A DNA stretch of 64,000 nt, taken from assembly GCA_032622095.1 (NCBI GenBank), contig CP136068.1, positions 49,098,443 through 49,162,442 on the forward strand. The letters are read 5' to 3'. The notes beneath the pieces were generated by a model. That model was not told where the DNA came from and did no database searches. It saw only the letters and a list, made by a program, of their open reading frames with translations. The first letter of the stretch is position 1. Each line of letters starts with the position of its first letter. The position numbers and the translations under genes are program-made. Source of the stretch: Siphonodentalium dalli. Taxonomy: Eukaryota; Mollusca; Scaphopoda; Gadilida; Siphonodentaliidae. Of the stretch, positions 1 to 64,000 are shown one piece after another.

Positions 1-45
1 AACTGTTAAATCACGCTTTTTCACCTGGACCTCGGAGCATTCACA

Positions 46-140
46 AGTAGTGTTCAAACGATTAGTCGACAAATAATCGTTGACGTTGGTTTGTCGGAAA
101 ATCGACTCTAACTTCCACAGTCGACTAGTCGGAATACAGT
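46..140. repeat. possible end of a dispersed inverted-repeat element
   Basis: The stretch contains TAGTGTTC followed by several short inverted copies of a GATTAGTCGAC-like word. This resembles the subterminal part of hAT-type elements. Only one end is visible, so the call is weak. From here to 592 I see no gene, only AT-rich sequence with a short TA tract near 450-465. Confidence 0.25.
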
Positions 141-594
141 ATATAATCTCATCAGCTGGCCTTGACAATGCATGGTTTCACTAAATGTGGGTCAGAAAAG
201 CAGCAAAGATAGCTAGTCTATGTTCAAGAAGCTTTCCAAAGTCCGAACATATGTAATAATGTCGAGCTTGACATAGAACGCCGCCGAAATTCGCCAATGC
301 GATAATTCAAGTTAACCACTACTCATTTTCAATACAAGTGCACACATTACTGAAAACAGTATATAGACTACTAGTAAGCATGATGTTATCATTTATTTTG
401 ATTCAAATAGTCATGAAACGGCGACAATTAACTTGCTGAGAATATTTTTATATATATATACTCCCTATACCGCGGACGCAAAAATTCGTAGTGCGCTTTT
501 CTAACCAACACAGGTGAAGAGGGAGGAGCTTGCTACGTACGCATTACGGAAGTTATGGCAACTTACAAAGTAGGCCTATGTACGCATCATCGTA

Positions 595-960
595 CCCTGC
601 TGGACAAAACAAGTGTCCGCTTAACCGCGGTGCGGTTAGGGTTGCCACTGCGGCCGAAATGCAATTACACTGCAGCTCCACCGGCTAACTAGTTGGGCCG
701 CGGTGTAATTTCCATTCAGCCATGGTATAGTTGCTGCGGTGTAAATTCATTAAACTGAAAAAAGACGATACAAACCAGAAATCTTACCACGGTGTGCATG
801 CCAATCGGTCGCGTTGTAGTTGCCTTTCGGCCAAGATGTGCTTGCCGTTTGGCCGCAGTGTACATGCCGTTCGGCCGCGGTGCTCAACTGCAGTTACAAA
901 CTCTGACACCGCGGCTGAACGGCAAATACACCGCGGTGATACTTGTTTTGTCCAGCAGGG
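595..960. mobile_element. TA-flanked GC-rich MITE, copy 1
   Basis: The element is 366 bp long. It begins CCCTGCTGGACAAAACAAGT, ends with the reverse complement of that, and is flanked by TA on both sides (593-594 and 961-962). The interior is a set of diverged ~22-bp repeats built on GCGGCC..ACGGCAA and its complement, much richer in GC than the surroundings. The TA duplication suggests mobilisation by a Tc1/mariner-type transposase. That is inference, because no transposase is present. The short reading frames here (731-1088) follow the repeat and are not credible genes. An inverted, truncated copy lies at 4766-5108. Confidence 0.75.
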
Positions 961-962
961 TA

Positions 963-1846
963 TATATAATCACTATAATGTGTGTCACACAGTGTGTGTG
1001 TTTTCTTTTGTTTTTTTATTATTTTGAGCTGACTCTGAGACTGAGTATCGTTTATTTTCTATACCCTGGCAGGGAAGCATTTATTTGATTTCATGATTAA
1101 ACAGAAAATCCCTCAATTATTTATTCTCATTATCATCGTAGATTCGTAGGGAACTTATTTGCGATCAGTGGGTTTCTAGAGCACCGGTTCATTTGCAGCA
1201 AAACCATGTGACGTGTCACGTGACACCACATATTCCTAAATCACTAAATTGTATTGTGGTTTAAAGTCACATATTTCCGACTTATTTTGTTTCAATCACG
1301 GAAAGTTTTAGATAGCAGAATTGATTACCTGCCAACTTTCAGTGTAATTAACAGCAAGTTATCACATAATCCTTACAGTACATGGATGCACATCAGATGA
1401 TCAGAAATGTGTGTTTAATACGTGCATACAGTGCGAGTTGTTTCTATCACAGTGGTATCTGCTACTTGGTCGGTAACATCAAAGAGAGTCTGTCGTAAAT
1501 AGTTTACACGGAGTTGATTCACGTGCCTGTTGGTGTGTCATTCATAACAGACAGTTGTTTATTTAAAGTGGGTTAAACTCCGTTTTTTGTGAATATTCAA
1601 GGATGCCATTTTAATCTTGGATGACGATTTCGTATTAACAAATAGTCGTCTCCGAGTGAAGCTGTTCGCTTTATCCAATCAGGTAAGCCACATAAACCGG
1701 ACGTTCTTGACCTTCAAAAATAAATATCCTGCAAAAACAAATGGATTGTTCCCTACTTTTTATGGCAAAATCTGATATTTTCGGGAAAGTCACTACCAAA
1801 GCTAACAGGTCTTAATTAAAACATCGTTAATTGCGCCTAAGCCGTG
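963..1846. other. gene-free stretch
   Basis: No coding region, RNA gene or repeat with clear ends was recognised. The sequence is AT-rich with a TG-rich patch near 975-1010. Confidence 0.5.
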
Positions 1847-1853
1847 GTGAGTC

Positions 1854-3508
1854 CACAGGGGTTTGTCAGAATGATGGTAAATAAAAAATATAAGAGATAT
1901 ATAGATATATATAGATATATAAGTAATAAATAAAGAATAGGGTTGCAACTACTCTAGTGATCCGAATAATAGTAGGGGTCGGAATAATAGTAGGGGGTGG
2001 AAAATTTGCCAAATTTTAATAATAGTAGGGGTCGGAATAATAGTAGGGGGTGGAAATGTCAATGAAAAAGGAGATCATTGAAGAACACTGATTTAATTAT
2101 CAAACAAAAACTTATAATAAACACTCCTCGACCCAGCACGGACAACGTCTGGTTCTTGCAGAACCTTTTCAATGTCATTGATTTGAACGGAGAACACCGC
2201 GTCAACACTTTTATACGAATTTTCTTTGGTCGGAAGCGGTCCACCAACTACTCAATTGTGTTCTAATTAAAGAAACTTTCAAACGTGAGCCCCAGACGTT
2301 GATTAACTTCTTAGTTAATAACGTGTCAATTGTAAAAAAAAACACAGACATAACGCGTTGTCACCTTTGTTCGCCTCACTGAACGATAAACAATACCCGC
2401 AGAGGGGGGTCTGTCTATTGCAATAGGGTCGCACGAATTGCAAAATAGCGACACGTGCGAGGATGGAGTTACTTCCCATGGATCAAATCATTGATTATAT
2501 TGCGATGCCAGACGGTTGCGCGAATTCTTTGAACGTATTCCGTTTCATGCATGCCATTTGATTAAAAACTACGAATAATGCGATCATTCATGGAGTATGG
2601 GTGATCAAAATTAAATAATCGTAGGGGCTTGAATAAGAATCGTAGGGGGTGGATTTTTTCTCCAAAATTAACAATCGTAGTAGGGGGATTAGCGATTTAC
2701 GTAATTTTTTTTTTTTTTTTAGTATCACGAAATTTAGAAACGTGAAAAAACGTTCCGCTCGTGGCACTCTCCATATTCATTGCTATTATCATGACTGTTA
2801 TACATCAACGTGACCGCTGTGATTTACATTTAGCATGACATTGGCAATATCACCTTATGTTCACTTTATATCACCGCAACGCCAGGTTTAATTTTCGAAC
2901 CGTCCGCTGATTTCGTGGACACGCGACCATGTACATCCGTTGTAATTAGTTGGCGGTGTCGGGCAAAAATGTACACATATAATAAAAGGGCCGAGGAATC
3001 TGTGCCGTTTGCATCATGCTGTCCGAATATTTCCGGGGCATGTTAATGTTAGTAACGATGTAACATTTAAAAGATTTAGGTCAAAATATTCGGACCACTG
3101 CTGCAAACAACTTGGTCCAAGAGTTGATCAAGTTTTACAGGACACCGTACCCAGCAGCGTGTCACCGAGGGCAGCCAACGCTTCGAAAATGAAACTTGCC
3201 GTTGCAGTGATTTAAAGAGAAAATAGGTGATGTAGTCAATGCGAAATTAAATTTCAGCCACATGCGGTCATATTGATGTATATTAATAGTCATAATGGCA
3301 ATCTGTCTGAAGATCGCTACAATCGATAACGTTTTGGCTTTCCTATTTTCGAGGCAAAAAATTTATAAATAAACATTTGTAGGTCAAATCACTAATCCCC
3401 TTGATTCATTCCTATACTCTTATTACTATTTATTATTACTACTATTTATTATTATTTGTATATATTTATTATTATTATTATTTATTATCATTCTGACAAA
3501 CTCCTGTG
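1854..3508. mobile_element. 1.65-kb inverted-repeat element with 7-bp target duplication
   Basis: The left end is CACAGGGGTTTGTCAGAATG. The right end is the near-perfect reverse complement (CATTCTGACAAACTCCTGTG). The 7-bp word GTGAGTC flanks both sides (1847-1853 and 3509-3515). Inside, the motif AATAATAGTAGGGG..GGAATAATAGTAGGGGG is repeated at about 1961-2060, with a diverged form at 2613-2690. AT simple repeats lie next to both termini. No transposase frame is recognisable. The 62-codon frames on both strands near 2059-2266 look like chance. A 7-bp duplication is unusual, and I do not assign a superfamily. Confidence 0.75.
3415..3490. repeat. TTATTATTA simple repeat
   Basis: An imperfect trinucleotide-like run of TTA/TTATT units, interrupted by ACTA, sits just inside the right terminus of the surrounding inverted-repeat element. 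Confidence 0.8.
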
Positions 3509-3515
3509 GTGAGTC

Positions 3516-4484
3516 GTTTAGTTTTTTGACTTATAAACGAAAATTCAAAATGCGCTTTTCTCGTGGTATGACGATAATCGATGGAGGTGTGTAAATCACA
3601 TTAAAAACGTAGCTCAATCGGGCTACAGCCTACAGTAGACAAAACGAGCTACGTAGACCGTTTTGGATGTGTGCCCGACCTGTTCAATATTCAAGAAATT
3701 TTGAGTTCCCTCTCTTACAACAGTCACAGTGAGTATTGTACCAGTAAGACCAATTGAACTATTTTAGCTCGATCGGGGTATTATAGATCGATCTCTGGTT
3801 CACCGACCTGCTCTGTCTGTGCTCAACACTGTCACTGACAACAGAGACAACTTACTGTCGGATATTATTATTCCCAAGGTTTTAATTGTGAAAACTGCAA
3901 CTCATGATTCCAATATAATTCCTCACACGTGTAATTAGATGAAGTAATCAAGCACTAATTACGTTAGTTTGTCAACAAGTCACTTACAACTTATAGAGGA
4001 ATTCGCGCGAAATCATTCGCGGGTTTATTTTCACCGGAAACAAGAAAAAGTTGTCGTTCTTGAAACACCTGTCTCGGCTGTGTTCGTGCATCAGGACGCA
4101 GTCGCCGCAGTTTCTGTTGTCACAAAATTAAATTCGATACAGAAGTTCAGAACGCTCGAGTGTGACTGTCGAACACCTTCTTTCACTACACAAGGACAGC
4201 TGGAACCGAGAACGATTATTTATATAATATTACAACTGACTGTACCGTTTCTATAGGCCGTTAGTCGTTACCAAAAAAGTCGTCTTTATAATCAACTTCA
4301 AGGATTTAGGGATTCCGCTTCCAGGTTCGGGTCGGCTCACAGCTTACACGAATACGGATATTTTGGCGATTTATGGCGATTAATTATTAGACAGGTATAT
4401 AACGGTAATCTAGCTTATATTAATTTTGACAGCTATTTACCTACCATTGCTTAATTGTATTTTCCTATTCAATCTGCAAGGATC
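3516..4484. other. gene-free stretch with one unrecognised 95-codon frame
   Basis: A plus-strand open frame runs at 3969-4256. It has no recognisable domain, no clear splice sites and no repeat in the window to test it against, so I do not call it a gene. The rest shows nothing definite. Confidence 0.4.
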
Positions 4485-4660
4485 CGGGCCAACTCGTCCC
4501 AGGATCAACTCGGTCCAGACAGTTTTGGGTGGGAGCTGGCCCAGTCTGACTGAGTAGTGAGTGACTCTGAAATTGAATACAATAAATTAATAATGGAGCC
4601 CCCAGGCTACAGCTGGCCCAGCTTATATGGCCGAGTTGGCCTGGGAATTGAATTTGTGTT
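4485..4660. repeat. GGGCCAGCTCGTCCC-type dispersed repeat
   Basis: The stretch contains several direct and inverted forms of GGGCCAGCTCGTCCC (for example CCGGGCCAACTCGTCCC near 4485 and GGAGCTGGCCCAG near 4532). The same word recurs near 8101-8195, 8435-8490 and 9140-9215, giving a short foldback repeat family. The ends are not well defined. Confidence 0.5.
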
Positions 4661-4765
4661 AAGTTAGTGAACGTTCAGACGACCACGATTCAATCGTAAG
4701 TGCAGGAATCGGGCCCGACAAAATCGTGGATAGTTTGCAATGTTGACACGATTGCAATGTCATCA

Positions 4766-5108
4766 TACCCCGCTGCGGCGCTGGACAAAACAAGTGTCCA
4801 TTGGCACCGCAGTGTATTTGCAGTTCGGCTGTGGTGTCAGAGTTTGTAACTGCAGTTGAGCACCACGGCCGAACGGCAAGTACACTGCGGCCAAACGGCA
4901 AGTTCACTGCGGCCGAAAGGCAACTACCCTCGCGGTCGAATGGCATGTACACCGTGGTTAGATTTCTGTTTTGTATTGTCTTTTTTCAGTTTGATGAAAC
5001 TACACCGTAGCAACTACATTGTACACCATGCCGAATGGCAATTACACTGCGGCCCAACTGTAGTTAGCCGGTGGAACCGCGGTGTAGTTGCATTTCGGCC
5101 GCTGTGCC
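4766..5108. mobile_element. TA-flanked GC-rich MITE, copy 2 (inverted, 3' truncated)
   Basis: The element starts at TA-CCCCGCTG with the same GGACAAAACAAGTGTCC block seen at 602. Its interior matches the reverse complement of the 595-960 element, including the shared GTAACTGCAGTTGAGC block. The 22-bp repeat GCGGCCAAACGGCAAGTTCA is clearest at 4864-4925. The expected matching terminus on the right is not present, so this copy is truncated or rearranged near 5108. Confidence 0.7.
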
Positions 5109-5365
5109 CTGCGATCTTTCCAGCCACGATTTTTATACACACGACTGCGATTACGGCGCAAGTGGATGTACTAGCTAGTATCCAAGGATACACCATGATT
5201 TCGAATCTAAAATCTGGATCTGGATCAAACAGTGGTTGACATCATTTTTTGACTTGCAATATTGACATGAGCGTGCGCAGTCTAACTACCGGTTACTTGC
5301 TACAACTTCCGGTTTCTTCCACTTACCATTGAATCGTGGTCATCTGAACATTCACTTGATATACC

Positions 5366-5542
5366 AATAACATGATTTTTTAGGGCGTTATGGTTTATTA
5401 ATGACCTGACAGGAATGATTAACAGCCCAAGGGCCTATTAGAGGCCCGAGACAGAGTCGAGGGCTGCTAATAGGACTGAGGGCTGTTAATAATTCCTGGA
5501 GGGACGTTAATAAACCAAGGCGCCCGACAAAATCATGTTATT
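5366..5542. mobile_element. 177-bp foldback MITE
   Basis: The left arm begins AATAACATGATTTT, and the right arm ends AAAATCATGTTATT. The arms pair over about 60 bp, including GGGCG..TGGTTTATTAA and AGGAAT.ATTAACAGCCC. The short centre is rich in GGGCC/GGCCC. No reading frame is present. The family is not assigned. Confidence 0.7.
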
Positions 5543-5917
5543 ACTATTATTAACACTCCGCCCTAGTAGTGTGATCACATGATCGGCGACTTAACCGGAA
5601 GCGGGCGGTGTAGTTAATGAAAACAAATCTTCATTAACACTAGTTGGTGGACCCAACTATTCAAACAGAGCTAAACGCTTTGCTCTGATAATAAACGTCA
5701 GGTTTACGGACTACATTAACGCCCGCCGCCTGCTTCCGGTCAACTTCGCCTCAAAATTATGGAATCTTATCATGCGGGTAAAATACTGTTAATCTACTAG
5801 AGAATGCCCTCTATAGTGGTAATAATATACATGTATGTTTATACATTAATTTCTTAAGTTCAGATGTACGGTATGCTGGGAGACCAAATTCACATTTATT
5901 AACAATTGTGCTACAGC

Positions 5918-6004
5918 GTAATTCAATTGCGCTTCAGCGCAATCCAGCATGATTCATATCAATTGCGCTGAAGCGCATTGAATTCAATTGCGCTGAGGCG
6001 CAAT
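5918..6004. repeat. left cluster of AATTGCGCTGAAGCGCAATT palindromes
   Basis: Three to four copies of a ~20-bp near-perfect palindrome with core GCGCTGAAGCGC lie just inside the left end of the composite element. Confidence 0.75.
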
Positions 6005-6138
6005 TATTGTTACAAGCTTACACCCCTGAACCCTGTTAGCCATATACTAGTACTCTTGGGCTCCAAATAAACATGCATGCACGTTTATTATTTTCTTGGG
6101 AAATTTCCCCCCTGCACAGTGCTTATTTGGGTCTGCAC

Positions 6139-7054
6139 CAGACCTGTTTAATCTTCCGGATCGTGCGGGAGACTACCGGTTTGAGGCCTCATCTCCCGCT
6201 CTCCCGGATTAAGCTTGTAATCTCACGGTTTCAATCAAATCAACAACAATAAATTTAATGTCAAAATTGTCAAAACGCGGAAGTTTTTTCAATTGAAACC
6301 ACGTGTGAACGAGATTTGCCGAGATCAGGTGTGCTCCATTAATTGATAACCGGAGTAGACACCGTGGCCTGCCTCTGGCGTTTATTATTACACTGCATCT
6401 TTGTTGCGACTAATGACTCGCACTCTTTCAAAAGAAATTAATTGAATGTATGGCAGTTTGTTTTCTTTGGGGATCAATAATTACTATAAGCAACCCAAGC
6501 ATGGCGTGTTACTAAATAAATGGCGTGTTAGTAAATAAATGTGTGTTAGTAAATAAATGGGTTTATTTCTGCAATAAATCATTCTAGTTTACCAGTTCTT
6601 GTGTTAAATTTAGAAATGTCCGGTGTTTTAATTCGGCGAAACGCTGCCAAAATGACAGTGACGAAGTTGTTGATAGTCCATCGAAATGACGCCGATATGA
6701 CTCCAAGTATAGGGATTCGTAGGCCGAAGAATTTTCTTGGTTTTAAATGTTATAGCGCTAGACATTGATATCACTAATGAAATAATTATCAACAAAAAAA
6801 TATTCAATTTTTTTTATTTGAATAAATACATTCAAATGTGATCAGAAATATGCATTTACATTAATTCATCCTTTGAAAAGTGAAGATTAATTATATTTAA
6901 CTACTTTTAAAATCACTACCCACCATTTTTCAGGAAGAAATAGTGAAAATGTAACTTTTTAGCTGCAATTTGTAATCTCCCTGACAAGACCCAAATCTCC
7001 CTGACTGAAGGGGCAGAATCTCACTGACAGATTTTTAGGCATTAAACAGGTCTG
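6139..7054. mobile_element. hAT-type nonautonomous element nested in the composite element
   Basis: The element starts CAGACCTGTTTAAT and ends ATTAAACAGGTCTG. It is flanked by a perfect 8-bp duplication GTCTGCAC (6131-6138 and 7055-7062). The 8-bp duplication and CAG-type end are typical of hAT elements. The interior is AT-rich with a GC-richer patch near 6160-6215 (GGGAGACTACCGG) and carries no recognisable transposase. The duplicated octamer is part of the host element's own internal repeat. Confidence 0.85.
6501..6560 (+). repeat. three-copy 18-19-bp minisatellite
   Basis: ATGGCGTGTTACTAAATAA is repeated three times with one deletion in the last unit. It lies inside the nested hAT-type element. 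Confidence 0.8.
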
Positions 7055-7427
7055 GTCTGCACGTTTATTAATTTTGAGGCTATGAAAATTGAAATCAGCA
7101 CAAACTCAAGATTTCTTAGCACACCGGTACCAAAATGATGAGCTTATAAATTTATGATGTACATATTCAAGTACCGTACATGTATATGACACGCATGTGT
7201 ACAGTTAAATATTGAATTAAACACAGCATAACACATACTGTGTTGATTCCTATACTTGACCTACATTTACTATAAAATTAATTTATTTAACAGTTGATGT
7301 TTTGCTCTGTTCCCCCTGCACTATTATTTGGGTCTGCACTTTTATTAACTTTCAATGGAATTTCCCCCCTGCACTATTACTTGGGCATGCACTTTTATTT
7401 GAAGCCCGAGAGTATGGGAAAATAATT

Positions 7428-7590
7428 GTGCTTCGGCGCAATTAATTTTGTATTGGATTTATTTATTAACTGGGGGTTAGCCATATATGGAAAATTAATT
7501 GCTCTGAAGCGCAATTGATTTTGAATTGCGCTGAAGCACAATTGAATTGTGCTGAAGCGCAATTAATTGCGCTGTAGCGCAATTATTAAT
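7428..7590. repeat. right cluster of AATTGCGCTGAAGCGCAATT palindromes
   Basis: About five copies of the same ~20-bp palindrome as at 5918-6004, with small changes such as GCTTCGGCGC and GCTGTAGCGC. They lie just inside the right end of the composite element. Confidence 0.75.
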
Positions 7591-7619
7591 TAATGTGAAT
7601 TTGGCCTCCCATACAGATG

Positions 7620-9397
7620 ATGATATATTTCAGAGTTTTGTCCATCAATTTTGACATTTAGACTACTTTTATAAGGCATGTTTGTTTACATATATAATAG
7701 TGAGTAATCAAATTAGTCGGTTTGAACAAGAAACATAAAGAATTCATAAATAACAAAATGAACTGTTTTCACATTCTGAATATTAAAGTTTCTCTTATTC
7801 TCTGTGAGTTCATCTCACTATCTCTGGGGTAATTTTCGGAAACCCTTAGAAGCCATTATTGTCCCCATTCCTATCAAAACAATATATGCAGGTTGTTTAC
7901 ATTGTATCCAGTCCTCACATTTCAGATTTAATATAAGCAGTGCAATGATTATCTGACATCATATCTTATTGTGCTCCGGTCGCTCAACGGGAAGATCCGA
8001 AGAACAAGAACGGATAGCGGCTATGTCCCAGAAACAACAGGGAAAAAAACAGCATTATGTCTAGAAATTTTCATTTCATCAATTTCATATATTATCCCTT
8101 GGGTCGAGCCAGCCCGGGGCGAGCTGGCTCAGGATCACCTGGTCCAGGTCGACTGGACTGAGAGGCCCTGGGACGAGCTGGCCCGTTTCCATTTGCAAGC
8201 CTGAATTTGTGTTCAATGCATGCACAAAGTTGAAAAAGTGCACACTCTACAGTCTATGCGCATACATCTATGGTCCACTCCCACTGACTGACCCAGATCA
8301 TACCTGTCCCTATCTGTAGATATTGCAGTGCAGGAACCTTTCGGTTATAGACGTTCTGGTCTAGGTGCGTTCTTTAACTGGTCAGCCATTAATGTCCTTG
8401 CCCGATCGGACATGGTACTGTACCCACGACAACATGGAAACAGGCCAGCTCGTCCCCGGGCCCACTCGGTTCCAAGGGACACTGCATGTATATATTCGCC
8501 GGTATGCAACAGAAGAGACATGGCTGCATGGGACAAAATCCATTTGGGGAGGGGTGTAAAACCCGGGACTTGCAATTTACAACTTACAAGTTACAGCCAT
8601 TTTGACCTGAACGTTTGATGTTCGAGAACAAAACAAACTCAACGTGAAGCAAAATAGACCAACGAATGTGCATTTTGTCTCGCCGGTTTCACAATAGTTC
8701 AATATATAAGTCGTAAGCCATCATTTTCACAAACGAATATTTATTAATTCCATAAGCATAATAATATATGAAGTAACTAAGTATACTCACGCATGCGCAA
8801 GTGTGAAGCATGATTAGCCGACTGGTTACTGTGTAAACAACTTGCTTATATTGTTTTGATAGGAGTGGGGCATTAATGGTTTGTAAAGGTTTTCCCATAT
8901 AGTGAGATGAAAGAATAATTTATTGAGAATGCGAAAACAGTACAATATTGTTTATTCATGAATTCACCGCATTCTCGTTCAAACAGATTAATGTGACTCC
9001 TGCCTATTATCTTTGTAAACAAACATGCCTAACTTTTTTGAAAGTAATCAAAATGTCAAAATTGATGGACAAAACCCTGAAATATATCATAAACTTAACT
9101 TAAGAAATTCATATCCACAAATTTTATTCCTGGACCCACTTGACCACAAAAGCTGGGCCAGCTCATCCCAAAAACTGTCTGGACCGAATGGGCCCTGGGA
9201 CAAGCTGGCCCGGATCCCAACAACATATCTGACAAATGTTGCAATGGGAGAAGTTGGCATTTTGCATTCAGATCTTTATTCAGTGATCTCGAATGAGACT
9301 TTTCATCCTGACAAACTTGGTACCATATTGCGATTCCCAGTCTGCTAGCACGAGACCAGTACGGTACACTACCTCTCAGCTACCGACTTCCCTGTTG
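7620..9397. other. gene-free stretch with scattered short repeats
   Basis: Copies of the GGGCCAGCTCGTCCC-type word lie at about 8101-8195, 8440-8490 and 9145-9215. They account for the better-looking short reading frames here. Nothing else was recognised. Confidence 0.5.
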
Positions 9398-10782
9398 TGA
9401 ATCTCTACACCGACTAACCCCAGTAGAGATCATATTCCACTAGTACAAAACCTTGGTACTTTTTAAAGTTTTGACAGGGAACATAATAAATTTGAAACAA
9501 TAACGCGGGGAATATATTTCGTAGTTATCATCTGTTCCTTAATAATGTATACTTCACTGTAGGCGAATGTCCCAATTCAAAATTGCATGCATTTGTGAGC
9601 CGATATCGCAATAAATATTGAATTAATTATCCAGGAGAAATGTCATAATTGTACTGTTATAATCAAAATAATTAACTTGAAAAACGGGGTGATACCCCGG
9701 TAATGATCACAGTAGTATATGACTATACGGTATCCACAGCAGTATCGAAACAGTCACTGCGGTGGAGTTAAGGTACAGTTTGGTTATGATACCGCTGTCT
9801 ATTAGCAGGTCATCACACCAAAAATTGAAGAAAATAATACATCCATGAAGATGTTGTTAAAGATACGGTTAGCATTAGCAGTGGGTAATGCTTTTAAAAT
9901 AGTGTAGTCAAATCCGTTCTAACCACCATAATACAGAAATAATATTATATTATAGATAAATTGTGTTCTTATACCAATGATAAATATTGTCAAGTTACAT
10001 GTGGTACTGTTTGTTATGTAAACAAACACCATGTTATGTAAATAAACAGTCCGTAAAGAGTATGCGATAAGCAAAACACTCAACACCGAGGAGACCCCCC
10101 TCTAATTGAACTTTGGTTAATAATGCCACCAAGTTGTTTTCAACATACCTGTATAGCTATCACTGATCTTCACCTATTAAGACTTTGTTGTTGAATGGGT
10201 CACCATGAATCACTCACTCTCCTATACAATCGCCACGGTGTTGAGTGTTTTGCTTATCGCTCACTATTATGTGCTCTATATAAACAAACACTTGGCTCAC
10301 ACAGTGTTTTGTGGATAATAAAGCATTCATATGATCATTATTTTATACTATTAGTATATACTATTATTTCTAAATTATTACTTATAACGAAGGCCATATC
10401 ATATGTGCCTTTAAGTTTCACAGATATTAGAAGAATCACTGCGTTATATTTTCATGCCTGCGAACCGTGACTGCATGCATCATGGTGTAACCACAGTACA
10501 CACAGTATTATCGGGGTGACACCACATTGGAGATGGTCAATTACTTTAAGTATACTAGTAGCTGTATGCATCGAAAAGCAAAATCGCTCACAAATTTACT
10601 TAGATTGTGAAATTTTGATTTGGTAGCTTCATACATTATCAAGGAACGGGTAATAACTAATAAATATATTCCACGCATTATTTTTATAAGGTTCCCAGTC
10701 AAAGCATTAAATAGTTCCAAGGTTTTGTACTGGTGGAATATGATCTCTACAGGCGTTAGCCAGAGTAGAGTATCATGGTGTG
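9398..10782. repeat. large three-tier foldback
   Basis: The outer arms are about 9398-9620 and 10560-10782. They pair over some 200 bp with moderate divergence: AGTAGAGATCATATTCCA on the left pairs with TGGAATATGATCTCTACA on the right, and TACAAAACCTTGG pairs with CCAAGGTTTTGTA. Inside lies a tighter hairpin, 10064-10088 with 10236-10260. No gene is visible. It is probably a nonautonomous element, but I could not fix its exact ends or a target duplication. Confidence 0.65.
10064..10260. repeat. inner hairpin with 25-bp arms
   Basis: GCGATAAGCAAAACACTCAA at 10064 is matched perfectly by the reverse complement ending at 10260, giving 25-bp arms and a loop of about 147 bp. Confidence 0.85.
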
Positions 10783-11126
10783 ATCTACCATTGACCCAGT
10801 CGCACTTTCATCAACCTGCACGAAAACAACAATGAAAAGTTCAATTGACTCTAATTGACTGAGCAATAATTCAGACAGAATCAGTGATCGCAAGACCTAG
10901 AAAAAACTTTCATGCGACCTGTTTTTCGTTTTTGGTAACGCGCCAAATTAGCAGAAATGGACCCCCCCTGGTGCCACCCCTGCTTCATCACTTGGAAATA
11001 AGTCGCAATTGAAATGCAATAAATTGAGTCATGACTGCTTTGGCAGATTGCTGCTTCAGGTTTCCAGCACGCACTGCAAACAACGTTCATGACTGAAAAA
11101 TACACTCATGTGCTCTAGGAACGAAC
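10783..11126. other. gene-free stretch
   Basis: I see no feature here. The minus-strand 74-codon frame at 10881-11105 has no recognisable domain. Confidence 0.4.
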
Positions 11127-11210
11127 AACATGGTAATTATAATGAAAATGAATAAATGGCTTGAGTCATAAATTCATTTTCATTATAATATAATTACAAT
11201 AGGCAACCAC
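11127..11210. mobile_element. short palindrome related to the core of the 37973 element
   Basis: Two arms built on TTATAATGAAAATGAAT face each other around TGGCTTGAGTCAT. The same arrangement, including AACAACATGGT on the left, forms the centre of the TTAA-flanked element at 37973-38247. The outer arms of that element are not present here. Confidence 0.6.
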
Positions 11211-11656
11211 TTACCGTATATAATCTGTCTTCTCTTGCTTATTTATCCGGAATATACTTCCAGATGAATAATAGATGATTCCATTGTTTACTTTTATAAC
11301 TGTCAAGAGTAGGAGAATCCAATTTGTATTGACAGGGTTAAAAAGGAGACCCTTAATTCTGAAGCTTAGTATTTTGAACATTTCGATTGAAAACTAGACC
11401 AAGTCTTCTCAGTTCACAACAGCTTGGAATTTCGGTTGGGTTGATGCTGTTTTGGACCCAGTCCCATCCCGTTGAAAAGATGTAATACATTTACGCGTGG
11501 AGCCTGGGCATTCATTTGAATCCCTGAATGTGATTAATCATCGGACTTGTCCATGATTAATCTGTCTTCAAAATGATATACTAGTACCTCTATTACCTAT
11601 AGTACCTGATATCATTTACCATGATAGAAAAGGTAATGTAATGATACGATAATTTA

Positions 11657-13023
11657 TAGTGATGTTCTGATAATGAAAAAGCCGATTTCCGATAACTGGA
11701 GACACAATCGGCCGATTTCCGATTCCGATGTTTATATATATTGTGCATTTGTTCCTATAATTGACCTATATATACATTGTATTCATTGCACTCCCTATCT
11801 CGGTATAGTTTCAAAGCCAAATACATCAAAGAAATATATACACACTGTCGCAAAGTTAATAAACACATCGATATGGGTTCGCAGCGCATCGTCGGTCATT
11901 GAGTTTCCACTTGGAAACTTGCGACGTGCAATTGTTGGATTGCTCGCTGTTTCAAAACCCGCGCAAAGTTGTGACCCTTGAGCAAGGTCGCTCATACTGT
12001 GTCGGCTTCGCATCACTCATGCGTTAAATGAGTACCAGTCAGCTTGTCATACTGATGAGTATCAGAGCATGTTCTGATCAAACTAGAGCAGTGCCTGCAA
12101 TGGCTGCAGCCAATTCATTGGTTGGCTAGTACAAATGACTGGGGTAATATTGTACCAAGCGTGTTAGAGCAAGAAACTGGTTATTATTATTATGATTATT
12201 ATTATTATAAAGTGTGGGGGAACACTTGAACGCGGTGTAAAAGTCTTGATTGAATATTTGTAAGTTGCCACAGTGTATGAAATGGTGATGATTATTAATT
12301 AAATTTAGATTGATGGATAATAATTGCTGTCATATTTGTCTGAGATCTCCCAAATTCCCATTGGTCACACCACTTGTCTTTTAACAACTGGGAAGCTTTA
12401 TAGTTCCACCTACTAAATTTTTGTTTTGCGAGAGCATCAATATAACAATGGCGATTCGTGGAGCGGAAAAAACAAGTGCAATTTTGAACTATACTTCACC
12501 ATATTGTCCCCTACAGACGAAAAGGCCAATTGGTCGTTATTGAAGACTGTTCGGATCGCGACTGTACTAATTCATTCAGTGTGTGCTTCAAGTTATTGAC
12601 ATACATTTGTAGCATGTGACTTCACAGCATGGCACATGCTCAACAGGAAACTATATTGTAATGAGGTCAGCTGTTTAAAGCTTTCTTAGAATCTATTTCG
12701 TGTCCACGCGATTGAACCAATAATTTCATATTACACAGGATGTGTCGGGCAGGTGTAGTGCCATGCTTTATATATAATCATATGAGACTGTTTAGACGAT
12801 GCCAATAGTTTTTTTTAGGCTGTTACAACTGTGTTTTACATTCAATACTTTGGTTGTATTGCGTACGTTTATTAAAGCTTGCATATTGAACTTACATACA
12901 TGTACTAGAACGTTTTTGTTTGTTTTGACAATCGGTAAAAGCTGATGTTCAACTGCCAGGTACGATTAATATTGATGGGCTATTATCGGCCGATGGCCGA
13001 TTCCGATTATCGGAACATCACTA
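11657..13023. mobile_element. 1.37-kb hAT-type element
   Basis: The left end is TAGTGATGTTCTGATAATG, and the right end is ATTATCGGAACATCACTA. A perfect 8-bp duplication ATAATTTA flanks the element (11649-11656 and 13024-13031). Next to both ends is a CGGCCGATTTCCGAT-type block. A TTA simple repeat lies at 12181-12212. The length is well short of an autonomous hAT, and no BED finger or transposase core was recognised. The plus-strand 102-codon frame at 11673-11981 is unassigned. Confidence 0.85.
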
Positions 13024-14599
13024 ATAATTTAATATATTGTTTACATACATTTTATGATGGCATGACAAATCAAAAGTCTCTGAAAAATAAGGCTTTGTTT
13101 ACTTATAAATCTTGTTGCTTTGACATTTAATGGACCTCTGATATACACATGTTTGATATCATCATGCTTGGGAAAGGCTACCCTCTATGATCATATACAC
13201 AAAGTGTCCATTTAACCTAATCCGAAGACATACAAGAGTAACCAGATGGGACTCTGTCCAGAACATCATCAACACAACCGAATTAACAAGCTGTTGTGGA
13301 CCGAGAAGATTAGGTCTACTGAAAACAAACCCCTGGTGTGAGAACCAATTCTTCCAATTTTCCTTATTGTAGCTCTTTCCCATCTTGCAAATCTAAAAAT
13401 ATTGCCAAAGTGGTGTGGTGTGGTGGTGTGTTCATAGTTACACTTAATGGACTACAGCAACATACATGTATATTTTTAACTCCTTTTAAAGACATTTGTA
13501 TTAGTAGGCCCTTTCCCCTGGCCCAAAATTTTCATCACACTCCTAAGTGTACTATACCCAATGTCCCAAATCGCATATTAATAGCCACACCACCCATGTA
13601 CCACAGTATCTTCCACTGATTAAAACCAACACTACAACCAGTTCCAACAGTGAAAGACATTTTTATACACCAGATAATGCTAACCACTTGTGAACTATTT
13701 TGCAGAATTTTAATTAATTCTCTTCAAGGATAAACACATTGGCAATTATTGCCTTTTACTGTTTATTCTGAAATATATTGAAGTGGACATCACTAAAAGC
13801 CACATGATTGATTATGTCTGGTTATGTCACAATTATGTTGAGTTGTCAAATAGCATGTGTTCCTATTCAGATTAATACTACCAGTATTTAATATGTAGAC
13901 CTATGTTAGCCAGTGAAAGTTCATTAGGAATATCTCATGAATTTAGTGTTGTATAGAAGAACATTTAAATTTCCTTTGTTGTTGGTGGGGTATGAAAACT
14001 TCTCAATTGCTTATTTTACCTGCAGATTTAACATGACATTTTCATCGCAGAACTTCTGTATACGATATAAATTTTATGCAGTGTCAATAAAAATATTAAC
14101 TTAACCATTCAATTTTTTAAACATAAAAGCACAATTGCAATTCTTGACTTTAATAGTTTATATATTTCCTTTTTTTTTATTCTTTTTTTTTTTTATTAGA
14201 AAATAATTATAATCTGAACAATATAATAATCACAACGAACGTACCAGTTTGGCTTACACTCAAATTTTATATACTTACTAGCGGATGTACCCGGCGTCTA
14301 AAATTCTAAAAAATAATTTAAGAAATTCTGTGTATCGGGCAGATACATGTATATACCCTTGTCAGATGCCACTATTGGAGGATCCTGAAAAGCCATGTTC
14401 TACAGAGTGTGTTTTCTATTATCTCAGAAGAAACTATATTTGACTGCACACTGTGACTAGCTCACTATATGAATGCCCTCATTCCCGTTCCCATATAATT
14501 ATGACAGTTGAGAAGATATAATTGTTCAAGGGACTTAATTCGTCACCATTTGTCGAGGTTGTGAAATTCACAAACACCAAAAACTCCTTGTAACGAATT

Positions 14600-16500
14600 A
14601 TGGAGATGACTATATATAACTATAACTATTGGCGACTAAATCCTGATCCAGATGACTCCAAATGTGGTGTCTTTAACCCACATGATTTGATTCCTCATAT
14701 CATTGGAGAGGAATGTGTATGAATTTGGGGAAATTAGTGACAACATATTGTATCCGCTTTTGTGCCCCTCCCCTCCCCATTCATGACTCTAAACTTTTAC
14801 CACTTTTGACACAGTTAAACCACATCCATTAGACTCCTGATATCATAGAGATGATCATATATAAGTTTGGTGGTAATTCTAATGTATCAAATTTAGTGCC
14901 CCCCCCCCATCTCTTACCCAAACGGCACCAATATGGCTTCTTTAAATCACACAATTAGATTCCTTCTGTCATGGAGAAGAATATATCAATTTGGTGGAAA
15001 TCATCACTACAAAAAGGTTGTTTTAATAAATTGTGGTGCCCCTCTGTGCACCCCTGACTCGAATGGTGGAGATGATTATGTTTATTAAAGTTCAGTGGAA
15101 ATCGGCGATAAAAATATATCATCATTTTTGCTCCCCATTTTTCTGCGCCTGACACCAACATTATTTTAGATAATATCAACCCACACCAGCTGCCCGCACC
15201 ATTATTTTCCTCCTAAAAATTTACCGTTGTTAGACCCATTTGGTTATATAAAACACAGACAAACATATGCAAATATTTGCCCTAAATGTGGCTTTTTTAA
15301 CCCCCACAATTTGATTCCTCATATCATTCGAGAAGAACTTGCATGAATTTGGTCGATATTGATGCTAAACATATTTTAATCGGTTTGGTGTTCCTCCTCC
15401 CCTCCTTACTCAAGTGGCAACAGTTTTGACATCTTTAAACCACAAAATTAGACTTATTATTAAGATGAATATATATAAAATTGGTGTAAATCAGCGTCTG
15501 AACAAATTTGTATCATCTCTCACCCAAACGTCACCAATTTGGCATCTTTATATCACACGATTAGATTCCTTGTAACAGGGAGATGAATGTGTATCAATTT
15601 GATGGAAATCGACACTAAAAATATTTTTTATCAATTTTGGTGTCCCTCTTCCCCTCCATGCACCCCTGACTCGAACAGCCCCACTTTTGACATCATTAAA
15701 CCACACAATTAGGCTCCTGATGTCATGGAGATGATTATGTATAAGTTTGTTAGTAATCAGCAACTAAACAAATTCTTATCAAATTTAGTGCCCCCTCATC
15801 TCTCACCCAAACGGCACCAATTTGGCATCCTTATATCACACGATTAGATTCCTTGTAACATGGAGATGAATGTGTATCAATTTGGTGGAAATCTGCACTA
15901 AAAATCATTTTATCAATTTTGATGTCCCTCTCCCCCCCCCTGACTCGGAACGGCGCGACTTTTTACATCTTTAAACCACATCATTGGATTCCTCATATCA
16001 TGGATATGATATTTATGTATAAGTCCCTCCCCCTTTTCTTGTGTGTCGAATGACACCACTTTTGACAGCTATTTGATGGTAATCGGCGACTAAACAAATT
16101 CTTATCAAATTTAGCCCCCACCCCATCGTTCATCCAAATGGCACCAATCACACAATTAGATTACTTGTAACATGGAGAAGAATGGGTATCAATTCAGATC
16201 AATTTGGTGGAAATCAGCGCTAAAGATATTTTTATCAATTTTGTTGCCTCTCTCCCCTTTTGTGCCCCCTGACTCGAACGGCGCCACTTTTAACATCTTT
16301 AAACCACATCGTTGGATTCCTCATATCATGGATATGAATATGTATAAGTTTGGTGGAAATTGGCGACAAAAACATTTACTGCCCCTCCCCCTTTTCTTTC
16401 CCTGACAACAACAGCTTCACTTTAGAAAATTCTAACCTGTACCTTTATTTTCCTCATAAAAGGTTACCCCTGTTAGACCCCTTTGGTGCCATCTGGATGG
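14600..16500. repeat. diverged ~140-bp tandem array, copy in unit A
   Basis: About a dozen diverged units recur every ~140 bp. Each is built around ATGGAGATGAATGTGTATCA..TTTGGTGGAAATC, followed by a C-rich stretch (GTGCCCCTC..CCCC) and ..CACCACTTTTGACATC. Poly-C runs of 8 to 10 bases occur in several units. Minus-strand frames of 70-90 codons here repeat the same residues unit after unit and reflect the repeat, not a gene. The sister array is at 22090-23720. Confidence 0.75.
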
Positions 16501-16902
16501 TCCCCTGTCACTTTCTATAGAACACAGACAGACACTGAGCAAGACAAATATAGATATACTGTACTAGTAGATACATACCGGTATGTATAGTGGAACAGAC
16601 TACTTTCATGCTCATCATATTTATTTGAAACAAGTGAAATTTGACTTTTGGTTCTGATACATTGTTTTACAGATTACAACTGAAAGATAGAGATTCATAA
16701 TTATGTTAGACTGAGTTTAGCTATTATCATACCCATATTTAAGATGATAGAAGTATGAGTCAATGGGGAGCTTTAAAATCTTTGAGCATATATATTAAAG
16801 TGCGTCCAACATGGACAATGATATCTTTCAATGACTGTAATGTGAAATGCAGTATTATGACCAAGGACAATGTGTAAGCGTGTACTGTAGGTACAGCAGT
16901 TA

Positions 16903-17114
16903 CAGTAATGCCCTAAGTAATCACTCCTTAACTACAGCAGAATTATGGGTAGCTTTTCAGGATTTAGTCGGAAATATGGCTTGTTGCCATTCATTGGAAA
17001 TCTCGCCCTGAGAGCTTTCCGATGAATGGCAACAAGCCATATTTCCGACTAAATCCTGAAAAGTTACCCATAATTCTACTGTGGTTAAGGAGTCGATTAC
17101 TTAGGGCATTACTG
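16903..17114. mobile_element. palindromic TA-type MITE (family P), copy 1
   Basis: The element is a 212-bp near-perfect palindrome. It begins CAGTAATGCCCTAAGTAATC and ends CATTACTG, with TA before it and CA (mutated TA) after it. The arms are about 100 bp and meet at a short centre near 17008. It is absent from the equivalent place in the sister unit. TA targeting suggests a Tc1/mariner-type helper. Confidence 0.9.
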
Positions 17115-17550
17115 CAGCTAGCCATCTTTTGCCTGACTGTTGGCTGCTGATACCACCTCTGGCGCATATTAGCATATTAAAGCTTGGACTGTGAAACTTA
17201 TTGACTGTAATGTGAAATGCAGTGTAACAATGTGCAGCATGTTAGGTATAAAGTAGAGTATAGCGATTGGCTGTTAATTGGCTGATCTGTCATTGGGTAG
17301 ATAGCTGCTGTGGGGTTCACTTATTCACATTGGTGTCAGAGGTAGCAGACTGAGCGGATATTTTACTGAATGCAGTTGTCAATTATCAGTATCACTTATG
17401 GAATTAAAGGCAGTGATGACTTTTATTTTCTTTCTGTTTTTTTATTTGGAATTTCTGCATCAGTAGGATTATAAACTGGGCACAAACTTGAATTTGTCTT
17501 GAAGACAGTGACTTTCTATGGAATTTATGTTGTGAGGATTGTTATTCCAA

Positions 17551-17732
17551 ATGTCTGATCAGCAGAATATTAACTTGGCACCAGCCACCGTGACCTACTC
17601 AGATGAGTTGATGGACATGCACGCGGATGATTTACAAAATTGTTTCTTTTCTGTGAATGGAAACATAGTTTGTTCCTCCACAGATGACAAGGATGATCAT
17701 CCACTCGTCTATAACTATTCAGATACATCTAG
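17551..17732 (+). CDS. tandemly repeated 5' coding exon, copy 1
   Basis: This is the first of four copies of a short exon that starts with ATG and runs 60 codons plus two bases to the donor ATCTAG|GTAAGT. An in-frame TGA at 17533 lies just upstream, which supports 17551 as the start. The product begins MSDQQNINLAPATVTYSDEL, is acidic (a DDKDD cluster near residue 45) and rich in Ser/Thr/Asn. It has no signal peptide, membrane segment or recognised domain. The leader ..TTTATGTTGTGAGG..TTATTCCAA is shared with the other copies. The reading frame closes only at the TAA inside the donor, as expected for an exon. I do not recognise the family. Downstream exons were not found, so it may be an alternative first exon or an orphaned duplicate. 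Confidence 0.7.
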
Positions 17733-18017
17733 GTAAGTCAGGGATGGAAACGCATGCTTTTTGATCGGTGTGTTTTTTACCTTAAAAAATATTTGCGGGG
17801 GTCAGGGGGCTCTATTGAAATCACTTGTTCGTCCCTGATGATTCTGAATGAAATTTTCAGTGATAGTTAATGAAATAAAAATAATAATGGTTTGGGATGC
17901 CCGTCTGGTTTGAATATGGGTGTGGTCTAGACATTTTTTGTCGGATGAACTTTATGTACTTATAATTTGCTGATTATTTTGGTTTCCAGATTATAGATTG
18001 ATTTCTTGTGTGTCCAA
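17733..18017 (+). other. start of intron after exon copy 1
   Basis: The sequence begins GTAAGTCAGGGATGG and matches the regions after the other exon copies. It contains a single ancestral copy of the 34-bp motif (17895-17928, GGATGCCCGTCTGGTTTGAA) that was amplified after exon copy 4. Confidence 0.7.
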
Positions 18018-19339
18018 CAGGGGGGAGTCTGGAAAAAAATTGCACATATAGGGCCCAAAAAGTTTTTTTCCGACCCCAAGGGACCCACCACCCCATTTGT
18101 GCAAAAAAAACCAAACAAATTTCCTCAAAAAATTTGGGGACCCAACCCCCCTTTCTCATGTTTTTATCAAAATTTCAGATTTTTTTTTTAGCCGTTCTTC
18201 AATAACTGTGTTAACTGCCTTTCAATCCCATTCCACTATAATTTTTTTGGTGCAAACTCTTGCTGTGTACCATTAAGACTCAAGCAATAACATGCTTAAT
18301 TGGTAAACACAGATCATAAAAACGAAAAATAAACTGTATTTCCAGGTATTTCCTGGTGTTTTCAGTATCTAACAACAATAATAAAGCATTGTGTAGGTAC
18401 ACTATATGTCACAAATCGCCCTAGACCCCATTATAGCCTTAATATATCGAGTGTGTTGTGTCTGACAGAGAACACTGGCCAGTGTAAATAGTGGTAAACG
18501 GGTCAGGGGTTCCACAATTATTTGTGCATGACCAAAGAACTCTTTAGTCTTATCCACCGGGGTGGGGTGGGGAGGGAATTGTTTTTGGTTAGGTATACAC
18601 CTAGATATATGGTTATTATATCCCCCCGATATTAGTCGGCGGGTATGTAGTTGACGTATCGAGCCGTCCGTGCGTCATTCCGTACAAACATTTTGCATTA
18701 TAACTCAAGAGTCGGTTGTCATATTTTGATGCCCTATGCCATGGTGACAGACCAGAAATGGGGAACGAATATGCATAATATCACGGGTTGTGACCATCAA
18801 TGCCTACCAGATTTATGGGCCCAGTTCGACTTTATGAAATTCAGTCCGTACAAAGTTTTTGCAATATAAGTTAAGTGTCAGTTGTCGAATTTTGATGTGG
18901 TTTGGTATGGTGATAGACCAGAATGATAGGAGAAGGATGTATGCACATATTACTTTATATCACAGGTTTCGCCTATCAATGCATACCAGAGTTACCGGCC
19001 TTGTTCCATCCGTAAACACGTTTTGCATTATTATAACTCAACCATGGGTTAAGTTTCCTGAACGCTATTACGGTGGTCCACTGTGAAGTGGGCCGGGATC
19101 CTGTGAAATCCAGAATGTTGCTAAATCTGAGGCTAAAGAGTCACTATAGCTGCATATATAGCCCTATACCAACAAGCATGGTACTAACATGCTTACAAAC
19201 AACATTACATGGTCAGTACTTGTAAATTGTTTGAAATAAAGCCATTTTGGAAAAAAATTACAAGCACGATTTTTTCGGCCTCTGGACCACCCACCCACCC
19301 CGGCCCTATATACGGAATTTTTTTGCAGATTCCCCCCTG
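18018..19339. mobile_element. 1.32-kb inverted-repeat element with 7-bp target duplication
   Basis: The left end is CAGGGGGGAGTCTGGAAAAA, and the right end is TTTTTGCAGATTCCCCCCTG. The terminal inverted repeat is about 38 bp and ends at GGGCCCTATAT-type sequence. A perfect 7-bp duplication TGTCCAA flanks it (18011-18017 and 19340-19346). The unoccupied site is visible at 28739 (GTGTGTCCAAGC) in a sister unit. The interior (18600-19080) holds a dispersed repeat with GTCCGTGCGTCATTCCGTAC and ..TTTTGCATTATAACTCAA. No transposase was recognised. Confidence 0.8.
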
Positions 19340-19704
19340 TGTCCAAGCTAATATTTCAGCCATAGGTTATCAGATCTTGATGTAATTTGGTAAGGATGTT
19401 CAATACAATGACAGCTTTAATGTTTTGATGAAAACTTTTTGTCCATGATTTCCACCAAACTTTTGTGTAGGCTTCTCCATGATACGAGGACTCAGTGTTA
19501 AATGAAGTTACCAAAGTGACAGCTACCTCTATGATCATATACACAAAGTGTCCATTTAACCTAATCCGAATCCTTACAAGCAATATAACTTCCGCCCACG
19601 ATTCTGGGCATAAAGTCTGTTATAGAAGAGTAACTGGATGGGAATCGGTCCAGAACAGCATCAATCCCACTGAATTCACAAGCTGTTGTGAACCGAGAAG
19701 ACTA

Positions 19705-19917
19705 CAGTAATGCTCTAATTAATCGACCTCTTAACCAAAGCAGAATTATGGGTAACTTTTCAGGATTTAGTCGGAAATATGGCTTGTTGCCATTCATCGG
19801 AAAGCTCTCGGGGAGAGCTTTCCGATGAATGGCAACAAGCCATATTTCCGACTAAATCCTGAAAAGTTACCCATAATTCTGCTTTGGTTAAGAGGTCGAT
19901 TAATTAGAGCATTACTG
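19705..19917. mobile_element. palindromic TA-type MITE (family P), copy 2
   Basis: The element is 213 bp, with two 105-bp arms that match each other perfectly around a 3-base centre, flanked by TA (19703-19704 and 19918-19919). It carries private variants (GCTCTAATT and CTTAACCAAAGC) present in both arms. The corresponding site in unit A near 13320 has no insertion. Confidence 0.92.
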
Positions 19918-20599
19918 TATAACAAACCCCTGATATGAGAACCATTCGTTTAAATTTTCCTTATTGTTGCTCTTCCCCACCATGACTCTTGAAAATCTAA
20001 AGATATTGCCCAAGTGATATCGGTGTGTTCATACATGTAGTCTCACTTAATGGACAACAGCAACATATATTTTTGACTCCTCTTAAAGACGTGTTTGTAT
20101 TGGTAGGGTTTCCGCAAGAGGGACCCTTTCCACTGGCCCAAAATTTCATCCCACACATAAATGTACTATACCCAATGTCCCAAATGGCATATTAATAGCC
20201 ACACCACCCATGTACTGCAGTATCTCACTGATTAAAACCAATACTTTAACCAGCTCCTACAGTGAAAGATATTTTCTTGGCCTGCTAATGATAACCACTT
20301 GTGAACTATTTTGCAGAATTTTAAATAATTCTCTTCAAGGATAAACACATTGGCAATTATTGCCTTTTACTGTATAATCTGAAATATATCAAAGTTGACA
20401 TCACAAAATTTCTAAAAGCTACAAGATTGATTTATGTGTCTGGTTATGTTGCAATTTATGTTGTCAAATTATATGTGTTCCTATTCTGATTTATACTATT
20501 TAATATGTAGACCAGATGTTATAGCCAGTGAAAGTTCATTAGGAATATTTCAGAGTACATGTATAAACATGTTATCATGAATTTAGTGTTCTATAGCTA

Positions 20600-21281
20600 C
20601 AGGTCTCAGCTGCCCGGTGAGAACTGGTTCGCATTAGGTTTTGGACACAGTGCGCACTCGTCAATGTCACGGTTCATTTCAGATCGAGAAAATATGGCAT
20701 CACAGATATAAAGTGGCATTTTGCACAGACGAAAGTGAGATTAATCTATATTTGATGCTACGGTTATTTTTCAAATGACTCAATGCTATCGATTCAATAG
20801 TTTATTTGATGTTTTAGCTGAAAACTGTGCGCTTGTTGTCATATGTTAAAGACAGCGATCACTCAATGCATTTTCAATGGAAACTTGTCCGACTAATTAC
20901 ATTTAATACACACCAACCGCGTGTGTGTTTTTCGATTGTACGGCCAGTTTCCTATATCTCCTCACTCACAGACCACCGATCGTGGTTATATTTCACGTCT
21001 AAGTCACAAGAGAAGACTTTTGAAATGAGTCGAAAATGCTACGGTGCCCCTCTGATCTTATGTTATCATTTTTATTCGCATCCGATCAAATGCCCCAGTT
21101 CCGATCAAATGCCTTGCCATTTAACTGCAGATTTTGCAGCAGTAAACATATTCTTCGCAGGTATTTCTGCAATGTCCTGTCCATTTGTTGTGAAATTGCA
21201 AGCGTGCACCGTGACATTGACGAATGCGCACCGTGTCCAAAACTGAATGCGAACCAGTTCTCACGGGGCAGCTGAGACCCC
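20600..21281. mobile_element. 682-bp element with ~70-bp terminal inverted repeats, unit A' only
   Basis: The left end is CAGGTCTCAGCTGCCCGGTG, and the right end is its reverse complement (..GGGGCAGCTGAGACCCCG). Pairing extends about 70 bp through GAACTGGTTCGCATT and TCGTCAATGTCACGG. It interrupts a sequence that is continuous in unit A (13951-13970). A 139-codon frame inside (20827-21246) matches no family I know and overlaps the right inverted repeat. The target duplication is unclear. Confidence 0.75.
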
Positions 21282-22089
21282 GTGATAGCAGAACATTTAA
21301 ATTTCCTTTGTTGTTGGTGGCAGTATGAAAAATTCTCAATCGCTTATTTTACCTGCAGATTTAACTTGACATTTTTATCTTGTAATTTCTGTTTACATTA
21401 TCAATTTTATACACTGCCAATGAAAATAATAATGTAACCATTCAATTTGTTAAAAATAAACGCACAATTGCGATTCTTGAATCTTGACTTTAATAGTTTA
21501 TATACTAACCCGGCATCTGTTCTAAAATTCTAAAAAAAAATTAAAGAAATGCTATGTATCGGGCAGATATACCCTTCTCAGATGCCAGTATTGGAGGATC
21601 CTGAAAAGTCATGTGCTGCAGAGTGTGTTTTCTATTATCTCAGAAGATACTATATTTGACTGCACACTGTGACCACTATTTTTGAACAGGCTTTCTATAC
21701 ATTTCCATCTCTCTTGACATATTTTATCTTTTTTTTTGTGGAAAATATCTTGAATGGGACAGACTCACTTGTATTATAATACACAAGTCATTCTAACATG
21801 CCATCCTATGACGATTCAAGGTCCCTCATTCAAGAATATAATTATGTATCTCTTAAATAGAATGATAAATATACTTTTAATGCTTTCTTCTATGTATGTG
21901 TTTTTGCTAGCTCACTATATATCATTCCCGTTCCCATATAATTATGACAGTTGAGAAGATATAATTGTTTAAGGGACTTAATTTGGTCACCATTTGTCGA
22001 GGTTGTGAAATTCACGAACGCCAAAAACTCCTATAATGAATTATGGAGATGACTTATATATATATAAATAATATATAACTATAACTATC

Positions 22090-23720
22090 GGCAACTAAAA
22101 TATTCTTATCAATGTTGGTGCCCCTCCTCTGTCCATCCCTGATCCAAACGGCACCAAATGTGGTGTCTTTAACGCACATGATTTGATTCCTCGTATCATT
22201 GGAGAAGAACGTGTATGAATTTGGTGGAAATTAGCGATAACATATTGTATTCACTTTTTTGCCCCTCCCCATTCATGACTCGAACGGCACCACTTTTGAC
22301 ATAGTTAAACCACGTCCATTAGACGTGATTATGTATGTTTGGTGGTAATCGGCAACTAAATTTGTATGAAATTTAGTGCCCCCCCCCCCCCATCTCTTAC
22401 CCAAACAGCACCAATATGGCTTCTTTAAATCACACAATTAGATTCCTTGTGTCATGGTGGAAATTGACAGTACAAAAACCAAAAAGATTGTTGGTGCCCC
22501 TCCATGCACCTCTGACTCGAACCGCGCCATATGATGGAGATGATTATGTTTATTAAAGTTTGGTGGAAATCGGCGAAAAACATATATCATTTTTGCTTCC
22601 CCACCCCATTTTTCTGCCGCTCACACCAACAGTGTTATTTTCGATAATATCAACCCACACCATTATTTTCCTCGTAAAAAAATTATCGCTGTTAGACCCA
22701 TATGGTGCCATCAAGATGGTCCTCGTGAAGTTATATAGAACACAGACATATGCAACCATAGGCACCATATGTGGCATTTTTAAGCCACACAATTTCATTC
22801 CTCGTATCATTCGAGAAGAATGTGTATGAATTTGGTCGAAATTGGCACTTAACTTATTTTAATCGGTTTTAGTGTTCCTCCTCCCCTTCCTGTCGCTTAC
22901 TCAAGTGGCGACAGATTTGACATCTTTAAACCACAAAATTGGACTCATTATGAAGATGAATATATATAAAATTGGTGGAAATCAGCGTCTGAAGAAATTT
23001 TGTATCAAATTTAGTGCCCCCCCCCCCATCTCTCACCCAAGTTGGCATATTTAAACCACATGATTAGATTTTTCATATCACAAAGAAGAATATGTATAAA
23101 TTGGGTTAAAATCAGCACTAAAAATATCTCTTATCAATTTTGGTGTCCCTCTCCCCCTCCTGCACCCCTTACTCTAACAGCCCCACTTTTGACATCATTT
23201 AACCACACAATTAGACTCCTGATATCATGGAGATGATTATGTATAAGTTTGTTGGTAATCATGCAGTGACTAAAAAATTCTTATCAAATTTAGTGCCCCC
23301 CCCCCCCTCATCTGTTACCCAAAAGGCACCAATTTGGCATCTTTATATCATACCTTTAGATTCCTTGTAACATGGAGAAGAAGGTATCAATTTGGTGGAA
23401 TTCTGTGCTAAAAATAGTTTTATCAATTTTGATGCCCCTCTCTCCTTCAGTACACCCCTGACTTGAATGATGCCACTTTTGGTGGTAATCGGTGGTAATC
23501 GGCAACGAAACAAATTCTTATCAAATCAATTTGGTGGAATTAAATCAGCGCTAAAAATATTTTTATAAATTATGGTGCCCCTCTCACCCATCGCACCACT
23601 GACTCGAATGGCGCCACTTTTGAAAGCTTTATACCACACCATTAGATTCCTCATATAATGGATATGATTATTTATAAGTTTGGTGGAAATTGGTGACCCC
23701 TTTGGTGCCATCTGGATGCC
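22090..23720. repeat. diverged ~140-bp tandem array, copy in unit A'
   Basis: This is the sister of the array at 14600-16500. It has the same unit core (..TTTGGTGGAAATCGGCG..GTGCCCC..) and poly-C runs near 22380, 23018 and 23296. Unit order is broadly kept, but several units are lost or rearranged. Confidence 0.75.
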
Positions 23721-23963
23721 CTGTGAATTTCTATAGAACACAGACAGACAGCAAGACAAATACAGATATAGATATAGTGGAACAGACTACTTTCATGCTC
23801 ATCATATTTATTTGAAACAAGTCATTAGACTTTTGGCTCGGATACATTGTTATGCAGATTACAACTAAAAGTGAGAGATTCATAATTATGTTAGACTGAG
23901 TTAGCTATAATCATCATGCTCATATTTAAGATGATAGAAGTATGAGTCAATGAGGTTGTTTAA

Positions 23964-24202
23964 CCCTTTGAGTGCCAGGGGCCGATCTCATCGGCCCTAA
24001 ACCTACAAAATAAGTCTGTTCAAGAATATAAGAATATATTAATAAAATTGTAAAAAAAAAAATTAAAAAAACATAAAAAATTGTTAAGCCAATGCATTCT
24101 CTTATATATGCGAGGCGACCTATGGTCGACTCGCATATATAAGAGAATGCATTGGCACAGGGTATATGGGTTGATACAAAAATCGACCTGGCACTCAAAG
24201 GG
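23964..24202. mobile_element. TTAA-flanked MITE with hairpin module (family T), copy 1
   Basis: The termini are CCCTTTGAGTGCCAGGGGCC and ..CCTGGCACTCAAAGGG, flanked by TTAA (23960-23963 and 24203-24206). A 69-bp hairpin lies at 24088-24156. The unoccupied site is seen in unit A near 16760 (AGCTTTAAAATC). TTAA target choice and CCC ends are typical of piggyBac-type elements. No transposase is present. Confidence 0.9.
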
Positions 24203-24719
24203 TTAAAGTTTATAAGCATATTAAAGCACGGCCAACATGGACAATGAGATCTCTTAATGATTGTAATGTGAAATGCAGTATTTAATTATGACCGATGACA
24301 ATGTGTGGCATGTTAGGCAGTCTTTGTAAACATACACTTTGTAATCATACTCTTTGTGATCATATGAAGGTGGGAATAAAGTTTTAGGTACAGTTAAGTA
24401 TAGCTGTTAGGTATATCTGCCTGGGCACTTGCATCATCATTGTATGGGGAAGACGACTGCTGACAGTGGGTTGACTAAATCGATTAGTGGTGTCGAGGTA
24501 GCAGTCAGAGTGGATATTTCACTGAATGCAGTTGTTAATAGTATCACTTTATGTTGAGTTAAATGCAGTAATAACTTTTATTTTCTTTCTGTTTTTATAT
24601 TCGGATTTTCTACATCAGTAGGACTGTAGAATTATAAGCTGGGCACAGACTAAACTTAAATTTGTCATGAAGACAGTGACTTTCTAAGGAGTTTATGTTG
24701 TGAGAGATTTTAATTCCAA

Positions 24720-24895
24720 ATGTCTGGTCAACAGGAGATTAGCTTGGCACCAGCCACCGTGACCTACTCGGATGAGTTCATGGACATACATGTACACGTG
24801 GATGATTTACAAAATTCTTTCTTTTCTGTGAATGGAAACATAGTTTGTTCCTCCACAGATCATCCAATTGTCTACAACTTTTCGGATACATCTAG
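24720..24895 (+). CDS. tandemly repeated 5' coding exon, copy 2
   Basis: The exon has 58 codons plus two bases, starts ATGTCTGGTCAACAG and ends at the same ATCTAG|GTAAG donor. Compared with the other copies it carries a 6-bp insertion (extra His-Val near residue 25) and a 12-bp deletion that removes the acidic Asp-Asp-Gln-Asp segment. Both keep the frame. The product begins MSGQQEISLAPATVTYSDEF and ends VYNFSDTS at the splice. Frame-preserving changes in an exon surrounded by indel-rich intron suggest selection on the protein. The family was not recognised. Confidence 0.68.
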
Positions 24896-25910
24896 GTAAG
24901 TTAGGGATGGAAAAAACTGCTTTTTGATTGGGTGTTTTTTAACTTGAAAAAATATTTGTGGGGGGTCAGCGGGGACTATTGAAATCACTTGTGTGCATTT
25001 GTCCATCCCAGATTATTTCTGAAGGAGATTTTCAGTGATAGTTAATGAAATAAAAATAATATTGGTTTGGGATGCCAGTCAGGTTTGATTATGGGTGCGG
25101 TCTGGACTTTTTTTGTCGGATGAACTTTGTGTACTTATAATTTGCTGATTATTTTGGTTTTCAGATTATAGATTGATTTCTTGTGCGTCGAAGCTAATAT
25201 ATCAGCCATAGGTTATCAGATCTCGATGTAACTTGGTAAGGATGTTCAACATAATGACAGCTTTAATGTTTAGATTTGTTGATGCTCATTTAATACAATG
25301 AAGGAAATAATGGAGTAGTTTTAAAGTTCAAAAGTCAGAGCCCAGGGATGGGTGGAAATTGGAGGGGCACCAAAATTGATGAAGGTATGGGGGGGGACCA
25401 GAATTGATGAACATGTTTTTAAGTTTCATAAGTCAAGAGTCAGCAGGGATTTGGAGAAATGGGAGGGGCACCAACTTTGATGAAAACTTTTTGTCCATGA
25501 TTTCCACCAAACTTTTGTGTAGGCTTCTCCATGATACGAGGACTCAGTGTTAAATGAAGTTACCAAAGTGACAGCATCGTAATCATAATTTCATAAGTCA
25601 GAGACAGCATGATTGGAAAGATTGTGATGGACACCAATATTGATGAAAATATTTTGTCTACGATTTCCACTTTTTCTTAAACTTATATTGTCTGAATGCT
25701 AAAGTGACGACATTGGAGTCAGATGTACCAAAATTGATGATTTGTATTTATGATTTCCAGCAAAAGGCATCATTAGGGGAATATATAATATCGTGGTCTT
25801 AAGTTGCCATAATGACATTCTGTGGTTAGATCGGACCACCAAAATTAATGAAAATTGTTTTGTCGCTGATTTTCATGAAACTTGTACAGATATTTACCGT
25901 GTATTATAGT
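24896..25910 (+). other. intron/spacer after exon copy 2
   Basis: The sequence is homologous to the stretches after copies 1, 3 and 4. It includes one copy of the 34-bp motif at 25070-25103 and diverged short repeats of the type GGGGCACCAAAATTGATGAA. No gene was seen. Confidence 0.6.
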
Positions 25911-26307
25911 TAGGGCTGTAAAAATACACTTGGTCATGATACGATACAAATTGAAATACATGATCGATGATATGATACATAACACAATACACTAAATTAG
26001 TGTTTTCAAATAATTTACCGCCTGGTTTATCAGAACCGACATGTTAATAACTGGAGATAGAGCTCATTTTTAACTAAAGTCCAGTTTAATAGTTAGCTAC
26101 CGGTACATGTAGATGAGTGAAATATACGTAATAGACATGTAAACTTGATATAAAATTGCATGTTTAATATTTTGCTCTTTTACACATGCCTGCCTAAAGA
26201 AATTAATTGATTCTTTGTATCATGATACACATGTTGTGATACGACACATGTATTATTTGAAAGTGTATCACGATACATTAAATTCACAATGAAACATTAC
26301 AGCCCTA
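25911..26307. mobile_element. 397-bp hAT-type MITE, unit-specific
   Basis: The left end is TAGGGCTGTAAAAATACAC, and the right end is ..CATTACAGCCCTA. The flanks are GTATTATAGT and GTATTAGT, consistent with an 8-bp duplication that later gained two bases. The sister unit shows the unoccupied form near 30108 (CGTCTATTAGTGCC). The interior is rich in TGATACGATACA-type words. Confidence 0.75.
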
Positions 26308-27047
26308 GTATTAGTGCCCTCTCAGTCAGGGTTGGGGTTCTTGGGGGAACAAAAAACTTGCTAAAATAAAAATAATAGAATATATATAAAAATAATAGTT
26401 TGTCACCAATTTCCATCACAATTGAATACAGTATATAGAAAGCTGCGTGATCCAGAATTCAATGATGTGGTTCAAGGTTGCCAAAGTTGTACTGTTGTAG
26501 ATATTGATACTTTATAATAGGGATATGATAGGGATATGTCTTGGGGTGCCCTGGCGATTCAAAATTGACAAAACTTAAAAGTCAATCATTGTTTTCCTCT
26601 AAAAAATTTGTTATGTAGACATCTCCATGCATGATACAAATAGGAATCTAATGTTGTGGTTTAGACTCACGAAAGTGATGCCGTCCAACTCAGGATGTGG
26701 CGGGGTTCAGGTGGGTTCCAAAAAGTTAGGCATTCATGAAAATATAAGTGACTATCATTCTCCCCTAAACTCGCCCACCCTGCCAGATATTTTTTTCAAT
26801 ACTTTTCCTTTTTTTGTGTGGATAAATTTACAAGTGATTTTAATGCAATATCATGCAGCATATACCATACCATGAGTTCATACTGCACCACGAGTTCATA
26901 CTACTACAATCAGTATTTAAATGGCCAGTTCAATTCTCAAGCATGTAACATTGTTTGGCCGAGATTATCCTGTCTACTGATCTTTAGTTTATAGCAATAA
27001 TTCATATCTTCAAAATTTGAAGTTACACTGTTGTTGTATGGTTTTAA
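26308..27047. other. unit spacer, no gene
   Basis: The sequence is shared with the following unit (about 30108-30819) and in part with 34160-34300 in the last unit. No coding signal was seen. Confidence 0.5.
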
Positions 27048-27267
27048 CCCTTTGAGTGCCAGGTCCGATTTTTTTATTGACCCATATACCCTGTGCCAAT
27101 GCATTCTCTTATATATGCGAGTCGACCATAGGTCGCCTCGCATATATAAGAGAATGCATTGGCCTAACCCAAAAAACAAAACAAAAAATTCATTTTTTTA
27201 TTATTTTTAGGGCACTCTACAGACCATAAATTAGGGCCGATGAGATCGGCCCCTGGCACTGAAAGGG
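27048..27267. mobile_element. TTAA-flanked MITE with hairpin module (family T), copy 2
   Basis: The termini are CCCTTTGAGTGCCAGG and ..CCCCTGGCACTGAAAGGG, flanked by TTAA (27044-27047 and 27268-27271). The hairpin is at 27095-27163. The exon-less relic unit shows the empty site at about 35607 (GGCTTTAAAGACCAC), while here TTAAAGACCAC follows the insertion. Confidence 0.92.
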
Positions 27268-27362
27268 TTAAAGACCACAAATAAGAGAGTCAATAATTCC
27301 AAGGACAACAGTACTCAATGTGATATCAATGAGATAATGCTATAGTACTACACTGCTACCTA

Positions 27363-27479
27363 CAGTAATGCCCTAAGTAATCGACCCCTTAACCACAGCA
27401 GAATTATGGGTAACTAAATCCTGAAAAGTTACCCATAATTATGCTGTGGTTAAGGGGTCGATTACTTAGGGCATTACTG
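27363..27479. mobile_element. palindromic TA-type MITE (family P), copy 3, short form
   Basis: This 117-bp palindrome is flanked by TA. It keeps the outer ~57 bp of each arm and has lost the centre. The private variant GACCCCTTAACC is present in both arms. The empty site is visible in the next unit at about 31293 (CTGCCTATACTACTTC). Confidence 0.9.
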
Positions 27480-27481
27480 TA

Positions 27482-28057
27482 TACCACTGTACTTCTCCAA
27501 GCACATGATGGGACACAAATCATTACTCATTGAATGCAATGTCTGTAGTTATAATGTCTGTAGTTATAATTAGTGGGCTATCTGACATAAGCAAAACATG
27601 AACCAGGGGATCTCCCAGGTAGACATACTGTAATCATTAATTCACCACTTTGCCTGTTAATAAGTCAGGTTGGTCTCCATCTCATTGCCCATTTATAATA
27701 AGTCAGGTGTTCACAACAGTTTTATTCTCATTTATACTCAGTTTACTGTGTGGAGCAGAGTGACATCTTCACATGTTCAAGATCAAGCTCTAATTTAATT
27801 AAACTTTTGGTTAATTACTTTCTTTGTGTTTCTATGTTCAGAATTTCTGCATCAGTAGGATTATAAGCTCAGCACAGATTAAACATAAATTTGACTTGGA
27901 TGCAGTTACTTTTTATTGAGTTTATGTTGTGAGGGATTATTATTACAAATGTGTGGATCTGAACAGTAGGTTATAAGCTCACTGGGCACAGGCTGAACTT
28001 ACATTAGGAGACATTGACTTTCTAAGGAGTTTATGTTGTGAGGGATTTTTATTCCAA
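27482..28057 (+). promoter_or_regulatory. leader region upstream of exon copy 3, internally duplicated
   Basis: Two tandem versions of the leader occur: 27840-27950 (..GGATTATAAGCTC..TTTATGTTGTGAGGGATTATTATTACAAATG) and 27968-28057 (..GACATTGACTTTCTAAGGAG..TTTTTATTCCAAATG). Copy 4 has the same doubled arrangement, while copies 1 and 2 have one version. These are candidate 5' UTR and promoter sequences. No TATA box is obvious at a fixed distance. Confidence 0.4.
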
Positions 28058-28239
28058 ATGTCTGGTCAGCAGAATATTAGCTTGGCATCAGCCACCGTGA
28101 CCTACTCGGATGAGTTGATGGACATGCACGCGGATCATTTACAAAATTCTTTCTTTTCTGTGAATGGAAACAGAGTTTGTTCCTCCACAGATGACCAGGA
28201 CGATCATCCACTCGTCTACAACTTTTCAGATACATCTAG
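28058..28239 (+). CDS. tandemly repeated 5' coding exon, copy 3
   Basis: The exon has 60 codons plus two bases, from ATG to the donor ATCTAG|GTAAGT. The product begins MSGQQNISLASATVTYSDEL, has the central FFSVNGN..VCSST block common to all copies and the acidic DDQDD segment, and ends YNFSDTS before the splice. It differs from copies 1 and 4 at only a handful of residues (for example Ile to Arg after VNGN, and Asp to His in the HADHLQN stretch). It shares its start, phase and donor with the others. The function is unknown. Confidence 0.7.
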
Positions 28240-29489
28240 GTAAGTTAGGGATGATTTTTGATAGTGTGTTTTTTACCTTGAAAAAATATTTGCGGGCGTT
28301 AGGGGAGGGGACTATTGAAATCACTTGTGTCAATCTTAGTGTGCATTTGTTCGTCCCAGATGATTTCTGAATGAGATTTTCAGTGATAGTTAATGAAATA
28401 AAAATAATATTGGTTTGGGATGCTGGTCAGGTTTGAATATGGGTGCGGTCTGGACTTTTTTGTCGGATGGATTTTATCCCTAACTTTTTGGAGCCCACCT
28501 GAATAATCTGCTGAATTTTTTGTTTGTTTGAATATGGGTGCGGTCAGTACTTTTTTGTCTATGGATTATTCTTTTTGTCTATTGATTTCTTTTTTTTTTT
28601 TAAATATGGGTGTGGTCTGTACTTTTTTGTCGGATGGACAACTTTTTGGAGCCCACCTGAACCCCACCTGAATAATCTGCTGGATTATCTAATGGAGCCC
28701 CATTATTTTGGTTTCCAGATTATAGATTGATTTCTTGTGTGTCCAAGCTAATATTTCAGCCATAGGTTATCAGATCTCAATGGAATTTGGTAAGGATGTT
28801 CAACAAAATGACAGCTTTAATGTTTAGATTTGTAGACTCTCATTTAATACAATGAAGGAAATAATGGAGTGGTTTTAAAGTTCAAAAGTCAGAGAGCCCA
28901 GGGATGGGTGGAAATTGGAGCGGAACCAAAATTTATTAAGGTAGTCATTGGACGGGACCAGAATTGATGAACATCTTTTTAAGTTTCATAAGTCAAGAGT
29001 CATCAGGGATTTGGAGAAGTGGGAGGGGAACCAAAATTTATGAAAACTTTTTGTCCATGATTTCCACCAAACTTTTGTGTAGCCTTCTCCATGAAGTTAC
29101 CAAAGTGACAGCATCAGAATCAGGGAGGCGCCAAAATTCATGTCAGAACATGCTTCATAATTTCAAGTCAGAGTTAACATGAATGGGAAGAATTGGGACT
29201 GGCACCAATATTGATGTAAATGTTTTGTCCACAATTTCTACCTTTTCTTAAACTTATATTGTCTGATTGCTAAAGTGACGACATTGGAGTCAGGGGCACC
29301 AAAATTGATCATTTTGTTTGATTTCCAACAATAGGCATTTCCGCGATTCGGTCAATATATAATATCATGATCTTAAGTTGTAGTGATGACATATCTGTTT
29401 CAGGGATGGTAGATCAGGACAGGGGGATTCAGTGGTTAGATCGGTTCATCAAAATAAATGAAAATTGTTTTGTTGCTGATTTCCTTCTA
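28240..29489 (+). other. intron/spacer after exon copy 3
   Basis: The spacer starts with GTAAGTTAGGG. It holds one 34-bp motif copy at 28418-28451, plus two further partial copies (about 28528 and 28600) of AATATGGGTGYGGTC followed by ..ACTTTTTTGTC. It may be an early stage of the amplification seen after exon copy 4. No gene was seen; the 68-codon frame at 28524 is the repeat translated. Confidence 0.6.
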
Positions 29490-30055
29490 ACTCTATATAT
29501 ACTGTAACCACTGGCGATTCCCCATGTTGAACTGTCTAGGGGTCAGTAAGAATCCCCAGGGTCGGTGTTTCTCTGAGTTCTAAAGGACTAAAGGACCTCT
29601 GGAGTTTTCAGAGAAAGAACATGACCATTTAAAAGAAATACATGTACATGTACTTTATATCAGAATTAAAGCCAAGATACATGAACAATGTACACGCCAA
29701 GAGAAATTCCACAGCTAACAGTGATTTGGTTTTTGGGATTCACACCCTCAGCTTTAACTGTCAAGCTTGGAGCCAAAATGAGCTAAAAGTAGACTCCAGG
29801 ATGAATATAACAGACCTGGAGTCATGCTTCAGTTTAATGCACCAACAGTGGTGTTGTAAATGTCTGATGAAGATATATCTTGTCACATATGACAAGATTG
29901 AGTATTCTCTCCTGTGCAGTGTCACACTGTTTGGTAGCATGAAAAATGAGAGAAGGAACACGCAGTCTGAGTCACTTCAGATGAGATAAATCCATCCCTG
30001 TCACAATACTAAGAATCTAATGGTTAATAATAATTTATATTTGATCAAACATTCT
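29490..30055 (+). other. unit-specific insertion with a 115-codon open frame
   Basis: This block interrupts sequence that is continuous in the previous unit (compare ..GCTGATTTTCATGAAACTTG near 25866 with the split at 29479 / 30063). It contains a plus-strand frame at 29642-29989 with several Cys residues (QQWCCKCL) but no recognised domain. There are no clear terminal repeats. It could be a gene fragment, a retrocopied transcript piece or chance. Confidence 0.4.
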
Positions 30056-30819
30056 TGTCACTAATTTCCATGAAACTTGTGTACACATACATGTATATAT
30101 ACCGTCTATTAGTGCCCTCTCAGTCAGATTTGGGGTTCTTGGCTTCCTAAAATAAAAACAACTGTTTGTTACCAATTTCCATAAAAATTTAATTTCGTCT
30201 ACAGATATATTGTAGCTGCGTGATCAGGAATTTAATGGTGTGGTTCAAGGTTGTCACAGTTGTACCGTCGTAGTTATTGATAGTTAGGGATAGGTCATGG
30301 GGAGGCCCCTAAGACATCAAAATTGACAAAACTAGTAAGTCGTAATTGTTTTCCTCTAAAAAGTTTTGATTATGTAGACATCTCCATGCATGACACAAGT
30401 AGGAATCTAATTTGTGGTTTAGACTTTTGAAAGTGGAGCCGTCCAACTCAGGATATGGTGGGGATCTCAGGTTGGCTCCAAAAAGATTAAAGAAAATTTA
30501 AGTGATTATCATTCTCAGTGAGAATTTTTCACCTAAACTCACCCACTCTGCCAGATATTTAAAAAACAATTTTTTTAATACTTTTCGTTTTTTTTTATGG
30601 TTAAATTTACAAGTTATTTTTTTAACGCAGTATCATGCAGCATATACCATACCATGAGTTCATACTACTGCAATCAGTATGTAAATGCCCAGTTCAATTC
30701 TCAAGTACATGTAAACATGTGGCCAAGATTATCATGTCTACTGATCAATAGTTAGCAAAAATTCATATCTTCAAAATTTGAAGTTACACTGTTGTAACAG
30801 TGTTGTTGTATGGATTTAA

Positions 30820-31201
30820 CCCTTTCAGTGCCAGGTCCGATTTTTGTATCAACCCATATACCCTGTGCCAATGCATTCTCTTATATATGCGAGTCGACCA
30901 TAAAGGTCGCCTCACATATATAAAAGAATGCATTGGCCTAACAAATTTTCATCATTTGTTATTATTTTTTACAATTTTTTACAATTTTAATAATTTTTTC
31001 TTATATTCTTTAACAGACTTATTTTGTAGGTTTTTCATGGGCTTCAAATTTATTACTATGAATACTTGGTGATAGTTTTGAGTTATAACATGCCCCTAAG
31101 GTTTTATCCAGTTTTTAAATTCGCTATAGCATGCTTAAGCATACCACAAAATATGTTGTTTTTTTTTTTTTTTTAGGGCCGATTTTACAGACCGTAAAGG
31201 G
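30820..31201. mobile_element. TTAA-flanked MITE with hairpin module (family T), copy 3, long form
   Basis: The termini are CCCTTTCAGTGCCAGG and ..GACCGTAAAGGG, flanked by TTAA (30816-30819 and 31202-31205). The hairpin at 30867-30937 is the most diverged of the six, with a 2-base insertion in the loop and changes in one arm. The right half is longer than in other copies and includes a T16-type run near 31158. It occupies the same TTAA site as the element in the previous unit, so it probably predates that duplication step. Confidence 0.88.
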
Positions 31202-31205
31202 TTAA

Positions 31206-31801
31206 AGACCACAAATAAGAGAGTCAATAATTCCAATCACAACAGTACTCAATGTGAAATCAATGGGATAATGCTGTAGTACTACACTACTGCCTATACT
31301 ACTTCTCCGAGCACATGGTGGGACACAAATCATTACTCTGACATTGAATGCAAACGTCTGAGCAAAACAAGAACCAGGGGATCTCCCAGGTGGGACTCAA
31401 TCATTTATTCACCACTCTGTTTAATAATAAGTCAGGTGGGCAAGTATAATGCTGTGTAAACACCAGATTTATTCTCATTTATACTCAGTTTACCTTGCGG
31501 AGGCAGAGTGACATATTCACATATTCAGCCATCAAGCTCTAATTTAATTAAATTTTGGTCAACGACTTTGTTTTTCTATGTTCAGAATTTCTGCATCAGT
31601 AAGATTATAAGCGGAGTGCAGACTAAACTTAAATTTGTCTTGGATGCAGTTACTTTCTATTGAATTTATGTTGTGATGGATTTTTATTACAAATGTGTTG
31701 ATCTGAACAGTAGGATATAAGCTCACTGGGCACAGACTAAATTTGCATTAGGAGACAGTGACTTTCTAAGGAGTTTATGTTGTGAGAGATTTTTATTCCA
31801 A
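31206..31801 (+). promoter_or_regulatory. leader region upstream of exon copy 4
   Basis: The sequence is homologous to 27272-28057 without the TA-type MITE. It contains the doubled leader (about 31585-31700 and 31712-31801). It is a candidate 5' UTR and promoter. Confidence 0.4.
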
Positions 31802-31983
31802 ATGTCTGGTCAGCAGGATATTAACTTGGCATCAGCCGCCGTGACCTACTCGGATGAATTGATGGATATACACGTGGACGATTTAAAAAATTGTTTCTTT
31901 TCTGTGAATGGAAACATAGTTTGTTCCTCCACAGATGACCAGGACGATCATCCACTCGTCTATAACTTTTCAGATACATCTAG
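31802..31983 (+). CDS. tandemly repeated 5' coding exon, copy 4
   Basis: The exon has 60 codons plus two bases, with the same start, phase and ATCTAG|GTAAGT donor as the other copies. The product begins MSGQQDINLASAAVTYSDEL and keeps the FFSVNGN core, the VCSST block and the DDQDD acidic stretch. It is the last intact copy; the next unit (about 35.5-35.9 kb) retains leader-like sequence but no exon. The intron that follows carries the 51-unit minisatellite. The protein family was not recognised, and downstream exons were not found in the window. Confidence 0.7.
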
Positions 31984-32321
31984 GTAAGTTAGGGATGGAA
32001 ACACATGCTTTTTGATAGGGTGTTTTTTAACCCCCCCCCCATTTGGATCCCAGAATGCAACAGAATTCAAACTTTTACAATGGAAGGGGAAGAACTCTAT
32101 CTTTAATATATAGAGTTATTCCCACTTCATTGAAAATAATACTGTTTTTTACTGCAATCTAGATTACAAAACGCATTGGCAACTCAACAAAAACAACATG
32201 TCCTCAGTTTATTACACCGGATAAATTGATAATACAATGTTTTGGTATATAATATGGCATATATTTGATATAATGTAATCTGGGGGTTCGATTTAAATGA
32301 CATAAAAATAATATTGGTTTG
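31984..32321 (+). other. intron start with a unit-specific block
   Basis: After GTAAGTTAGGGATGG the sequence departs from the other units at a poly-C run (32031-32040). It returns to homology at about 32302 (CATAAAAATAATATTGGTTT). The ~260-bp block between is not found after the other exons. It contains an inverted pair, AACTCTATCTTTAATATATAGAGTT, at 32093. Confidence 0.55.
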
Positions 32322-34055
32322 GGATGCCGGTCAGGTTTGAATATGGGTGCGGTCTGGATGCCGGTCAGGTTTGAATATGGGTGCGGTCTGGATGCCGGTC
32401 AGGTTTGAATATGGGTGCGGTCTGGATGCCGGTCAGGTTTGAATATGGGTGCGGTTTGGATGCCGGTCAGGTTTGAATATGGGTGCGGTCTGGATGCCGG
32501 TCAGGTTTGAATATGGGTGCGGTTTGGATGCCGGTCAGGTTTGAATATGGGTGCGGTTTGGATGCCGGTCAGGTTTGAATATGGGTGCGGTCTGGATGCC
32601 GGTCAGGTTTGAATATGGGTGCGGTCTGGATGCCGGTCAGGTTTGAATATGGGTGCGGTTTGGATGCCGGTCAGGTTTGAATATGGGTGCGGTTTGGATG
32701 CCGGTCAGGTTTGAATATGGGTGCGGTCTGGATGCCGGTCAGGTTTGAATATGGGTGCGGTTTGGATGCCGGTCAGGTTTGAATATGGGTGCGGTCTGGA
32801 TGCCGGTCAGGTTTGAATATGGGTGCGGTTTGGATGCCGGTCAGGTTTGAATATGGGTGCGGTTTGGATGCCGGTCAGGTTTGAATATGGGTGCGGTCTG
32901 GATGCCGGTCAGGTTTGAATATGGGTGCGGTCTGGATGCCGGTCAGGTTTGAATATGGGTGCGGTCTGGATGCCGGTCAGGTTTGAATATGGGTGCGGTC
33001 TGGATGCCGGTCAGGTTTGAATATGGGTGCGGTCTGGATGCCGGTCAGGTTTGAATATGGGTGCGGTTTGGATGCCGGTCAGGTTTGAATATGGGTGCGG
33101 TCTGGATGCCGGTCAGGTTTGAATATGGGTGCGGTTTGGATGCCGGTCAGGTTTGAATATGGGTGCGGTTTGGATGCCGGTCAGGTTTGAATATGGGTGC
33201 GGTTTGGATGCCGGTCAGGTTTGAATATGGGTGCGGTCTGGATGCCGGTCAGGTTTGATTATGGGTGCGGTTTGGATGCCGGTCAGGTTTGAATATGGGT
33301 GCGGTCTGGATGCCGGTCAGGTTTGAATATGGGTGCGGTCTGGATGCCGGTCAGGTTTGAATATGGGTGCGGTCTGGATGCCGGTCAGGTTTGAATATGG
33401 GTGCGGTTTGGATGCCGGTCAGGTTTGAATATGGGTGCGGTCTGGATGCCGGTCAGGTTTGAATATGGGTGCGGTTTGGATGCCGGTCAGGTTTGAATAT
33501 GGGTGCGGTCTGGATGCCGGTCAGGTTTGAATATGGGTGCGGTTTGGATGCCGGTCAGGTTTGAATATGGGTGCGGTTTGGATGCCGGTCAGGTTTGAAT
33601 ATGGGTGCGGTTTGGATGCCGGTCAGGTTTGAATATGGGTGCGGTTTGGATGCCGGTCAGGTTTGAATATGGGTGCGGTCTGGATGCCGGTCAGGTTTGA
33701 ATATGGGTGCGGTTTGGATGCCGGTCAGGTTTGAATATGGGTGCGGTTTGGATGCCGGTCAGGTTTGAATATGGGTGCGGTTTGGATGCCGGTCAGGTTT
33801 GAATATGGGTGCGGTCTGGATGCCGGTCAGGTTTGAATATGGGTGCGGTTTGGATGCCGGTCAGGTTTGAATATGGGTGCGGTTTGGATGCCGGTCAGGT
33901 TTGAATATGGGTGCGGTTTGGATGCCGGTCAGGTTTGAATATGGGTGCGGTTTGGATGCCGGTCAGGTTTGATTATGGGTGCGGTCTGGATGCCGGTCAG
34001 GTTTGATTATGGGTGCGGTCTGGATGCCGGTCAGGTTTGAATATGGGTGCGGTTT
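32322..34055 (+). repeat. 34-bp minisatellite, 51 units in exact register
   Basis: The unit is GGATGCCGGTCAGGTTTGAA followed by TATGGGTGCGGTCT. The array is exactly 1734 bp, which is 51 x 34 with no insertion or deletion. I read variation at only two positions. Base 33 is C in 24 units (1-3, 5, 8, 9, 12, 14, 17-21, 23, 27, 29-31, 33, 35, 40, 44, 49, 50) and T in 27. Base 20 is T instead of A in units 28, 49 and 50. The unit length is not a multiple of three, and frames contain stops, so it is not coding. The sister introns carry single copies at 17895, 25070 and 28418, which shows the array arose by local amplification. Confidence 0.97.
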
Positions 34056-34394
34056 GGACATTTTTGTTGGATGAACTTAGTGTACTTATAATTTGCTGAT
34101 AATTTTTGGTTAGATTGATTTCTGTTGCGTCCAAATAATATATCAGCCATAGGTTATCAGATCAGGGCTTGGGGAGTCACCAGGGCACCAAAATTGACAA
34201 AACATAACAAGTCATTGTTTTCCTCTAAAAAGTACATGTACATACGTAGACATATGATACAGAGAGAGAGATAAGAAGGAATCAATGTTGTGGTTTAAAC
34301 TTGTGTGGGGCTGTCCGAGTCAGGTATGGAGCAGGGGTAAGGTTGTCACCAAAAAGGTAGGGATTCGGGAAATGGTATTTTTATATGCCTGTAC
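34056..34394 (+). other. spacer after the minisatellite
   Basis: The sequence returns to homology with the other units (TTTGTTGGATGAACTTAGTG, then ATATCAGCCATAGGTTATCA). It then jumps to a part that matches 26530-26670, implying a large deletion in this unit. Confidence 0.6.
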
Positions 34395-34635
34395 AAAAAA
34401 AACTGGACTTATTATGTTATTGAATTCAATCTATTCACTTTTACGTTCCAGATGATAACTTTAGATAATCTCAACTGAATGGAATAAAACAATTTATGTG
34501 AGTTTACTAGCACAAAATACAGGTCAAGTTAAATTTTTGGGTTTCATCCGATAATTTTCACCAGAGTTTTGGCCTTTTGTTGGAATCACCACGGGCATAT
34601 TTTGCCATGCCCAGCGCTGCTCTTGTTTTTAATAA
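34395..34635 (+). repeat. dispersed repeat ending in GCTCTTGTT, copy 1
   Basis: The repeat contains TTCCAGATGATAACTTTAG, ..GGTCAAGTT, ..TTTTCACCAGAGTT and ends GCCATGCCCAGCGCTGCTCT-TGTT. Similar blocks end at about 40735 and 59755, with a related 5' part at 49430-49740. It is a non-coding dispersed family of a kind common in lophotrochozoan genomes (family assignment from general knowledge). Confidence 0.6.
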
Positions 34636-34639
34636 CTAA

Positions 34640-35060
34640 TTTTTAGCTGAACTTGAAGTCAAGTTTGAGCTAATCGCCATGAGTTGGCGACATGGTGTCC
34701 ATCGTCTGTCCATGAATGTGTGCGTCTGTCCATCAGTTTCCTTTGGCACACCCTACAGGCCACATTTCTCATCCGATTGTCACCAAACTTCATTATGGAT
34801 CCCTGCAGTGACCTCTATTGGAGTATAGAGTCAGAGGTCAGAGCCAGAGAGTCTGAGCCAGGTATGGGGGAATTGAGGGACACAAAATTTATGAATGTGG
34901 ACATTGGGGGAAGTGCACCATTTATAGCTCAATGGGGAGTCCATTTAGTAAAGAAAGTGTTAAACAAACACTTTATTTCTTTATTTTGTCACTCTATACA
35001 GGGCCTGGCAAAATTATTGACTATAGTTATATTTGAATTATAATATCTCCTTCTATAATC
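34640..35060 (+). repeat. dispersed repeat starting TTTTTAGCTGAACTTGA
   Basis: The block starts TTTTTAGCTGAACTTGAAGT, followed by ..GTCCATCGTCTGTCCATG, ..TTTGGCACACCCTACAGG and ..TCGTCACCAAACTTCAT-like words. A related longer array is at 41975-42920. Confidence 0.6.
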
Positions 35061-35524
35061 ATAGGAAGCATACCAAAACACATTTGGGCAATTCTCTAAA
35101 AGAATAAATATATATACGGTACAAAGTGATCGCTATGCATATTTGTATGCATTGAAATTACAAATGAAGGATGTCGATAATTTCCAGACAACCTGTGATC
35201 ACCTGGACTGCAGATCGCGTTTTCTGCGACAGCTGGGAAAAACTATGTGTAACTACTAACATGTTTTTGTTTGCAAAGTGATACCCTAATTGGTCAAATG
35301 ATACCCAAAATGGTCGAGTCATTTGATGCAGGTACAGTATTTTTGAGGTCAAATGTATCATAATAAACGTTTTTGATAAAAGGTACCATTTGATTCAAAA
35401 AGATATCAGATAACTCGGCCATCTTGGGTATCAGTTGACCAATTAGGGTATCACTTTGTATGGTATCACTTGGCTCGGGTATCACTTGACTGTAAGCCTT
35501 CAAACCCTCATTGGAGCTTACCAC
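35061..35524. repeat. region of short degenerate repeats (GGTATCA..TGG)
   Basis: The words TGATACCCAAAATGGTC, GGTACCATTTGATTC and GGGTATCACTT recur in both orientations at roughly 30-base steps. They produce two minus-strand frames that are not credible genes. Confidence 0.5.
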
Positions 35525-35930
35525 AAAACAGCCTGTCTACTCATCTATAAGAAAACAATCATATCTTTAAAATTTGAAGTTTCAAACACTATGGGTGTGT
35601 GGCTTTAAAGACCACTTGTGATACACAAACAAAACAAACAAGAGATCCAATAATTCAGAGGACAAAAGTACTGAATATATAAATGTCAATTGGGTATTAA
35701 ATATGTGCAGGAGTATCACCTCAATATCCCACTCAATTTAACACGGACAATAATTAAACACTGTCTGGAGTCTGATGGGTAAGCATGCTGTGTACCTCAA
35801 CAGGTAGTAAGTATACTGAGTTACTGTGGGGAGTGACATAATCATTCTCATATCAAGTTCAACTTGAACTTTTAGACTTGGATGCAGTGACTTTCTTTGA
35901 AGTTTTTGTTGTGATGGATCTTAAAAATAC
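35525..35930 (+). pseudogene. fifth unit relic: leader without the coding exon
   Basis: The sequence aligns with the region upstream of exon copies 3 and 4: GTCTACTCATC..ATATCTTTAAAATTTGAAG, ..CTTTAAAGACCAC, ..GTACTGAATAT, ..ACTGAGTTACTGTGGGGAG and GACTTGGATGCAGTGACTTTC..TTTTTGTTGTGATGG. Homology stops where the ATG would follow, and no exon is present. The unit also lacks the TTAA element and the TA element, so it preserves both empty sites. Confidence 0.75.
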
Positions 35931-36231
35931 TCAATACGACCAGACGCTCACAAATTACTATTCTTTGGCGTCGGGGGTAAAAAATATTTGATTCGAGTCG
36001 AGGAACCCACCCATCAAAGCTCGGAATGATCAGATATCGATTTTTGAAATCTATTAATTTTCGAGATGTGTAATAATATGTGGCCCAGAAACACGTGTTC
36101 AAACGGAGGATCTCGGATAAAATTACGGATGAAGATGGATAACTCTAAAATCAAGTGATAAATACGGCCATATTTAGTTGAACAAAATGTTGATAAGTAA
36201 CAAGTTTTGGGAAATTTGATACCATAGTTGG
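35931..36231. other. gene-free stretch
   Basis: Nothing was recognised. The minus-strand 76-codon frame at 35872-36102 has no known domain. Confidence 0.4.
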
Positions 36232-36239
36232 CAGTGGTT

Positions 36240-37320
36240 TAGGGTCCTGCTAATTGGAAATTTTGATCAAATCGAATATCGAAATGAATTCAGGAAATCG
36301 AATCGAATATCGATTCGAATCGTATCTGTATGTTGTATTCTCAATTGGGAATGTTTTGTCAACGATTAGACGATTTGTGAAACGTTCCATGAACTACATG
36401 TACATGCACGAAGTTCCATCATAACTTATGTGGCGATGAACCGTCATTTGCAATACTATTAATTCAATTGATAATTGATTAAAACATCCATGCGGCCGTC
36501 ACGACGATTAATATATAACCACTAAACGGATTATTGGAACTAAAATCACACAAAATTTGTACAGATTGCATGTGCATGCAAAATTGCAAATCAACATTCG
36601 GAATCACCCGTTGTTATAAACTTGAAGATGCAACAACAGTCGCAGTGTAGCCTGTTTATGTAGTGCTGGATGCTTCTTGGACAGATGATTCCATAGGTGG
36701 GTCGTTGTCCCAGATGCTTGCGATTTATACACCATGTTGCATTCATCACATGTGTAAGCCTGCAGCTTTATCATGTTTAAAATAAACATGAATAACGGAT
36801 CACATTTTGTCATGTGTCAAAGAACGCTCCGAAATTGAAAGTAAACTTAAAAAGAAAACACCGCCAAAATGCAGTTTTCGATGCCCGGAACACGTGTTGT
36901 TTAAATTCTGAGCTATATTACATAACGCGGAATCTGAGATGGATAGACCGCGGATAACGCTAGCGGTTGATCAGTCTCATAGCTATTATAATTTACGCGC
37001 GTCGTCGGTCCATCGGCGATCTCCGAGCTTTTGGCTACCATGTTCAAAGATAGTATTTAGTTGTCCTATAGTGACTAATTGCTGTCTATAATTATTTTTA
37101 ATATATATAATCGCGATGTACAATGAGAATTATAAGGTACATATATACATCATTTTCTGTAATTAAATAGCACAAAACAGCTAAGATCGATGCGTGTACC
37201 TGCCCGTAAACAGCCTACTTTTCCATCAGTGTATATTCGAAATTTCGAGTTGGCAATTTCGAATCGAATTCAAATCGAATTTGACTTTCGAATCGAATAT
37301 CGAATATTCGCAGGACCCTA
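36240..37320 (-). mobile_element. 1.08-kb hAT element with BED finger relic
   Basis: The left end is TAGGGTCCTGC, and the right end is GCAGGACCCTA. A perfect 8-bp duplication CAGTGGTT flanks it (36232-36239 and 37321-37328). Both ends run into GAATCGAATATCGA-rich sequence. A minus-strand BED zinc finger frame lies inside. The size and lack of a catalytic core show it is a deleted, nonautonomous copy. It belongs with 43080-45960 and 60347-61583 by its ends. Confidence 0.92.
36604..36813 (-). pseudogene. BED-type zinc finger fragment of a hAT transposase
   Basis: This 69-codon minus-strand frame has the pattern TCDEC (Cys22, Cys25) followed by THLWNHLSKKH (His43, His48). This C-x2-C-x17-H-x4-H arrangement matches the BED finger found at the N terminus of hAT transposases and of ZBED proteins, where it binds DNA. 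It lies inside an element with hAT ends and an 8-bp duplication. The frame stops about 20 residues after the finger, and nothing like the RNase-H-type catalytic domain or dimerisation region follows. It is therefore a relic and not a working enzyme. Start choice is uncertain, since upstream splicing is possible. Confidence 0.75.
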
Positions 37321-37328
37321 CAGTGGTT

Positions 37329-37680
37329 AGCATTATTTTGTTGCAATAAATCGATTCTGATAACTAAAGCATATTTTTAAAGAAATGTTGTTGTTGTTGT
37401 TGTTGTGACTTGATGGTATGGGGACCGTCTGATCGGATTGAGTACTTTGTATGTATCAAAATTTTTAAAAGTAAACTTGTAAGCCTTACCTGCTTACTCT
37501 CCCTAATTTATAAATCATCCGGACATTTACCTGGAGATGCACATGAAGCTCATATATGATATATACGCAGGAAATATACTCTTAAAATGGACAGGTGTGG
37601 TATTGTTTGTGTACTCTGCCATTGTGTGTATACCCACAGTTACCTGTGATCAGCTGGGCTTATTGTTTGGCATGGACTAT
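37329..37680. other. gene-free stretch
   Basis: A TTG trinucleotide run lies at 37388-37405. Nothing else was recognised. Confidence 0.5.
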
Positions 37681-37683
37681 TAA

Positions 37684-37968
37684 CCCTTTCAGTGCCAGGG
37701 ACAGATCTCATCGGCCCTAATTTACGGTCTGTAAAATCGCCCCTAAAAAATAAAAAAATGAAGAAAAAAAAGTCTGTTAAAGAATATAAGAAAAAATGAT
37801 TAAAATTGTAAAAAATTGTAAAAAATAATAACAAATGATGAAAAATTATTAGGCCAATGCATTCTCTTATATATGCGAGGCGACCTATGGTCTACTCGCA
37901 TATATAAGAGAATGCATTGGCACAGGGTATATGGGTTGCTACAAAAATCGAACCTGGCACTGAAAGGG
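37684..37968. mobile_element. TTAA-flanked MITE with hairpin module (family T), copy 4
   Basis: The termini are CCCTTTCAGTGCCAGGG and ..CCTGGCACTGAAAGGG, flanked by TTAA (37680-37683 and 37969-37972). The hairpin is at 37853-37921. The right-hand TTAA is shared with the next element. Confidence 0.92.
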
Positions 37969-37972
37969 TTAA

Positions 37973-38247
37973 AGGGGGACTGTACACTAAATCCGGCCAT
38001 TTATGGGAGTAATGAGACCATCTCCTTTTATACTCAACAGAATATATGCAACAAATGAATGAATTTAAGCCATGGTTTAGTGTGCTCTATGAACGATACA
38101 AACAACATGGTCATTATAATGAAAATGAATTTATGTCTCGAGTCATTATTTCTGTTTCATTATAATTCATTCATTTGTTACACATATTCTGTTGAGTATA
38201 AAAGGAGATTGTCCCATAAATGGTCGGATTTAGTGTACAGTCCCCCT
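37973..38247. mobile_element. TTAA-flanked foldback MITE with AGGGGGACTG ends
   Basis: The element is 275 bp. The left end is AGGGGGACTGTACACTAAAT, and the right end is its reverse complement ..CAGTCCCCCT. TTAA is on both sides (37969-37972 and 38248-38251). The arms pair almost throughout, including TATACTCAACAGAATAT with ATATTCTGTTGAGTATA. The centre resembles the short palindrome at 11127-11210. It is a different family from its left neighbour, with the same target preference. Confidence 0.9.
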
Positions 38248-38251
38248 TTAA

Positions 38252-38716
38252 ATTGTTAGGCAATATTGTATGGCCCTTAGTATTGAGTTATGATTCTTCA
38301 GTTTTTAGTGATTCTTATGGGCAAAAAAACTCGACAAGAGCCATCTTTGATGAGCAAACCTTGTTCACTAATACAATGCCATACTTTGGTGTAGATTTTG
38401 CATGTTATTGTTGTAAAAATGGATGTCTGGAACCTGAATATGTCTTTAATCCCTGATCAACTCTGGCCTTGAATTCATTAATTCGTAGTACATTGCATTC
38501 ATGTTCTGTTGATTTAAATATTTAATCCATATCTGTGGTGTCCACCCTGCTTAATATTGATGAGTCATGAAGCTGGAAAAATCCAAGTCTCCACACAGCA
38601 GTATCCCTGCAGCCTATTAGCCAGGATTTATAATAGAAATTTAAGGTGGTGCTGCAGGCTTCCATTCTGTAAATGACATGGGGCCTACACAGCACTCAAT
38701 TTCATATGGAATATAA
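38252..38716. other. gene-free stretch
   Basis: No repeat or coding signal was recognised. Confidence 0.4.
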
Positions 38717-38718
38717 TA

Positions 38719-38934
38719 CAATAATGCCCTTATAAGTAATCGACTCCTTAAACATAGCAGAATTATGGGTCATTTTTCAGGATTTAGTCGGAAATATGGC
38801 TTGTTGCCATTCATCGGAAAGCTCTCCCTGAGAGCTTTCCGATGAATGGCAACTAGCCATATTTTCGACTAAATCCTGAAAAGTTACCCATAATTCTGCT
38901 GTGTTTAAGGAGTCGATTACTTAGGGCATTACTG
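38719..38934. mobile_element. palindromic TA-type MITE (family P), copy 4
   Basis: The element is 216 bp and begins CAATAATGCCCTTATAAGTA (slightly mutated left tip). It ends GGGCATTACTG and has TA on both sides. The arms pair over about 100 bp. A TTAAACA variant occurs in both arms. Confidence 0.9.
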
Positions 38935-39410
38935 TACTAAAAATGCTGGGTTTTATTTTAACTCTTAATATATGCTAAATGGATTCTCCCAATCAGTTAA
39001 AAAGTGTACAACAGAATGGTCTATTATTGATTTGGAGGGATGTTAAGGTGATAAAAACAGACGATAGGTAAATAAAAGTGCAGAAGAACCCCTATTTATT
39101 GACGGAAATGTTTATATAATAAGTGTATTGAACTTACTATGTGAACATTTCCTATGGGATAACTACTCTTCAATGATGCTTTACTTTAGTATAGAACGGT
39201 TTATAATTTAGCTTTATACTGCTGTCAATAGCAAGTAAGATTGGTTTAGAAACATTTTCTTTTTGGAAGTAATAACTTCATTTAGATCTTTAAATTCTGA
39301 TATCAGGCATATCTTATACTGTGCAATGTATCAGTGTATCCAGTGGTGTATCAGGCATAATAAATATTGAAAAATTTAGTCATAAAAAGTAATCATCAAA
39401 AATTTGCCCA
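38935..39410. other. gene-free stretch
   Basis: AT-rich sequence with nothing recognised. Confidence 0.4.
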
Positions 39411-39418
39411 GTGGTGCT

Positions 39419-39820
39419 CAAGCATGAGCTTATCGTGCCTGTCATTTGCAGAATAAGGTCCCCAGAGGGTATAGCGGGCTAGCATCATTAAATTCACCCT
39501 CTGGGGACCTCATTCTGCATGGCCACATCTACTATGGGAAACATAGACTCAGATGGAAGTTCCCGAATGGTGAATATTGTGATGTACACCGATTGGGAAC
39601 CTCGATTATACAATGTGTCGTCTGCCAATTTGAGGATATGTGAAGAAGTTTCTGTAGAAATTAATGATAAAGAAACTTTCCAGGGAAGATGAGGCCTAAG
39701 CAGAATGAGGTCCCCAGAGAGTGAATTTAGTGATGCTAGCATGCTATGCGGGATAGCGTCACTAAACTCACCTCTGGGGACCTCATTCTGCAGTAGACAG
39801 ACACACTAAACTCAGGCCCA
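39419..39820. mobile_element. hAT-type MITE (family G), copy 1
   Basis: The flanks are GTGGTGCT (39411-39418) and GTGGCGCT (39821-39828), an 8-bp duplication with one change. The outer ends derive from CAAGCCTGAGTTTAGTGTG. The body contains two internal hairpins built on GCAGAATGAGGTCCCCAGAG and its complement (39450-39520 and 39700-39795), joined by a spacer with ..GGAAGTTCCCGAATGG. No transposase is present. Confidence 0.88.
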
Positions 39821-39828
39821 GTGGCGCT

Positions 39829-40344
39829 TATTAGACTTCACAGGGCTTATAAAAGACCCCGTAATTGCTACTCACAGGTTTGTTTATGTCCAAATGCAAT
39901 GCATTGAACTAAGATGGTTTATTTCCACATTGATAAACATAACAATTTTATATAAATAATTGTAAGACAACTATAATCAACAAGTACATGTAAAAATAGA
40001 ACGACTTGTTCTTATTTTCATTATTAATAACTCTCCAATAAAGAGATTTCACATATTGAAACCATTGTTATGTAAATGTTACTGTTACAGTGGCATTACC
40101 GATCAAAGTCCAATTAGATGCCAAAGTTGAATCAAAACTGGATGCTAAAAATTGGAAAAAGTTCAAAGCATTGAAAAATACTCTAAAATAATATTTAGAC
40201 TAACTTATGCAGACTTATTTGAAATTACACGACCAGCAATGTTTGTTGACAAATAACAGTTTTGTTTATATAACAGTGGTTTCAACAAGCCAAATTTATC
40301 CAAATCAACGATATAAACCATTCAGATGTACGCTTTTTATACAC
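39829..40344. other. gene-free stretch
   Basis: AT-rich sequence with no recognised feature. Confidence 0.4.
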
Positions 40345-40735
40345 CCTTTTTTTTTTAAACGGGACATATTATGTTATTAATTGGTCCATTCATCTGTCCG
40401 ATTTTTTCGTTTCTGGATGATAACTTTAGTAAGTCTGAAGTTATTGGAATAAAATTTGGTATGTGAGTTCACTTGCACAAATACAGGTCAAGTTCGAATT
40501 CCGCCCACCAATCATCACCAGAGTTACAGCCCTTTTTGTTTGAATTTGCACTAAATTTTCATTTCCGGACGATAATTAACTTTAGTAAGTCTGATCTGAA
40601 TGGAATGAAATACAGGTCAATTTCGAATTTGGGTTCCACCCACCAATTTTCACAAGAGTTATGGTCCTTTGTTAAAATTACCATGTGCAGTGAATTATGC
40701 CACACCCAAGCAATATGCTCTTATTAACTTGGTGG
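40345..40735 (+). repeat. dispersed repeat ending in GCTCTTATT, copy 2
   Basis: The repeat contains TTTCTGGATGATAACTTTAG twice in diverged form, ..CAGGTCAAGTTCGAATTC and ..CACCAGAGTTA, and ends CACACCCAAGCAATATGCTC. It is related to 34395-34635 and 59350-59760. Confidence 0.6.
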
Positions 40736-41974
40736 GAGAATCCATTTAATAGTATAGAAAAGGTTAATACTATAAATAAAAATTGCCAGCATCAAATCTT
40801 TTGGAATTCCAGCTGAGGAACAGATATTGATGTGAACTAAAACATTGTTTACCTTTATATCACAGTGCACCTTAATAGAGATTTAATTGTTCTGCAGTAC
40901 TGTCTGTACACGCCTTCACACTTCACTGCGTTCTGTTTAAGGGTAAAATATTTCCATGAAAATTGCTTGGGAAAATTCTTAGAAATCAACCATTGAGTAG
41001 CTTTTAATAGAACAGTTTATGGAGGGAGGTCATGTTTAGATTTGCATGATTAAAGCTTTAGTGTGTGAAGATCTTCTCTTATTATATATATATATTGACT
41101 TTATCATGATAAACACAATAATGTCTGTGCACTTTGCTGCAGTGTGATAACCATTGATTTATTGACTCTAAATTCGGTAGGTATATAAAACAAACGCTCG
41201 GAGCTTGCCAACGTCCAATGAAGATTTACGGTTGTTTATAGAGGGCACGCCACAGATCAAATTACTTATGTCATTCAAATAACAACAAGTTTCATTTTAA
41301 TCGATGCATACTACCCATTGGCAATTAACAATCCAGCTAATGTACTACATGTATACTACATGATTGGGGAATGATCAGACAGAAAACATGTACCGTATCT
41401 TCATGTTTTATTACTATTGAATTTTCAAAGTGATTAAATTTTACAAATCCAGTTCATATTTACGTCACGCACCAAATAAGGAATTTATGCACATACGCTA
41501 ATCTAAATAAGGAGATTACACAATAGTATGTCATCTCAATAGCACAGAGAGTGTGTTCATTGTATGATACAAGTGGTTATCCGGGAGTCTCACTCACAAT
41601 CCGTGAAACTTAACAGCTCTGATTGTCAGAGTGCCATCCGTGCCTTTAATGCACAACCCTTGTTTTATTTTATTTTTAGATTCTAAATGAAATGCATATA
41701 TCTGTGGCCATGATTTGGCTCATTTCAGATGTTAGTTTTCTATAGAAACATGTTTTTTTACTCCCACTTTTCTAGAAAAATAGGGGCTATACTAGATTGA
41801 CTTTTTTGGACAATGACATTTGTATTTCCATTCTAGAGTTATCCTTCTTTGTTTATCTGGAGATCTTGGTTTTTTGTCTGTCCACGCAGATATCTAAAGC
41901 ATGGATTGGATCTCAATAAAATTTAGTATGGAGGGAGTTTGTTGTTCTCATTTTTTGTGATAGAGTTATCGTTT
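40736..41974. other. gene-free stretch
   Basis: No gene was seen. A TA run at 41081-41095 and assorted AT-rich sequence are present. Confidence 0.4.
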
Positions 41975-42920
41975 TTAGCTCAACTTGACAAAGTCAATCT
42001 TGAGCTATTGCGATGGTTTGGCATCCATCATCAGTCCATCTGTGTGTCTGTCCATCAAGAATTTCAGTTTGCACACCCTACAGGTCACATCTCTCAGCTG
42101 CCGTATAAAACTTGAACAATTTTCAATGAAAAACATTGCGCAGCCATCTTGGATTTTACTCTTTGCATGACTAAATAATTTGGCACACCTTATAGACCAC
42201 ATCCGATCATCACCAAACTTAATATGGATCTTCGGGTGATCTCTAGATGGGAGCCATCAATTTTTTCCAAGGGCCATCTTGGATTTCAAATTTGAATCCA
42301 TCGACACACCCTGCAGCACGCATTTATTGGAAAATTGTTTTGAAAATTTACTGGCATGTTTAGGATTGCCTCTAGATGGGGAGCTATTGAATTTGAAAAT
42401 TTTTTGATGGAAAACATGGCTGTCGGTAGGCATCTTGGATTTTACTCTGCATAACTAAATCCTTTGGCACACCCCTACAGCCCACATCCCTCATCCGATC
42501 GTCACCAAACTTCATATGGATCTTTTGAGTGACCACTAGATCGGAACTATCAAATTTTCTGAATTTCTGCTGTCAGCTGCATGCAATCTTGGATTTTACT
42601 CTTTACTGAATCCTTTGGCACACCCTACAGATGACATCCATCGTCTGATTGTCACTAACCTTCGGAATGACCACTAGATGGAATTGTCAAATTTTTCCGA
42701 ATTTCGTTAAAAAACATGGCCACTGGCAGCCATCTTGGATTTTACACTTTGCATTACTAAGTCCTTTGGCACACTCTACAGACCACATCCATCATCCAAT
42801 CATCACCAAACTTCTTATTGATCTTTGGGGTGACCACTGGTTGTGATCTATCAAATTTCTTTGAATTTCATTGCAAAATATGGCTTCCCAGGATCCATCT
42901 TGTATTTTACTTTATACACA
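41975..42920 (+). repeat. tandem-like array of diverged ~120-165-bp units
   Basis: The array begins TTTTTAGCTCAACTTGACAA..GAGCTATTGCGATGG. It then repeats a block with TTTGGCACACCCTACAG, ..CATCCGATCGTCACCAAACT, ..GACCACTAGATGG and ..GCCATCTTGGATTTTAC at about 42061, 42180, 42302, 42469, 42614 and 42767. It is non-coding. Confidence 0.7.
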
Positions 42921-43496
42921 TCTCTTCATGTTGACATCTCGTAATACTTAGACATTTTAACTTTCTGCGTTCCTAATTGCTCCATTGACTGTAACACATG
43001 AAATTATCCCCCATCCGAGTTGAGCTACAGTGTCATTGTGTTGTATAATACTTATAAGATCATATTAGGGTGGTGTTGGTAGGGCCCTGCGAATCAGGTG
43101 TTTTCATTTCAAATGGAATCTCGAATCGAATCAGACAAATGATTCAAAATCAAATCGAATCTCAAATTTAATCATTGTTACTGAGCCCAAGTTCAAATAC
43201 ATAGACCTTCGAAGAAACACCTAAAATTGCCTGGCGAAAACCACCTGGTGATTGTCGATGTAGTGCAATATGTGCAGATTATGCACTATACACACCTCTA
43301 TGCATTTCTGTGTCTAATCAATTGTTGAGTACATATATAATGAGCATACATGCATGAGAGAACTAATGTTAGTGTAAATATGGACAAGCATACCGGGTGA
43401 TGCCTGTTTCATTTTGTTGAATGGTGCACTATTTTTCGCTACATGTACACTTGCGATGATTGTGTTGTCTGTCACTTGAACTGACGGACTTAACAG

Positions 43497-43630
43497 ACAA
43501 TGTTTACAAAAATACTCAGGACTTAGATTCAGACTCGCCTTTACTCAAATCAAACAAAGATGTAAAATCTGGCATACATGTGTGTAATGGAATTCCCATG
43601 ATTCCTGGAACGACACTAGCACAAAGCCTT
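43497..43630 (+). CDS. possible internal coding exon (unrecognised)
   Basis: An open stretch lies between a possible acceptor (..CTTAACAG|ACAATG) and a possible donor (AGCCTT|GTAAGG). It reads without stops as a Ser/Asp/Lys-containing peptide, with SDSPLLKSNKDVKSGIHVCN in the middle. There is no second copy in the window to compare and no domain match I can make. It lies inside a hAT-type element, so it could be captured host sequence or chance. Confidence 0.25.
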
Positions 43631-43961
43631 GTAAGGCAATTTTGTTGATCACTTATGTCATTCTTACAGATTGGGTAAATTAGTTATACATTAGTCACTG
43701 TCGGATACCCGTTTAGGTTTGTACGTTTCAAGATGGCAGCGCACAGTGGTCAGGATAAATGGTATGGGTATATATTGTCTTCAGCATTAATCAACGACAT
43801 TTCGGCGATACACCTTTGAACTGTTTTGTAGAAATTTGTATACCCAACACCTACATAACATACGTTTCGCATGATAGGCATGTGAAATGTTGCATTTGGC
43901 CTGTCAAGTCGTCATAAAATTTAGAAATTTTATCGAGGCGGCGGCGGAATGTTCACTTTTT

Positions 43962-44215
43962 AGCTCACCTGAGACGAAGTCTCCGGTGGAGCTATAGTCA
44001 TCACTCCTCGTCCGTCGTTCGTCCATCCGTCCATCTGTCCATCGTCCGTCAACAATTCTTTAAACATCTTCTCCTCTGAAACCATCAGACCGATTGGGTT
44101 CATATTTGGTGTGGATGTTCCCTAGGTGACTCTTATTCAGATTTGTTCAAATAAGGTCACCAAGTCAAATAGTTTTGATGTTAAGACCATAACTATTTTT
44201 CCACATAGTAATTCT
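43962..44215 (+). repeat. dispersed repeat beginning TTTAGCTCACCTGAG
   Basis: The repeat begins TTTTTAGCTCACCTGAGACG, followed by a GTCCGTCGTTCGTCCATCCG run, then ..GGGTTCATATTTGGTGTGGA and ..AGATTTGTTCAAAT. Related blocks are at 45985-46660, 50438-50950 and 51640-52050. Confidence 0.7.
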
Positions 44216-44269
44216 TTAACCCTTTGAACCCTGATGCCCCACATTGATCGACACCCTGACCCGGGGCTC

Positions 44270-44945
44270 CCAGTGGTATTTCCGCTTAAATTAGACAGTG
44301 TCTAGTCGCATGGTGTTGATTATGTTCGAATTGTGACACTGGTCTGAAACTTTACAGGTTTGTCCCCCGTGGATCATCGATCATTATAAGATCGCGAGAC
44401 TTTGCCTCGCGGCAACTCCTTGGTAACGGTTGCTAGGCAACTACCCGGAATTGACTGGAAAATGTAAATATAGCTTATAGCGTCGTAATTCAACGCCAGT
44501 GATTGCGTTTTTGGATGCAGGTAATACCCTAATGTGAAATTTGAGATATACCCGACCTGAATAGTGAACCAAATATTCGATTTAAGGGTAGCAACGGTTG
44601 CTAAGCAAATACCACAAATGATCGAATGACATTGCACTAACCATTCAGTGGTATGTTTGCCTTAATTTAGACAGTACGTGTCTAGTCACATGGTGTTGGT
44701 TATGTTCAAAAGGAAAAGGGAGACCTATGCTATGTATGGACCACTGATCATTGTAAGATCAAGAGACTTTGTCACCCGATCTCTCCTTAGAAACAGTTAC
44801 TGGGCAACTACCCAAAATTTGCACGATAAACGAATTCTAGCTTATAACGTTGTTATTATACATCAGCAAATTGCGTTTCGATGCAACCAATATCCTAATG
44901 TAACATTTAAGATACATGTATACCTGACCATGCGCGAGTAAGTCA
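44270..44945 (+). repeat. diverged tandem duplication, ~370 bp apart
   Basis: Blocks starting CAGTGGTATTTCCGCTTAAA (44270) and CAGTGGTATGTTTGCCTTAA (44647) match through ..TGTCTAGTC.CATGGTGTTG, ..TAAGATC..GAGACTTTG and ..CTAATGT.A.ATTT. The first is preceded by TTTAACCCTTTGAACCCTGA at 44216. Confidence 0.7.
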
Positions 44946-45984
44946 ACTTGATATGCGATAGACATTTTGCCGCATGTGGCATAACAGAGACCAGAAACAA
45001 CGTAATTTCCTGTAACATATCGTGGCCCCCATTGTTCAAGTAAGTTGTCTAGATTGTGTCTACTTTACTGACATGTGAAACATGCAACCATATGTCATAT
45101 ATAGCGCCACATTTCACTTAAATGCATTTTTAAAATGAATTATAGACTGTGCGTATGCGCATATTTTCCTACCTGTTTCTAGTGGGCAGCCAATCCACAT
45201 ACACACCTTTGCCAGCGCTGACTTCAATCGGCCCATTTAAATATATATATTAGTGGGTATGAACGAAAATTGTCCGAACCTGAACGAAAATTGTGTCTAA
45301 ACCTAAACAAAATCATCGGAAATATTGCGAATCTGAACCTGAACATTTTGAAATTTACAAAGATCATTTTTCGGAGTTAGACAATAAAAATGTCACCGGT
45401 TTTGCGTTCCGAAGATGTGTGGTAACCTAATCTACCCACGACAATACATAAATTTGCGGATCCATGAGCCCAGGGCCAAACAATTATGAAAAACAAACAT
45501 TTCAAAATTTTATGACGACTTGACAGGCCAAATGCAACATTTCACATGCCTGTCATGCGAAAGGTATGTTATGTAGGTGTTGGGTATACAAATTTCTACA
45601 AAACTGTTCAAAGGTGTATCACTTAAAGATGTCGTTCATTGATGCTTGAAGACAATATATTACACCTACCCTTTATCCTGACCACTGGGCACCGCCATCT
45701 TGAAACGTACAAACAGTGTTAGTTGGCGATAACATTACATGTCCTGCCATTGGACATAACGGTATGCCTGCATACGTTTAAGTCGTTTACTACGTAATTA
45801 TAGTGAATTTTCTTTTCTGGTAAGAGCATGGTGGTCTGTAGAAAGCACAGAAAATGCACCTGTCACCAAAGATTTGACCAACTCCGAATCATGGTAGCCG
45901 ATTTCGAATCGAATCAGACAAACAATTTTGAATCGCAACGAATCGATTCGCAGGGCCCTTGATGTTGGAGTGTAAATTGAATTT

Positions 45985-46660
45985 CACCCATTGTCACGTC
46001 ACCCTGATAACTAAACAGTCTCCCATGGTGCATAATCCGTCTGTCCGTCATCTGTCTGTCTCTCCGTCCATCAACATCTTCTCCAGAACTGCAAGTATGA
46101 ATTGTGTCATATTTGGTGTCAAGGGTCCTTGGGTGACTTCGATTCAGATTTGTTCAAATGGTGTAACCAGGTAAAATAGGGACAGATCAGAGCCAGGATC
46201 ACATCTCTTTCCCTCCATAGTATTTCTTAAACTTCTTCTTCTCAAGAGCCATCAGGCCTATTCAGCTTATATTAGGTCTTTAGGATCCTTGGAAGACTGA
46301 TTCAGACATGTTCAATTGAGGTCACCTGGTGGTCAAATAGGGGCAGAGCCAGGGACATAATTCTTTCCCTGCATAGTAATTCATAAAACGTCTTCTTAAG
46401 AGGGATCAGGCCTATTCATGTTATATTTGGTGTGGAGTGTCCTTGGGTGACTGGGATTCAGACTTGTTCAAATGGGGTCACTGGGTCAAAAATAGGGACA
46501 GAGACAGGGACATAACTCTTTCACTCTACAGAAATTATTAAACATCTTCTCAAGAACCACCAGGGCTATCCAGCTTCTAGTTGGTGTGGAGGCTCATTGG
46601 GTGACAGGAATACAGATTTATTCAAATGGGGTCACCGGGTCAAATAAGGGCATTCAGATA
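45985..46660 (+). repeat. tandem-like array of the GTCCGTC-type repeat body
   Basis: Units of about 150-160 bp share ..TCAGATTTGTTCAAATGGGG, ..GTCACCTGGTCAAATAGGG, ..GGGACATAACTCTTTCCCT and ..ATCAGGCCTATTCAG. It is non-coding. Confidence 0.65.
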
Positions 46661-47303
46661 TTTTCATAATGGCAAAAAATGCCTTTGCTATATAGAGATG
46701 ACAGGATTTACAAGGGTAATAAATCTTGTTTACCTCTTGTAAAATTGATATTCCATCTTTCGATATTCACCCTTTGTAATGTTGATATTCCCCATGGAAA
46801 AATATTGTGCAGCTATATTCCCTATATAGTACAAACAGTCCCACATAATCGATATTAGCCTGTAAAAATGTTGTCATTAAAAAGAGAAGTCAGGATATAC
46901 AAGGGAAATAAATCTTGTTCACCACTTGAAAAATTGATATTACCCTTGAAAAAGTTTGCTGTCGAAAGTACATTGTACAAAGCTATGTTTATTGATGGTG
47001 TGCTGGTTATCGTGATACTAATAAAATTTAGGTTGTCCAATTAATTTACCATTACTATTTTTGAAGTATATTGCTCTATTTTATATCCACTAACAGATGG
47101 TTTCCAAAAGTAAAATAAAGCAAATATTGATAAAAAAAATTATGAAAAGCAGCTATATTCCTATCTTTTAAAACAATTTTATGTGAGATTTATGAAACAA
47201 CAGATGTTTCTATGGGATTTTTTGGAAACAGCAATATACAAATGGGTCTTCAAAAAGAAATTCATTAAAACTGTTGTTGTTGTTGGAAGTGTTGATGGGA
47301 ATA
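46661..47303. repeat. weak direct repeat, otherwise no gene
   Basis: GAGATGACAGGATTTACAAG (46694) and GAGAAGTCAGGATATACAAG (46882) begin two related ~100-bp stretches. Nothing else was recognised. Confidence 0.45.
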
Positions 47304-47827
47304 CAGTAATGCCCTAAGTAATCGACTTACTTAGGCCGATGGGGTCATTGTCACAAGGCTCCGGTCACATTCGTAGCCAGCTTTTTAAATCGATCACAAA
47401 TGTAGCCAGCTTTTCACCGGCAATCACATTCGTAGCCAGCTTTTCTAATTGCATGCTTTATATGGCGCGAAATATAACGTCATCGCGTTCGTGACTAAAA
47501 TGTGGACGTCATTCTCCAAAACTGACTTCGTTTATCAACTTATATTGGAACATAATTCGAGAATTCTAACGACACTGATCAGAAACGTTAGATTATTAGA
47601 TGAACTAATATCAAATTAAAATTCAAGTTGTTTCTCATCCATCAACTCAGAATAATGAGCTTAACAAAATCTTGTTCATTGAAGATCGCATGAATATCAA
47701 AAGCTGGCTACAAATGTGATCACCATAGAAAAGCTGGCTACATTTGTGATCGATTTAAAAAGCTGGCTACGAATGTGATCGATGCCTTGTGACAATGACC
47801 CCATCAGCCTTACTTAGGGCATTACTG
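47304..47827. mobile_element. palindromic TA-type MITE (family P), copy 5, split by an insertion
   Basis: The outer sequence CAGTAATGCCCTAAGTAATC..GAC and ..TTACTTAGGGCATTACTG is a strongly shortened family-P palindrome flanked by TA. A 475-bp hAT-type element sits within it. Confidence 0.88.
47335..47809. mobile_element. 475-bp hAT-type MITE nested in the family-P palindrome
   Basis: A perfect 8-bp duplication TTACTTAG flanks it (47327-47334 and 47810-47817). The inverted ends are GATGGGGTCATTGTCACAAG and its complement. Next to the ends are direct and inverted copies of the ~30-bp block TCACATTCGTAGCCAGCTTT: three on the left, three on the right. The interior is AT-rich and non-coding. Confidence 0.92.
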
Positions 47828-47911
47828 TAGATAGAGTATTTTCAACATTAAGAACTTTCAATACGAGTAAGATTGCAGAGGTGGGTGAGTGCGTACAAAT
47901 ATCATGTCACA

Positions 47912-48356
47912 CAAGCCTGAGTTTAGTGTGCCTGTCATTTACAGAATGAGGTCCCCAGAGGGTGAATTTCGTGCATAGAGGGCTAGCATCACTAAATTCA
48001 ACCTCTGGGGACCTCACTCTGCATGGCCTCATCTGCTATGGGAGAGAAAGACTCAGAATGAAGTTCCCAAATGGTGAATATTGTGATCTACACCCATTGG
48101 GAACCTCAATTATGCAATGTGTCATCTATCAATTTGGAGATGTAGAGAAACTAAACTAAAAAGAAATAGAATCTATGTGAAGAAGTTTCTATAGAAATTT
48201 GATAATGAAACTTTCCAGAGAAGATGAGGCCTAAGCAGAATGAGGTCCACAGAGGGTGAATTTAGTGATGCTAGCCTGCTATGCGGGAGAGTGTCACTAA
48301 ATTCACCCTCTGGGGACCTCATTCTGCAAATGACAGGCACACTAAACTCAGGCTTG
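47912..48356. mobile_element. hAT-type MITE (family G), copy 2
   Basis: The ends are CAAGCCTGAGTTTAGTGTG and its perfect complement, flanked by a perfect 8-bp duplication ATGTCACA (47904-47911 and 48357-48364). Two internal hairpins based on AGAATGAGGTCCCCAGAGGG lie near each end. The spacer with ..AAGTTCCCAAATGG is shared with the 39419 copy, which defines the family consensus well. Confidence 0.95.
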
Positions 48357-48364
48357 ATGTCACA

Positions 48365-49385
48365 GGTTGTTGAGATCTGGCCATTCAGTCATTTTTAAGT
48401 TCCCAATATTCCAGGAATATCCATTAGGCAATGGGGCATTGTATTTCCGAGAAAACGGTGTTGAGGCTTTTCATTGGTCAATTGATTCAGTCTTGTGACA
48501 CAAACTGTTTATCTCCATATGATTGGCTACAGCATGGTGTCATGTGATATCTGCATTTCTCGCACATACCTATATGAATAGTACCACTGATGCACATTTT
48601 TCATTTAGGATGAGAGCTGTTTACTTGTTGTCCGGTCATAAATGATATAGTTTCACACATATGCATGCATAAATTGACTGAATTTCTTCCGTATACACCT
48701 TATAGCATTATGGTTATTCTATTTTGTGGAATTAGTGAAGAATCACCAAAAGAGTAAGTGCTTCAACAGCTAAAAGTGGCCTACATTTTATGTTTATTAA
48801 TTCAACAAATTTTAGTTATTCTTCGGAGCATCAATCAAATTACTCATATGCTGTCATGGTGTATTTTTTATTGAAATCACTTCTCTTTAAAAATATTGGG
48901 GCCCCACATATGCACTAAGACAACATTGAAATGTGATCAGGGTTCCATACCTCGAGTTTCAACATGATTTTTTGATGATGGACCAAATTCCTCGCTAATA
49001 TTTGTAAAAACATGAGTCAAACAAAGTTGTAAACATTTTATTTTGTCAGCATTTGACAATATAGAGTTATGCCGCTTGCATCGCCAAGAAGTAAAACGAA
49101 ATTTGCGCATTTGTAACCTTAAGTCTGATTTGTGGGCCCAAATTTGGATAGATAGCCTTGCGGTGAATCTTCAATGATGTATTAAAATTTTCCTCCTCCT
49201 GATATATGTGATTTAGAGCTTCCTCTTTCCAATGGTATATACTACAGTCACAGTACAGTGTCAGAAGCACATGATGTCACAAATTTTTGCCCGGTTTCCG
49301 ACACAGTTACCTTGCTATCGCCACCAGCATCCAATGCATTGAAAAGGGTTGATAGAGAAAATCTTTAATAAAAGTTTTTTGAATT
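48365..49385. other. gene-free stretch
   Basis: No gene or clear repeat was seen. The minus-strand 67-codon frame at 49067-49270 is unassigned. Confidence 0.4.
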
Positions 49386-49760
49386 GTTTTTATGTGTACC
49401 CATACCATAGTATGGTACACATAGTGTTAATGTCCGGATTGACCACTTGTTGTTCGTCCGTCTGTCCATCCATCTGTCTGTACATCCGTACATTGTATAT
49501 GGGTTTCTCAGCCCAAAATACAGATCGAGTTTGAATATGGGTTTGATCCGAGTTTTTTTTTTACAGAGTTATGGCACTTTTTCGACTTAGAATTCACGCA
49601 TGCTGCCATAACTCAAACTTTTTTTATCTGATTTTCACCAAATATGGTATGTGAGTATCTCAGTCCAAAATACAAATCGAGTTCAAATATGGGTTTGATC
49701 TGATTTATTTTAAAGGAGTTATGACCCTTTTTCGAGAAGAAAATTCTGAATTTATCAATT
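49386..49760 (+). repeat. dispersed repeat with GTCCGTCTGTCCATCC
   Basis: The repeat begins with the inverted pair TGTACCCATACCATAG / CTATGGTAC.., then GTCCGTCTGTCCATCCATCT. It follows with two diverged copies of ..CTCAG.CCAAAATACA.ATCGA and ..TATGGGTTTGATC.GA. It is related to the family at 59350-59760. Confidence 0.6.
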
Positions 49761-50437
49761 TAAAAAAAAAAAATATTAAAAAACTTTTATAATAATAAAA
49801 AAAATTATTTAATTAAAAATAAAATTTGTCATTGACACTGTAATTTGTTTTAGTTTTATACCATTAATTAGGTGTGATGTCTTGAAAATATGAAGATTTT
49901 ATTGCAATAGTTGCACGTAATATAATGATATCAATAAATTACCATGTGAACATCCAATATCCAGAGTATATGAAAGTACCTTTAATAGATGTCATTCCAA
50001 GTGAAATCTGTTATTAATTGAGTAATGACATATGGTACAGAGCTCTAGGGGGTGGTTGTATGAAGGTAAAGATAAACAACCTGCTGGCTAGATAATTGTT
50101 TATCCTATCTGTCAAATTGTTTAATGGCTAAACCATTGGATCTCACAGTGAGAGGTCCTTGTGTGAATAGAGACAGAGTTATGAGATTTAAAACGACTCC
50201 CCCCCCCCCCATCCCAAATACTTTAACCCCTTGTTAAGACAAATTATTTGAGCTTTTGATTTTATGTTGGGTACTGATATATGGATTACTGTGATCATAT
50301 CTTTGACCAATTATCAGTTAAAAATATAGCTAATCTCTATTACCAAATTATTGGTTAAACATCTGCCGAATGTGATCGGCCTCTTGTTTATGTTTACCCA
50401 TAGTGTAGTCTAGTATAGGGACATGTAGCCAGGAGTT
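49761..50437. other. gene-free stretch
   Basis: AT-rich sequence with a C11 run near 50200. Confidence 0.45.
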
Positions 50438-50960
50438 TTTAGCTCATCACTCCTCGTCCGTCCGTCCGTTGTACCGTCTGTCCATCCGTCTGTCTGTCTG
50501 TCCGTCCGTCAAGAATCATCTTCTCCGCCAAAACTGTAAGACGGAACGGGTTCATATTTGGTGTGGATGTTCCCTAGGTGAATCACATTCAGATTTGTTC
50601 AAATGAGGTCATCAGGTCAATTAGTTGAGAAAGCAGGGCCACAACTCTATTCCTTCGTAGTAATTCTTAGAACGACTTTTTTCCAGAACTATAAGGCCGA
50701 ATGGGTTCATATTTGGGGTGGATGTTCCCTATGTGACTCACATTCAGATTTGTTCAAATGAGGTCACCAGGTTGGTTAGTTGAGAAACCAGGGCCATAAC
50801 TCTTTCCCTCCATAGTAATTCTTTTAAACATCATCTTCTCAAATACCATCAGGCCAAATGGGTTCATATTTGGTATGAAGGATCCTTGGTTGACTGGGGT
50901 TCAGATTTGTTCAAATGAGGTCACTGGGTCAAATGTGGGTGGGGCCAGGGACATAACTCA
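50438..50960 (+). repeat. dispersed repeat array beginning TTTTTAGCTCATCACTCC
   Basis: The start is a GTCCGTCCGTCCGTTG run. Three ~150-bp units then follow, with ..GGGTTCATATTTGG, ..GATGTTCCCTA.GTGA.TCA and ..AGATTTGTTCAAATGAGGTC. The family is the same as at 43962 and 45985. Confidence 0.7.
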
Positions 50961-51054
50961 AAACAAAAAAATTCAGATTAAACTCTTTAACCAAAAAAGA
51001 AAAGAATAGGAAAGAAATGACATATTAAAAAATAAAAGAATATTTAAAAAAAAC

Positions 51055-51346
51055 TGTGGAATTTCCCTTCTAGGAAGTTTCTATATCCCCTAATTTGCAG
51101 AAGATAAAATCATAATTGAGGTGCCCAATGGGTGAACATCACCAACTTTAACTGGGGAACTTCAATCTTATCCTAGGTCTGCCATAGCAGTTGAGGGCCT
51201 TAGCAGAATGAGGTCCCCAGACTCGGGGCACAGAGGGTGAATTTAGTGATGCTAGCCCACTGTGGGGGATAGCATCACTAAATTCACCCTCTGAGGACCT
51301 CATTCTGCAAGTGACAGACACACTATCACACTATTTCAAGACTTGA
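51055..51346. mobile_element. family-G related element, partial (copy 3)
   Basis: A hairpin built on GCAGAATGAGGTCCCCAGA..GGGTGAATTTAGTGATGCTA lies at 51188-51310, followed by ..GTGACAGACACACTAT and the tip TTTCAAGACTTG. The left half starts near TCTAGGAAGTTTCTATATCC. The right tip matches the CAAGCCTTGAAATAGTGTG variant seen at 54296. Confidence 0.65.
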
Positions 51347-51389
51347 TTGTATAATACATTGTGTTGCTTGAGGCCAGGCATGCACAATG

Positions 51390-51620
51390 TAGGAACAGAC
51401 ATGCTTTTAGTGATGTTATCCCACACAGCGGGCTAGCATTACCAAATTCACCATCTGGAGACCTCATTCTGCTTAGGCCTCACCTTCTGGGAAGTATCTA
51501 TAGTATCAAATTTACATTGTTGTTAGTTAAATTTCCCTTCTAGGAAGTTTCTATATCCCCTAATTTTCAGAAGATAAAATTAATAAATGAGGTGCCCAAT
51601 GGGTGAATATCACCAACTTC
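51390..51620. repeat. second partial family-G block
   Basis: One hairpin arm (..GCGGGCTAGCATTACCAAAT, CCTCATTCTGC) and a second copy of TCTAGGAAGTTTCTATATCC..GAGGTGCCCAATGGGTGAA (compare 51072) indicate a rearranged or tandem element. Confidence 0.55.
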
Positions 51621-51639
51621 AACTATTTCACTACATAGT

Positions 51640-52050
51640 GATTCTTAAAATATGTTTGCAAGAACTAGTTGGCTTTATAGCATGGAATGTTCTTTCTTGA
51701 CTGCAATTCAGATTTTTTTAAATGGGGTAACCTGGTCAAATAGGGGTCAAGCGAAGGACAGTTTCCCCCTTGATATGCTTCCTTCACAAGGACCATCAGG
51801 TCTATTTTACTGATATTTATGATATATGTATGAAGGGTTCTTTGGTGTCTGGGATTCAAATTTATTCAAATGGGGTCACCAGGTAAAATAGGGTGGGACC
51901 AGGGACATAACTATATGTCTCTATAGTAATTCTTAAAATGTCTTCTCAAGAGAGGTTGGACTATTTAGCTTACATATAGTATGGAGGAATCAGGAGGATC
52001 CTTTAGTGACTGAGATTCAGATTTGTTAAAATGAGGTCAACCTGTCAAGA
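51640..52050 (+). repeat. dispersed repeat array (43962 family)
   Basis: Diverged units contain ..TTTTTTTAAATGGGGTAACC, ..CTATTTTACTGATATTTATG and ..GGGACCAGGGACATAACTAT. It is non-coding. Confidence 0.55.
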
Positions 52051-52994
52051 AATGGCGGTCTATGGGGAGTTAACACTTTTGTGTCTAATAAAATCATTGA
52101 AATACCAAATTCATTAAAACATCTACCTTGGAATCACCTGACTGATTAGTCTGACATACATGTATTGTGTTTTGGGTCCATGGATAATTGGGCTTCAAAC
52201 ATGTCTAAATGGTTTTAGAAAAAGGCGCTTGTGAGATTGGAAATTTCCAACAATTGAGAAAGTTTGAGGTGTCGGTTGTGAAATTCCAACCTAAGACTTG
52301 GGAGTCTGGAGCCCGGTCTGGAGGGGACTTGTTGAGCTGGAGGAGGCGGGTGATCAGTTGTGTACAGTTGGCAATTTCAAGGTGGATTTTCACCAATCTA
52401 CATACTTGAAGTCTCTCTAGCCACATATCCTGTTTAAATCTACTTCTTTTAAAGTGATTATGAAAAGTGCTGACTGTTGTGGTCTCCAGAGTCCCAGTCT
52501 TATCAGTCTTTACAGTCTGGTGAGCGACCCCACAGTCATTGACTGTCTTGTTCTGGCTTTCTTCCAGTTTCCAAACACAGTCACATTGCTATAGGTACGT
52601 TGACAATTATTCAATTTTGATAAACCTGCTACGTAATGTCCAAGATTACAAGGTGCAATCTTTCGTACCCTATTTTTTTTTTATCAAAGGACTGTCTTGC
52701 AAAGGGCATGCAGGGATGGGGTTGGAGAAAATTACATGTGTTTTGTTCGGGTTTTCTGTTCTAGAGTTATTTATCTTTGTTTATATGGTAATGTTGATTT
52801 TTTTTGTCCGTCCTGTCTGATATCTCAGGCACGGGTTATCAAATCTGCTATCCTGATTGCTTTCAAAATAGAGACAAATGACATTGTTTGCATTTTCCAT
52901 TCTTGAGTTATTCTTCTTTGTTTATCTGTTTGTCAATGGATCCGTGCCGATACCTTAGTCTGAATGAGATTTGATAAGGATGTTCATCATCACC
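52051..52994. other. gene-free stretch
   Basis: Several short frames are present without domains. The 93-codon frame at 52539-52820 is hydrophobic at its end, but I see no supporting splice sites or homologues. The repeat word GGTTATC.AATCTG..TTATC is weak. Confidence 0.4.
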
Positions 52995-52996
52995 TA

Positions 52997-53186
52997 CAGT
53001 AATGCCCTAAGCAATCAACTCCTTAAACACAGCAGAATTATGGAAATATGGCTTGTTGCCGTTCATCAGAAAGCTCTCGGGTAGAGCTTTCCGATGAATG
53101 GCAACAAGCCATATTTCCGACTAAATCCTGAAAAGTTACCCATAATTCTGCTGTGGTTAAGGAGTTTATTACTTAGGGCATTACTG
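52997..53186. mobile_element. palindromic TA-type MITE (family P), copy 6
   Basis: The element is 190 bp, CAGTAATGCCCTAAGCAATC to ..GGGCATTACTG, flanked by TA. The left arm has lost about 25 bp (GGGTAACTTTTCAGGATTTA missing after GAATTATGG), so the arms are unequal. Confidence 0.9.
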
Positions 53187-53218
53187 TACCAACATGTTCA
53201 AGTGCCCCTATATACCTA

Positions 53219-53292
53219 CATGTTCCTGTGTCCATATTTAAATGTTCCTGTGTCCCTATCTAAATGGTCCTGTGTCCCTATCTAAATGGTCC
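53219..53292 (+). repeat. 22-bp minisatellite, 3.5 copies
   Basis: ATGGTCCTGTGTCCCTATCT-AA is repeated with a few changes. Confidence 0.8.
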
Positions 53293-53599
53293 TGTGTACT
53301 CTGATATTCCATGACAATGTACCCACCCCTTGTTCTGTGGCTCTGCTAATATGCTATGATATTTAATACCGCACTCTGCAGTAACAAATGCATTCAAGAA
53401 TGCCTCACTTATATTCAAATCAAATGAATCAAACTTATATGGCCTTTGTACCAGAGATATAATATCTCTGGCCTTACTATAGTGGTATGTCATTCATCAA
53501 TTGAGTTTTGTTCACCCATATATAGACATGCAATAGTATTTCTGGGAAATAGGTGGCTTAGCTCCTCCCATCATTTAGCCCACAAGTCAGTAACAAGCT

Positions 53600-54028
53600 C
53601 AAGCCTGAGTTTAGTGTGCCTGTCATATGCAAAATGAGCATAGTGGGCTAGCGTCACTAAATTCACCCTCTGGGGACGTCATTCTGCTGAATAGGCCTCA
53701 TCTTCTCTGGGAAATTTCTTTATTATCAAATTTCTATAGAAACTTCTTCACATAGGTTCTATTTCTTTTTTAGTTTAGTTTCTCAATATCCCCAAATTGG
53801 CAGTTGACACATTGCATAATCGAGGTTCCCAATGGGTGTACATCACAATTATCATCATTTGGGACCTTCAATATGAGTCTATGCCTCCCATAGCAGATGA
53901 AGCCATGCCGAATGAGGACCCCAGAGTGTAAATTTGGTGATGCTAGCCCATTATGCAGGATAGCGTCACTAAATTTACCCTCTGGGGACCTCATTCTGCA
54001 AACGACAGTCACACTAAACTCAGGCTTG
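53600..54028. mobile_element. hAT-type MITE (family G), copy 4
   Basis: The ends are CAAGCCTGAGTTTAGTGTG and its complement. The flanks AACAAGCT (53592-53599) and AACGAGCT (54029-54036) match at seven of eight bases. The spacer is in the opposite orientation to the 47912 copy (..TTCTCAATATCCCCAAATTG..). One arm of the left internal hairpin is deleted. Confidence 0.88.
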
Positions 54029-54295
54029 AACGAGCTTTGTGTTATTGCACTTATACATGCTGGTAATTATCATAAAGCTGAATGAAAAGTGGCTTGTTAT
54101 CTTGTTATCAAGTACATTACTGCATCAGGAATTCATTTTATATATCCTTATATCACAGTTTATAGATGTCCCTAGGTACCAGTACTGTGGTTTGTGGTCA
54201 TTATTGCAGGACAGCACATTCCATTTAGTGAGTTTTTTATACTTAGTTTTGCTTTGGACAATTGGGGTTGGAACATTTTAGGGAGGTTCTACAAT

Positions 54296-54545
54296 CAAGC
54301 CTTGAAATAGTGTGTCTGTCATTTGCAGAATGAGGTCCCCAGATGGTGAATTTAGTGATGCTACCCCCGCATAGTGGGCTAGCATCACCAAATTCACCCT
54401 CTGGGGACCTCATTCTGATTACACCTCAGCAGAATGAGGTTCCCAGAGGGTGAATTTGGTGATGCTAGCCCGCTATGCGGGGGTAGCATCACTAAGTTCA
54501 CCCTCTGGGGACCTCATTCTGCAAATGACAGACACACTATTTTAT
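54296..54545. mobile_element. family-G variant without spacer, copy 5
   Basis: The element starts CAAGCCTTGAAATAGTGTG. It contains two adjacent hairpins on GCAGAATGAGGTCCCCAGAT..GGTGAATTT.GTGATGCTA (54325-54417 and 54428-54522) with almost no spacer. It ends ..AATGACAGACACACTATTTT. The right tip is degraded, so the duplication cannot be confirmed. Confidence 0.75.
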
Positions 54546-55170
54546 GGACCATTGAGAAATGACTGGCACCCCAATGAACACTGACAATTGATTAAACATA
54601 AAAGTAAAAGTGTTTTACTTTCAACAATAACAGTTATGATAAAACATTTGTTGGCTGAATATAAAGTTGAATGAACTGTGGTTTGTTTTCTTGTTATGGA
54701 GTGTGATGTGTGAGTGACAGTGTGACTCAGGAATTTATTGTATATACTACCATACCCCCCACTTACAGACACTGTGGTTGTGGTTGATGTGTGTTTGTGG
54801 TCATTATTGCTCAATAGCACATTCCATTCAGTAAGATTTTCTACACTGGTAGTGTATAGTTTGCACAGTGGGAAGTCATGGTAAACAGTGTTAATTCTAA
54901 ACCATAACTCTAGAGGGAAGCTAGAATATTGTCGGGGATATGAGGGGGGTGTACTAGACTAAAAAGAAGGCAGGAGTCCTCACCCGATTTTCCAGCGATG
55001 GGAGATGTGGTGGGGCAGTCTTCGTATTTTGACAGGGCCTACAGACCCAAGCCCCATAAACATCCCCTTACCTGGTAAATGCATGGCCTTTTTATCATGG
55101 CCCATGGCCCCAGTACTTTTTAGAGACAAGCTGACTAACGAGAGATTAAAGTTGAATAAGGAACAAGTGA
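54546..55170. other. gene-free stretch
   Basis: No clear feature was seen. Confidence 0.4.
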
Positions 55171-55700
55171 AAACAGGGTTCATACGCAGGTCTGAAATCC
55201 TGGAAAAGTTATGGAATTCGAAAATTTTGTTTCCATACCCTGGAAAAGTCTGGAAAATGGGACCTGTTCTCACCCAGTTATGGAAAAGGTCTTGAAAATT
55301 GGTGGGGGACTGGGAGAAGGTCCTGAAAAGTCATGGAATAATATAAAATATCAGTGCTGATTTAACTTACATGATGTCTAAATGACTGGCAACTAGCTGT
55401 TTGTTCAGGGATAATATATCACTGCAGCAAACATGGGGGAGGCCACGGTGATCAACCATGAAAACATATAAAAGCATAGACTTTATGGATGGTAAACCAA
55501 TAGCTACTCATCTTCCTATAATTCGAACACTAATTCCAGTGACCTTTTCAAAATAAGGAAATTGTAAAGTCTTTCCCAATTTTGTTTTCAAATTCCCTGA
55601 TGTGACGTATGGGAAAGTTATTGAATTTGTTCATTGAAAAGTCTTGAAAAAATGATCAGGAAGTCTGGAAAAGGTATGGAGAAGTTATGGAATTTTGTTC
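55171..55700. repeat. TGGAAAAGTCATGGAAT-rich low-order repeat
   Basis: Many diverged copies of CTGGAAAAGT.ATGGAATT occur on the plus strand at 55195-55345 and again at 55615-55700. Similar material occurs in many animal genomes (general knowledge). Here it produces short frames with no family match. Confidence 0.6.
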
Positions 55701-56871
55701 AAAGGTAGATAGAAAAAAAGTTCCACTCAGCAAACTAATACACAAAAACATGTTGGTATAAAATGTCATGATTGAATCATTCATGAAGACATCAACTTGT
55801 TAAGTTGTTAAATGTTCAACAAATAGTTGAAATGTGATCGAGTTGAATTTTAATATCAGTTTAAACTTCTTGAGATTGTGCTTATTATTTATGAATATTT
55901 TATGAAAAAGATATTGTTTATGCATAATACAAAAACACAATACAGAGACATTACAAAACGTCAGTACCGCCCAGCCCTAACGTAGGCCCCGTCATAGAAA
56001 ACATGAGGCCTTTGTTGATAGCTCTGAGCCTATTAGACAAACATGTAAAGCCATAATTGATAAAGTACAAGTAAACTCAACATTAATCGTGTGGAATTAT
56101 TTTGTTCTAATAATGATCTCTATAACTATAAGGATCTTTGCATGTAGCTGCAGGGAGCTAGTGATGACACAGGCACCCCCCCCCCCCCCCCCCCCCCAGT
56201 ATCTAGAGTGCCAGTGCGACTTTCCATAAAAGTTTAATTGGAATGCATATAAATATATAACCAGAGAAATTCAAATTCAATTTTATTTTCTTTCAAAATA
56301 CTTTATACACTGAAATTTTATCTATGCCTTATAGGACAAACTTGAGACAGAGTTTGAGGACCATACACCAACACTAGCTGATTCGATTCCAGATTAGATT
56401 TGCTATCTACATCTGCTGCCCAATTCAAAATTGTTTTGATTCTGCGGAAAATTAAGTGCCGATTCGATTTAGGGCATTGCTGTATGTTTTAGATGGTGGT
56501 GTTAAGTTTTCGGCCATAAAATCATAAGAGTGGTGATGATTCTATTTCTTATCAATTTCATTTCACTTTAATGATCTAGCTGTCAACTTATTAACTACAA
56601 TAAAACCAATATTGATCAATCAACCATGTCCTCGAGTAAGATATAGTCACAATGTTTCGTTTCCAATTTCGTCCAATACACATTACCCAAGGGTAAAAGT
56701 AGACTGGACCAGAAAGTACTGGACTGGGGGAGGTTGGAACCGGTCCAGTTTGCATCCCTAATTAAAGATGTAGAATTAACAGTTATATGGTGTCGAATCT
56801 GATGAGTTATCATTAAACTTTATGAAAAAAAGAAACTCAACGGAACAACAAGTAATGATGATGTTTGATAT
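55701..56871. other. gene-free stretch
   Basis: A poly-C run of over 20 bases lies at about 56176-56198. No coding signal was recognised. Confidence 0.5.
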
Positions 56872-56875
56872 TTAA

Positions 56876-57257
56876 CCCTTTACCCAACAGAAGGGCCCTG
56901 TGCCAATGCATTCTCTTATATATGCGAGTCGACCATAGGTCACCTCGCATATATAAGAGAATGCATTGGCTTAACACATTAAAAATTATAAAATTGTTAA
57001 AGAATGTAAGAAAAAATGGTAAAAAGTGTTAAAAACAGATTTTTTTTAGGCCAATGCATTCTCTTATATATGCGAGGCGACCTATGGTCGACTCGCATAT
57101 ATAAGAGAATGCATTGGCACAGGGCATAACTGTAACTATCACAATGTGGTCAAGGAGCCGGTTCCAATGATATCCATATTTGTATGGTTCTATTGAAACA
57201 GACCGAAGATATTTTAGGCTGTTGAAGCTTTATTTGGCCGGTTTGTTGGGTAAAGGG
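56876..57257. mobile_element. TTAA-flanked MITE with two hairpin modules (family T related)
   Basis: The termini are CCCTTTACCCAACA and TGTTGGGTAAAGGG, flanked by TTAA (56872-56875 and 57258-57261). Beyond CCCTTT the ends differ from the other family-T elements. Two copies of the 69-bp hairpin lie inside, at 56902-56970 and 57050-57118, in opposite orientation. The right third (57119-57257) is not found in the other copies. Confidence 0.9.
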
Positions 57258-58189
57258 TTAATGGCACATATACATGTAGTGTTGGGACATTATACAACAT
57301 TATCAAGCTGGAGAAAAGCTCTGATAAACATTACAAAGGTAATCAAAAAACTTGAGGGTCTGCACCCCCTTTCCATGGTCCTATCATGCAAATGCGGGAG
57401 AAGCAGAGGGAGACAAAAAAAGGCTGGACTTGGAACTCACCTCCCCCCCCCCCCCCCCCCCACTGACAAAGTAAGGAATAATTTGTCCTTCAAATATCCT
57501 GCAGAATGTGTTTGAATTATGCATAGTTTATACAGCACTTAATTGTTTAAATTATTCTGGGAATATTCCTCAGACCTTGAATGATACCTAATATATTCTT
57601 TTCATTGGCCTGGATGCTTACCATAGGTTACAACAAACGATTTATCAGTATTGATATTTTAAACTCCACCCACCAATTTCCTAGTTATAAACACTGGCGG
57701 CTGAGCGAGCAGACACTTTTCAGGGTTATACCAGACAGTTGTTTTTATCAGTGTTAATTACAGTCTGGCATGTGTAAAACCCAGACAGTTATTCTTCTTT
57801 ATTCAAACATTTTTGCAAGAAAGTTTATACTACTGATTCAGTGGGGCAGCTGTGGCAATGAATTGTCATGGCAACAGGTATTGTATTTTTGTTAACATGT
57901 GAATTCTATGTATAAAGAAATAGTTCATAGTTGGATGCCTGTGAAATACTGTTATGTTCACTGCAATTTTGATACTGATAGGAAGCCTAACTCATTCATG
58001 GAAAATTTATTGGAATTTATTGACACTGTTTTGATTTGCGTCAACAGCCACTAGCTATCATCTACAATGTAGGTATGTTAAATTGTATCTGCAATAGGAA
58101 TAGGAGACCGTACAAGCACAAGACACTGAAAAGTTTTATTAGATTCATTATTTATCAACTACATTTTTTTTTTTTAAACAAAAATGTCG
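57258..58189. other. gene-free stretch
   Basis: A poly-C run of about 20 bases is at 57441-57461. The 111-codon frame at 57180-57515 starts in the MITE and runs through the poly-C, so it is not a gene. Confidence 0.5.
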
Positions 58190-59330
58190 TAGAATATATA
58201 TCCATGGAATTCCTAGGATATCCTTGGAATTAAACGTTGGGAAAGTTAGGAAATTTCCGTGGAATTCCATGGATATCCTAGGATAGCAGACCTTGGAAAA
58301 CCATGGAAATCCTTGGGGCGGTATTGGAACGTTTTATGTTTAGGGAAACCATGGAATATCTTGGAAAATTTAACCGAGCTCATCAAGTATTTCCAAGGTC
58401 TGAGACGATAGGAAAGTTTGGTAAAGTTCAGAAAACCTTGGATGTGTACAGCAGCTTTACCAAACATTTCCGAACTTTACCAAACTTGAATCACAACTTT
58501 TCCAAGGATATCCGAGGATTCTTCCATGCTTTACCAAGCTTTACCATGCAAACTTGAATCATGACTTTTAATTTCCAATGATTACAAGGTTGCATCTGAC
58601 CTTCCTATGGCACTACAAAGACATCAACTTTGACCATATCATCATCTTTAATGATATAATATTGTGGAATTGACAACAATTTTAAACAATTCTATATAAT
58701 CATCCATGCTATTATTCATTCAAAGTTCACTTTTCAGTTAGAATTTTAAAATCTATTTAGATTGAGATAAATGGTACCAAGTAAATTGTATAGGATAATA
58801 TTTGGATATCTTTGTGGATCTGAAGTATTTGGAGTGTGATAAAAGAGTTAAATTAGATAAATTAGCTATGAACAAATAATGATAGATACAGTAGTTAAGC
58901 CTTGCAGATAGTGGTCCTGAAGAACATTATTAAATATGATGAAAATATTTGTTAAAATAATATCACTATAACAATATTCTATGAGTCAAATAGACAACAT
59001 TAGGGCCACACAACCAAATGTGACCTAGTCATGTGACAGTGGATTTGCTACTATTAAGGTTTACCAAACTTTTCTAAGTTATATACTAGCTTTTCCAAGG
59101 TTTGCTAATGTATACTTGCAACAACCCAGGTTTTCCAAGGTTTTGGTTCAGATGGCAACGTCGCAAAAACTATTGTTTTCTTGACTATACGTATGTTATC
59201 AAAATGCTGAAACCAAGGATTTCCATACTTTAATAAACTGTGATAGTTTTTGTCAAAAAAGCTCGGTTCAAAGCTTGGGAATCCTTGGAATATTCTAGGA
59301 TTTACAAATTAGTTTGGAAAAGCCCGGATT
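58190..59330. repeat. CCATGGAA/TCCTTGG-rich palindromic repeat region
   Basis: Dense short palindromic words such as TTCCATGGATATCCTAGG and CCTTGGAAAACCATGG occur at 58196-58370. Related words (TTTACCAAACTTT, AGGTTTTCCAAGGTTT) continue at 58440-58550, 59060-59145 and 59275-59320. It is possibly one diverged element of about 1.1 kb. The exact ends are uncertain. Confidence 0.5.
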
Positions 59331-59349
59331 TCTTTCTTCTTTTTTTTTA

Positions 59350-59760
59350 TCAGTCTGTTACATTTTGGTTTCTGCCGATAACTCCGGGCCAGTTTGGATT
59401 ATTTGATCAGAACGAAAGTTGGTATATGTCTTTTTCGGCGAAATATGCAATCAAATTTATAATATAGGTTCCATCCAATTGTGTTTACATGATATGCAGC
59501 CCTTAATTGACTTAGAATTTACACAATTTCACAATATTTTGGTTTCCGACCTATAACTCCAGATCTGATTGTTTGATCAGGGCCCAGGTTGGTATGTGTG
59601 TTTTTCAGTCAAAAATACAGGCCAAGTTTTAATATGGGTTTACATGAGTTACGATCAGAATTCTCCTGATTTAATAACACTATATATATATATAAACAGT
59701 ATTACAAGTCAAGAAACAGGCTCATTTTACCATGCCCCAACAATGCTCTTGTTAAAAATG
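59350..59760 (+). repeat. dispersed repeat ending in GCTCTTGTT, copy 3
   Basis: Two diverged units contain ..TTTTGGTTTC.G.C.ATAACTC, ..TTTGATCAG and ..AGGTTGGTATGTGTGTTTTT. The end is CATGCCCCAACAATGCTCTT-GTT. Confidence 0.6.
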
Positions 59761-60338
59761 ACCTACATGGACGATACGTAATTTGAAGCATGTCGCTGGG
59801 GATCACATAGTCTCTAGGACTGTTTTCCTGTCATATAGCTGTGTGCAGATGATAATATATGTGAATTATTTGAATAACATATATAACGGTTCATACAAGT
59901 AGTATGGCTGCTTAGGCCAAAACAAAAAACTTCTCTGTTTCCGAAAACATTGGGATAATTTTCCAGACAGGCAGGGATTTTTTTGTTTTTACATTTTTTG
60001 TTTTTACATTTTTTGTTTTAAAACCTTTCAGCTGTGAGCGATATAATAGTGTAGTCACGGTCCCATAGATCAATGTGTATTGAATATAAGCCAAGCATTT
60101 GATAAAAACATGCTGTCCCTCAATTCATTCACTCTGCAGTAAGATCTCTACCAACTTTTTTGCTTTTGGAATTGAGAAAAATGATAAATATTCACATTGA
60201 CACTCAACACTAGTCACCAGGTAACTATAGACTAGCCTTCTGGAGAAAATTGAAAAAACAAATTGAGGCAGGCAAGAATATCTCAGCCAGACAGGGTATC
60301 GGAAACAAAGAGGTTTAAGGCTTGAGTAAAGAATAGAC
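59761..60338. other. gene-free stretch
   Basis: A threefold TTTTTGTTTTTACAT repeat is at 59980-60015. Nothing else was recognised. Confidence 0.45.
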
Positions 60339-60346
60339 TACAGTAG

Positions 60347-61583
60347 TAGGGCCCCGACGAAGCTTCGAGATTCGATTCGATTTCGAATCTTACGTTCCGA
60401 TTCGAATCGATTCGAAAGCGGTCGGGTGATTCGGGATATTTCGAATCGTTATATACATGTACAAGTCCTTTATCACCGGAAATAGACTGCATTATCTATA
60501 CATGTACAAAAATTTAATTATATTCCCAATACTTAACCCGAGTCTCTTTCCGCGACCATCTGGAACCTCCGTGGTCCAATGTGTATAGGGTAAGTTGCCC
60601 AAAAGCTCACTGCTCATATATATATTCCCCCCCCCCAGTCTCAGTGCTGGTTACTCGTGGAACGTCGGTGCAACTCGTGCAACCTGCAGGTATAGGTCTG
60701 TGATGGTTCACGTGTTCATTGCGATTGTACCATAGCGCACACGGTTTCCTCCACCACATAAAACCAGCAATGTCGCGATATAGCCCGGCCCCAGCTGCTG
60801 AAGCGAGTGAATTTCTGGTGGGAAATATTTGTATGTCGCTTTCTGACATTCTTACCAGGAAAGCCAATACTATGTTACTCAGCTCAATCAAATAATATCA
60901 TATTTTTTTTAATTCAAAATTAAAACGATATAAATATATTAAATAAACATTATATCATCTTCAAATTCGACCAACATCTTTAAACATCATAATGGAATAT
61001 TGTTGACCATTCAGCATTCCGACGAACATGCCTACATGTAAGTTGGGACACTATATACATGTATATAGTTCTTTGTAATGCCATTCCCAAGTCACGATGA
61101 GCAATTTTTATATCGCGTGTACCTGCTGTGTGCGACAGGGTGAAGCGTACATGCGCAGAATAGTTTCCGTTTGCAATGACTCGAATCAGACTCCATTGAC
61201 TCCAAAGTTCCAAACTGCTGACTTTTCATGAACTTCTCGCACAGTGCCAGTGGCACAAAATATGAAATGATGCCGTGCCATTCTCATATATTAAACTGTT
61301 TTAAACTGTGATTAAATATTGTTCATATCATGTCATACATGATATGTAGAAATTATGTTGAATGAACCTCCTTCGTAATCTGAGTTATCTCACTGACGTT
61401 ATAAAATTATCTGACATTAATTATGCCCCATTTTTGCCCGTACCTCCAACTGACCGTTACCGCGATTCAACTAAAGAATCTACTAAAAAGATTTGATTCG
61501 AGATTCGATTCGATTTCGAATCATTATCATGATTCGATTCGAGATTCAATTCGATTTTGAAATTGCTGATTCGTCGGGCCGAA
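60347..61583. mobile_element. 1.24-kb hAT-type element with GATTCG-rich ends
   Basis: The left end is TAGGGCCCCGACGAAGC, and the right end is GATTCGTCGGGCCGAA (tip diverged). The flanks are TACAGTAG (60339-60346) and TACGGTAG (61584-61591), seven of eight bases. Both ends carry ATTCGATTCGATTTCGAATC. No BED finger or transposase was recognised in the interior, which holds unassigned minus-strand frames at 60607-60891 and 60980-61213. Confidence 0.82.
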
Positions 61584-61591
61584 TACGGTAG

Positions 61592-62360
61592 TCACTGCCT
61601 CAAGTCGAAGTCTTCTAAAAGTGGGAGTAAAATTATTACCGGTAGCTTGAATTTAAAGGAATATGATCCTGAATTTTTTTTAGTATTTTCTTTCAATATG
61701 TATACCGATAATATATACATAAAATGTCCATTATGCGCATGTAATCTAATATTCGGCCGCTAATCGTTATTTTTATAACGATTAAAAAAAATTCCGAAGT
61801 TAGTCGAAGATTTTGTGTTGTAGACGAGTCACGTGATCATCTGCCACATCACATGATTGTCACGTGTAAACATAGTCACATGATCGACCACGTGGTAACT
61901 CATTGACAACGCATAGATATTCAACGATACCATAAGTTTGCACGCGCAAAGCGATCATGAATTCCATCGCGGCTTTTGGCGTTTGTCGCATAATGGGAGA
62001 ACACTGCGAATGCAAATACATCGTGTTCTCACAATTAAATGTCTTTAGCGTATTATTATTATATGTATCGCGATGTGTTGTTATTATAAAGCCATGCCGC
62101 ATTTTACGTAGGATCTGGACACTGGAATGTTTACGATATGATAATTGTCTATTAGTATTAACTGTGCAAGTCTTCGCATATATGCAATCTTTATATGAAT
62201 ATATAATATAATTTGACTATTCCGGTAACGAAAAAAAAGAGAAACACGAGCACATGTTTATATAGATAACTGACCGTAAAACCGAAATAATATACGATAA
62301 TTTATTTATACATCGTGGTAGAATATACTTATTAATATATCAAAGTCTCCATCTTATTTT
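61592..62360. other. gene-free stretch
   Basis: The stretch has repeated CACGTG / CACATGAT words at 61830-61895. No gene was recognised. Confidence 0.4.
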
Positions 62361-62735
62361 ACAATGAACGCTCTTTATTTAGTCATGGTAAAGGAAAATT
62401 GGGACTCGACTTAGAACAGTTGTCATCGTGATTATTTACTGTTTACACCAATACACGTAAATACATGCACACGAACTTGCGATATACATGCTTTATATAT
62501 CCGTCAAAGTCGTAGCAATTTCCGGTTTATTAAACTCTTTTTATTCGCACCATATAAGGAATACTCTTAACATGGAACGCTCTTTATTGAGTCATAGTGA
62601 AGGAAAATGGGGACTCGAGTTGTCATCGTGAATACTTTACTAAATTATTCATCAATATACTCCCCACTTCACTGCAATGGTATGTATTCGTAACCATGAC
62701 TGACTCGTCAAATTAAACGCTCTTTATTTGGTATA
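62361..62735. repeat. ~70-bp direct repeat, two copies plus a partial
   Basis: Blocks at 62364 and 62571 both read GAACGCTCTTTATT.AGTCAT and continue ..GGAAAAT.GGGACTCGA..GTTGTCATCGTGA. A third start is at 62715 (AAACGCTCTTTATTTGG). They lie just downstream of the THAP exon on the minus strand, likely in its intron or flank. Confidence 0.75.
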
Positions 62736-62777
62736 TGTATTGGCTTTTTAGCGATAGGTTCGATTGGATATACTCAC

Positions 62778-63148
62778 GACTGGAAGCTCCGGCAAATTTA
62801 TATTCTTTACGGGAGTTGACGTTTTTCTTGGGATGGCATTCTCGTCGTTGGTCCATTTGTTTAACGTGGGGGTTGCATTTCCTCTGAGTTGTCGTCGGTA
62901 GCCACTGATCGGGCCAAGTGTATTCGCGTTGTGCTCAAAACACATTTTTTCGAAGTGGACGGAACAAATTCAGGACTATTTCGTTGGCAACTATACTTCA
63001 ATAGTTTCTGATTTTGAGTAACGGGTTTCCCACAGAAATCCCACCAAATGTCACGTAAACGAACGTCGTTTGGAAATGAATGCATAATTACACCTAATTG
63101 AGAGTCACTATACTGGCCACAGCCGAAAACACTGCATTTATTTGGCAT
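62778..63148 (-). pseudogene. THAP zinc-finger exon with a frameshift
   Basis: The minus-strand frame starts MPNKCSVFGC, the usual start of a THAP domain, a C2CH zinc finger that binds DNA. Cys5, Cys10, Pro26 and Trp36 are in place. The frame then needs a shift between SPE and ICSVHFEKMCFEH (about 62970, where one base seems missing) to supply the third Cys and the His. The typical AVPT-like box follows as LRGNATPTLN. Spacing between the second and third Cys is 51 residues, within the family range. A good donor GTGAGT lies at 62777-62772. Without the shift the product stops after about 95 residues and lacks the Cys-His pair. It is either a real pseudogenising indel or an assembly error. Downstream exons were not found, so I cannot say whether it is a host regulator or a P-element-type transposase. 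Confidence 0.8.
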
Positions 63149-63635
63149 TGTCACGAATGAATTGTAAATACGGGACAATCGGGGCATATATATGGAAAAT
63201 TAAAACAACATCGTGAACACGCACCCGAATAGAGTTCACATGTCGGCTCGTGTTTTTATAAGCTTTATTTCTGACACGAAAGTGTTATCTACCCCGCTCA
63301 ATCGGCCTTCTATATTTCTTGTCAAAACAATAACTTTCCAAGCAACACTTATGACAAATCACAAGTGAAGATAACTCACCGGGCGTTGAAAATTCACCAC
63401 GTGTACACAATGTTATTGACATGCCATGCCCCGCAGTAATTCCATTACACCCACGCGCTCGATTCCGCATTTTCCATCGCCACTCATATGACGTCATATA
63501 GGTAGACACAATTAAATCCGACTCCGATTCCATGTTTTTAATTAGTTTACTCATTTGACGTCATATGAGGATTTGCGACGGAGATAGCCGAAAACCGGTG
63601 GGGTATTATTTATTTATTTCTAGGCTTATTTATTA
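63149..63635. other. upstream flank of the THAP exon
   Basis: This stretch may hold the promoter of the minus-strand THAP gene. Two ATGACGTCATAT words (a CRE-like TGACGTCA) lie at 63487 and 63556. The minus-strand 89-codon frame at 63285-63554 has no recognisable domain. Confidence 0.35.
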
Positions 63636-63639
63636 CGCG

Positions 63640-63800
63640 ATTGTTATGGGACTTGGATCATTGTGATCACAATAGGGGTGGCTTTCCGATAGTGTTTTGT
63701 TGTTTCATCAGGATAGTAATCCTTTAAGTCTCCTATTTATGTCTCAATATTACCATAGCTGCTGAAGGTGACATTAAACACCAAAATAACTAACTTTCAT
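63640..63800 (+). repeat. possible SINE-like dispersed repeat tail
   Basis: The ending ..GCTGAAGGTGACATTAAACA-CCAAAATAACTAAC resembles the 3' tails of short interspersed elements common in molluscs (from general knowledge). There is no second copy in the window and no clear RNA polymerase III boxes. Confidence 0.25.
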
Positions 63801-64000
63801 GAAAATTCCTGTTTCGAAGTATAACTATACATGTACTAAAAAAAATTGCGAATCCCATGAATATATTTATATATAACTGTTTTGTTGTGATATCCTACTT
63901 TGGTCATGATGCTCACTTGTTTTATGTGAAGCAGTCAAGCATAGAAAATCTTCAAACATTAATAAATGCAAGTTTATATCACTAAGTCATGGCCAGGGTT

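Follow-up and report, generated by a model that had tools for sequence, protein, structure and literature searches.

Four tandem copies of one short exon lie on the + strand of the window (the whole 64,000-nt stretch of DNA analysed here), at 17551..17732 (c1; 182 nt, encoding MSDQQNINLAPATVTYSDELMDMHADDLQNCFFSVNGNIVCSSTDDKDDHPLVYNYSDTS(R)), 24720..24895 (c2; 176 nt), 28058..28239 (c3; 182 nt) and 31802..31983 (c4; 182 nt). Each has an ATG, an open frame of about 60 codons (a 60-amino-acid exon) and an end in phase 2 at ATCTAG|GTAAGT, with the donor AG|GTAAGT, and the description in an earlier note of four copies sharing these features holds at all four positions. When the c1 peptide was used as the query in a six-frame search of the window, exactly these four copies were found, with the next match at E=0.39. 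The peptides of c1-c3 are 85-86% identical to that of c4, and the window copies form a single clade with a support of 1.0 among 14 aligned copies. The exons differ by two indels, one of 6 nt and one of 12 nt, both in-frame and both seen in c2. Taken together, the sequence features support the designation of c1-c4 as probable real 5' coding exons with a common start, phase and donor.

Upstream blocks and duplicated units

A conserved 5' block directly precedes each exon. That of c1 (17454..17550), presumed to hold the promoter and 5' leader, has TATAAA at -81, and that of c2 (24639..24719) has TATAAG at -87, just outside its upstream edge, while the blocks of c3 (27958..28057) and c4 (31702..31801) each have TATAAG at -86, all on the + strand. 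A TATA-like box is thus found 81-87 bp upstream of the ATG in all four copies, the background rate being TATAA[ACG] in 3.8% of the window's 28-bp stretches. In subfamily 1, to which the window copies belong, such a box lies at -81 to -102 in 10 of the 15 copies with a start found, and in subfamily 2, TATATA or TATAAT is present at -81 to -96 in three of four copies. The c3 block has 17 matches in the genome, every one at a locus that bears an exon copy, and the block is found at all subfamily-1 loci outside the window except C4d and C8x. These data support the presence of a conserved, promoter-like block in front of each of c1-c4.

The exons and blocks are part of larger duplicated units on the + strand with approximate edges. 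Unit 1 (13317..19523) comprises satellite, 5' block, exon and intron with an insertion at about 18018-19337, and is followed by unit 2 (19913..27589), unit 3 (27590..31360) and unit 4 (31361..34372), where the intron is broken by an insertion and a minisatellite (32316..34058, +; 51 copies of a 34-bp repeat). This minisatellite apparently grew from an intron stretch that is present unexpanded in c1-c3. The introns differ much as had been noted earlier, with indels of 1, 3, 10, 11 and 12 nt and insertions in those of c1 and c4, and the parts of unit 3 that align with unit 2 outside the exon contain frame-breaking indels and look noncoding. Further downstream, a relic at 35783..35922 (+) has matches on C3, C4 and C5, each on the upstream side of exon copies, and represents what is left of another copy's upstream region; no exon copy follows it there. 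Satellite-like DNA is common to window positions 14642-16478 and 22051-23697 and the upstream sides of C4a and C4b, as well as to 42047-43038 and the downstream sides of C4a, C4b, C4d and C4e.

Dispersed relatives and coding constraint

Across the genome searched (2.23 Gb, 9 contigs), subfamily 1 occupies at least 17 exon loci, the four in the window and 13 diverged copies on C3, C4, C5 and C8, and the deeper subfamily 2 occupies at least five, on C2, C6 and C7. At C7a, the tandem units are not all in frame, which limits the open frame containing the ATG to 68 codons. Matches between the window and outside DNA that reach the exon end show the pattern that a genuine 5' splice site should give: none of 49 passes donor base +5 and 31 end exactly there, these being pairs of copies and hence not independent. 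GTAAG is retained in 15 of the 17 subfamily-1 copies, and the C7 donors are poor or lost (GTATAG, ATATAG).

The differences between c4 and C7 over a 26-codon core fall at codon positions 1, 2 and 3 in numbers of 7, 6 and 20 (dN 0.33, dS saturated), with a hand-picked core and pairs taken from the protein search, both of which are choices that favour conserved residues. This bias argues for real coding sequence, and in the predicted proteins the core motif is conserved across the family. Such conservation bears on the idea that the exon belongs to a repeat, transposable or linked to satellite DNA, and not to a gene. The satellite-like DNA common to the C4 copies and the window, along with tandem partial copies at the C3 and C7 loci, would fit that idea, but conservation at the protein level, the end of homology on the 3' side at the donor, and an exon copy number that is not high, given the loci counted above, make it very improbable. 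The concern of the earlier note that the peptides might occur only inside repeats genome-wide was likewise not borne out as far as tested, with at least 17 subfamily-1 copies found.

Only one of the 13 outside subfamily-1 copies retains ATG, frame and donor together, and because the other 12 lack one or another of these, decay appears to be the usual fate in the family. The window copies could be relics as well: the heads of genes in a tandem family that have lost the rest of their exons and are silent. Several observations point in this direction in addition to the outside decay: a downstream exon was not found, the c4 intron carries the insertion and minisatellite, and the c2-c3 exon is as diverged as the intron (0.071 vs 0.072) and thus not better conserved, which counts against constraint. 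Exon divergence is lower than intron divergence for c1-c2 (0.088 vs 0.169) and c1-c3 (0.060 vs 0.168). Ratios of dN/dS among c1-c4 range from 0.27 to 0.79, with a bootstrap interval that excludes 1 for c2-c4 only and includes it in the other five of six pairs, and dN/dS within subfamily 1 does not fall clearly below 1. Against decay stands the intactness of all four window copies. In neutral simulations with a star tree and the indel rate of the intron, all four exons stayed intact in 0.00025 of 4000 runs (1 run) at the intron substitution rate and in 0.001 of 4000 runs (4 runs) at that of the exon, and the two exon indels each have a length divisible by three. On balance, we regard decayed gene heads as unlikely, if the least unlikely of the alternatives weighed here.

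The search for further exons

The earlier note had also suggested that the copies feed one common downstream gene. Under this proposal, four promoters would serve a single gene whose constant exons lie past noncoding-looking DNA, perhaps past the window. The phase, donor and strand, identical in all four copies, would suit such an arrangement, as would the conserved promoter-like block of each and the lack of a visible second coding exon in the unit alignments, and a genome of 2.23 Gb makes long first introns plausible. The search for constant exons speaks against it. A Pfam read-through scan of the + strand between 13 and 64 kb (two of three frames for 28-34 kb) gave no match at E<=0.1, and a PDB sequence search with three frames of 34-49 kb gave none. 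As a positive control for the Pfam scan, a THAP stretch at 62861-63199 on the minus strand, which was scanned in part, was detected within a read-through of 4999 aa with E=0.0022 and 19.2 bits, below the 23.9-bit cut-off, and reached E=1.8e-5 when scanned alone. Open stretches in phase 2 that follow acceptor-like sites past the array reach at most 84 codons, as compared with 137 on the opposite (control) strand. Rfam and tRNA scans returned nothing.

Comparison with other loci gave a similar picture. When the window, a C5 copy and a C4 copy were compared, no two of them had a second coding exon in common within about 27 kb, matches in repeated or noncoding-looking DNA aside. Their translated comparison, from which satellite stretches and matches with more than two stops were dropped, gave non-exon matches at window positions 34.7, 35.9, 42.0 and 46.0 kb (the last with E=5e-5 to C5), all rejected as exons; the DNA around each has further matches within the window or at other loci, and the rest are dispersed repeats. 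On the + strand, the roughly 27 kb that follow the C5 copy yielded just one sub-threshold reverse transcriptase match (E=0.012). Within the units, a candidate second exon near 25167-25250 (CAG|ATTATAG...G|GTAAGG), read by eye from the alignment, would yield ...TSRL-stop but is unproven; its CAG acceptor is missing in c4.

Because no common downstream coding exon was found, a single gene with alternative starts is unproven. Moreover, diverged relatives lie on C2-C8, where a downstream gene would not be shared, and little N-terminal variety would be gained from peptides as similar as those of c1-c4. We therefore consider four alternative first exons of one gene improbable.

A proposed cluster of short genes and comparable systems

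The reading that we favour, with about an even chance of being right, is that four short genes, or at least four gene starts, form a tandem cluster here and belong to a small family that is dispersed in the genome and has no known relatives. The copies form a clade of local duplicates with intact coding sequence conserved at the protein level. Local duplications copied a block in which a TATA-like box and a short leader precede a coding exon, some 60 codons long, with a strong 5' splice site at its end; each copy would be transcribed from its own promoter. The product would be a short protein that terminates at or just past the exon end, leaving mostly 3' UTR for a downstream exon. Unspliced window copies would read ...DTSR-stop since TAA sits within GTAAGT, and in three of the four subfamily-2 copies read, namely C6, C2a and the last unit of C7a but not C7b, a TAG directly before GT closes the frame. 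An AATAAA-type signal lies 141-157 nt past the exon end in c1-c3; none was found after the c4 exon. Of the earlier suggestion that the copies are heads of a tandem gene family, the family is thus retained, as short genes, and the loss of exons is not preferred.

The peptide had been said to match nothing known, and no significant match for the family was indeed found in Pfam-A, NCBIfam or PDB sequences. The best Pfam match, to Chordopox A35R (E about 0.0016-0.0017 over 28-29 residues, 18.8 bits vs a 27-bit cut-off, two of four copies), was judged to be due to chance. Pattern searches of IMG/VR and GTDB gave 55 and 19 matches, respectively, with no confirmed relatives among them. What is documented, then, is a protein family for which these five collections, as searched, gave no significant relatives, and a locus where a duplicated promoter-like block and first exon stayed intact, whereas decay has struck 12 of the 13 relatives outside the window. 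A bolder, and decidedly improbable, combination is that of a previously undescribed protein family built on a module of about 40 residues with a window array of four promoter-driven alternative first exons for one distant gene. In that combination, the module would be YSDELxDIH...[WF]xS[LV]..G..VCSxTD, single in most members and in eight tandem units at C7, and the N termini, short and nearly identical, might act in binding, as their [WF]xx[LV] core may be akin to an autophagy LC3-interacting region. If true, the array would tune dose or timing and not sequence.

Known systems offer two points of comparison. In the clustered protocadherin loci of vertebrates, tandem variable first exons are joined to constant exons. 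The vertebrate UGT1 locus likewise has tandem variable first exons with their own promoters joined to constant exons (PMC3325998). The array resembles both in its tandem, similar first exons of one phase and strand, each behind a promoter-like block. It differs from both in that no constant exons were found up to the window end, its peptides vary very little, and other chromosomes carry diverged relatives that have the same 5' block. If cDNA were to reveal shared splicing, the locus would become a further UGT1-like first-exon array with a new protein; if not, it would be an ordinary young gene cluster, which gene finders may overlook on account of the very short protein.

Lineage-restricted tandem multigene families of small proteins are the second, more general kind. 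Lineage restriction is a feature of those families that the present one might share. The array differs from them in that its coding part ends at a splice donor, with the remaining exons not found. It is like them, however, in its local duplications, diverged dispersed paralogs and many decayed copies, and in its weak constraint outside a short core motif.

Four exons and their tandem units

The cluster is a real, intact tandem array of promoter-like blocks and first coding exons, belonging to a gene family that is an orphan in the databases searched (no significant family match in Pfam-A, NCBIfam, PDB sequences, IMG/VR or GTDB). The four exon copies lie where the earlier note placed them (c1 to c4; 17551-17732, 24720-24895, 28058-28239 and 31802-31983, forward strand), measure 182, 176, 182 and 182 nt, respectively, and each has an ATG, an open frame and a phase-2 end followed by GTAAGT. 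Searched in all six frames with the c1 peptide, the window yielded exactly these four, the next match having E=0.39. They are held singly, in order, by forward-strand tandem units 1 to 4 (roughly 13317-19523, 19913-27589, 27590-31360 and 31361-34372), and the upstream piece of a further copy, without its exon, lies at 35783-35922. Where units 2 and 3 align outside the exon, they are separated by frame-breaking indels, and this DNA looks noncoding. A 100-bp segment identical between units 1 and 2 (19424-19523 and 25476-25575), in adjoining DNA that is ~80-90% alike, suggests gene conversion or recent copying.

Other repeats are interspersed. A 34-bp minisatellite at 32316-34058 (51 copies, 98% match, strong GC skew) has apparently grown out of an intron stretch present unexpanded in c1-c3. 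Satellite-like arrays at 14642-16478, 22051-23697 and 42047-43038 also flank the exon at several relatives on contig C4. One dispersed repeat (16901-17114, 19703-19920, 38717-38936 and 52988-53188) occurs in both orientations with 80-92% matches; a second (24007-24208, 27043-27167, 30815-31033, 37765-37974 and 56872-57274; core GCATTCTCTTATATATGCGAG), likewise in both orientations, is also found right behind the exon of the C6 relative.

Relatives across the genome

The genome comprises 2.23 Gb in 9 contigs, the window being C8:49098443-49162442. DNA and protein searches found at least 13 further copies of the same subfamily (five on C3, five on C4, two on C5 and one on C8, named by contig), a lower bound in which tandem partial copies are tallied with their exon. 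Start codon, frame and donor all survive in C4a alone; in C5a and C5b the ATG is replaced by TTG, and C3e keeps its frame with the donor gone. The remaining nine (C8x, C4b-C4e, C3a-C3d) run into a stop or reach the donor in the wrong phase. At one locus (L006, positions 932-1550), the exon's first ~70 bp recur nine times in tandem, out of frame, with fewer repeats in C3a and C3d.

GTAAG is retained in 13 of 14 aligned copies, the exception being C3e. The alignment omits C3a, C3b and C3d owing to their tandem partial copies; with these added by eye the count is 15 of 17, C3b having GTACA. Among the 49 window-outside matches reaching the last 60 exon bases, which are pairs rather than independent events, 31 end exactly at donor +5, four at +3, one at +1, 13 within the exon and none past +5. 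Compared with nine outside copies, the exon averages 0.75-0.79 identity and the sequence beyond base +8 averages 0.33-0.43.

The 5' block directly before each exon, presumably promoter and leader, is conserved like the exon (43 columns, identity 0.73-0.86), and all 17 genome matches of the c3 block fall at exon-bearing loci, C4d and C8x being absent from them. A TATA-like box lies at -81 to -102 from the ATG in 10 of the 15 subfamily copies with a start found (a count omitting C3b and C3d), including all four in the window. C3c reads CATAAG at -86, and C5a, C5b, C3a and C3e have no box at the expected place. By chance, 3.8% of the window's 28-bp stretches contain such a box; its presence in the copies is mostly due to common descent rather than to repeated origin.

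Tests for constraint on the coding frame

Exon substitutions between window copies are 0.060-0.088 per pair. Intron divergence, computed for c1, c2 and c3 since the c4 intron is too short for counting, is 0.168-0.169 for c1-c2 and c1-c3 and just 0.072 for c2-c3, where exon and intron divergence are equal. Both exon indels, one of 6 nt and the other of 12 nt, are divisible by three, and the intron indels measure 1, 3, 10, 11 and 12 nt. In neutral simulations on a star tree (4000 runs), all four exons stayed intact in 0.00025 of runs with intron rates and in 0.001 when substitutions ran at the lower rate of the exon. The tree of the window copies is itself nearly star-shaped, its internal nodes having supports of 0.205 and 0.477 and the clade of four 1.0. 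Pairwise dN/dS is 0.27-0.79, with an interval under 1 in c2-c4 only (0.09-0.93). That the copies are relics is the main sober rival to reading them as genes.

A weak C7 match (E=0.65) led to a deeper subfamily with two loci on C7, one on C6 and two on C2. Genome-wide, its C7 peptide matched copies of the first subfamily at E down to 3e-6; of the four window copies it matched three, with E from 8e-4 to 0.011. Between C7 and c4, a gap-free core of 26 codons has 7, 6 and 20 differences at first, second and third codon positions (dN 0.33, dS saturated), and the five remaining comparisons give 13 to 18 third-position differences versus 5 to 8 at other positions; this core was hand-picked, from protein-search pairs biased to conserved residues. 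At one C7 locus (C7:115983986-115985080) the protein module forms a tandem array of eight units, 126 or 139 bp apart, and therefore with a frame shift between some of them. At C2:179167201-179167800, a 36-37 bp minisatellite has grown out of the exon end and donor-like site.

The nature of the array

In C6, C2a and the last unit of C7a, a TAG closes the frame directly ahead of GT, and in the window copies a TAA lies within GTAAGT; thus it is plausible that the product, spliced or unspliced, is short, at roughly 55-61 residues. C7b, the fourth deeper copy read, continues to a later TAG.

The earlier note had proposed alternative first exons feeding one gene, or the heads of a tandem gene family. 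The first coding exons proved real, and the window scans found no constant exon. Pfam gave no match in the forward-strand frames scanned from 13 to 64 kb (a positive control was recovered, at weaker score), nor PDB for 34-49 kb. No second coding exon was common to the window and the 27 kb downstream of a C5 and of a C4 copy, matches being limited to the exon itself and repeated or noncoding-looking stretches. A scan for phase-2 frames that stay open behind acceptor-like sites 3' of the array gives at most 84 codons, against 137 when it is run on the opposite strand. On the reverse strand, a 112-codon open stretch at 62861-63199 encodes a THAP domain (Pfam E=1.8e-5) and could be either an exon of a gene or what is left of a transposase.

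One distant gene with four alternative first exons is possible, and the array is most likely four short genes. The YSDELIDIH nonapeptide found no mention in the literature searched. For arrays of first exons, the systems for comparison are UGT1 and the protocadherins (PMC3325998, PMC1885805).
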